Virus record (IMG/VR): IMGVR_UViG_3300049629_000450
Coordinates: 1 to 35,131 of that record
Direction: 5' to 3' (one strand)
DNA: 35,131 bases
From: a virus
In this document: piece after piece, positions 1 through 35,131 of the stretch
Layout: each line of letters starts with the position of its first letter
Numbering within the stretch: the stretch's first letter is position 1
Position numbers and translations under genes: made by a program
The notes under the pieces: generated by a model
Seen by the model: the letters and a program-made list of their open reading frames with translations, nothing else
Databases searched by the model: none
Told to the model about the DNA's origin: nothing

Positions 1-328
1 TAATTGTAGTTTTATGCTTTGCGTCGGGGTACAATTCTCTGGAAGAAAAAGAACGTAGTGGACCGTACTTAGATTCGCAGTAGAGTTCAGTTACACAGAA
101 CCATAGTACTTTGGCTAAGTGCTTTTCGGTTTCATCGTTCTCAGCGAATAGGAATAGGTGACGAATAGCGTGTCGTAGCCGTTCTAGTCTATACGATGGG
201 GATGGGTTATCTTTCCAGTTACCTACACCGTACTTGTTCTGTCCTTCAAAGAAGATTTTACCAAGTTCTTCTAATGCTACGTAAGGGATTTGTTCTACTG
301 ATGATCCGACTGTTTCTGTTGTTGCCAT
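1..328 (-). CDS. MazZ-like dATP/dGTP diphosphohydrolase (DUF5664), 3' end cut by window edge
   Basis: The frame is open from ATG at 328 to the window edge (109 codons, no stop), so the C-terminus lies outside. AAGGAG sits about 9 bases before the ATG. The segment NKYGVGNWKDNPSP (residues 31-44) followed by RLRHAIRHLFLF (50-61) and a helix with HLAKVLWF is the pattern of the DUF5664 family, whose characterised members hydrolyse dATP or dGTP to the monophosphate. Family membership rests on this pattern alone, and the substrate cannot be read. Phages use such enzymes to reshape the dNTP pool; ThyX and MazG encoded in the same window fit that role. Residues SFSSRE near 95 are encoded by a copy of the dispersed TTTTTCTTCCAG motif. 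An ordinary MazG-like hydrolase is the main alternative. Confidence 0.6.
   Translation of the reverse strand, partial: MATTETVGSSVEQIPYVALEELGKIFFEGQNKYGVGNWKDNPSPSYRLERLRHAIRHLFLFAENDETEKHLAKVLWFCVTELYCESKYGPLRSFSSRELYPDAKHKTTI
35..51 (-). repeat. motif 1 copy (TTTTTCTTCCAGA family)
   Basis: Inside the MazZ-like gene, read as SFSSRE (frame a). Confidence 0.85.
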
Positions 329-345
329 TACTTATACTCCTTATT

Positions 346-531
346 TTATTCTATATTCATCACTACTGCTACTTTGACACCATTTATTACTATTTCTAGT
401 TGCCTTGGTTTATCTTGGTCTTGCACCTTAATGGCGATTTGAGTGCTTTGAGGTACGTTGTTCTCATTGAACCAATCGACATTAACCATTGTCTCTTCAC
501 CAGCACACCCAGTATGTATAGTTAATTCCAT
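346..531 (-). CDS. hypothetical protein, 61 aa
   Basis: A small acidic protein with no motif I recognise. It has alternating hydrophobic residues near the C-terminus (LEIVINGVKVAVVMNIE), which suggests beta strands, and no signal peptide or membrane helix. Its ATG at 531 overlaps the stop of the upstream 38-aa gene as TAATG, and the gap to the next gene is 17 bases, so it is probably translationally coupled within the replication-end operon. The overlap chain is the best evidence that it is real. Confidence 0.6.
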   Translation of the reverse strand: MELTIHTGCAGEETMVNVDWFNENNVPQSTQIAIKVQDQDKPRQLEIVINGVKVAVVMNIE

Positions 532-647
532 TACTCAATTCCGTTTGCAACTTTAATTGAAAAATATACTGTCATGCATATTACAATCATAGTTAGCCAG
601 AGAAAAGCTAACACCATGAACAGTGTTTCTTTGTCTTTAAGGTCCAT
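531..647 (-). CDS. 38-aa single-pass membrane protein
   Basis: This short frame (MDLKDKETLFMVLAFLWLTM and onward) starts at an ATG that overlaps the stop of the 110-aa gene as TAATG. Its own TAA overlaps the ATG of the 61-aa gene in the same way. Residues about 9 to 31 form one hydrophobic helix, preceded by a charged N-terminus (DLKDKE) and followed by IKVANGIE. Such micro-membrane proteins in phages can be holin-like or superinfection-exclusion factors, but nothing here fixes the role. The double stop/start overlap makes chance unlikely. Confidence 0.6.
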   Translation of the reverse strand: MDLKDKETLFMVLAFLWLTMIVICMTVYFSIKVANGIE

Positions 648-979
648 TATTTACCACCTTCGAATACGATCATCCAACCTGTTTTAGTTTTAAGTCTAGT
701 AACTTGTATGGGGCTATTTATTTCCTTTCCGAGTACGTTTGATGTTGTCTCTAGTATTTCGATTGTCTCTTGTATAGATGCTAGTGACTTAATTCCCATT
801 GCTGGTAACTTAGGGTATGTATCCATCTTGATTGCAATAGCTCTTGATAGTGCTGATTGAAATATTTGATCGAATGACAACTTAGTAGATGGTGACGCAA
901 GCAGTTCTGGATGAAACTCGAAAGTCTCTACTACTTCAGCACCATCGTTATTAAATAAACGGATTGAACATTGAATCAT
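647..979 (-). CDS. hypothetical protein, 110 aa
   Basis: I do not recognise a family. The protein begins with strand-like residues (MIQCSIRLFNNDGAEVVETFEF), continues with helices around residues 35-85, and ends in a strand-like TKTGWMIVFEGG, so a compact alpha/beta fold is likely. There is no cysteine cluster, membrane segment or nucleotide motif. Its ATG at 979 overlaps an upstream TAA as TAATG. That TAA belongs to the frame of the gene at 1185, read past an internal TGA (see that entry). The downstream neighbour is coupled by another TAATG. Confidence 0.6.
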   Translation of the reverse strand: MIQCSIRLFNNDGAEVVETFEFHPELLASPSTKLSFDQIFQSALSRAIAIKMDTYPKLPAMGIKSLASIQETIEILETTSNVLGKEINSPIQVTRLKTKTGWMIVFEGGK

Positions 980-1185
980 TATTCTACGTCACAGTCTTCT
1001 AGGAAGTGTTCGAGTACTCGGATTGCTCAGTCTAAGGCTTTACGTTCTGTTATGTCGTAAGTTAGCCTTGGGTTCTCCGCTGTTCTGGAAGATAAATGGT
1101 CCCGGCGTTTCTTTAGTACTTTTATATTATTACGGTTGATTGAGTTGTTGTCTAGATCGCCAGGGTATAGTTGTTCATCATCCAT
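979..1185 (-). pseudogene. small conserved-type phage protein interrupted by in-frame TGA (52 + 15 codons)
   Basis: The ATG at 1185 overlaps the TAA of the primase-helicase gene (TAATG). The frame reads MDDEQLYPGDLDNNSINRNN and continues to ITERKALD, where it meets TGA at 1027-1029. The same frame then stays open for 15 codons (AIRVLEHFLEDCDVE) and stops with a TAA at 979-981 that overlaps the next gene's ATG. The second part reads as a natural helical continuation, as if the TGA replaced a sense codon, for example Trp. TGA is used as a true stop elsewhere in the window (6821, 20710, 32619, 32783), so general recoding is unlikely. Either a nonsense mutation, a sequencing error or local readthrough would explain it. 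If translation stops at the TGA, the product is 52 aa. A close variant of the dispersed motif encodes HLSSRT. Confidence 0.5.
1085..1094 (-). repeat. motif 1 variant
   Basis: One mismatch (TATCTTCCAG). In the TGA-interrupted gene, read as HLSSRT. Confidence 0.5.
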
Positions 1186-4184
1186 TATGATCGTACTTTC
1201 TTTTTCTTCTTGGGTGTTGCTTTCTTCGGGGTAGTCTTTTTGGTACGGGATGAACTTGCCTTCTTGCGTCTTGCAGGTTTGGATACTTCTAGGCATTCCA
1301 TAATCTCGTCGGATAGGGTGTATCTGAATGAGTCTCTACCGCCACCTTTACCATTTTCTTCCTTGGTCTTGTTGATGATATTCAATTGATCGAAGTCACT
1401 TAGGATTTGATGCATACGAGTACTAGGTATTCGTAGATCGTTAATCATTGCGTATCGTGATGCTCCCTTATGTTTGAATAGGTATTCAATTACTTCTAGA
1501 TTTAGTCCGTTAGTAGAATCAAAAGCTATCTTGCGGAAAGCAATGTAGGTATCTTCGGTAACTGTCTTGTCTTGTCTAACGTATGCTAGGCATCGAATGA
1601 GTACACCGAATTGTAGGAAGAGTCGAGTAGCAACTTCTGGTACTGGTCGCATCTTCATACCTTCGTGACGATCCTTGACGACTTTAGCTCTTAGCTTTGC
1701 AACTAATTGAGCGAGTCGTTTCAGTTTGTTACGAATGGTAGGATCGACTTGAGCACCAGGAACTAACTTATCTACACTGAAGTCAGTCACTAAGTGTTTG
1801 TAGTAACCAAGTACAGTATCGAGAAGTAGTTTCTTGTTCTCTTTCTTCTTATCCATTGACTCCCATGCTGCATCCATGTGTTCATCTTCTGAGAACTTAT
1901 CAGATGAGCCTAGGTAGTCAATCTTGAGGAATCGTTCACCCATGTCCGAATCGTTTCGAGCATGGATAGCGTTGGTCACCCCTGCGACAATGCCGAATTT
2001 AATACCTGTTGCTGTAAAGGTCTTACCATTACCGAAGATAACTTTGATGAATCCATCATAGGCATCTCGGAGTAAATCCCATAGCTGTTGCTGTACTGCT
2101 TCTGGCATACCTAGGAGTACTGTTAAGTCCTTAATGAATAAGGTCTTTAAATTAATCTTAGGTAATGTAGAAGAATCCTCTTCACCGTTCTGTGGTTTCC
2201 ATCCTGATACTAGCGAAGTAGCTGTTACCTTGGATGCGTATTCGAAGTAATCATTCGATCCTCCGAATGCTTCAATTAAAAGCGATTTACCGCAGTTGTG
2301 AACTACGATACCATTAGCAACAAAGTTATTAGGTTCCTCTACAGTAATGTCGTATACTTCTTCAGTTCCTTCGGATGTTATAGATTTAATCTTGGACAGG
2401 TCTAGTTTCTCTAATACGTTGGCTTTGAAGTTGTCTTCGTGACAATGCAGAATTTTATGCTCTGAATTCTCAAGTACTTCAAGATTGTCTAAGGAATGAT
2501 TCTTTCTATCTCGATCCTTATGATGAACGTGTTGAGTCTTAGGGTCTAAGAACTTAAGTAAATTATCCGCATTGTATCGGCATTCATGTACGAACTCTTC
2601 TAAGGATAGCCCGTTCATGTTAGCTTCAACAACTAATCTATGAGTTGGCACTTTCCATCCATCTGATCTACGCTCAGTTAAGCATGTAGCATGAGGATGG
2701 TATCGTAGACCAACCATCGAATCTACAGATACTTTCTTTTTGTAGGAAGTAGCTTTTCGTCTTTTGTTGTTTACGTACAACGAATCGGAAGTAGTTAAGT
2801 CCTTCAGTTGTTTCCAACCAGTTGGAGTTAAGAATTTGTGGTCTGCTGTTGCAACTATACTGTGACCAGATTTAGTTGTAACTTTATAGACCTTCTTAAC
2901 ACCCTTGGCGATAACATCAAGTACTTCACTCTTTCTAATAGTGTTGTCCGGGAATCGTTGTTGAATGTACGTTTTTATTTCAGGGTTCCATGGTCTACCT
3001 TTAATAGCATGGAACTTTTCGTAAAGACTCTTGATAGTACGTTTTCTACTAAGACCTCCACGGTTTAAAATAACTTCAGTGTTACCTGATAGGCATGATG
3101 GTGGACCGTATAGGAATACCCAGATAGGCTCACCAGGAACTAGTACAGAAATGCACGAAGCTAATACCAAGTCAATCGACTGCATGATTGACGTATTGGT
3201 ATACATTGCTTCCTTGATGCGGCTCTGGAATAGTTTCCTGGAAGAAAGAGGCTCTATCTCGGCTATGTCTGTTGTATAGGCCGATCTAGTCTCAATATCT
3301 TCGGGTGTTCCCTCTACTGCTGTTGTTGCCTCTTCCATCATATCGATGAATAGTGGTAGGGCTTCAGTCTTGTTGTTTAGACCGTTCCATACGTCTCTAG
3401 GGTCTTTCCCTTCGAACTCTTCACCGAATGATTCTTGCCAGTAGTTGTGAACTACAGTCCAGTTAGCAAAGGAATAGTTAAATCCCTTAGCATGTTTGGC
3501 AATGGACTCTTGGAAGTCTGCTCCACCAGCGTCATCGTCAGTAAAGAACATTACGTTTTTACCAGCGAGTAGTTTGTTCCATTCTTTCTTCCAGTTGTTA
3601 CCTGGAGATGCCATTAGAGTAGAACCGGGTTTAACTTTATTAGCACGATACGCAGCGTATATCGATTCGATATCCCATTCACCTTCAGTAATGATAACGT
3701 AATTGCCGATCTTGGGAGATTCGAATAGACGATATAAAACTAATGGTACTTCTGGTGCTTTGAAGATACGGAATTTATTCTTAGCGTTGGTTGTACCTGG
3801 GTTGAACCTGCCGATGTTTACTAGGTTGGAACTAGTTAGAGCATAGTAGGGAACGTGCCAGATGCCGAATGGACTGACCGCCCATTTAGACAGTTTAAAT
3901 ACCTCTACTGGGATTCCTCTTGCTTCCCGTAGTTCTTCGTAGTGTTCATCTGTTGTTTGTTCTAAGCACAACTTGTGATACTGGGTCATGAACGAGTAAT
4001 GATTGCCAGCCTTGCCACACTTCTTGCATTGGAACTGCCCAGTCTTTGTGTCTACAAAGAAGTGACTATCAGGGTTTGGACAATCGAAGAATGGACAGTC
4101 TGATTTAATGTTGTCTGATGATGCAGGGGAGAAGTCACAACCGAAGAAGGAATAAAATCTATCATAGTCAATCTGCTTGGACAT
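1185..4184 (-). CDS. primase-helicase with intein in the Walker A motif
   Basis: A replicative primase fused to a P-loop helicase, 999 aa before splicing and 732 aa after. A zinc-binding N-terminus is visible (C30, C35, C53, C56), then a TOPRIM-like region with VIITEGEWD (about 163-171) and FFTDDDAGG (213-221), which should hold the metal-binding acidic residues for primer synthesis. The P-loop reads GPPS|CGKS, split by the intein after S363. The C-extein carries LFIKDL, a Walker B-like segment, and VTNAIHARNDSDMGERFL, which suits the sensor and arginine-finger part of an AAA+ or SF3-like motor. The C-terminal part looks like a winged helix, followed by a Lys/Ser/Thr-rich tail. It should act at the fork with the polymerase encoded just upstream. 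The helicase superfamily is inferred. Confidence 0.8.
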   Translation of the reverse strand: MSKQIDYDRFYSFFGCDFSPASSDNIKSDCPFFDCPNPDSHFFVDTKTGQFQCKKCGKAGNHYSFMTQYHKLCLEQTTDEHYEELREARGIPVEVFKLSKWAVSPFGIWHVPYYALTSSNLVNIGRFNPGTTNAKNKFRIFKAPEVPLVLYRLFESPKIGNYVIITEGEWDIESIYAAYRANKVKPGSTLMASPGNNWKKEWNKLLAGKNVMFFTDDDAGGADFQESIAKHAKGFNYSFANWTVVHNYWQESFGEEFEGKDPRDVWNGLNNKTEALPLFIDMMEEATTAVEGTPEDIETRSAYTTDIAEIEPLSSRKLFQSRIKEAMYTNTSIMQSIDLVLASCISVLVPGEPIWVFLYGPPSCLSGNTEVILNRGGLSRKRTIKSLYEKFHAIKGRPWNPEIKTYIQQRFPDNTIRKSEVLDVIAKGVKKVYKVTTKSGHSIVATADHKFLTPTGWKQLKDLTTSDSLYVNNKRRKATSYKKKVSVDSMVGLRYHPHATCLTERRSDGWKVPTHRLVVEANMNGLSLEEFVHECRYNADNLLKFLDPKTQHVHHKDRDRKNHSLDNLEVLENSEHKILHCHEDNFKANVLEKLDLSKIKSITSEGTEEVYDITVEEPNNFVANGIVVHNCGKSLLIEAFGGSNDYFEYASKVTATSLVSGWKPQNGEEDSSTLPKINLKTLFIKDLTVLLGMPEAVQQQLWDLLRDAYDGFIKVIFGNGKTFTATGIKFGIVAGVTNAIHARNDSDMGERFLKIDYLGSSDKFSEDEHMDAAWESMDKKKENKKLLLDTVLGYYKHLVTDFSVDKLVPGAQVDPTIRNKLKRLAQLVAKLRAKVVKDRHEGMKMRPVPEVATRLFLQFGVLIRCLAYVRQDKTVTEDTYIAFRKIAFDSTNGLNLEVIEYLFKHKGASRYAMINDLRIPSTRMHQILSDFDQLNIINKTKEENGKGGGRDSFRYTLSDEIMECLEVSKPARRKKASSSRTKKTTPKKATPKKKKKVRS
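1986..1999 (-). repeat. motif 2 copy (AATTCNGCAWTGTC)
   Basis: In the primase-helicase C-extein, read as FGIVA. Confidence 0.6.
2295..3095 (-). other. intein with HNH-type homing endonuclease (267 aa)
   Basis: An in-frame insertion between S363 and C631 of the primase-helicase. It begins with Cys (CLSGNTEVIL, block A), contains HSIVATADHKFLTP (block B, with the TxxH-type motif), and ends with EVYDITVEEPNNFVANGIVVHN, followed by Cys as the +1 residue. These are the class 1 protein-splicing motifs with Cys1, terminal His-Asn and Cys+1. Inside, residues 515-580 carry HRLVVEANMNG and VHHKDRDRKNHSLDNLEVL, the HNH/AP2-like homing endonuclease pattern seen in phage inteins. The endonuclease would cut intein-less P-loop alleles. 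The coordinates of both splice junctions follow directly from the codons. Confidence 0.9.
2441..2454 (-). repeat. motif 2 copy
   Basis: Inside the intein, read as ILHCH. Confidence 0.65.
3238..3247 (-). repeat. motif 1 copy
   Basis: Exact core in the primase-helicase N-extein, read as LSSRK. Confidence 0.8.
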
Positions 4185-4194
4185 TGGGTGTTGC

Positions 4195-4554
4195 CTACTT
4201 AAGTGTATCGTTTAGATATTGGTTTAGTTCAATTTGGAAGTCTTTAGCTAATTGCAGACACTTATCTGAATCGTAAAGACCATTAGTTAGGAATGTGGTT
4301 AATGGGTAGAGTCGTTCGTATAGGATACGCTGACCACAGATTTTGTTTCGATAGTGTAGAACTAATACTGATTGATGTACACGGATTTCGAAGTTGATAG
4401 TGCCATCATAAATTAATAGTTCTAGTACACTAGTGATGAAGTCTACACAGCATTTAGCTAGGTAGATATTCTGTTGCTTCGGTTGGTTCAGACCAGTTGT
4501 TGTAGTAGAGTTCTGGTTTGCATTTGCAGACGATCCCGTAATGGGTTCCGGCAT
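4195..4554 (-). CDS. hypothetical protein downstream of DNA polymerase, start uncertain
   Basis: The frame ends at TAG 4195 and is open upstream into the polymerase gene. The first in-frame ATG outside a very long overlap is at 4554 (119 aa, weak GGAA before it), and another lies at 4629. The Asn/Gln/Thr-rich N-terminal part is just the polymerase gene read in another frame. The part unique to this gene begins near QNIYLAKCCVDFITSVLELL and looks like a globular alpha/beta protein with ITSVLELLIYDGTINFEIRV and a helical C-terminus. A non-standard start near 4450 is possible. I recognise no family. It sits 10 bases before the primase-helicase ATG, so the two are probably cotranscribed. Confidence 0.5.
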   Translation of the reverse strand: MPEPITGSSANANQNSTTTTGLNQPKQQNIYLAKCCVDFITSVLELLIYDGTINFEIRVHQSVLVLHYRNKICGQRILYERLYPLTTFLTNGLYDSDKCLQLAKDFQIELNQYLNDTLK

Positions 4555-6394
4555 TTTCCATGATCCTATTGATAGGGCGAATATAGTTCTGTAATCTAAA
4601 TTTCTCAGGGATTGAAAATATGATTTCATCGTGTACCTGTAGTACTAATTTGATTGGTGAATCATTTAAACAATTGCTAGGCTCTAGATCATACTTCCTG
4701 GAAAGAAAAGAGAAACAATCGTTCAGTGCTTTTTTAACAATGTCACCTTCAGTACCTTGGACGATGTAATTTACTCCAGCGTATGCCTTACGCTTATCGA
4801 CTGTGAGTTTGTAACCACTAGCTGTTTTAACGTACCCATGTCGTTTAACAAAGGAGACAGTTCTATTGATCGATTCCGTAACGTTTGGAAATAGCTGTTG
4901 TACTCTTCTAAAGAGTCCAGGTATTCCGGCTGTTGAGTCAATCTTGTTTTCGCCTGCTCCGAAGATATAGCCGAAATTAACGTTCTTTGCAACTCGTCTT
5001 TGGATTTTTGTTGGGGAATCGGTTTCATAGATTAGCATTGCTACATAAGTGTGGAAGTCGAAACCTTTCTTGAAGGCTTCAATTAACTTTTCTTCTTTTG
5101 ACCAGTATGCAAATATTCGTAGTTGTAATTGATCGTAGTCAGTTGCAAGCCATACTCTACCTTTCGGGGGACCAAAGATTTTACGGATGGAGTACTTAAT
5201 CTTTTTATTGCCGTGTTCGTCTTCCTCTTCTTTACCTTTCCCGATGTTTTGTCCGTTTGGATTTTGTGATGAGAAACGAACTGTACTAGTTCCTACAATG
5301 TTGAATGATGGATGTAGGTTTCCAGCTAGTTCGTATCGTTGGTATGACTCCATGTACGTTACTGCTGCTTGAACTTCCTTAGCAGTTAGTAGAGTCTCTA
5401 GGAACTTAGTAGCTTTAGGTGAGGGTTTCTGTGCCCGTAATTCTGGCAGTACTTCTTTGTCTGTTGACCAACTTTTACCTGATTTAGTTTTCTTGATTGG
5501 TTTGAATTTAAGTTGTTTGAATAGTACGTCTGGCAGTTGCTTGCTAGAGTTATAGTTAAAGTCTGGATTGCCAATCTGAGTACGCATCTCGGAGATGGCT
5601 TTATCTCTGATCTGCTTGGCCCTACGGTATTCTGGAAGAAAATGATCCTTTTGAATAGTGATGCCATGGTCTTGCATTGCTATTACGGATAGGACGGTAC
5701 GTAGGTTTTCTTCGTATGCTTCTTTGTATTCTGGGTTCTCCTCTAGCCATTGTTTGTGAATGGTTCTTAGGCACACTGATCGCCATGTGTCTAAGTTGCA
5801 GTATGTTTCGCATGATGTAAGCCATGGGTGATCCTCAGCGTACTTTTTAAATATAGCTAGTTGTTTAGGAACCCACATATCGCATTTGTGGAATTTATCT
5901 GATTGTCCTGCTAGTGAAGGAATGTCTTCAGTAGCAATAGCCCAACCAAGTTGCTTGGCAATAGTTCGGGCTTTCTTACAATGTTCGTCTAATAGTTTTT
6001 CGTCAGTGTCTAGTATGTTGCAGTAGAGTAGGCATTGGTCTTTAAGTCCTTTCGGGTCTTTGGAATTGACCATGTGGGCAGAGAACATAGTATCATGGAA
6101 TGAGTTAGATACTATGTGATTGAATATTTGTCTTCCGTAAGTTGGTAGCTTACGAATCATGGTTAGATCAAAGACGCTATTGTGGAATGTAAATTCCGAG
6201 TAGTCTAGGATTGCGTCTCTGATCTGTTTTATTTTTTTAGGTATAAATTTAACTGCTCTTGTCTTGATATCAACATCGAAGTCCCAGTACTCGTTTGATC
6301 CATCTTCTGAATGGCATAGTGATAATCCGAATAGCTCACAGCCATGATATGCGAATAGTCCATTAGACTCACAATCAATACCTAGAAAATACAT
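4454..6394 (-). CDS. family A DNA polymerase with 3'-5' exonuclease
   Basis: A replicative polymerase of the Pol I/T7 type, 646 aa. The exonuclease motifs are present: FLGIDCESNG (D7, E9), FHNSVFDLTM (about 70-79) and YCNLDTWRS (about 198-206). The polymerase domain has motif A as ATDYDQLQLR (D419; more often DYSQIELR), motif B as RRVAKNVNFGYIFG (R466, K470, F474, Y476) and motif C as LQVHDEIIF (H588, D589, E590). No 5'-3' nuclease domain is present, as in T7 and most phage members. Position 762 in E. coli numbering appears to be Phe (NFGYIFG), the residue studied in phage lifestyle comparisons. The stop and the frame of the next gene overlap. Copies of the dispersed motif encode HFLPEY and, as a variant, SFLSRK. 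Confidence 0.95.
   Translation of the reverse strand: MYFLGIDCESNGLFAYHGCELFGLSLCHSEDGSNEYWDFDVDIKTRAVKFIPKKIKQIRDAILDYSEFTFHNSVFDLTMIRKLPTYGRQIFNHIVSNSFHDTMFSAHMVNSKDPKGLKDQCLLYCNILDTDEKLLDEHCKKARTIAKQLGWAIATEDIPSLAGQSDKFHKCDMWVPKQLAIFKKYAEDHPWLTSCETYCNLDTWRSVCLRTIHKQWLEENPEYKEAYEENLRTVLSVIAMQDHGITIQKDHFLPEYRRAKQIRDKAISEMRTQIGNPDFNYNSSKQLPDVLFKQLKFKPIKKTKSGKSWSTDKEVLPELRAQKPSPKATKFLETLLTAKEVQAAVTYMESYQRYELAGNLHPSFNIVGTSTVRFSSQNPNGQNIGKGKEEEDEHGNKKIKYSIRKIFGPPKGRVWLATDYDQLQLRIFAYWSKEEKLIEAFKKGFDFHTYVAMLIYETDSPTKIQRRVAKNVNFGYIFGAGENKIDSTAGIPGLFRRVQQLFPNVTESINRTVSFVKRHGYVKTASGYKLTVDKRKAYAGVNYIVQGTEGDIVKKALNDCFSFLSRKYDLEPSNCLNDSPIKLVLQVHDEIIFSIPEKFRLQNYIRPINRIMENAGTHYGIVCKCKPELYYNNWSEPTEATEYLPS
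4698..4709 (-). repeat. motif 1 variant
   Basis: One extra base (TTTTCTTTCCAG). In the polymerase gene, read as SFLSRK. Confidence 0.45.
5632..5641 (-). repeat. motif 1 copy
   Basis: In the polymerase gene, read as HFLPEY (frame b). Confidence 0.85.
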
Positions 6395-6397
6395 TAG

Positions 6398-6616
6398 TTA
6401 AACCGTTTCGTAAGAGTAATCACTATAGACTCTAGGTTGCCAGTCATTAACGTGTTGTATATGATTTATAGTAACATCGATATGTTGATCTTTAATTCTT
6501 CTAAAGCATCCTAGACTTACTAGGTATTTAGCTCTGCTTACAGTTCTATACCTTTCATAGCTCCGGGGGTCTTTCACTATGTACGGGGGGAGTGGTACTT
6601 GTATCTGTACTGGCAT
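6398..6616 (-). CDS. hypothetical protein, 72 aa
   Basis: A small basic and aromatic-rich protein (PRSYERYRTVSRAKYLVSLG, then HIDVTINHIQHVNDW). It starts at ATG 6616 inside the end of the ribbon-helix-helix gene, with AAGGG about 8 bases upstream. The overlap is 62 bases, and the stop is 3 bases before the polymerase ATG. I recognise no domain. The good ribosome site and the tight fit against the polymerase gene support it. It could be a polymerase-operon accessory protein, but nothing in its sequence says so. Confidence 0.55.
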   Translation of the reverse strand: MPVQIQVPLPPYIVKDPRSYERYRTVSRAKYLVSLGCFRRIKDQHIDVTINHIQHVNDWQPRVYSDYSYETV

Positions 6617-6824
6617 TTTGTTTTTCCCTTCGAATCCATTGCATTGCTATGTTTATTAGTTCTTGTTTAGTAAGAGTGTCTAGTATGAATGCATTGAGTG
6701 ATGTTGCCTTCAATCCTGCTGCTCTTACTATAGCGTTGTACAACTCTCCATCCATGCGAAGAGTTATCATTTTATCTTTTAAGTCAGGCGATACTGGCTT
6801 AGCTAGTCGTCCACGTTTTTTCAT
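6555..6824 (-). CDS. ribbon-helix-helix (Arc-type) DNA-binding protein
   Basis: After a basic N-terminus (MKKRGRLAKPVSPDLKDK), the segment MITLRMDGELYNAIVRAAGL followed by SLNAFILDTL matches the RHH layout: a short beta strand with alternating residues, a helix, a turn and a second helix. Such proteins bind short, often repeated operators as dimers or tetramers. The rest (to 89 aa) is a helical QELINIAMQWIRREK and a Thr/Pro/Ser-rich tail. The ATG overlaps the TGA of the upstream gene (ATGA). It is the only obvious small DNA-binding regulator in the window, so it is a natural candidate to bind one of the two dispersed motif families. That link is only a suggestion. Confidence 0.6.
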   Translation of the reverse strand: MKKRGRLAKPVSPDLKDKMITLRMDGELYNAIVRAAGLKATSLNAFILDTLTKQELINIAMQWIRREKQNASTDTSTTPPVHSERPPEL

Positions 6825-7012
6825 AATATCTTATCCACAAATAATCGTACTTCGGATAACTGACTAATGTGAATTCTGTGAGTTATTTGTTTAACTCTAT
6901 AAAATCCACCTGAAGTTATTTCTATACACTCACCAATTCTAGGAAGTACTACAGACTCGTATACGCATAGTACTTCGCCAGACCCTCTATCTTGCACAAA
7001 CACTTCTATCAT
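6821..7012 (-). CDS. hypothetical protein, 63 aa
   Basis: A compact beta-rich protein: IEVFVQDRGSGEVLCVYESV, LPRIGECIEI, GGFYRVKQITHRIHI, VRLFVDKIL. The YES..LPRIGE....YRV..ITH.I pattern is like small uncharacterised phage proteins in replication regions, but I cannot name a function. Its ATG at 7012 overlaps the stop of thyX and its TGA overlaps the next ATG, so it is coupled on both sides. Confidence 0.6.
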   Translation of the reverse strand: MIEVFVQDRGSGEVLCVYESVVLPRIGECIEITSGGFYRVKQITHRIHISQLSEVRLFVDKIL

Positions 7013-8088
7013 TATTTAAGATCAACCTTAGTTAGAAACTCATTCCACTCTCGTTTAGTCATTCCTGGTTGTTTTGGAATTGACTCCAACTCATTGGCGT
7101 TTAATTGGTCATTGGCGAATCTGATTGCTTCTTTAACTACATTCATTTCCATAGCACTGAAGGTAACTGCGTTTAGTTGGTAGTCTTCGAATGCTTTGTA
7201 TGCAACTGGGAATAACTGTTTAATGAATCCAGCCATTGCATTAGCATATTGACGAATCTCTAATTGAGCATGTGAATCCATTCGCAGGCCAAGGAAGTGG
7301 AAGATGTTTCGTAGGTCGCATTTCCAGTAGAGTCTAGTATACGTAGAGAGTGGTAAGTCTTTACGTGCTTGTTCTTTAGCAATACCGAACATTAATCTTT
7401 CTTCATATAGTTCTCTTGCCAGTCTATGAAACTCTGCTTCTCGTGTAGATAGATGTAGACCTGGAGAGACTGCTGCTGTGTACGATTCATCAAAGTCGTC
7501 TAAAAATTTTTCATCCCAAGTAGATAAAAACCCACTACTACCTTGCTTGTTATCTGTTGCTTGTAGTCTCCATTGGTCTGGAGCAGTACATTGCATTGCA
7601 TCGATAGCTTCAGTGTAACGAGTTGAATATTCATTAATTGACGCTGTTCTATGCCGCACCATTTGACGCCACGCATCCATTGGGATTTGGAGTCTGAAGG
7701 TTACTTCACACATTTCAAACGGTGTTCCATGCTTATGACGCATTAGCAAACGAAGTAGTACTTCATCTTTAGTTTTAAGTATCTCTAGCAACTCAGTTTT
7801 TCTGGAAGAAAAAGAACGTATAGTCGAACTTAGATTTGAGTACTCATATACGTTGTTGTTTTCGCTAATGAACTTTGTTACTTCTTCGAACTTAGCGATT
7901 TGTACTATCTTAATACCAAGTACTTCGTATGCAGCTTCTAATGCAGCTAGTTCGTGCAATTCATCATTACCGTAACTAGTACGTGCTGCATTGACGATTG
8001 TTTCGTCAGTACCCATGTAGTCAATTAATTGAATGTAACCTTGGTCTAGTACTGGAGTAGATTGTCCGATTAGGATTTTATTATACAT
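7012..8088 (-). CDS. thyX: flavin-dependent thymidylate synthase with insertion
   Basis: Converts dUMP to dTMP with methylene-tetrahydrofolate, FAD and NADPH. The signature RHRTASINEYSTRY (residues 145-158) contains the RHR...S core. AARTSYG (35-40) and LLMRHKHGTPFEM (114-126) are also typical. At 358 aa it is much longer than the usual 220-260. In known members only about a dozen residues separate SYG from the LMRHKH helix; here about 70 do, so roughly 55 residues (about 42-110) look inserted. The insert contains SFSSRK, encoded by a copy of the dispersed motif. About 45 extra residues also follow the core at the C-terminus. The product supports phage DNA synthesis together with the polymerase and the nucleotide hydrolases. 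Confidence 0.93.
   Translation of the reverse strand: MYNKILIGQSTPVLDQGYIQLIDYMGTDETIVNAARTSYGNDELHELAALEAAYEVLGIKIVQIAKFEEVTKFISENNNVYEYSNLSSTIRSFSSRKTELLEILKTKDEVLLRLLMRHKHGTPFEMCEVTFRLQIPMDAWRQMVRHRTASINEYSTRYTEAIDAMQCTAPDQWRLQATDNKQGSSGFLSTWDEKFLDDFDESYTAAVSPGLHLSTREAEFHRLARELYEERLMFGIAKEQARKDLPLSTYTRLYWKCDLRNIFHFLGLRMDSHAQLEIRQYANAMAGFIKQLFPVAYKAFEDYQLNAVTFSAMEMNVVKEAIRFANDQLNANELESIPKQPGMTKREWNEFLTKVDLK
7797..7813 (-). repeat. motif 1 copy, full 7-bp arms
   Basis: In thyX, read as SFSSRK, within the inserted segment. The perfect arms TTTTTCT/AGAAAAA flank TCC. Confidence 0.9.
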
Positions 8089-8293
8089 TTGGCTTAAACT
8101 TCTGTAGAGCTTCGATTAGTTTAGGTACTTCATCTTTAGTTACTACTATGATGTCTAATACATCCACTATTTGAACACCAGTATCCTCTTGTTCCCTACG
8201 TTGGGTGATTACTACTTCGCCAGCAGATACCTCAACGAAGATATCTTCTGTACTGGTACTATCATACACTGATCTGTTTACGTAAACTGTCAT
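8081..8293 (-). CDS. hypothetical protein, 70 aa
   Basis: A small acidic protein, MTVYVNRSVYDSTSTEDIFV onward, with strands (VEVSAGEVVITQR, IVDVLDIIVVTKD) and a C-terminal helix (VPKLIEALQKF). It has no recognised motif. Its stop lies 8 bases inside thyX, suggesting translational coupling. Confidence 0.6.
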   Translation of the reverse strand: MTVYVNRSVYDSTSTEDIFVEVSAGEVVITQRREQEDTGVQIVDVLDIIVVTKDEVPKLIEALQKFKPNV

Positions 8294-8300
8294 GGTACAC

Positions 8301-8465
8301 CTAGTATGAAACTATGAACTTAACTGTTACTACTTCTTCAGGCAAATTTGTTAAATCAACAACAAACTCATCTGAGTATTCTATTTCTGGCTTACTTACT
8401 GCATCAGTGATATCGATTTCTTCGTCGTCGTCGTTGCAACCAATTACGCTAAAAGACATACTCAT
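8301..8465 (-). CDS. hypothetical acidic protein, 54 aa
   Basis: The frame begins ATG AGT ATG (MSMSFSVIGCNDDDEEIDIT) at 8465 and ends with TAG at 8301. GAGGG lies 7 bases before the ATG. Just upstream of that ribosome site is a copy of the AATTCWGCAATGTC motif, in the same place as before two other genes. The N-terminal half is very acidic (NDDDEEIDITD) and the C-terminal half is strand-like (EEVVTVKFIVSY). No family is recognised. A small acidic protein could be a DNA mimic or an inhibitor, but there is no direct evidence. Confidence 0.6.
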   Translation of the reverse strand: MSMSFSVIGCNDDDEEIDITDAVSKPEIEYSDEFVVDLTNLPEEVVTVKFIVSY

Positions 8466-8481
8466 TTATATACCCTCTCTA

Positions 8482-8495
8482 GACATTGCAGAATT
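8482..8495 (-). repeat. motif 2 copy before the 54-aa gene
   Basis: Ends 16 bases before the ATG, next to the GAGGG ribosome site. Confidence 0.8.
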
Positions 8496-8518
8496 AACTG
8501 ATTAGTAGTTATGTACAG

Positions 8519-8597
8519 AAACCTAGATGGGGATCGAACCCACAACTCTTCTAACTAATTAAAGGTAGAAGCGACTTACCGCTTAGTCTACTAGGCA
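8519..8597 (-). tRNA. tRNA-like element with 14-nt anticodon loop
   Basis: Read on the minus strand from 8597. An acceptor arm TGCCTAG can pair with CTAGGTT except for the first T-T. Then come TA, a perfect 4-bp D stem (GACT/AGTC with an AAGCGGTA loop), one linker base, a perfect 5-bp stem CTTCT/AGAAG, a 4-base variable region (AGTT), and a T arm GTGGG-TTCGATC-CCCAT. Everything fits a class I tRNA except the anticodon loop, ACCTTTAATTAGTT, which has 14 bases instead of 7. The anticodon cannot be assigned, and CCA is not encoded. It may be a degenerate or specialised tRNA-like RNA, or a tRNA with an insertion. Confidence 0.55.
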
Positions 8598-8605
8598 TTA
8601 GGGGG

Positions 8606-8866
8606 TTACTTAAGTGAGCACGTACCGTCTGCACAGTTACGTGACTGGATTTCTGGAATTGAATTAATTACAGTTCGTACCGGCTGAACTTCCTGGAAGA
8701 AAACAAGTGGTGCTTTTACTGTAGCTACGGCAACCTTGGGAATCGACTTGACGCATTGGGCAGTACTCTTCACTGTCTTGCGGAATAGCCTGCATCGTCC
8801 AGCAGCTTCGGTAGTTTGCGTCATGCATAGCATGAATACCGCTGCGAATGTAAATTTAATCTTCAT
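8606..8866 (-). CDS. small exported Cys-containing protein, 86 aa
   Basis: GGAG lies 7 bases before ATG 8866. The N-terminus (MKIKFTFAAVFMLCMTQTTE followed by AAG) is a signal peptide with basic residues, a hydrophobic core and a likely cleavage site near AAG. The mature part is short and basic with repeated V-x-x-I/V segments and five cysteines in all, ending NCADGTCSLK. It may form disulfides outside the cytoplasm. It follows the terminator at 8888-8915, so it is probably transcribed from a separate start. It could be a moron-type gene acting on the host envelope. The motif copy at 8693 encodes VFFQEV. Confidence 0.6.
   Translation of the reverse strand: MKIKFTFAAVFMLCMTQTTEAAGRCRLFRKTVKSTAQCVKSIPKVAVATVKAPLVFFQEVQPVRTVINSIPEIQSRNCADGTCSLK
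8693..8702 (-). repeat. motif 1 copy
   Basis: In the exported-protein gene, read as VFFQEV (frame c). Confidence 0.85.
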
Positions 8867-8887
8867 AACTTACTCCATGTGAAAGAA

Positions 8888-8915
8888 TTAAAAAATGCCG
8901 GTTACAGTGTCCGGC
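8888..8915 (-). terminator. rho-independent terminator
   Basis: On the minus strand a GCCGG/CCGGC stem with a 9-base loop is followed by ATTTTTTAATT. It ends the transcript that carries the ssDNA-binding protein gene and the candidate structured RNA. Confidence 0.8.
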
Positions 8916-8956
8916 GTAGCCTACTGGATCGTTCTACTTTGCCAATAGCTACTGAC

Positions 8957-9078
8957 TAATTAATTGTAGGGTGTATACTGTGCCTTTCGGACTATGATCC
9001 TAACACCGGGTACTACATACCTGTGACCAGCCACCCATCTCATTACTGATCTGAGCCACACTCTCCTACAATTAATTA
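8957..9078 (-). ncRNA. candidate structured RNA closed by a 14-bp stem
   Basis: The arms TAATTAATTGTAGG (from 9078) and CCTACAATTAATTA (to 8957) pair perfectly over 14 bp and are extended by GTGT/ACAC across a 3-base bulge. The first three bases of the 5' arm are the stop codon of the upstream gene. Within the 94-base interior I can draw at least three hairpins: CTCA/TGAG, GGTA/TACC, and GTG-TTAGGA-(TCATAG)-TCCGAA-AGG-CAC with one mismatch. No open frame of note lies here. A terminator follows 42 bases later. I match it to no known ribozyme or riboswitch. The rest of the interval 8867-9075 holds only this RNA, the terminator and the ribosome site of the next gene. Confidence 0.5.
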
Positions 9079-10116
9079 CACTACTTCTACTACTGCTACT
9101 GCAACAGTGACTACCTTGCCCTTGGGGTCTTTAATCTTAAGTTTCTTACCCTTGGCAAGATACTCAACGATTTCAAACTTGGTGGTTTTGGTGTAGCCGT
9201 TTGGCTTTGCCTTGCATTCGTATCCAACCCAAGTAGATGGGTCTTCTTCATCGTACTCTACTGATTCTTCGTCTTCTGATTCTTCTTCTTCGTCATCAGA
9301 TTCTTCAGTATCGTCTTCCTCTGCTTCCTCGTCATCTTCTTCTTCGTCGTCGTCTGCGGGTTTAGACTTGGAAGACTTACTGGATTTGGTAGATCGAGAC
9401 TTACCAGACTTCTTAAAAGGTGGTTCTTCATCTGCTTCGTCATCGGATTCGGTTTCATCAGACCCTTCTTCATCATCTTCGTCTCCCACTCCGTCCTCGT
9501 CATCATCTCCATCTTCTTCTTCTCCTTCTTCCTCTTCAAAGTCTTCCAAGAGTTTGTTTACTCGTACATTGAGTCCTAGTCCCTTACCACCTTGGTAAAC
9601 GCTAAGAGTGATTGAGACTACTGGCTTCTCTGCACGATCAAGAGCATTGAACGTATCGATTGCATCGAGCAGGTCTTCAGGAGTCTTGATGCCCTTGGTG
9701 TTGATGCCGCATCGTTGCATGGTGAAGATGATGTCATCGATAGCCTTATCCTTGCCACGGATACTGCCATCGTTTAACTTTCTATCTTCGATAGTGACGA
9801 TGATACTTGGAGTCTGACCCTTGCCTGTCGATCCTACACAGACAAAATTGAATGCTACGCTAAGAGCAGACTTTCGTTTTGTCTTAGGATCGGCCTTGGT
9901 CATGAACGTACCAATCCGAGTTAGTTTAGCTTGGGTGCTTGCTGTCTTACCTACTTTGTTAAGAGCAAACGCCTTCATTACATCGGCAGTAGTTGTGTAT
10001 CCGGTTGGTGCATCTTTCTTTGCAGCGTTGGACAGTTCTTTCGAACTTTCCTTCAATGCTGCTAGTGCTGCTTTACGATCATCGCTACCACCGGAAGTTT
10101 TTTTGTTTAGAGCCAT
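9076..10116 (-). CDS. probable ssDNA-binding protein with acidic low-complexity tail
   Basis: 346 aa. Residues about 1-205 form a globular domain (ALSVAFNFVCVGSTGKGQTP, SIIVTIEDRK, VVSITLSVYQGGKGLGLNVR), consistent with an OB-like ssDNA-binding protein. An extremely Asp/Glu-rich stretch of about 95 residues is broken by a basic patch (KKSGKSRSTKSSKSSKSK), followed by a small C-terminal beta domain (about 300-346). Phage ssDNA-binding proteins often carry acidic tails that contact partner proteins, though this one is unusually long and internal. The gene lies directly after a Sak4-like ATPase, a pairing common in phage recombination modules. The function is inferred from layout and context. 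An AATTCAGCAATGTC motif precedes its AAAGG ribosome site. Confidence 0.55.
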   Translation of the reverse strand: MALNKKTSGGSDDRKAALAALKESSKELSNAAKKDAPTGYTTTADVMKAFALNKVGKTASTQAKLTRIGTFMTKADPKTKRKSALSVAFNFVCVGSTGKGQTPSIIVTIEDRKLNDGSIRGKDKAIDDIIFTMQRCGINTKGIKTPEDLLDAIDTFNALDRAEKPVVSITLSVYQGGKGLGLNVRVNKLLEDFEEEEGEEEDGDDDEDGVGDEDDEEGSDETESDDEADEEPPFKKSGKSRSTKSSKSSKSKPADDDEEEDDEEAEEDDTEESDDEEEESEDEESVEYDEEDPSTWVGYECKAKPNGYTKTTKFEIVEYLAKGKKLKIKDPKGKVVTVAVAVVEVV

Positions 10117-10130
10117 ACTATACCTTTTTA

Positions 10131-10144
10131 GACATTGCTGAATT
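10131..10144 (-). repeat. motif 2 copy before the ssDNA-binding protein gene
   Basis: Ends 14 bases before the ATG, next to AAAGG. Confidence 0.8.
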
Positions 10145-10164
10145 AACTAGAAACGAAACTAATA

Positions 10165-11007
10165 CTACTCATCAGTACTTTGTGAAACTACAATACCTTT
10201 TAACTTATTGTTCCATGCTTTCTCTAATGTGGGATACCATGATTTAGGGTCTTCAGGAATTGCGAACGCATTAAGTGGAGTACCTTTGGGGGTGCAGAAT
10301 CTACCATCTACTCCGCACTTTGTCCAGATGGAATCCCACCTACAATGAATTGCACGCTTTTTGTCGTGGTATCCAAAATAAAATGCGAAGTCCATTGCTT
10401 TCTTTAAGTAATCGAATACAGCAGAAGTAACAGCAGGTCGATACACTGTGTCGGTAGTTCCCGTATTCAATTCACCTTCTCGCTCTACTGTATGGCAAGT
10501 GAATACCGCACCTAGGCGAGAATCATACTTCAAGTTATTTAAAGTGTTTTCAAATAGCTTGTTGATTAATCCTCTTGTTGCACCGAAGTCTTTCATCGGT
10601 ACTGATTCCAGTCCAAGTTCAAGTAGCTTCGCTGCTTCACAGCATTTGTACAGTTCTTGGATGTTATCGATACCAACTACTTTAACTGAAGTATCAGTTT
10701 CAAGTTCTGCTAAGACTTCAAGGAAGAGAGTCCATGGGCATTGTTCACCCCTGTCGAGTTCTTCCACTGTTCGTGGACGAAACTCAATTGGCTTTCTTCC
10801 TCGTAGATTTCTTCTAGCAGGTTCGAATTGTAGAAGAATAGCTTCGGGAATAGATAGAATAAACGAAGACTTACCAATGCCAGAAGTTCCATGGATTACG
10901 GTCCAATAGTCTAGAAATACGTCAGATGGTTCAAAGATGTCGTCGGGTGCTGGAATTAGTGATCGTTTGACTGTCTTTACTGTTTTGACTGATTTCTTCT
11001 TTACCAT
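10165..11007 (-). CDS. Sak4-like RecA-fold ATPase (recombination)
   Basis: 280 aa from ATG 11007, chosen because it overlaps the upstream TAA as TAATG; the frame extends further up with no support. A Walker A GTSGIGKSS (residues 40-48) and a Walker B VVGIDNIQEL (110-119) are clear. FEPARRNLRG and the C-terminal FCTPKGTPLNAFA region fit the RecA-like AAA_24/Sak4 group, single-strand annealing or strand-exchange ATPases of phages. It should act with the ssDNA-binding protein encoded next and the PD-(D/E)XK nuclease encoded upstream. The TAG stop is at 10165. Confidence 0.8.
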   Translation of the reverse strand: MVKKKSVKTVKTVKRSLIPAPDDIFEPSDVFLDYWTVIHGTSGIGKSSFILSIPEAILLQFEPARRNLRGRKPIEFRPRTVEELDRGEQCPWTLFLEVLAELETDTSVKVVGIDNIQELYKCCEAAKLLELGLESVPMKDFGATRGLINKLFENTLNNLKYDSRLGAVFTCHTVEREGELNTGTTDTVYRPAVTSAVFDYLKKAMDFAFYFGYHDKKRAIHCRWDSIWTKCGVDGRFCTPKGTPLNAFAIPEDPKSWYPTLEKAWNNKLKGIVVSQSTDE

Positions 11008-11294
11008 TATTCCAGGTGCTCGATTATTTCTTTGAGTACAGAGATTGGTAAATCGATTCCTTCTGGGATTCGATGTACCGGACAATTAGTTATTTCGCTG
11101 ATCTTTTCTAGGAGTGTGTATTGTTCTCCTAGATTTTTAATGTTGTTAGCCATAGCGATTGGATCGTAACCCATACGCTGTGCTTCTGAGAAGTTATTTC
11201 TTTTTGGGGGTAGCTTTTTTGGGGCTAGCTTTTTTGGTACCGGATTTTTTACAAGAGCCTTCGGAGTAGGTTGCTTTGCCTTTAACTTTTTCAT
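11007..11294 (-). CDS. hypothetical protein with Lys/Pro-rich N-terminus, 95 aa
   Basis: Begins with a run of KKLAPKK-type repeats (residues 1-32), then a helical part, EAQRMGYDPIAMANNIKNLG and onward, ending ISVLKEIIEHLE. The basic tail suggests nucleic-acid contact. I recognise no family. It overlaps the ATPase gene by TAATG, so the two are coupled. Confidence 0.6.
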   Translation of the reverse strand: MKKLKAKQPTPKALVKNPVPKKLAPKKLPPKRNNFSEAQRMGYDPIAMANNIKNLGEQYTLLEKISEITNCPVHRIPEGIDLPISVLKEIIEHLE

Positions 11295-11323
11295 AGCCTG
11301 TCCAGCATGGGTTTGATTTCTTT

Positions 11324-11557
11324 TTAGTCATGAAGTTCTAATGCCTTATGAATTACTTCGCCTGTTAAATTAATTGTAAGATTCTGTCCTTTGGTTGATT
11401 CGTTAGAATTCTTTTTACTGCATGGCTCACATATCCGGTTATGAGAACCGCCTGATAGAAACTCTTCAGAACATTTAAGACACTTTCTTTTTACGCTTGA
11501 TTGTCTTTCCTGTTGTTCCTTCTTGAACGACTTTTCGTACTTCTTTTTCTTTGACAC
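11324..11557 (-). CDS. zinc-ribbon protein, 77 aa
   Basis: Starts at GTG 11557 with AAGGAG 6 bases before it, the best ribosome site in this area, which supports the 83-base overlap with the nuclease gene. After a Lys-rich N-terminus comes KCLKCSEEF, then RICEPCSKK: two CxxC knuckles 17 residues apart that should bind one zinc. The C-terminal LTINLTGEVIHKALELHD is strand plus helix. Short zinc-ribbon proteins of this kind are common in phage replication regions, with no settled function. Confidence 0.65.
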   Translation of the reverse strand: MSKKKKYEKSFKKEQQERQSSVKRKCLKCSEEFLSGGSHNRICEPCSKKNSNESTKGQNLTINLTGEVIHKALELHD

Positions 11558-12545
11558 CTTGCTCTCCTTGTAACTCTGGGAAGCACGTTTCTTTTCGTAC
11601 CAGTCCGTGGGGCAGTCCCGTTGTTATGTACTCGAAGAAGTCTCCTAGCCCGATTGACATTGGATCGAACACCCCGAACGGTCTTGCATAATGGTTTGGA
11701 TTTGGTTTTCCGTCCTCTGTAACCCAGGGATTCATTGGATCGTTTTTTATTGATTCCCACCAAACGACTACTGCTTCAATTAATGGAAACAATGTAGTTC
11801 TAGCGAAGTCTGTAATATCCTTAGCAGTTAGATCGTTTTCACTTCGAAAGAAATAGTGATCTGGACGTTTGGATATGTCTTCGTTGATGCGATTTAGAAA
11901 ATCTATATCTGACTCAGTTTTGCCTTGCACTAAGTTTGGTTTACGAATTACGTTGTACAGTACTCCACCAATAGGCTTTTTCTTTTCTACTGATAGTGTG
12001 TAGCAGTACAACATAGTTTGTAAATCAAACGGCAATGTTTGAGTTATCTTTAGTCTGTTAATGTCAGACTTGGTTTTGTTTTCTTGCAACCATAGCTTAC
12101 CGTTACGTACAAAGACTTCATCCCATCTACCACGAATACGGATTGGTCTACCATTGGTCTGAGACTTGTATGGTACGTCGAATACTTCCTCTTGTGATAC
12201 ATACTTGAAGTTGTCAGATGAGTAGTACGCTACGTAGTGTGGAATGATTAGTGCTACTTGTCGGACTAGCATTATATCGATGCCAGTGTCTTTGTACAAA
12301 CTCATTAGCTTAGATGTTATCTGCATTGTGGTCTTGCCACTAGCGTACAACTCTAATGCTTTGTGAAACATAGTACCGAAGTCTAACGCATCCTTACGAT
12401 CTGAGGATCGGTACATTTCGACTGTTGCAATACGGAATCGTTCTCGACATACAACGAACTTAGATAGCAGTGAGTACGATATTCCATCTACGTACAAGTC
12501 CCAACCCGGTTTTGGTTTTGGATTTCTAATTGCAGGTTTTTTCAT
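11475..12545 (-). CDS. PD-(D/E)XK nuclease of the RecB/Cas4 type
   Basis: 356 aa. The RecB-family nuclease layout is visible: SYSLLSKFVVCRERFR (motif around C33), DFGTMFHKALE with H61, RGRWDEVFV (D142), LQENKTK (E155-x-K157) and LPFDLQTMLYCY (Q176...Y180, the QxxxY motif). These residues form the metal-binding exonuclease site. No helicase domain and no extra C-terminal cysteines for an iron-sulfur cluster are evident; the single C33 is not enough to claim one. With the Sak4-like ATPase and ssDNA-binding protein it makes a recombination set: end resection, annealing, protection. Confidence 0.85.
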   Translation of the reverse strand: MKKPAIRNPKPKPGWDLYVDGISYSLLSKFVVCRERFRIATVEMYRSSDRKDALDFGTMFHKALELYASGKTTMQITSKLMSLYKDTGIDIMLVRQVALIIPHYVAYYSSDNFKYVSQEEVFDVPYKSQTNGRPIRIRGRWDEVFVRNGKLWLQENKTKSDINRLKITQTLPFDLQTMLYCYTLSVEKKKPIGGVLYNVIRKPNLVQGKTESDIDFLNRINEDISKRPDHYFFRSENDLTAKDITDFARTTLFPLIEAVVVWWESIKNDPMNPWVTEDGKPNPNHYARPFGVFDPMSIGLGDFFEYITTGLPHGLVRKETCFPELQGEQGVKEKEVRKVVQEGTTGKTIKRKKKVS

Positions 12546-13065
12546 CGTAAATCTTTCTAACAGTTAGCATAAACCTAGACATTGCTAATCTGTTATTCAT
12601 AGGAACGAAGTCTTGTGGATTGTCTAAAAATACTTTATACGATACTTTTGACGTATACGCTTTGAACTTAGGTATATCTTTTATCCCCAGAAAGATTGTA
12701 CAGTAAGGTTTGAGGGTGTTGATGAATGAATCGTAATGATGCATACAGTTATGAAGTACTTGCTTAGTGTCAGTGTCCTGCACTGTTGTACACATAATTA
12801 AACTATGCACCGTCCAATTTCTCCTGGAAGAAAAAGAGTCCATTAGGTCTTTCAACCAAACTCCGTATGGGGCGGTTAGCCATTGTTGGGTAGTACAATC
12901 TACATCATCGATTTTAGGGAATACGAATAGGATAGGATGTGGATTGAGTAGTGTATCAATGTGTACGGGTTTCTGTGAAGTATCGAGTAGACTTGAGCAT
13001 GACTTACAGTTGAGCACTTTTAGATCGTGCTTACTTAAGTTTATGATAGAGTCTGTACGCACCAT
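12526..13065 (-). CDS. possible uracil-DNA-glycosylase-fold protein, divergent
   Basis: ATG 13065 has GGGGGA 5 bases upstream and overlaps the preceding gene by 35 bases. The order of elements resembles family 4 uracil glycosylases: a Cys pair near the start (CKSCSSLLDTSQKP), a strand PILFVFPKIDD, then WLTAPYGVWLKDLMDSF in place of the G-x-PFVG-AG-LL helix, NWTVHSLIMCT, and a helix plus strand ending CTIFLGIKDIPKF like the LG-A motif. The catalytic GEAPG motif and the iron-sulfur cysteines are not preserved, so the enzyme may be inactive or doing something else. It is the weakest family call in this block. SFSSRR is encoded by a motif copy. Confidence 0.35.
   Translation of the reverse strand: MVRTDSIINLSKHDLKVLNCKSCSSLLDTSQKPVHIDTLLNPHPILFVFPKIDDVDCTTQQWLTAPYGVWLKDLMDSFSSRRNWTVHSLIMCTTVQDTDTKQVLHNCMHHYDSFINTLKPYCTIFLGIKDIPKFKAYTSKVSYKVFLDNPQDFVPMNNRLAMSRFMLTVRKIYDEKTCN
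12824..12833 (-). repeat. motif 1 copy
   Basis: In the UDG-fold-like gene, read as SFSSRR. Confidence 0.85.
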
Positions 13066-13690
13066 AGATTCCCCCTACTACTGATTTGTTTAATTCTTGG
13101 TACTGGTGTGGTGATGGTATGCCCCATAGGTGAAGTTCTGATTTTCTCTTTGCTGCTTCTTTGATCTTACCTAACTCTTCGTTAGTGAAGAACCTTGGAT
13201 CGGCAATGAAGTTATCTAGGCACAGTCTTCGTATCTCATCGAGCGACATATAGAAGAATTTTTTCTTCCTGTCTCGTACTGGTTGTCCTTTACGATCATA
13301 CCGCAATGAGATTAAGTAAGGTTTGATTTGTTGATTGTACAGGTTTCCTTTCCGGTACTTAGATCGGTATGAGCCAATTGACTTGTTTCCACTACGTAGG
13401 GCATTGCCAACATTAACTTTAGTAACTGGTCTAGTACCACTGAATTCTAGTTCCCAGTTCATCATTATCTGTTGGTCAGTCAATATCTTATCGACTAGTC
13501 CTAATGATGCATTCATTTCATTGTGGTAGAAAACTGCTTCAAACCATACGTTCTGAGGAAGATTAGTTTTCTTACCTGCTCCACCTGCTTTAGCTGTTGG
13601 TAGCTTGCGGTTTAGGATTGGAGTTTCATGGTCTAATAGCTTAGCTACGATAGACAATGCAGAATAAAGGTCATTTGTTCCATCAGGCAT
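13031..13690 (-). CDS. hypothetical protein, 219 aa
   Basis: A basic protein of no recognised family. Residues 1-30 look helical, then a Gly/Lys linker (KAGGAGKKT), a mixed middle (NVWFEAVFYHNE, QIMMNWELEFSG), a basic stretch (RSGNKSIGSYRSKYRKGN, RYDRKGQPVRDRKKKFFYM), and a helical C-terminus. The concentration of Lys and Arg suggests nucleic-acid binding. It overlaps MazG by TAATG and the next gene by 35 bases, so it belongs to the same operon. Confidence 0.6.
   Translation of the reverse strand: MPDGTNDLYSALSIVAKLLDHETPILNRKLPTAKAGGAGKKTNLPQNVWFEAVFYHNEMNASLGLVDKILTDQQIMMNWELEFSGTRPVTKVNVGNALRSGNKSIGSYRSKYRKGNLYNQQIKPYLISLRYDRKGQPVRDRKKKFFYMSLDEIRRLCLDNFIADPRFFTNEELGKIKEAAKRKSELHLWGIPSPHQYQELNKSVVGGIYGAYRLYHKLK
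13653..13666 (-). repeat. motif 2 copy, one mismatch
   Basis: TATTC in place of AATTC. In the 219-aa gene, read as YSALSI. Confidence 0.6.
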
Positions 13691-14097
13691 TATTCACCTT
13701 TCTTATCTGCACGTTCGATTGCTGCTTGGTCTGAATAGGTTTTGCTTTTGTACCGTTCGGCTAACTTAGCTTGGTTTTGAGTCATGCATTCGAAGATACT
13801 GATTTCCAATTCGTTCAGGATACCGAATGTGTAGAACAGTAAGTCGCCAATCTCTTCCTTAAGATTATCTACGTCTAAGTTCTTTTGGTACATCGTGTAC
13901 TTCTTGATGCAGTCTGCTATCTCTCCAACTTCACCACACAGTCCGATAATCATGTGATTCAAGTGTGCTTTACGTGGGGTCATTTCTTCTAGTAGTTGGT
14001 ATCCTGGTTTGGCTAGTGCTTTCACCATTTCTGATTGTTCGCATACGATTTCATCTGATTTGTTTATCTGCATTGTTTTTGCTCCGTTAGGCGACAT
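13690..14097 (-). CDS. MazG-like nucleotide pyrophosphohydrolase
   Basis: 135 aa. The all-alpha NTP pyrophosphatase motif is visible: GLCGEVGEIADCIKK (E56, E59) and NLKEEIGDLLFYTFG (E81, E82, D85), the ExxE...ExxD magnesium site. It cleaves (d)NTPs or related nucleotides to monophosphate and pyrophosphate. AGGG lies about 9 bases before ATG 14097; a second ATG at codon 9 is possible. It is the first gene after the promoter and terminator at 14130-14243, so its expression depends on readthrough of that terminator or on a promoter I cannot see. Confidence 0.88.
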   Translation of the reverse strand: MSPNGAKTMQINKSDEIVCEQSEMVKALAKPGYQLLEEMTPRKAHLNHMIIGLCGEVGEIADCIKKYTMYQKNLDVDNLKEEIGDLLFYTFGILNELEISIFECMTQNQAKLAERYKSKTYSDQAAIERADKKGE

Positions 14098-14129
14098 ACT
14101 TAATTACCCTATCTATTTCATGCGGGCGG

Positions 14130-14170
14130 TAAAAAATCCCCACGATGTATAAAGTTGTACCATCGTAGGG
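14130..14170 (-). terminator. strong rho-independent terminator
   Basis: On the minus strand CCCTACGATG pairs with CATCGTGGGG (10 bp, one G-U) around a 13-base loop, followed by ATTTTTT. It lies between the glycosyltransferase block and mazG and can end transcripts from both the virion block and the promoter at 14215-14243. Between this hairpin and mazG are about 30 bases with no other feature. Confidence 0.85.
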
Positions 14171-14214
14171 ACCGACCGCTATTGCAATCCAACAGTCTTG
14201 CGACCGAGTGAAGT

Positions 14215-14243
14215 ATCTTATCCGAACGGGATTCGTAGGTCAA
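14215..14243 (-). promoter_or_regulatory. sigma70-like promoter
   Basis: TTGACC and TAAGAT are separated by exactly 17 bases on the minus strand. A start near 14208 would give a transcript of about 78 bases to the terminator at 14130. It is the clearest bacterial-type promoter in the window. Confidence 0.6.
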
Positions 14244-14261
14244 GAGGGGTAGAATAATTTT

Positions 14262-14579
14262 TTACCGATTTTTCTTTATACATTCTGCGACCGCAGTAAG
14301 TATCAATAGTTTAACTAAAGGTAGTTTCTTGATTGATACTTTACGTTCCTTACAGAATTCCATTGCTAGGGTATTGCAATGAATAGTACTTAATCGAGTG
14401 TTGAAGGCATTCAGTGTTTTGAATATGTTGCAACAACCGTAAGGAACATCTACCCCAAGATATTCTGCGAGTCTGTCACCGACTTTAATTTTGACAGTGC
14501 TTCGTCTACTGAATGTGCTTGGATGTGGATTGGATGGAACGGAAGATCGGAAAGTTGGAACTCGTATGAAGGATGCCAT
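14262..14579 (-). CDS. small Cys-containing protein, possibly distant relative of the genes at 16730 and 17172; start uncertain
   Basis: ATG 14579 would overlap the glycosyltransferase by 130 bases and has no ribosome site; a shorter product beginning near KIKVGDRLAEYLG is possible through a non-ATG start. The unique part has CC followed by LNAF, a second Cys-containing segment, and SIKKLPLVKLLILTAVAECIKK. The order (Cys pair, LN, a helix, G/LP, hydrophobic helix) resembles the GVG..LH proteins encoded upstream in the same block, but the identity is low and I treat the relation as tentative. No enzymatic motif is visible. Confidence 0.5.
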   Translation of the reverse strand: MASFIRVPTFRSSVPSNPHPSTFSRRSTVKIKVGDRLAEYLGVDVPYGCCNIFKTLNAFNTRLSTIHCNTLAMEFCKERKVSIKKLPLVKLLILTAVAECIKKNR

Positions 14580-15454
14580 AGGAAAGGAACCTTGCTTTTA
14601 GATATTGATTCTTGTTTGATGTAGTACCACCATTGGCGTAGTTTAATCGCAGGGTACATATTAAGTGCGTATAAACCTTTGTCTATGAATTGTTCATCAC
14701 AATCGTTACCATGATGCCAGTCATGTATACGTTGTAGCTCCATTGCAATATGTGGTTTGGCTTTAAGTACTATGCAATAGTTATGTCTAGCTATTGATGG
14801 TGTTCGGTAGTAAGTGATTGGATGAGGAAAGAATCGTTCTTCATGAACTTGTCCATCGATGTTAGATGAACTCTCACCTTGCCCTACTAGCCATTCAGGT
14901 GGACAGTACACATTGAATTCTTTTTGTTCATGCAGTCTTCCTAAATGATGATCTATATGCCAAGTTCTATTCTCGAATCGACGTAATAGAAAATCGTATA
15001 AGTATTTGTACCCTTTATTGTTTACTGCGAAACAGTGAGTGCGATTTACATTGTACGGTCTGAATACATTATCAGTAATCTTTTCAGGAATTGCGTGATC
15101 GTGCTCTACGTGCATTAGCTGACCACCAAGATAAAACATATCCCAGTCAGGTGGTAAGTCATTTAGAAACTTGCTGTACTTATCATTGAAGTCTGGAGCA
15201 AATGTAGAATCATCTTCTAGTACCATGTAGTTCTGATAACCTTCGGTCATTGCTCGTTCTAGTATTTGCAAGTGAGAACGATAACAACCCCATGCACCTG
15301 AGCCTGCATTCCACCAAGATGGATGTCTACAAGAATCTCCATGTACTGCTGAAAATACTTCGACCTCCCCAAAGTTCTCTGGAAGAAAAGAAAAGAATTT
15401 AGCTAGACGGTCTGGACGGATTTTTAAGTTGATTACGAATTGTTTCTGAATCAT
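14450..15454 (-). CDS. GT25-type glycosyltransferase
   Basis: 334 aa. The N-terminus KQFVINLKIRPDRLAKF is the INL..R..R start of family 25 (LPS beta-galactosyltransferase-like) enzymes. ACGCYRSH-like GAWGCYRSHLQILERA (residues 53-68) and MVLEDDSTF (77-85, with the E-D-D metal/sugar-nucleotide motif) follow, then FYLGG. The second half (about 200-334) is an extension with His/Trp-rich residues and no known domain. It would transfer a sugar from a nucleotide sugar to a glycan or protein acceptor, on the host surface or on phage components. SFLPEN is encoded by a motif copy. Confidence 0.85.
   Translation of the reverse strand: MIQKQFVINLKIRPDRLAKFFSFLPENFGEVEVFSAVHGDSCRHPSWWNAGSGAWGCYRSHLQILERAMTEGYQNYMVLEDDSTFAPDFNDKYSKFLNDLPPDWDMFYLGGQLMHVEHDHAIPEKITDNVFRPYNVNRTHCFAVNNKGYKYLYDFLLRRFENRTWHIDHHLGRLHEQKEFNVYCPPEWLVGQGESSSNIDGQVHEERFFPHPITYYRTPSIARHNYCIVLKAKPHIAMELQRIHDWHHGNDCDEQFIDKGLYALNMYPAIKLRQWWYYIKQESISKSKVPFLWHPSYEFQLSDLPFHPIHIQAHSVDEALSKLKSVTDSQNILG
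15379..15388 (-). repeat. motif 1 copy
   Basis: In the GT25 gene, read as SFLPEN (frame b). Confidence 0.85.
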
Positions 15455-16737
15455 TTTTTAATAAACCAAGTGCAGTCACAATCGAGTTCTAGTTTAAGAT
15501 TATGTTTAAGTACGAATTCATCTACTGCTTGTTTAACTCCGAAAGAGTACCCAGGTAAGTTGTAGTCATGTCCTCCTAGGTAGCCGTTCTTTTTAACTTT
15601 GTTAAACCATAATTCTATGTCTTGTTTAACTCCCTGGTACGAATGGTCTGCATCAATGAATACCATATCGAATGAATTGTCTTCAAATTTATTACATGCT
15701 ACTACTGAAGATTCTCTAGTTAAGTTTAATCTTTTTTGACTATCTAAGAACCAAGTTCTTCGTTTGAACTCTTCGTAGTTTTGTTGTTGTTGGTCGTCCG
15801 ACTGAAAAGCTATGTAATCGTTTGTATCTTTGTACGCTTGGCTACTTATATTTTTCCAGGGATCGACTGCATACATTGTGTAGCTATGTCTTTGTTGTGC
15901 TACGATTGCTAGTGTCTCACCTTTGTACACACCTACTTCTAAGTACTTGCCGTTTGGTACATTATTATCTAGCCGTTTAATTATCGCACAGCTTCTATGA
16001 TTGTTCCAGTTGTGATCTAGTGCTTTACGAATTAGGAACGATGCGAAGTAGTTCTCACTTAGAAGAAACTCCCTAGGTACAAATTTTAGAAAATTTATAA
16101 CTGCATTAGTAATATGGTAGCAGTATGCGTTAGGATTGAAAAAACTTCTATCGAATTGAAAAGTAAGCCAGTCTCTATGTTCTAGGAATTTATACTTATC
16201 GTACCAACATAGGTAAGAGTACTCCCAATGAGGAGCTACCATAAAATCAATGTTAGTATTGGCAGCTATGTGTTCTATGCTCCATTGTCCGAAGTCTAAG
16301 TAAGATAGGTTGCCAGGCCCTTTGTCTTCTAATAATTTGTTCTGTCTGTTTAGTATCGCTAATAGAAATTCATTACCAGGGTTAGGTGAATGAATTAAGC
16401 ATTGATTAATTTTATTCTGTTTAGCGTCATCATAGATGAATGACACTGATCGTTCATTAATCTCATAGGGAAATTCAAAAGGTCTTAAGTGGATACAATC
16501 AGCATCAATCCAAGTGCCGCCATGGTTTAATAAGTACCATACTCTGAATACGTCTGAAAAATGTACTAAACTTAGTTGTTTATATTTGTCTACAAACTCT
16601 TCACCGTTTACAAGCTCTTTTATCTGTTCGTATGAACTGAATACTTTTGCTCTCGGATTATATTTAAGTAGCGAATCTAAGCATACTTTATGAATCGGTT
16701 CGTTGAAGTTGATTGCTAAGGTGAATAGATTAGACAT
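15451..16737 (-). CDS. fusion of GT32-like glycosyltransferase and SAM methyltransferase
   Basis: 428 aa in two domains. The N-terminal domain (1 to about 240) has SDVFRVWYLLNHGGTWIDAD (61-80), the S/DxxR...GGxxxDxD pattern of GT32/capsular sugar transferases with a DxD motif. The C-terminal domain (about 250-428) is a class I methyltransferase of the Methyltransf_24 type: YLEVGVYKGET (265-275, motif I), AVDPW (290-294), MVFIDADHSY (358-367) and LGGHDY (387-392). The fused arrangement implies sequential addition of a sugar and a methyl group to one acceptor. It overlaps both neighbours by a few bases and should be made with the GT25 enzyme. Confidence 0.88.
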   Translation of the reverse strand: MSNLFTLAINFNEPIHKVCLDSLLKYNPRAKVFSSYEQIKELVNGEEFVDKYKQLSLVHFSDVFRVWYLLNHGGTWIDADCIHLRPFEFPYEINERSVSFIYDDAKQNKINQCLIHSPNPGNEFLLAILNRQNKLLEDKGPGNLSYLDFGQWSIEHIAANTNIDFMVAPHWEYSYLCWYDKYKFLEHRDWLTFQFDRSFFNPNAYCYHITNAVINFLKFVPREFLLSENYFASFLIRKALDHNWNNHRSCAIIKRLDNNVPNGKYLEVGVYKGETLAIVAQQRHSYTMYAVDPWKNISSQAYKDTNDYIAFQSDDQQQQNYEEFKRRTWFLDSQKRLNLTRESSVVACNKFEDNSFDMVFIDADHSYQGVKQDIELWFNKVKKNGYLGGHDYNLPGYSFGVKQAVDEFVLKHNLKLELDCDCTWFIKK

Positions 16738-17233
16738 TATAAATCCAGTGCATCTTGTATTCGGTGTGAAGGTCTAGTGATGCTTCTATACAATTAGTTA
16801 ATAGAGCATTTACTACTCGTCTTGAAAATGGTACTCCAGCTTGGACAGCACTTTCTTTTAACCAGTCTAGAATTATCTCTCTACTGTTGTCGCATTCATT
16901 TGGACCCCAAGTATTCATTAGAGATACTTTCTGAGCACAACCGCAATCCTCAGTCTGCATCCATGCTAAGTAACCGTGGAGTTGAGTACCTACGCCTAGA
17001 GTACATTGAACTGCGATAAGAAGGGTATTATGTTTCTCATTGCAGAATTTATTGTTGATGCGTAGTCTATGTAGAGTTTCGCATACAGTAAATCTATTTA
17101 CAGACTGGGGAGGGTTAAGTGATTTGCAAATATCACATGCTGCTGGACTGATTGGCTGTAGTGGCAATTCTTTACGAGTCAGATTGGTTATTAGTTTGCA
17201 GTGGTTGTTTATGAAGAATTGGCATGTACTCAT
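16730..17233 (-). CDS. Cys-rich protein of a GVG..LH...C.C...N.W family
   Basis: 167 aa. The N-terminal part carries four or more cysteines (CQFFINNHC, AACDICKSL) and could bind metal. From about residue 80: GVGTQLHGYLAWM, then CGCAQKVSLMNTWGPNEC, REIILDWLKE, and AGVPFSRRVVNALL. The same order occurs in the protein encoded next upstream. I associate this layout with uncharacterised proteins of planctomycete-like bacteria and phages, from memory only. It lies beside two glycosyltransferases, so a part in surface modification is possible. Its start overlaps the upstream gene by 62 bases without a clear ribosome site. Confidence 0.6.
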   Translation of the reverse strand: MSTCQFFINNHCKLITNLTRKELPLQPISPAACDICKSLNPPQSVNRFTVCETLHRLRINNKFCNEKHNTLLIAVQCTLGVGTQLHGYLAWMQTEDCGCAQKVSLMNTWGPNECDNSREIILDWLKESAVQAGVPFSRRVVNALLTNCIEASLDLHTEYKMHWIYNV

Positions 17234-17600
17234 TTAAGAATTTTACTTTCAGTACTGCGAATAGAATTATTGGGGTGTAGATTGGTTTGAAGAATGGTAT
17301 TCCTAGAACTTTACAGTTAGTTCGGATGTGTCCTATTATAATGTCTCTATACTTCCAGCAATAGTCAATAGGCCAAGAATTAATTATTTGGCTAAATGCT
17401 TCACAGTTGCCGCAGTGCAACTTTTTCTGGAAGAAAAATAGTTCGTACAGTTTCTTTAGGATTAGTAGAACGTAGTGTATCTCGCTACCTACTCCGTATA
17501 GATTAGGGAACCCCGCTTCTGCTAGTAGGTGGCGATGTTTACGATAGTTTAGTTTACCGGAGTCTTTAAGTTGTTGTAGTTGTTCTAGTGCTTCTTTCAT
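17172..17600 (-). CDS. second member of the GVG..LH...C.C...N.W family
   Basis: 142 aa from ATG 17600, chosen because it overlaps the TAA of the poly-serine gene as TAATG; an in-frame TTG at 17612 is less likely. It shares with the next gene the order GVGSEIHYVLLIL, CGNCEAFSQIINSWPIDYC, RDIIIGHI, and LGIPFFKPIYTPIILF, but lacks the Cys-rich N-terminus. The two look like products of an old duplication. The segment between GVG and the Cys pair is longer here and contains FFFQKK, encoded by a dispersed-motif copy. Function unknown. Confidence 0.65.
   Translation of the reverse strand: MKEALEQLQQLKDSGKLNYRKHRHLLAEAGFPNLYGVGSEIHYVLLILKKLYELFFFQKKLHCGNCEAFSQIINSWPIDYCWKYRDIIIGHIRTNCKVLGIPFFKPIYTPIILFAVLKVKFLNEYMPILHKQPLQTNNQSDS
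17422..17438 (-). repeat. motif 1 copy, full 7-bp arms
   Basis: In the second GVG-family gene, read as FFFQKK (frame c). Confidence 0.9.
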
Positions 17601-17965
17601 TATGGTTGACAATCAGATGTAGGGTCTGGGTATACTCTCACCCAAGCTGAACCGTTCCAGTCCCAAGAGCATACACAGATGACTAACGGAGAAAAACTAA
17701 TTACACATGCAAACTCGTATCTAGTACCTCCACCAGGAGCAGGAGGAGTTACAGGAGCGAATGGAGTACAATCGCAGAATAGCCCACCGGATGGGGAACT
17801 GCTGGATGGTGATGAAGATGAAGGGGACGAAGAAGACGGAGACGAGCTAGATGATGGGGACGACGGAGATGAGCTACTAGAGCTTAATGAACTAGAAGAA
17901 CTGCTGGAACTGGGAGAACTGCTGGAGCTAGATGAGCCACAGCAGCACCAAAAAAATAATAGCAT
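17600..17965 (-). CDS. poly-serine linker protein with Cys/Trp C-terminal module
   Basis: 121 aa. A short hydrophobic N-terminus with three cysteines (MLLFFWCCCG) precedes about 50 residues of almost pure Ser with regularly spaced Pro (SSSSP repeats). The C-terminal module has CDC, FACVISF and CVCSWDWNGSAWVRV. The N-terminus could be a lipoprotein-like or membrane anchor. The gene directly upstream ends with a similar Ser-rich linker and Cys module, so both probably belong to the virion tip or surface. I recall Ser-run plus W-x-W-NGSAW modules from planctomycete-type genomes. No enzymatic motif is visible. Confidence 0.6.
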   Translation of the reverse strand: MLLFFWCCCGSSSSSSSPSSSSSSSSLSSSSSSPSSPSSSSSPSSSSPSSSSPSSSSPSGGLFCDCTPFAPVTPPAPGGGTRYEFACVISFSPLVICVCSWDWNGSAWVRVYPDPTSDCQP

Positions 17966-17969
17966 AATT

Positions 17970-19460
17970 TTACTCGATGTTTATTCCTAGACAGTTTCTA
18001 CCGCTAGACCATACCCCACCTAAGTCGTTACATGCTGCTTGAGTCATGATACCTTGAGATGGTGCTCCTGGCGATCCGTATGTACAACACCCTAGTTTAG
18101 ATGAGGCAGAACTAGAAGATGATGTACTTGAAGTAGTTGGGCATGGACCACTAATGATAATGTATTCACCGTTATAGGTTCTTGCTACGTAACAGCTTGT
18201 GCCTGCTTTGTAAGCACGCACTAAGTTTAATGGGTCGTAAACTATTTGTACTGGATCGACGATAGTAGCTAGGTTCATTGGGTGGTAGATGTTAGCTAAG
18301 CATATAGGTAACGCTCTGTCAGTCAATAGGGTAGCAACAAAAATAATGTCATTAGTTGATTGATCTAATAATTCAACTTTTGGCAGTTCCCATGGCATTG
18401 ATTGAAGAGTAGTAGTGAATCCTCTTGCATCGTATGCGTAAGTTATTTTTTGTATGTTGTTGGTTATTGATTGGCTGCTAACTCCACGTAGCACTATGTT
18501 GATGTACGAAGAGAAACGGTTTACGAAGTTTTGTTTAACTGAATCTAGGAACCCAAGGATGTACGCATTGGATGCAGTTGGGGTAGCTTGATCTACTAGG
18601 GAGAATGGATTGGTGAACGATACCGTTTCTGACGTTACTAGGTCAGTGATTTTATTAAGTACGTTGGATGGTGCTATAGAGTACTCTTCGCTAAGATCAG
18701 TTGTTAGATCATAGTAGAACTTCATAACTCCAAATTTATATTCCAGAGTAGGGTAATTAATCTGAAGTTTTAGTTTACGAAGTGTAGTACCAGTATCGTT
18801 AAATAGAATTGCATCTTCATTAAGAGTAGCTGGATTGAATACTGCTGCTGTGATGTCAGCTTTACCAGTATTGGTTTTATTTGGGTAAGCTGTAAGGAAT
18901 TGGCTATTAGCTATAAATGCAAACAAGTCTCGTAATAGTATGTTCTTATAGTTAATGTACTCGTTGAACTTAGCTGGAGCAACTAGTGCTGACGAAGTTG
19001 CAGTGAATAGAGTGTCTATAAGACCACTCCACGATAGATGATAACTAGAGTAGTAACTATCCGTAGAGCAGTCTTTCATGTTGTAGTCTACTATGTTTCT
19101 GTCTAAGTAGAAATTAATACATAGAAGTCTAATTCCAGCTACGTCTACAGATGAAGTGCTAGTAGAGTTAAATGCTTCGATACTTGAAATAACTACGTTC
19201 TCAAATGAAACAGTTTGAATTCCATCTGATATAGAGAACTTGCAGGGATCGCCAGGAGTTATAGATGCTTCTGCCATTGCTGCTAGAAGGGATGCTTCAG
19301 ATACTAGAATGCATCCCTCGCTACGATGTGGATACGCCGCCCAAGTAAAATAGTTCACTTTAGGTAAAGCGTACCCACAATTAGTTCTAGTATGTTTATC
19401 TAACGGTAAATGATTTAGTGCTTGTAAAGATTCATCATTAGGTAACGTCAGTGTAAACAT
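17970..19460 (-). CDS. putative tail-tip or virion-associated protein, 496 aa
   Basis: Not a family I can name. The first 420 residues alternate beta and helical segments with many Ser, Thr and Asn, like phage tail or baseplate proteins. The C-terminus carries a Ser/Thr-rich linker (CPTTSSTSSSSSASS), then KLGCCTYG, ACNDLGGVWS and NCLG, a small Cys-containing module. The gene follows the portal and precedes the poly-serine protein, with ATG overlap at 19460. A receptor-contact or tail-tip role is an inference from position and from the terminal module. Confidence 0.5.
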   Translation of the reverse strand: MFTLTLPNDESLQALNHLPLDKHTRTNCGYALPKVNYFTWAAYPHRSEGCILVSEASLLAAMAEASITPGDPCKFSISDGIQTVSFENVVISSIEAFNSTSTSSVDVAGIRLLCINFYLDRNIVDYNMKDCSTDSYYSSYHLSWSGLIDTLFTATSSALVAPAKFNEYINYKNILLRDLFAFIANSQFLTAYPNKTNTGKADITAAVFNPATLNEDAILFNDTGTTLRKLKLQINYPTLEYKFGVMKFYYDLTTDLSEEYSIAPSNVLNKITDLVTSETVSFTNPFSLVDQATPTASNAYILGFLDSVKQNFVNRFSSYINIVLRGVSSQSITNNIQKITYAYDARGFTTTLQSMPWELPKVELLDQSTNDIIFVATLLTDRALPICLANIYHPMNLATIVDPVQIVYDPLNLVRAYKAGTSCYVARTYNGEYIIISGPCPTTSSTSSSSSASSKLGCCTYGSPGAPSQGIMTQAACNDLGGVWSSGRNCLGINIE

Positions 19461-20713
19461 TATGATAGCTCTGGGTTGGTTTCTAGTTTTTCAAGGGAGT
19501 TTGTCGGCTTCATCTGGTCTTGAGTCTTGATAGGATTAACTCTAACTATTTTGTACTTAGAATTTAATCCGAATCGAAGTTTGGTCAAGTACTTGATGCA
19601 TTGATTATTAAACGCATGGACTGCATTATCTGCAATACCAGATAGCGTAGAATAATAAACACTCATAGGAATTTTTCTTCCTGTTGCTGAACCCATACCA
19701 TTGCTAGATGAGGATTCAACTACTTCAGGTGGAATACCAAGTCCTTCAAGTATTTCTATTCGTAGTGCTTCTGGGTACTCCATCAAGCCTTGGGGAGTTG
19801 CATTGGCTTGTGGTGGAATGTAGTCCCATGCTGGCTTACCACTAGCAGGATCGACAGTAGATGGGATTGCTCTACCACCACCAGTTTTCATATCGGCAAG
19901 AATCTTCAATGCCATGTCTCTATGGTCGATGATGTTGCCTGATGCATCTTTGTAAGTACCAATAGGGAATCGTACTTCACCACCATCGTAACTGTTCTTA
20001 TGGAACCAAGTTCTACGAATGTCTCTTGCTCCATAAGGTGCCCATTGTTCATGGAACGATGTGAAGCAATCAAACAATAGTGATTGTCCATATAGTGCAT
20101 TTACAATCTTTCTATGAACACCCCAAAGTAGTTTAGGTCCGAACAACTTTATTTCTTTGTTGTTGTTATGGACTTGTTCAATCTGAGCACCAACTAGTCT
20201 GGTCGTGTCTTTTATAATCAACGGTCGTGAGTGTAGAGGATGATACCAAATTAAATGTTTGTATTCAAGGGACTTAGGATCGCTTGGATTTTCTAACTCA
20301 TAAATTGGTTGGCAACATGAGTATCCCCATTCGAGCATGGTTAGGTACTCTTCAAGTCCATTAGCCCAGAATGCATTTAATGTGTCGAGTACATATTCAG
20401 ACAATGCAGAATTATCTGACTTAACTGTGTATACGAATTGGATTCCTTCTTCTCGTAAAGTTTGTTGAACGAGAGGGTCTTCCGCATCTTTTTCTGGAAG
20501 AAAAATAGAGAAGGTTTTAATTGGGCCTTTAATCAACTTCATGCCGTAGTTTACTCTAGGGTCACGCATGATTGTAGGAACGTAGTAGATCGACCATATA
20601 GGAAAGTTATGTCCGTATACGGGATCAAGTGATGTGATCGATGTAGGAGAGAATGTGATAGGGGCACTATCTTGTACCGCTAGCATCATCTTTTCGGTTA
20701 CTGGAATACTCAT
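19460..20713 (-). CDS. portal protein
   Basis: 417 aa. The features of DUF935/gp29-like portals are present: an N-terminal MRDPRVNYGMKLIKGPI, a mid region with EYLTMLEWGYSCCQPIYEL, YHPLHSRPLII, LLWGVHRKIVNALYGQSLLF, and the C-terminal EALRIEILEGLGIPPEVVES. The portal forms the dodecameric ring at the head vertex through which DNA is packaged. ATGA overlap joins it to the chaperone-like gene upstream. Placement after the tail genes is unusual. FLPEK (motif 1) and NSALSE (motif 2) are encoded by dispersed-motif copies 81 bases apart. Confidence 0.8.
   Translation of the reverse strand: MSIPVTEKMMLAVQDSAPITFSPTSITSLDPVYGHNFPIWSIYYVPTIMRDPRVNYGMKLIKGPIKTFSIFLPEKDAEDPLVQQTLREEGIQFVYTVKSDNSALSEYVLDTLNAFWANGLEEYLTMLEWGYSCCQPIYELENPSDPKSLEYKHLIWYHPLHSRPLIIKDTTRLVGAQIEQVHNNNKEIKLFGPKLLWGVHRKIVNALYGQSLLFDCFTSFHEQWAPYGARDIRRTWFHKNSYDGGEVRFPIGTYKDASGNIIDHRDMALKILADMKTGGGRAIPSTVDPASGKPAWDYIPPQANATPQGLMEYPEALRIEILEGLGIPPEVVESSSSNGMGSATGRKIPMSVYYSTLSGIADNAVHAFNNQCIKYLTKLRFGLNSKYKIVRVNPIKTQDQMKPTNSLEKLETNPELS
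20400..20413 (-). repeat. motif 2 copy
   Basis: In the portal gene, read as NSALSE, 81 bases from a motif 1 copy. Confidence 0.75.
20489..20505 (-). repeat. motif 1 copy, full 7-bp arms
   Basis: In the portal gene, read as IFLPEK (frame b). Confidence 0.9.
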
Positions 20714-20961
20714 CGCTTAGGTTTTTCCATGCTGTTTAGTAGGTACATATTTTCTGCTTTTTCGGCTAGCTCAGGATCATCGTATGCCAACATAACTAGA
20801 GTCTTGATAGTATCTTTGTTGACACTACGCATAGACTCTAGTTTTTCTCTGGCTTGCACGTTCGGTATTACTTCGTTGAGGAGTCTGATGTGGAAGGGCT
20901 TGAAGTCGATGGAGTTGCCAATCCCTGAATAATATCTGAGTAGGTAGGCAAATTCAGACAT
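20710..20961 (-). CDS. -1 frame extension of tail-chaperone-like protein
   Basis: The 83-codon frame overlaps the end of the 119-aa gene by about 94 bases in the -1 frame. Its only start, ATG 20961, directly follows nine A residues and has no ribosome site. A -1 slip on the A9 run would join residues 1-89 of the upstream protein to this frame with no break. The encoded part is charged and helical (AREKLESMRSVNKDTIKTLV, DPELAEKAENMYLL), unlike the Ser/Thr/Pro tail of the zero frame. This is the arrangement of gpG/gpGT tail assembly chaperones. Confidence 0.6.
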   Translation of the reverse strand: MSEFAYLLRYYSGIGNSIDFKPFHIRLLNEVIPNVQAREKLESMRSVNKDTIKTLVMLAYDDPELAEKAENMYLLNSMEKPKR

Positions 20962-21227
20962 TTTTTTTTGAGTTCAATATTCTGTAGTGATACAGCTTGA
21001 ATCAACATTGCAGCAGCAGTAGGAGATAGGTCAACGTCATAGGCTTCTTTAAATTTATCTACAAACACTGGACGATAGGGATGTGGTCCTTCTCGTTTCA
21101 GTTCTGCTGCTTCTCGTTTGGAGTCTAGGTACATATCGTAGACTTCCATTACGTCTAGTCTCTTACCGATTGGTTGGAGAACGATTGTGCAGTCATCTTC
21201 GCTTGGTAGGTTGAATACGTTACTCAT
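20868..21227 (-). CDS. tail assembly chaperone-like protein (short form)
   Basis: 119 aa, starting by TAATG overlap with the 793-aa tail gene. The N-terminal 89 residues are well ordered (DDCTIVLQPIGKRLDVMEVY, RPVFVDKFKEAYDVDLSPTA). After the LKKK encoded at 20961-20969 the zero frame continues as a low-complexity TPSTSSPSTSDSSTK tail. Short and long products from one start are typical of the chaperones that guide tail tube assembly around the tape measure. In most phages this pair lies before the tape measure; here it lies after. Confidence 0.6.
   Translation of the reverse strand: MSNVFNLPSEDDCTIVLQPIGKRLDVMEVYDMYLDSKREAAELKREGPHPYRPVFVDKFKEAYDVDLSPTAAAMLIQAVSLQNIELKKKCLNLPTYSDIIQGLATPSTSSPSTSDSSTK
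20961..20973 (-). promoter_or_regulatory. slippery A9 run for -1 frameshift
   Basis: On the minus strand CTC is followed by AAAAAAAAA and TGT. Read in the zero frame it is L-K-K-K-C; after a -1 slip it is K-K-K-M-S-E. Runs of A of this length favour slippage by ribosomes and also by RNA polymerase. Confidence 0.55.
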
Positions 21228-23608
21228 TATACAAATTCCGATTGTCGTAAGTGTTTGAAGGAAATGTTAGTACATGTTGGGTCGCCCTGAATTGCATAAG
21301 TCATGCTCCACTCTGCTTCAAAGACAGGCATATCGGCAGATTGAGCTACTTGGCGTTGTGACCAGTATTGCTTACCAACACGGTATACGTCAAGTACAAC
21401 TGGAGATACTGAACTGATATTTTGAAGTCCACCAACTACAGGCATAGGGATTCTATATCCTATTCGAACAGCTTTACCAGTAAATTTTAAGTAGTAGGTT
21501 GGTTTTCCATGAGCTACTACTAGATGATCTGAGTACCTAGAAGCATCTGGTTGTCCTGACACTGCTCCTGTTGCAGTTATTTTATTGTTAATAGTCATAG
21601 CAGTATTGTACCTATCACTTGGATTGCCCGATGCTGTTGGGTCTAGCTCTCCTTTAATTTCTGATAGTGGTGCTGCTTGGATTGTCGGCAAGTATGAAGC
21701 ATTGGATACTTCTACTAGCTCGAAATTAACTTTATAGTCTACCCATGATTGCGACGGGTCTAGGTTTTGCATCCAGGTAGATTGAGTAGTTTCTTTACCA
21801 GGGTATGGGGTTGGAGTAGGAGTGCCGGAAGTCACAGGAGGTTTTCCAGTTACTTCATTAGTAGGTTGTGGATTGGTTGGGGTACTTTCTTGGAATACTC
21901 CTAAAGGATGTTCTACATAATGTTTTTGTCTTCTATGTGCTGCGTAGTAATCTGGCTTTTGAATATTTGCAGCAGCAGGGGTAATTGAATTGCCAGTTTC
22001 AGGAGGACCGTTCCATGTAGGTAAAGCAGTTCCTCTATCATTATTAATTGTTGGAAGATTTAGATTAGATGGGTCAAAAATAATATTGTAATCTGCCAAT
22101 CCTAGTCCGTTATATCCTACTGCATTAGTAGATATTCTGTCGTGTAGTTTATTTGCACTTAGAATCTTATTCCAAGTTTGCGGTGTCCACGTAGATGGAT
22201 GCGTTGTAGGAGTTTGACCGTCTGGTAAATCCGCTGAGTTATCATTGTTTCTAAACAATGATCTTACTCTTGTGAATAACCCTGTTTTAGCAAACAAGTC
22301 ACTTAGAGAAGTTAGAACAATGTAACGTAATGAGATATCTACTTTGTTTTCATGTAGTTGTTCAGTGATAGAAACATCAGTAAGAAAATGCTTTGGAGTT
22401 AGTTTCTTTCTTGCTTGTGGATTAGCTGCTTGAGCATCTGTACCAGTTAATGGTCTTGCAGCGTCTACCTCATCTTTAACCTGTTTTTGAACATCACCTA
22501 CTGCAACTGTAGAATTTAGTATTCGTTGTTTAACTAGAACAAGCATTGCTACATAAGCCCATCCTTTCCAGTAGCCTGGAGCAACTGTAAATGATCCTTT
22601 GAATGAACTAGCCCAAGATAGGAAACCTTGGGGCTGAGTGTATGAATCAGATGTAGTAAGTGTAGATTCGACTGTATGAGATGCAGTGTAGTTAATAATA
22701 CGTGGAAACTTACCGCGAGGGTTAACTTGCTCCGTGTCTACAATAACATACTCAAGTTGACGTTGAGTTTTATTGTAAACGTATCGTTGCTTACGAGTAA
22801 ACCCTAAAGGTAGATAAGGTTCAAAGTATCTGGCTAAATCTTGAGCTATTGATCTTCTTGAAGTTGGTTCGTTTAAGTATTCTTCAACTTTGTTTAAATC
22901 CGTATAGGGAGCTGCTTGTCCTGGAAGTTTAGCGTAGTTTTTCAACTCTGTTTTAGTTTTAGTATTAATAGAAGAAAACTCAATTGTTCCTTTCAAAGTT
23001 AGTTCAATAAAACCTTCTGTATTAATATCTACTTCTTGTTCTTCAGTAACCGATCTAATATACGCTTGCCAATCCCATTGTGTATTTTGAATTTGAGGAT
23101 TAGCAGGGATTCTATACCATTCAACACCTACGGTATCATTAGCTGCCAGAAGGTTATCTGTAACGTTATTGTCCGTTAATAGCGTGTACCTATTCTGAGT
23201 ATGAAATACACATCTCCATCTACACCTAACTGCCTTGTTACTAGCCAAAGGTTCCCAAGTAAGAACTTCGGGCTGACAGTCCTGCCCACCACCAAAAGGG
23301 GTTTCAGCCATTTTGTCTTCAAAGTCTGTACTATTTCCCATCCCTCTGTATATTAATTTAATACTTTTATTAGCACAAAGTAGTGCATCACGTATTCTGG
23401 AAATATCCCAATCTACAGAACCATCTGTAAGGCTTTGTACTATTTGGCAAGTCTCCATAGTGATTATGAATTCTACTTCCAAAGTATTTCTGTGGTATTT
23501 AATTATATTACCACCATCATCTTTAACAGCTTCGGTATTCAAAGTTGCTTTTGGGAAATTGCGAAACTTATAACCGTTGTATTCTATTTCATCGAATCTG
23601 CATGGCAT
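21227..23608 (-). CDS. large tail (distal or baseplate) protein, 793 aa
   Basis: Directly after the tape measure, the usual place for distal tail and tail-hub proteins. It is rich in beta segments, Asn, Thr and Pro, with two low-complexity Pro/Thr stretches (around TPTTHPSTWTPQTW and PTNEVTGKPPVTSGTPTPTP). The first 220 residues (FRNFPKATLNTEA, WDISRIRDALLC, RCRWRCVFHTQNRYTLL) look like a beta-sandwich domain, and the last 200 another. No hydrolase motif is evident. Start and stop overlap or abut the neighbours. The exact structural role is inferred from order only. Confidence 0.6.
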   Translation of the reverse strand: MPCRFDEIEYNGYKFRNFPKATLNTEAVKDDGGNIIKYHRNTLEVEFIITMETCQIVQSLTDGSVDWDISRIRDALLCANKSIKLIYRGMGNSTDFEDKMAETPFGGGQDCQPEVLTWEPLASNKAVRCRWRCVFHTQNRYTLLTDNNVTDNLLAANDTVGVEWYRIPANPQIQNTQWDWQAYIRSVTEEQEVDINTEGFIELTLKGTIEFSSINTKTKTELKNYAKLPGQAAPYTDLNKVEEYLNEPTSRRSIAQDLARYFEPYLPLGFTRKQRYVYNKTQRQLEYVIVDTEQVNPRGKFPRIINYTASHTVESTLTTSDSYTQPQGFLSWASSFKGSFTVAPGYWKGWAYVAMLVLVKQRILNSTVAVGDVQKQVKDEVDAARPLTGTDAQAANPQARKKLTPKHFLTDVSITEQLHENKVDISLRYIVLTSLSDLFAKTGLFTRVRSLFRNNDNSADLPDGQTPTTHPSTWTPQTWNKILSANKLHDRISTNAVGYNGLGLADYNIIFDPSNLNLPTINNDRGTALPTWNGPPETGNSITPAAANIQKPDYYAAHRRQKHYVEHPLGVFQESTPTNPQPTNEVTGKPPVTSGTPTPTPYPGKETTQSTWMQNLDPSQSWVDYKVNFELVEVSNASYLPTIQAAPLSEIKGELDPTASGNPSDRYNTAMTINNKITATGAVSGQPDASRYSDHLVVAHGKPTYYLKFTGKAVRIGYRIPMPVVGGLQNISSVSPVVLDVYRVGKQYWSQRQVAQSADMPVFEAEWSMTYAIQGDPTCTNISFKHLRQSEFV

Positions 23609-23619
23609 TATTTAATCTC

Positions 23620-25596
23620 TTATGGTAAGAATGGAACATTGTCGTCTAACTGATCCATTTGGTTTTGTACATTGTTGGTTGGTTTAGGTCTGTTTAAGTT
23701 AGCTAGGTTAGTAGCAAATGCAGCAAATGCTGACATCCAACTACCAGACCTTAAATACTCTAGTATACCAGAAATCTGAGCAGATATAGCACTGGATATA
23801 ATCGTGAGTAGACCTACTACTTGAGTCATCAATGGTAACAGTGGTCTTACAATCTCTAACGCTTCTCTATAGAAATTAATTTGAAACTGTGTTCCTGCAT
23901 CGTATAGTTCTGCTAACTCTGCACCAACACTTTCACCTACTGCAATATTTTCCTCCAAGAAAGCTAATTGCCGGTCTACATTAGCCTGCATTAATTCTGG
24001 AGAGAAAGCCATTGCTTGTCGGGAAGTGTTATCAGCTATCTGGTATAAGTAACTTACCATCTGAGCGAATTCTTCGATAGGTATAATGTCTGCAATTGTC
24101 TCACCGATACGACTACCTGCAAATGCTCCAGGCAATCCACCTAATGCAAAACCGATTGCTGAACCAGTTGTTCTGCCAACTGCTGTTGCTGCATTGCCTG
24201 CTTTCTCCCCGATTGATTCAATATACTCGTTAGGATTAATTCTTTCTGGCCTAGTAGCCTTCATGTAATTCTTCAAATCTGGAACTGCAAAACCGATTAA
24301 AGCTGCTCTAATAGCCATCATAGGTTCAATGATTGCTGAAGTGACTTCAGACATAATCATGTGGATTGGAATTTTACCACTACCGCCACCACCATTTCCT
24401 TGTAATGACGAAACATTATTATTCGCTGGATTTAAATAACTAGGAGGTAATGGTGGTTTGTTTCCAGGTTGGAATTTACCAGGAACGTTAATCTTTGGAG
24501 CATTACCAAAATTTACTTTGCTGTAATCGCCACCAGTAGCGGAGAAAATAGCTTCAATTTCTTCATCGCTCAGTCCATGCTTAGATACTGGTACGTTATC
24601 TTGGAAGTCTTTGAATGCATTGGCGTAGACTCGTCTAGCGTTTTGCATTGTAGCGTCTCGGTTAGAATTTAAATAACCTTGAGCCATACTGAAAGCATAA
24701 CCCTTAGCTACTTCTTCTTTTTGTTTGTCGATGTAGGAATCAAATTCTTTATTAAAGTCAGATACAAGTTTTTCTACTCGTTTCTGTTCTTTCATCCCTT
24801 CAGCTATCTTACGTTCTGTATCACCCTCATCGAATCCAGCTATAGCGAATTTAGTAGATTCAGTTTGTAGCTTATCTACGCTTTCACCAATGTACGAAGA
24901 TACATTATCTCGCATTGAATTTAACTGAGATTGAAAATTTAGTAATTCATTGTATCTAGGGTCTTCAGTCAAACTCGATCCTTCTTCCATAGATGCTTCT
25001 AAGCTACGCATCTTCATTTGAGTTTGAGCAAACAACATATCAATAGCATTGAACATTGTAGTTTCAATGTCATTGATATTAGCTAATTGTCTTTCGTTTT
25101 CTTTATCTACTAACGGCATCAAGTCGTCGGGGTTTTCTAATCTTGATGCTTTGTTTTTTAATGTGTCGAAATACGGATTTAATTGAACAGCAGCGTTTCT
25201 AAACTCTTTTGAGTTGATTGTACGATCTAAGTTTTCAATACGTTGTTGAAATACTAGATCGCCTGTACCTGTATCAGTATTAAACTTTAATTGAGAGGAT
25301 TGCTCAGGGGTAATGTCAGGTGCGGATAGTAGGTCATCGTAACCTTGCTTGGACTTTTGTTCTTCGGCAAACTTCTGTAGTGCCTCTTCCATTGCCTCTT
25401 GTTGCTCTTGAACGAACTTAGCATTATCCGCAGCAGCTTGGTCACGCTTTGATTCTAAGAATGCTTCTAGCTGTTCGTCCGATATTTGCTCATTGATTAA
25501 TTTATCTATATGAGCTTGTGCTTCTTTTTTGTTGTAATCGTTGTACGGGTTTCCATCATCCGCAGGGTTGACATTTAAATTAATGTCTATAGCCAT
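23620..25596 (-). CDS. tape measure protein
   Basis: 658 aa from ATG 25596 (AAGGAC just upstream); a longer frame to 25638 would start inside the terminator hairpin. Residues 1-380 are highly helical and charged (coiled-coil-like, many Glu, Lys and Gln), then a Pro/Gly/Asn linker (NKPPLPPSYLNP, GNGGGGSG). The C-terminal third holds hydrophobic segments, MMAIRAALIGFAVPD, VGRTTGSAIGFALGGLPGAF and VVGLLTIISSAISAQISGIL. Helical repeats with membrane-like stretches are the hallmark of tape measure proteins, which set tail length and enter the host membrane. A modest size suggests a tail near 100 nm, using the common rule of about 0.15 nm per residue. Confidence 0.8.
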   Translation of the reverse strand: MAIDINLNVNPADDGNPYNDYNKKEAQAHIDKLINEQISDEQLEAFLESKRDQAAADNAKFVQEQQEAMEEALQKFAEEQKSKQGYDDLLSAPDITPEQSSQLKFNTDTGTGDLVFQQRIENLDRTINSKEFRNAAVQLNPYFDTLKNKASRLENPDDLMPLVDKENERQLANINDIETTMFNAIDMLFAQTQMKMRSLEASMEEGSSLTEDPRYNELLNFQSQLNSMRDNVSSYIGESVDKLQTESTKFAIAGFDEGDTERKIAEGMKEQKRVEKLVSDFNKEFDSYIDKQKEEVAKGYAFSMAQGYLNSNRDATMQNARRVYANAFKDFQDNVPVSKHGLSDEEIEAIFSATGGDYSKVNFGNAPKINVPGKFQPGNKPPLPPSYLNPANNNVSSLQGNGGGGSGKIPIHMIMSEVTSAIIEPMMAIRAALIGFAVPDLKNYMKATRPERINPNEYIESIGEKAGNAATAVGRTTGSAIGFALGGLPGAFAGSRIGETIADIIPIEEFAQMVSYLYQIADNTSRQAMAFSPELMQANVDRQLAFLEENIAVGESVGAELAELYDAGTQFQINFYREALEIVRPLLPLMTQVVGLLTIISSAISAQISGILEYLRSGSWMSAFAAFATNLANLNRPKPTNNVQNQMDQLDDNVPFLP

Positions 25597-25610
25597 TTTT
25601 AAGTCCTTAT

Positions 25611-25650
25611 ACGAAAATAACCTAGCCTCTGAAACCAAAAGCTAGGTTAT
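25611..25650 (-). terminator. terminator or attenuator between tail tube and tape measure genes
   Basis: ATAACCTAGC pairs with GCTAGGTTAT (10 bp) around a 14-base loop on the minus strand, followed by TTTCG with the stem's own final bases giving a short T tract. It would let the abundant tail tube be made in excess over the tape measure. Confidence 0.65.
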
Positions 25651-25673
25651 GTGTTTTGGTTATTAAGTAGTTA

Positions 25674-26231
25674 CTATGCTACAGTAAAGTAACTCATTGG
25701 GGAAGAGCAAATTGTTACAGCAGCAGGAGCAGTAGGGGCAGTGTCAGGACTTGGAAGAATCAAGATAGTAACAGGTAGCTTTCTATGTCCAGCGTTGAAC
25801 CGGATAGAAGTAGCTTCAGCAGCGATTACAGCCCTAGGGTAAGTAATACTCGCTACAGCACCAGCAGCAGGACCACCGACTAACGCAGCAGTAGTACCAC
25901 CGCAAGGAGTTAGAACAAGTGGCTTAGCATAAGTACTAAGCAATTGACCCATACCACCAACCTTACCGTATTCGCCTACTTCGAACAATGTTCCATCGTT
26001 ATCAGCATCGTAAGGCCAAATTAAATCTCGTACTCCAGGCATGTTTACTTCATACAGTACTGTACGAATCATCATGTCGATTCCACGCACAACACCATCA
26101 AGCATACCTTGATAATGGTCAGCACGAATTTCTTCATAGATACGAGTGGTGATTTCTTCGAAACCATCTTCAGTAGTTCCCAATGCTTTACTATTGAAAG
26201 TTGCACTGAAGGCACCAGAAATAAATGTCAT
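25674..26231 (-). CDS. major tail tube protein (probable)
   Basis: 185 aa. It begins with FISGAFSATFNSKALGTTEDGFE, a strand-strand pattern with an early TEDGFE that is common in tail tube subunits, then IRADHYQGMLDGVVRGIDMMI, VNMPGVRDLIWPY and a beta-rich Ala/Gly/Thr C-terminal half. The gene stands immediately before the tape measure and is followed by a terminator, as expected for a highly expressed structural gene. GAGG lies about 9 bases before the ATG. Motif 1 lies 50 bases upstream of the start. Confidence 0.65.
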   Translation of the reverse strand: MTFISGAFSATFNSKALGTTEDGFEEITTRIYEEIRADHYQGMLDGVVRGIDMMIRTVLYEVNMPGVRDLIWPYDADNDGTLFEVGEYGKVGGMGQLLSTYAKPLVLTPCGGTTAALVGGPAAGAVASITYPRAVIAAEATSIRFNAGHRKLPVTILILPSPDTAPTAPAAVTICSSPMSYFTVA

Positions 26232-26280
26232 AACAGTAATCCTCTTTAATTAAATTGTGATCGCCCACAGAGCAGTTTCT

Positions 26281-26290
26281 CTGGAAGAAA
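26281..26290 (-). repeat. motif 1 copy, intergenic
   Basis: Between the Cys-pair gene stop and the tail tube start, outside any frame. Confidence 0.85.
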
Positions 26291-26297
26291 AAAAGCA

Positions 26298-26648
26298 CTA
26301 AACTTCTTCGTACTCTATGGATTCTTGGTAGGCTTTTTCAGTGAGTTCTTTTACTTTCTTTTCATACCAGTCTAAACAACGTTTACAGGTAGTTGCTTCT
26401 ACCAATCGAGTTGTTACAGCAGGTAGTTTTTTAGCACCACAAGCAACACCCCATCTAGCCCCAATTGGTGATGGTAATGGTGATGGTCCTGATACGTGAA
26501 CGATAGGTTGTTTATCTAGTTCTTTTTCGACAACGAGTAGGCATATATTAACTAATGGTTGAAAATTAGCGTTCTCGCAACAGACCGCTTTTGAAGCGGA
26601 TTGAGCATGAACTCGTTTTCGGCATTTTGAGCATTCGAATGGATACAT
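26298..26648 (-). CDS. Cys-pair (zinc-binding-type) protein, 116 aa
   Basis: An N-terminal CSKC followed by VCCEN, and a C-terminal TTCKRCLDWYEKK helix, give two Cys pairs that could hold a zinc ion. The middle is Pro/Gly-rich (VSGPSPLPSPIGARWGVACG) with KLPAVTT. It sits between tail genes, so it may be a minor virion or assembly factor. I do not know the family. AAATTCCGCAATGTC (motif 2) comes 12 bases before the ATG, with AAAGG between them. The 142 bases upstream of it hold two motif-2 copies in opposite directions and a GCGGA/TCCGC hairpin. Confidence 0.55.
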   Translation of the reverse strand: MYPFECSKCRKRVHAQSASKAVCCENANFQPLVNICLLVVEKELDKQPIVHVSGPSPLPSPIGARWGVACGAKKLPAVTTRLVEATTCKRCLDWYEKKVKELTEKAYQESIEYEEV

Positions 26649-26660
26649 TTTGCACCTTTG

Positions 26661-26674
26661 GACATTGCGGAATT
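26661..26674 (-). repeat. motif 2 copy before the Cys-pair gene
   Basis: Ends 12 bases before the ATG and forms half of a GCGGA/TCCGC hairpin. Confidence 0.7.
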
Positions 26675-26767
26675 TTCTCCGCTTGTTTTGGTCGATTTTG
26701 GGCCAGTTTGGGGAAACCTCGTTTTTCGAATTTGCGATTTTCCCAGGGATTTTGATACGTTTTAGTT

Positions 26768-26781
26768 AATTCTGCATTGTC
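26768..26781 (+). repeat. motif 2 copy, reversed, intergenic
   Basis: Just after the tail-terminator-like stop; with flanks AGTTAATTCTGCATTGTC it matches the 27347 copy at 17 of 18 bases in the opposite direction. Confidence 0.75.
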
Positions 26782-26790
26782 CGAGTGGTA

Positions 26791-27405
26791 CTAGCACCCC
26801 AGATTTGCGAGCAGTTTTGGTGCCAGAAAAACGGTCGTGAGAGTCATTCCGGCAGGTCTTGGTTCATCGTCGATTGATTGGGTACTTTTGAAGTACTCTG
26901 GGTACCTCAAAACAGGACTAGCATCAGTACTAATATATCTAATTCTATCTACTATACTTATATTATTATTATTAATAATATTGGCAATATTGGTAGGTAA
27001 GTGTAATATAGTACTATTCATACTAGTATTCATATTACTTATTATATTACTATTACTATTATTAATAATAATAATAATTAGATCGCGTAGCAGATCTATA
27101 CTAGTACTACTATTACCATTCCTGCCAGGACTGTACAAGTACTCCGGCAAACGATCTTTCGGAATCTCTCTACTCTGAACACCAACAGTGATACCAAAAG
27201 TTAATTGATCCGAATACACCTGCCCAGTTATGTTCAACGGGTTAGTTCTATCAATCGGGTGAATCGATACGAACCTTTGCCCAATAGCAGGATGGACCGC
27301 CGAACCATCTTCACTAATTACAATCTCATTTGGCTTTACCAATTCTGACAATGCTGAATTAACTAGTACATCTTTAACAGCATTGAGCACAGCACCAATG
27401 TACAT
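26791..27405 (-). CDS. tail-terminator-like protein with AT-rich Asn/Ile segment
   Basis: 204 aa. The order (N-terminal helix AVLNAVKDVLVNSALSEL, then strands VSIHPIDRT and SDQLTFGITVGVQSREIP, then LLRD, then a C-terminal MTLTTVFLAPK) fits tail terminator or tail completion proteins, and the gene sits between the morphogenesis gene and the tail genes. Residues about 110-155 are almost only Ile, Asn, Ser and Met (LIIIIINNSNSN, NIANIINNNNIS), encoded by an (ATT/AAT)-rich stretch. The gene is flanked by motif-2 copies in opposite directions (26768 and 27347) and a reversed motif-1 copy at 27411. Confidence 0.5.
   Translation of the reverse strand: MYIGAVLNAVKDVLVNSALSELVKPNEIVISEDGSAVHPAIGQRFVSIHPIDRTNPLNITGQVYSDQLTFGITVGVQSREIPKDRLPEYLYSPGRNGNSSTSIDLLRDLIIIIINNSNSNIISNMNTSMNSTILHLPTNIANIINNNNISIVDRIRYISTDASPVLRYPEYFKSTQSIDDEPRPAGMTLTTVFLAPKLLANLGC
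26935..27085. repeat. AT-rich trinucleotide-like low-complexity stretch
   Basis: Runs of ATT/TTA/AAT with little G or C, for example tattattattattaataat, lie within the tail-terminator-like gene. The frame is kept. The composition is far from the rest of the window. Confidence 0.7.
27347..27360 (-). repeat. motif 2 copy
   Basis: Near the start of the tail-terminator-like gene, read as NSALSE. Confidence 0.75.
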
Positions 27406-27408
27406 AAC

Positions 27409-27425
27409 TTTTTCTTCCAGAAAAA
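27409..27425 (+). repeat. motif 1 copy, reversed, intergenic
   Basis: Directly before the tail-terminator-like start, in the opposite direction to transcription, with full arms. Confidence 0.85.
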
Positions 27426-27439
27426 AGGGGGTGTGGGGG

Positions 27440-27949
27440 TTATAGACCCTTCGATCTTATAAACGCTTTGAACTTCGGTAGACTGGCTTGTACAGCATCA
27501 TTAACTAAACTCTCCATATCATCGATGATGACAGGTCGTACTTGATCTACTGCATCAATGTACGGAACTTTAGTTTCAAAGTAAATTGTTGTTGTGTTTA
27601 CTTTAACTCGCTGTCCAGGACCAGCAACATAAACACCCCCTGAAAACTTATTAGGCTTTAGAGCAATCATTAACTGACGAGTACGAATGTTGATAGCGAC
27701 TTTGCCACTGTACAACAAACGCTTCCTTCGTTTGTACTTGATTGTCTTCGGAGCTAATGGTTTCCATTTAACGCCGTAGGAGTCTGTTTGCCCTTTTGCT
27801 TTTTTTAGAAACTCTGTGTAATTTAATTTAAGAAGAAAATACAAGACAAGATTATTGAAGTATAGGGATAGTTCGGTATTCTCTTGTCTTGTAGTTTTTC
27901 TTTTTAAAGTGATTACGTTTTTCCAGGGTTGTGGTTTTACTATAGCCAT
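27440..27949 (-). CDS. virion morphogenesis / tail completion protein
   Basis: 169 aa from ATG 27949; an in-frame TTG at 27964 is the reported longest start but is less likely. DSYGVKWKPLAPKTIKYKRR (about residues 60-79) is the G-x-x-W-x-P-L....T motif of the Mu gpG / phage virion morphogenesis group, followed by a basic stretch and beta strands (GVYVAGPGQRVKVNTTTIYF, PYIDAV). These proteins help join head and tail. The gene lies between the head-completion and tail-terminator-like genes, the usual place. Confidence 0.7.
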   Translation of the reverse strand: MAIVKPQPWKNVITLKRKTTRQENTELSLYFNNLVLYFLLKLNYTEFLKKAKGQTDSYGVKWKPLAPKTIKYKRRKRLLYSGKVAINIRTRQLMIALKPNKFSGGVYVAGPGQRVKVNTTTIYFETKVPYIDAVDQVRPVIIDDMESLVNDAVQASLPKFKAFIRSKGL

Positions 27950-28443
27950 GGAAAAGGAACCCAACCAATTAAGTTAGTTTGGCCTGCTACAGTCTTCGTT
28001 GAATTAAGTAAGTCTACTCGTACTGGAGTAAATGGGAACCTATTATCAGTTCGATAGTTCTGAACCATTATTGGTGGTGAGTTAGATACAGGAAGTTCTT
28101 GAATAAAATACTCACCATTAATTAACTTATCAAAATCATCTAGTGCTTCAAAGTGCATAGACTCATAAATCGACACGTTACCCCTTCGAATGGAAAGGTA
28201 GTAACATGCGATTATTGTAACTCTATGTCTCACCCATGGTGAATTGGCTAAATCACTATCTGCGAACAGTTTATTTAATTTAGCCTTTGCAGTTCCAGTA
28301 GCTCTTTCACGTACTTCTAATCTGACATCAGCATCATCTGATTGGTCATCAACGTGCCATTCAACACCTGATACAGATATTTGCCGATCCATCTCTTCAT
28401 CCGAAGTGAACAGTATGGGATATCGAGTACCTTGAAGAGTCAT
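27940..28443 (-). CDS. head-completion (DUF1320-like) protein
   Basis: 167 aa. The helical middle, WVRHRVTIIACYYLSIRRGN, preceded by a helix rich in Ala and Lys (ERATGTAKAKLNKLFAD), is like the Mu gp36/DUF1320 head-tail connector group, and the gene directly follows the capsid gene. The C-terminal strand region ends FPFTPVRVDLL...WVPFPWL. It overlaps the next gene by 10 bases. Confidence 0.6.
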   Translation of the reverse strand: MTLQGTRYPILFTSDEEMDRQISVSGVEWHVDDQSDDADVRLEVRERATGTAKAKLNKLFADSDLANSPWVRHRVTIIACYYLSIRRGNVSIYESMHFEALDDFDKLINGEYFIQELPVSNSPPIMVQNYRTDNRFPFTPVRVDLLNSTKTVAGQTNLIGWVPFPWL

Positions 28444-28444
28444 G

Positions 28445-29620
28445 TTATAGACCTGTTCTCCAAACGTTGGCGTAGAATACAGCCTTTGGCATCATCAACA
28501 ATGGAACGTACTTGGTTAGGAACTTAGCTTCGAATCGAGCAGGGTCGATATCGCGTGTTCTCCAAATCTTCAAACCAGATACTAGTTGAGGATTCGACAT
28601 TACGTTCTCAGCGATGATTTCCTTACCAACTGCATAACCAACCCAATCACGAGAAGGCTCAGGAACAATCATTGCGTATCCATCAGGGATGTATCGCACA
28701 AAGTTGTTAGCATCGATCTGAGTTTCTTCGTCAGGAATCTGGATACCAGTTACGTAACCTTCGTTGTAGATGTGGAACACGTACTGAGGTAGTGCTCTAA
28801 ATACAACTGTGTACTGACCACTGGTCATCGGGGTATCGCCTTGCACTTCACGATTGGTGAGGCTATCGAAAATTCGATAAGCAGTACCACCAACAGCAGC
28901 AAGTTTAGTATTATTAAACAATGGAACAGCAGTGTTACCATTCATAATAATATGCTTTACTGGGTATCCACTGATACGCGATGCAAGAACACCCATTTCC
29001 ATCAAGTGATCTAGTACCGGAGCATTAGATAAATTCCATGCTTCACCAGAAGCGATGATACCGCCAATGTCCCCAGTGTTGCCAGCAGGAATCTTATAGT
29101 TATTGGTAGAGATAACATCAGCATCAGTAGTTTGGCAAAGTTCATACCCATCACCTTGAGGCTTGAATCCGAATCCACCTTTAAACATATGAGCAACCAT
29201 CCACTCAATGCTATTGTCCAACATGGACTTAACGTGAGCAAGTTGCATTGCGATGTAGGACTGACCCATAACATCTACTTCAGTATTCAAACCAAAGCTA
29301 CCCAATGGGCGACTTCGGAATACTTCATTATCGTAGAAGTCAATCGAGGGGTGCATTCGATACAGCGTAGCAAGCTCAGTTGCTACAGGCTTACGTCCAA
29401 CCTTAACAGGTGGCGAGTTAGGAGCAGACAACGGAGCAAGTGTCCGAGTTGCTGCATAGATGTCGTAACCAAATGTATCCATGTCGGGTGACATAGTTGG
29501 TACATCGGTAGGACTAATCTTAAAGAAGCGTTGGAAGAACGAGGCAGGGGTTTGTAGACGCTTAATTACTTTAAGAATCTGTCCTGGCCTCATCAATGAG
29601 TCGTATGACATTCCTGGCAT
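28445..29620 (-). CDS. major capsid protein, lambda gpE type
   Basis: 391 aa, about the expected length. The order fits the Phage_cap_E fold: FFQRFFKISPTDV, PVKVGRKPVATELATLYRMHPS, a helical spine LAHVKSMLDNSIEWMVAHMFKGG, VLDHLMEMGVLASRISGYPVKHIIMN, strands in QYTVVFRALPQYVFHIY, and the C-terminal LLMMPKAVFYANVW. It forms the icosahedral shell, with the decoration protein encoded just upstream. GGCATGGTAAATT-type spacing leaves no strong ribosome site. A GACACACTATAGAAAG stretch lies 9 bases upstream of the ATG. Confidence 0.88.
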   Translation of the reverse strand: MPGMSYDSLMRPGQILKVIKRLQTPASFFQRFFKISPTDVPTMSPDMDTFGYDIYAATRTLAPLSAPNSPPVKVGRKPVATELATLYRMHPSIDFYDNEVFRSRPLGSFGLNTEVDVMGQSYIAMQLAHVKSMLDNSIEWMVAHMFKGGFGFKPQGDGYELCQTTDADVISTNNYKIPAGNTGDIGGIIASGEAWNLSNAPVLDHLMEMGVLASRISGYPVKHIIMNGNTAVPLFNNTKLAAVGGTAYRIFDSLTNREVQGDTPMTSGQYTVVFRALPQYVFHIYNEGYVTGIQIPDEETQIDANNFVRYIPDGYAMIVPEPSRDWVGYAVGKEIIAENVMSNPQLVSGLKIWRTRDIDPARFEAKFLTKYVPLLMMPKAVFYANVWRTGL

Positions 29621-29652
29621 GGTAAATTACTTTCTATAGTGTGTCAAAAAAA

Positions 29653-30483
29653 TTAAGTTGCAACTGTTACAGTTTGTCCACTGTATACTTGTGGCATTAC
29701 TAGCCATCGTGCTCCATCACCCATAATATCAAAACCACCTCCAATGATTTGGCTAGCTGTTGATAGTGCAACACTGTCAGCAGTTTCATCATTGAGAGTA
29801 GTGATAATATCTGTAGTAACACAAGTTACGAGAACTGTACCAGCACCTTTATTGTAGATGCTATAACGAAGACCTAGCTTTGGAGTAGCAGGTAGAGTCA
29901 AAGTCTTATTGGTAGCACCAGTAAGAATAAACTTAGTACCAGCCATTGCTTCAGTAATAGTTAAAGTAGCAGCAGACAAGAATTGAATAGATTGATCTGG
30001 TCTATATCCTTGTACTCGGTCATCAAACAAGAAGTTTTGATCCAATGCACTTCGAATCATCCACTCGTTAGCATTTCCGACAATGCCTTGAGTAGCTGTA
30101 TTAGCAATGCTAAGACCACCAGCACGAACCAAACCACGCACTAGAATCTGACCAGTGAATCGGTCTTGGTTAGCACCTGCCAAAGTCATACGAGTAGCAA
30201 ACAACAGAACACCAGCAGGAGTCTGAGTACCATCAGTTGCAGTAGGATCGAACTGTGCCCATTTCTTAGTAGTTGGGTTATAGCCCAACAACAAACCGGG
30301 TCTTAGAGTTTCAGTGAACGAAGTGTTACCAGCATCTCGTGTAGTACCAACAATGATACCAGGATAGAAGTACTGTGCTTTTTGTGGACCCCATGTAATT
30401 GAGCCTCTTGCAACAACTTCATTAACTTGGGCATTTGACTGCCCTGGCATCATGTTATGAAAGCCAAAGTCTACCATTGACAT
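29653..30483 (-). CDS. capsid decoration protein with extra C-terminal domain
   Basis: 276 aa. The N-terminal half has LRPGLLLGYNPTTKKWAQFD followed by TQTPAGVLLFATRM and TGQILVRGLVRAGGL, the pattern of lambda gpD-like or related decoration proteins (a G-L-L-L-G...W...PAGVL core). The C-terminal third (about 170-276) is a beta-rich domain with TLTITEAMAGTKFILTGATN and GDGARWLVMPQ, an Ig-like or beta-helix-like addition that may be displayed on the shell. It precedes the capsid gene. Motif 1 lies 30 bases before the ATG. Confidence 0.7.
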   Translation of the reverse strand: MSMVDFGFHNMMPGQSNAQVNEVVARGSITWGPQKAQYFYPGIIVGTTRDAGNTSFTETLRPGLLLGYNPTTKKWAQFDPTATDGTQTPAGVLLFATRMTLAGANQDRFTGQILVRGLVRAGGLSIANTATQGIVGNANEWMIRSALDQNFLFDDRVQGYRPDQSIQFLSAATLTITEAMAGTKFILTGATNKTLTLPATPKLGLRYSIYNKGAGTVLVTCVTTDIITTLNDETADSVALSTASQIIGGGFDIMGDGARWLVMPQVYSGQTVTVAT

Positions 30484-30512
30484 AATTAAATTACTTTCTC
30501 TGAATAAATGTT

Positions 30513-30522
30513 CTGGAAGAAA
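30513..30522 (-). repeat. motif 1 copy, intergenic
   Basis: In the 40-base gap before the decoration gene. Confidence 0.85.
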
Positions 30523-30523
30523 A

Positions 30524-31747
30524 CTAGTTTACAAGACCAGCCATGTAGGCTGCCATCTTATCGGTTTCTTCTTCGGTGTATTGTGTGTCGTCGGATGGAG
30601 CACCACCCATTACTACTTCGACTGGAGCAGCTTTAGTAACCTTGGCTTCCATTGCTTCAAGGTTCATCAAGATTTCTTCTAGTGGCGATTGAGCCACTTG
30701 ACCAGCATCAATCTTAATCTCATAACTTGCAGCTTTAGGATACAAATTGCTATCTGCAAAAGCCTTAGTAGTACGTCCAGTGTTAATAAGATTGTCAATC
30801 CTAGACTTAAACGTTGTACGTCGATCCGATTGAAATTGCGTTTGAATCGCAGACATGATAATTTCATTCTGCGTATTCGACGGTGAAGAAGTTTTAAAAT
30901 CTTCATTTACATAAGGTTTTCCGGTTGTAGGGTTTACTACCTTGGCATCTACTAGAGACTTGATTTGATCTTGATTCATGATAATTGGGTCTACCTTAAC
31001 AATTTGATCTGTGGAGTTAGCATCGTTATTCAACATTTCATATTGCTTAATAGATGCCATTAGGTTGGGAATTAAATTTTTGATAGTAGTAGTTTCAGGA
31101 ATGAAAATCTTTAGACACTTCTTCAATTCTTCCGCAAGTTTAGGAATATTGTAATTCCCAGTGTCTAAGTCATCATCAGCATCATCGCCGGGTTCTTCAA
31201 CTAACTGAGACATAGCTAAGTAAGATGCATTATCTTCCAGAGCCTCAAAGTTAGCTTGTCCTGGTTGAATTGGATGAGTTACTAGAGCGATATGCATTAA
31301 AGCATTTTCAATGTAGTCATCTGACCCGTCAGTAATAGGCATCTTATCTCTTACGTAGATAGATGTATCTCGTACTGTCTTAGATACTTTACCTGCTGGA
31401 GTGTTAGGATCATTCACATCGCCTGGAGCATCGATAACACCAACTAGTGTAGTCTTACCTTTGATTACTTCAGTTTCTAGATTCTCCCAGAACCCACCAT
31501 TTTGATTCGCGTCTTCAAGGAAACCACCAGAAGGATTGGGTCCATCTATTTTTGCAAATGCATGGATATTTAAATCGTGTTTCCAAGGTGCCGGAACCTT
31601 TAGTCCCTTCTCTGTCATTCTATCGAAAGATGACTTTAACTTTTGTAGGAACTCAGGGGAGACTTCCCTGTTGTACCATTGTTGCTTCTCTTTGTCCCAC
31701 TGTTTGTAAGTACCAGCAGTAACAATTTCTTTTCTAAACTTAGGCAT
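30524..31747 (-). CDS. prohead protease / scaffold protein
   Basis: 407 aa from ATG 31747 (AGGAG 8 bases upstream); an in-frame ATG at 31777 has no ribosome site. The N-terminal 180 residues have PAPWKHDLNIHAFAKIDG, LVGVIDAPGDV and YIENALMHIALVTHPIQPGQ, like the protease domain of Mu gpI-type or related prohead proteases; HALVTHPI-type residues (H163, H168) may belong to the active site. The rest is acidic and helical (LVEEPGDDADDDLDTG, then coiled parts), as expected for a scaffold that is cleaved. It precedes the decoration and capsid genes. Confidence 0.7.
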   Translation of the reverse strand: MPKFRKEIVTAGTYKQWDKEKQQWYNREVSPEFLQKLKSSFDRMTEKGLKVPAPWKHDLNIHAFAKIDGPNPSGGFLEDANQNGGFWENLETEVIKGKTTLVGVIDAPGDVNDPNTPAGKVSKTVRDTSIYVRDKMPITDGSDDYIENALMHIALVTHPIQPGQANFEALEDNASYLAMSQLVEEPGDDADDDLDTGNYNIPKLAEELKKCLKIFIPETTTIKNLIPNLMASIKQYEMLNNDANSTDQIVKVDPIIMNQDQIKSLVDAKVVNPTTGKPYVNEDFKTSSPSNTQNEIIMSAIQTQFQSDRRTTFKSRIDNLINTGRTTKAFADSNLYPKAASYEIKIDAGQVAQSPLEEILMNLEAMEAKVTKAAPVEVVMGGAPSDDTQYTEEETDKMAAYMAGLVN

Positions 31748-32450
31748 TACTAATTCTCCTAGTAACATCTTTCCCAATGCTGAATTTATTACTGTAATGT
31801 ATTAGCTCTACATTACCACTAGTTCTTAGCACTTTAAGATCGTAGTGTAAGTTTGACATTATAGGAAAGTTTACTGTTTCTGTAGCTTTAACTAATATAA
31901 CCACATCACCAGCTACATTATCGGTTATTGTTATTGAAGCGTTAGAAGCGGTTGAAGCAGGTGCTCCATTAACTATCAACAATCCTTGGGTGAGAGATAT
32001 CTGTAGTAAGCTATTAGCTTCTGTATCTGATTCTCTCCTCCTTAATGTAAACCATAACTGTGATATGTTGTCAAGTACCCCTAGGTCAGTAATTGTAATA
32101 ACCCAGGTAGTTCCTCTATGTCTTACTAAATTATAGGGGTCATACCCTGCATTTTGTAAGATACTAGGAATCGCCACGGTTAAACCGCTTGGAAAAACTG
32201 TACTGCTTTCTTCCAGAGAAACTACTGCTACGGCAGCAGATTTGTCCGTTGGTTGAGTAGCTCCTTCAAACAATCCCCAATTATTTCCTTTGACATCATC
32301 AAGAGAGATTGGTCTACTACCTTCTTGGTTAGGTAGAAGAACTCTATGAGTAAGCCATTGAGCTATTGGGTATGTGTTGGAAAGAGGGTAGGCATACACA
32401 TCAACTGCTACTGGACTACCAGTCCAACTTGGTGCTGTTTTTATAGCCAT
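31740..32450 (-). CDS. structural protein with BppU-like strand pattern, 236 aa
   Basis: A beta-rich protein. TWVITITDLGVLDNISQLWF followed by TLRRRESDTEANSLLQISLT is like the N-terminal domain of baseplate upper or similar tail proteins, where W-F-T...S-D-x-x-A...Q marks a common strand-helix unit. Ser, Thr and Val are abundant. It is encoded between fibre-side genes and the prohead protease, so it could link tail and fibre or be a head fibre. It overlaps the next gene by 8 bases. A reversed motif-1 copy is read as SLEESS. Confidence 0.5.
   Translation of the reverse strand: MAIKTAPSWTGSPVAVDVYAYPLSNTYPIAQWLTHRVLLPNQEGSRPISLDDVKGNNWGLFEGATQPTDKSAAVAVVSLEESSTVFPSGLTVAIPSILQNAGYDPYNLVRHRGTTWVITITDLGVLDNISQLWFTLRRRESDTEANSLLQISLTQGLLIVNGAPASTASNASITITDNVAGDVVILVKATETVNFPIMSNLHYDLKVLRTSGNVELIHYSNKFSIGKDVTRRISNA
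32207..32216 (+). repeat. motif 1 copy, reversed
   Basis: In the 236-aa structural gene; the sense strand reads SLEESS. Confidence 0.75.
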
Positions 32451-32451
32451 G

Positions 32452-32622
32452 TTAGCTTTCTTCTTTTAGTTCCATTTCTTTTGGAACATCATTACTTTGT
32501 TTATTTCTTTTTGAAAGTTCTGAAACAATTAATTCTAAGTTTTGAATTGATCGGTCCCGTTGAACGATCTGCTCAAATGCTAGTGCCTTCAGTTCAGTGT
32601 CGGATAGTTCTGCAATGTTCAT
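32452..32622 (-). CDS. hypothetical helical protein, 56 aa
   Basis: The frame MNIAELSDTELKALAFEQIV and onward starts by ATGA overlap with the upstream membrane protein and ends in TAA one base before the next ATG. It is charged and helical throughout, likely a short coiled coil (ALAFEQIVQRDRSIQNLELI), with a Lys/Glu-rich end. In the region between a membrane protein and structural genes it may be a partner of the former. No family is recognised. Confidence 0.6.
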   Translation of the reverse strand: MNIAELSDTELKALAFEQIVQRDRSIQNLELIVSELSKRNKQSNDVPKEMELKEES

Positions 32623-32786
32623 CTGTCTTCTTTCGAGTTAAGGTTACGTCGGATTTCTTGAATCTGCTTCAGTCCTTCCGACCAAGTGACTGAAATGCAG
32701 TTGCTTGTCCAAGTGACTGTACCGGCAATGATGATTACTACCAAAGGCCAGTACAGCCAAGGACCGATAAAGTCGTAGAGCGTCAT
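32619..32786 (-). CDS. 55-aa membrane protein
   Basis: ATG 32786 overlaps the TGA of the upstream gene (ATGA), which supports this start over the longer frame to 32894. Residues 8-28 (GPWLYWPLVVIIIAGTVTWT) form one membrane helix, then a Trp/Ser stretch and a helical, charged C-terminus ending SKEDR. Size and layout would allow a holin or a membrane anchor, but no lysis partner is in view. Confidence 0.6.
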   Translation of the reverse strand: MTLYDFIGPWLYWPLVVIIIAGTVTWTSNCISVTWSEGLKQIQEIRRNLNSKEDR

Positions 32787-33106
32787 TCTGTTTCGATAGT
32801 AACAACGGTTGCCGCTGTTACGCTTTGAGCAATTGCCGAAACCTCTGCTTGAGCTTGTTGGTTCACGACATTCATACGCTCTTGAATTGCCCATTGCTTG
32901 AAAGTTTGCTCAACATAGTTTTGGATGTTCTGTGTTGCTGCTTCACCTCGATCCCGATTGTTTGGAATCATCGGTGGAACTGTTGGGTCACTTCCATCAT
33001 AGGCAGGATTGGGTATTGTCGCAGGCCAGTATTGGGTAAGCGATTGCACAATGCCGTCCCATGCTTCTGCCGGAAATTCGAATACTACTTTTTTTGTTGC
33101 CATCAT
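32783..33106 (-). CDS. hypothetical protein, 107 aa
   Basis: AAGG lies about 7 bases before ATG 33106 (a second ATG follows at once). The N-terminus is strand-like (KKVVFEFPAEAWDGIVQSLT), then a Pro-rich stretch (IPNPAYDGSDPTVPPMIPNN), then helices rich in Gln and Ala (NYVEQTFKQWAIQERMNVVN). I do not recognise it. It follows the fibre-like gene and could be a fibre-assembly or structural accessory. Confidence 0.5.
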   Translation of the reverse strand: MMATKKVVFEFPAEAWDGIVQSLTQYWPATIPNPAYDGSDPTVPPMIPNNRDRGEAATQNIQNYVEQTFKQWAIQERMNVVNQQAQAEVSAIAQSVTAATVVTIETE

Positions 33107-33126
33107 AAATACCTTGTTGAAAAGAG

Positions 33127-35131
33127 TTAGAACCTTATTACCGTTGCCCTGAATGTGCCAGATGCTGGATCGATTGAGCCGCCTGAGGAATTATGCATAC
33201 GAACCGTTACGGTATTTGCTGCTGTTACGGATGCACAGAAAATTAAACCTGCGTCCAATCCCGCCGGAACTCCAAGGAATACACTATCGCCTGCTACTGC
33301 ACCTGTTACAGTGATCGTCAGCGTCTCTGTGTGGTTGCTGCTAATCGAGCCAAAGTCTAGCGTTGCGGTGGCTGATAGGATTGACGCGACGACTGTGCCG
33401 CCACCCACTCGGAGCGTGCCCGATGCTGTTAGGTTGCCTGTTATTGACACCGAGTCACCAAACGATACCAGCCCTGTCCCTGTTCGTATTGACGTGTGCG
33501 CGCCACAATCACCTACTTCAATCCCGCGAAAGTCTGCCGCTGCGGTAAGCGTCGGATTGATAAACAACCCTCTCGTTATTCCGTTTGCACCACCAGTTTG
33601 ATTGATGGTCGTGGTTATCGTGGCAACACTGTAAGTGCCTGTACCGCTTGTTGGTTGGAAAGTTCTTTGAACCAATAGGTGAGTGTTGGTGCCACTTGTT
33701 TGCGTTGCCGTGTCACCAGCAATGGCGATGGATGTTGTTCCAACAGCATTAACAAGAGAGTAAAGCGATAGCCCTCGTCCGGCAGGGTCTAGGTTTGTGT
33801 GGGTATTCGCGGTGAATGGAAAAATGTACGGTGCGTTTGATACGGCGGTTCCAACTCTTATAGAGTTTTGTGCCGTTACCGATCCCGATGCAGTGAAGTT
33901 GCCAGTAAGCGTCAGATCGGTGTTCGATAAAACTAATCTATCGGAGCCACCAATTCGGTTTCTTATAACACCAGTCGAAGCATTGATGAGTACGCTATCC
34001 CAACCCTCCACCGCGATATTGTTTCCTGGTATTCCCGATGCTGGAGCCGAGAATCTTACAAAAGAGTTACCATGCTGCAAAGGACGGATACTGGTTCCAG
34101 AGCTTGGGGGGACGTTTACATAGTATCCACCGAAAGCTGTAATCGCTCCAGTGGAGTCTATTAAGACTTTTGCCGCATTGTCTCCATAAGCGAATATAAA
34201 TTGCGTATCGTAGTTACCTCCCCAACCAGACCCGAATCTCCAAGACGTACTAGGGGCTGCGGAATTTGGGTGCGTACTACTAAAGGAATAAACATTTGTC
34301 GATCCCGCTGCAAAGACGCTTCCCGATGCTGTTAGGTTGGCTACATCTATCGACCCCTCCGTCGCATTTAGTCGATTGCGAATTCGCAAAGTCCCGTCAG
34401 TGGTGCCAACATCGAAAGTAACCCCAGACGTTTCGGCGAAATTCATTACCCGAATCGTGCCGTTAGTAGGTGAAAGCATCGCGGTACGAGAAGCCCAGTA
34501 TAGATAACTAGACGAGCCTACTTCGACACTAGGTGCTCGCAGTAATCCAGAACCAACTGTAAGATTGGTCGCAAAAGTTGCTGTGCCAGTGACATTCATC
34601 GTTCCCGATGCTGTTAGGTTGGTGAGCAACAGGGAGCCTAGAGCGTTAGCTGCCGTGGTTCCCATCTGCCATACACCGGCAGCGTTTCTGCTCAATGATG
34701 TATCGACTACGTTCCCGGTAGCGTCTACTCCACTTGATGCAGCAATCAAAGTTCCAGACCCAACAACGAAGTTCCCTCCTCGCCATAGAGCAATGTTGTT
34801 CCTTGCTAATCCCGTATCGTAAATAGAAAGTTGCGAAGTATCGGTACGAAGGAAAGCTGTTGTCGAGAATTGAAGGATGTTTGCTGTTGCTGCTTTTCGT
34901 AGATCGAGTAAGCCCGATGCTGTCAAATTGGTGAGCAGCAAAGAACCTGAAGCGTTGTTGTCTGTAGTGCCGATTTGGACGATACCAGCAGCGTTGCGTG
35001 ATACCGTTGCATCGATTGCCCCTGAAGCGGCGGTAGTGCTGGAATATCGCAAAGCGTTTGAACTCGATAAATTAACTCCCTGCACATCGACCAACGCTAC
35101 TCTCGACACACCGGAAGTAAAGATATTTAAT
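33127..35131 (-). CDS. fibre-like repeat protein, 5' end cut by window edge
   Basis: At least 667 codons. The frame is open through the right edge (upstream of a GTG at 35109 it continues FTSG), so I treat it as partial. It has several NLTASG-type units (NLTASGLLDL, NLTASGTMNV, NLTASGSVFA, NFTASGSVTA, NLTASGTLRV) spaced irregularly in a Ser/Thr/Ala/Gly/Asn-rich, strand-like sequence, a style typical of trimeric fibre or adhesin shafts. No chaperone or enzymatic motif is seen. Its codons end in G or C far more often than those of the other genes, and neither dispersed motif family occurs in it, which points to a separate origin. Confidence 0.65.
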   Translation of the reverse strand, partial: LNIFTSGVSRVALVDVQGVNLSSSNALRYSSTTAASGAIDATVSRNAAGIVQIGTTDNNASGSLLLTNLTASGLLDLRKAATANILQFSTTAFLRTDTSQLSIYDTGLARNNIALWRGGNFVVGSGTLIAASSGVDATGNVVDTSLSRNAAGVWQMGTTAANALGSLLLTNLTASGTMNVTGTATFATNLTVGSGLLRAPSVEVGSSSYLYWASRTAMLSPTNGTIRVMNFAETSGVTFDVGTTDGTLRIRNRLNATEGSIDVANLTASGSVFAAGSTNVYSFSSTHPNSAAPSTSWRFGSGWGGNYDTQFIFAYGDNAAKVLIDSTGAITAFGGYYVNVPPSSGTSIRPLQHGNSFVRFSAPASGIPGNNIAVEGWDSVLINASTGVIRNRIGGSDRLVLSNTDLTLTGNFTASGSVTAQNSIRVGTAVSNAPYIFPFTANTHTNLDPAGRGLSLYSLVNAVGTTSIAIAGDTATQTSGTNTHLLVQRTFQPTSGTGTYSVATITTTINQTGGANGITRGLFINPTLTAAADFRGIEVGDCGAHTSIRTGTGLVSFGDSVSITGNLTASGTLRVGGGTVVASILSATATLDFGSISSNHTETLTITVTGAVAGDSVFLGVPAGLDAGLIFCASVTAANTVTVRMHNSSGGSIDPASGTFRATVIRF

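Follow-up and report, generated by a model that had tools for sequence, protein, structure and literature searches.

Overlapping reading frames between the tail and portal genes

The window, the whole stretch of 35,131 nucleotides analyzed here (IMG/VR record IMGVR_UViG_3300049629_000450), carries its structural genes on the minus strand (19460-29620) in an unusual module order of capsid, connectors, tail genes and, after the tape measure, the portal. A probable tail tube protein of 185 aa (25674-26231) returned no significant profile match and was assigned from its conservation and its position directly before the tape measure gene. The probable tape measure protein of 672 aa (23620-25638) is homologous to, or stands in place of, a 621-aa protein in relative L058 that matches tape-measure PHROGs (E 2e-5). 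A large protein of 793 aa follows (21227-23608), and the portal is a 417-aa DUF935/Mu-like protein (19460-20713); all four genes are on the minus strand. No large terminase was recognized in the window.

Between the genes for the 793-aa protein and the portal lie two overlapping frames, also on the minus strand. The zero-frame open reading frame (ORF; 21227-20868) encodes 119 aa, the putative short product, comprising an N domain (residues 1–89) and a tail of 30 residues rich in Ser, Thr, and Pro. The boundary between N domain and tail is a run of exactly nine A's (20969-20961, minus strand) that is read in frame 0 as CTC AAA AAA AAA TGT and whose last seven positions form the heptamer A AAA AAA (20967-20961), a canonical X XXY YYZ site in the frame required for a -1 shift. 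The C domain lies in the -1 frame and extends for 85 codons from the heptamer to a TGA stop (20967-20710, minus strand); within it, an 83-aa ORF (20961-20710) opens with an ATG that takes the last A of the run and is preceded by no Shine-Dalgarno sequence. A slip of -1 over the last seven A's would fuse 89 residues read in frame 0 with 83 read in the -1 frame (..IELKKK + MSEFAYLL..), yielding a 172-aa product with the predicted junction peptide ..IELKKKMSEFAY... The run by itself is unremarkable, since one A9 run was observed in the window against a mean of 1.4 in shuffled sequences. The AlphaFold2 model of the 119 residues (mean pLDDT 88.7) places a beta hairpin with three helices in the N domain, and the C domain is predicted to be helical with modest confidence (pLDDT 71).

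An earlier note on this DNA had described the 119-aa and 83-aa frames as overlapping in -1 phase and as joined exactly by a slip at the run, with a second frame that lacks a ribosome site and a zero frame that turns into low-complexity Ser/Thr/Pro sequence past the run. Each of these descriptions is borne out at the coordinates given above. Its statement that the second frame has only one ATG holds near the 5′ end of that frame, where there is no other, but not further downstream, where additional in-frame ATGs occur.

Several other features of the window are worth recording. A 999-aa primase/helicase-like ORF (1185-4184, minus strand) contains an apparent intein with an HNH endonuclease that sits inside the Walker A motif (GPPS / C...VVHN / CGKS); relatives L024 and L053 do not have residues ~377-631. 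A short ORF at 17600-17965 (minus strand) is nearly pure Ser with Pro and begins Cys-rich (MLLFFWCCCGSSSS...), as does an ORF of the same kind in L072 (8754-9197; MSLPMVICCCTSSSS...) that occupies the same place after the post-portal gene. Between recombination genes, a 346-aa protein (9076-10116, minus strand) is rich in Asp and Glu over a long part of its second half and is possibly a single-strand DNA binding protein.

Conservation of the slip site and selection on the -1 frame

Named phages include no near kin of the window. Its portal shares 22-24% identity with those of Bacillus phages, and searches of named phages with the 119-aa and 793-aa proteins found no relatives. Single-sequence look-ups in viral contigs with the 119-aa protein, the portal, the 793-aa protein, and the polymerase returned almost nothing. 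We used the portal gene as an anchor for locating relatives in IMG/VR. Scanning viral contigs with a degenerate DNA pattern that encodes the peptide E[GA]LGIPPE of the portal identified 52 loci, of which 28 had related portals by tblastn (the best ones at 21-46% or more identity); several of these 28 also contain genes related to those for the 793-aa protein, tape measure, tube-like protein, connectors, and capsid of the window. A search with a portal alignment yielded 49 IMG/VR loci, 40 of them distinct over the 500 nt preceding the portal, and the same alignment gave no matches among genome contigs. The carriers are a large clade of uncultured tailed viruses of bacteria.

Immediately ahead of the portal, a profile of the C domain matched in 47 of the 49 loci (E < 1e-9) and weakly (E 0.036) in the remaining two, L088 and its twin L105. 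In 38 of the 40 distinct relatives, the N-domain ORF and the C-domain frame overlap in -1 phase and meet at an X XXY YYZ heptamer; in the other two, a single frame contains both domains. These 38 and the window form the set of 39 sequences considered below. The heptamer lies within 3 nt of the start of the C-domain profile match in 37 of the 39 (window included), a nearness that is partly built in because some profile rows had been cut at the heptamer; in L101 and L104 it lies 24-30 nt before the profile start.

Seven types of slip site occur in the clade, comprising A9 (26 of 39), A8 (4), A7 (3, L058 and L077 among them), AAAAAAC (1), TTTTTTC (1), GGGAAAC (2, L080 and L084), and GGGTTTT (2), such that runs of 7-9 A's account for 33. 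When mapped on a portal tree, the site classes change at least six times, each time to another known slippery type. As judged from these sequences, slipperiness is retained although the type of heptamer varies along the tree. In the portal genes and the 793-aa gene of the window, which served as background, there were 40 in-frame heptamers (one with six A's) per 13,290 codon positions; the presence of an in-frame junction heptamer in every relative of the -1 type is thus beyond chance.

The -1 frame is typically devoid of start codons near the junction. Between the upstream -1 stop and the 15th codon past the heptamer, ATG is absent in 36 of the 39 sequences, and ATG, GTG, and TTG are all absent in 26. 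The window is one of the three with an ATG in this stretch, and at the same position its near relatives carry ATC, GTC, TAC, TTC, and similar codons (Ile, Val, Tyr, Phe). The comparison indicates that the ATG of the window is not a start.

Substitutions in close pairs provide a separate line of evidence, one that is unaffected by the cutting of profile rows at the heptamer. At the heptamer, the periodicity of substitution ceases to follow frame 0 and follows frame -1 instead. In the pair L060/L061, there are 20, 7, and 41 substitutions at frame-0 positions 1, 2, and 3 before the heptamer; past it, counts at -1-frame positions 1, 2, and 3 are 2, 1, and 6 in the overlap and 8, 4, and 20 beyond, and other close pairs show the same pattern. 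These counts indicate that the -1 frame is under selection, and the zero-frame tails stay short throughout. Since third-position substitutions follow the -1 frame within the overlap, the zero-frame tail is a shadow of that frame, which accounts for its low complexity and its lack of conservation.

Natural joins of the two domains were also identified. In L105 (5391-5939, plus strand; twin L088), both domains reside in one 182-aa ORF, a natural in-frame fusion in which hhalign, with this single sequence as target, placed the N profile at residues 10-98 (E 8e-5) and the C profile at residues 92-162 (E 9e-6). The contig of L105 belongs to an isolate-type IMG record (2710723518). In L068 (IMGVR_UViG_3300037882_001479; ~1100-1120 of the upstream region), the domains share a single frame because the run is A10 instead of the A9 of its close relative L069. 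This is either a real variant, which would need slippage to make the short form, or an assembly error.

Two other accounts of the overlapping frames were weighed against these data and rejected. The 83-aa protein could be the product of a separate gene that starts at the ATG fused to the run, which the window does have; that this ATG lacks a Shine-Dalgarno sequence, that relatives carry Ile, Val, Tyr, Phe or other codons at its position with no ATG in 36 of 39, and that one ORF of L105 covers both domains make this very improbable. Homopolymers are error-prone, and the single ORF of L068 with its A10 run could be taken to mean that a sequencing or assembly error has split one ordinary ORF in the others. 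However, independent contigs share the same -1 layout, including those with sites that are not homopolymers, the zero-frame tails are short, and selection acts on the -1 frame, such that the likelihood of error is close to nil.

Collectively, these sequence comparisons suggest that the two ORFs are almost certainly one gene with a programmed -1 frameshift. The earlier note's proposal of such a shift on the A run is therefore strongly supported, by the conserved layout, heptamer, and missing second-frame ATG and by the switch in periodicity. The conservation of the run that it had called for checking holds for the slippery heptamer, which 38 distinct relatives have at the corresponding position, with A9 in 26 of the 39 sequences, and a search for relatives that lack a slippery site and have two separately started genes found none.

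Ribosomal and transcriptional slippage

A shift at these sites could be made by the ribosome or, on A9, by RNA polymerase, in which case mRNAs with one extra A would be read into the C domain. Bacterial RNA polymerase slips efficiently on nine A's or T's, as in the dnaX gene of Thermus (PMC5009743), and exactly nine A's are present in 26 of the 39 sequences; these 26, the window among them, thus carry the run of about nine or more A/T that marks a transcriptional slippage site, and the A10 of L068 is the DNA equivalent of an mRNA with one extra A. The other 13 carry no such run. They have A7, A8, or mixed heptamers (GGGAAAC, GGGTTTT, TTTTTTC, AAAAAAC), at which polymerase slippage is unlikely and tandem tRNA slippage is standard, and all 13 heptamers sit in the frame required for a ribosomal -1 shift. 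Because these 13 sequences are without A9, and because GGGAAAC and GGGTTTT fit tandem tRNA slippage only, ribosomal -1 slippage is best supported for the clade, and transcriptional slippage in its place is unlikely. Since RNA polymerase slips well on A9, the commonest state here, it may contribute in A9 members such as the window. Both mechanisms are known from dnaX, where the E. coli site A AAA AAG is ribosomal and the nine A/T of Thermus are transcriptional (PMC5009743). The A-rich slip sites of dnaX are of the same kinds as those described here, but its products are cellular polymerase subunits unrelated to the proteins of this clade.

Signals of stimulatory elements at the sites are weak. 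The window has neither a stimulatory hairpin downstream of the slip site (z about 0.3) nor an upstream Shine-Dalgarno stimulator, and an internal Shine-Dalgarno sequence is absent in most members. Across the clade, downstream folding is in weak excess, with a mean z of -0.6 to -0.8 versus -0.28 in controls (p 0.01-0.06, uncorrected for kinship). Strong hairpins are present in L073, L077, and L078 (z -3.2 to -6.3), and a hairpin shared by L060, L061, and L066 is retained in L062 via a paired change, as read by eye.

The probable two-form gene in the tail module and beside the portal

The order of genes in the clade is a tube-like gene, the tape measure, a gene of 580-790 aa, the frameshift gene, the portal, and a large gene. 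The frameshift gene follows the tape measure and the counterpart of the 793-aa gene in every locus where those are in view. This position, after the tape measure and a large gene and beside the portal, had struck the earlier note as unusual; it is constant in the clade and unlike that in lambda. The gap between the tube and tape measure genes, measured in 27 loci, is at most 108 nt in 20 and 224-398 nt in seven, and it is too small for a canonical two-domain chaperone. In one of the seven larger-gap loci, L090, an 82-aa ORF (998-1243, plus strand; MSYGRFDNRISWLFARG...IRNSWSDKEMESRAAR) lies between the tube-like gene and the tape measure.

Xu, Hendrix and Duda reportedly described, in 2004, the tail assembly chaperones gpG and gpGT of lambda and their counterparts in long-tailed phages, which are reviewed in PMC5009743. 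As in lambda, a short zero-frame product and a longer -1 product would share an N-terminal part inside the tail module, a canonical heptamer lies near the end of the first ORF, and the second frame has no start of its own. In contrast, the lambda genes are located between tube and tape measure, whereas those of the window clade come after the tape measure and a further large gene and immediately precede the portal, and similarity of sequence or profile between the two is undetectable. Both domains gave only chance-level matches against Pfam, PHROGs, NCBIfam, PDB, and viral folds, and hhalign found no match to lambda gpG, lambda gpT, or Mu gp41, each a single-sequence target. The best viral fold match of the N domain was A0A6J5RH87, an unnamed protein from an uncultured phage (E 0.06, prob 0.99); the empty fold search with the C domain means little given the modest confidence of its model. 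Frameshifting of the G/GT type is widespread in long-tailed phages (PMC5009743), and in phiCbK-like Caulobacter phages the chaperones gp93/gp94 use the -1 sites AAAAAAC and GGGAAAC (PMC3556154). Both sites also occur in the window clade, although the Caulobacter phage gene directly precedes the tape measure gene. In Bacillus Andromedavirus (Blastoid and kin), which has the nearest cultured relatives of the window portal (22-24% identity), the portal instead follows the large terminase and no such frameshift gene was seen before it.

By analogy with gpG/gpGT and from its context, with a probable tape measure gene two places upstream and too little room ahead of that gene for a two-domain chaperone, the gene is probably the tail assembly chaperone of the clade, produced in two forms by -1 frameshifting. 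We infer that most ribosomes would stay in frame 0 through the A run and terminate behind the short, unconserved tail to yield the 119-aa protein, and that a fraction would slip back one base on A AAA AAA to make the 172-aa protein with its helical C domain. The short form would most likely coat the tape measure protein, and the less abundant long form would recruit tail-tube subunits. Since neither domain matches known families, folds, gpG, gpT, or gp41, the proposed role is one of working like these chaperones rather than of membership among them; the earlier note's assignment to the gpG/gpGT type thus stands for the two-form layout and gene context and not for profile, fold, or profile-profile similarity.

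The location of the gene also invites a role on the head side, in which the same two forms would serve head or portal assembly as portal chaperone, scaffold, or neck part, with the frameshift setting their amounts relative to the portal. Chaperones encoded next to the portal are a plausible gene type, the C domain is directly before the portal in all loci examined, and in about 25 of the 39 sequences there is overlap or direct contact between the C-domain stop and the portal start, which rarely has a Shine-Dalgarno sequence. In the window, the stop (TGA) and the portal start (ATG) overlap as ATGA (20713-20710, minus strand), with no Shine-Dalgarno sequence recognized before the latter. The nearest portal ATG lies between 16 nt before and 3 nt after the stop in those approximately 25 sequences, a count that is favored by our having taken the portal start as the ATG nearest the C-domain stop; a four-base Shine-Dalgarno match precedes 13 of 39 portal starts versus 25 of 39 N-domain starts. 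However, adjacency to the portal is partly built in, since the relatives were found through the portal, and wherever the tape measure and the 793-aa gene are in view, they just as consistently precede the pair. Two-form -1 products are, moreover, a hallmark of tail chaperones, and no other gene of the tail module can fill that part. A head or portal role is accordingly possible but doubtful. Less probable again is an assembly factor in two forms that has no kinship with known tail chaperones and whose -1 frameshift would additionally gate the synthesis of the portal. Because only shifted ribosomes would end at the ATGA and the portal start is without a Shine-Dalgarno sequence, slippage would couple the output of portal to that of the long form.

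For a tail chaperone in this position, there are consequences for annotation. Frameshifting of the G/GT type is regarded as typical of the gap between tube and tape measure, which is where annotation searches for it, and a whole clade of uncultured viruses would keep its two-form gene elsewhere, in protein families that are absent from libraries. Annotators thereby gain a new profile and a new place to search. The natural set of slip sites in the clade, comprising homopolymers, mixed heptamers, an A10 run, and an in-frame fusion, may be used to ask which ratio of short to long form is required and whether polymerase slippage can replace ribosomal slippage.
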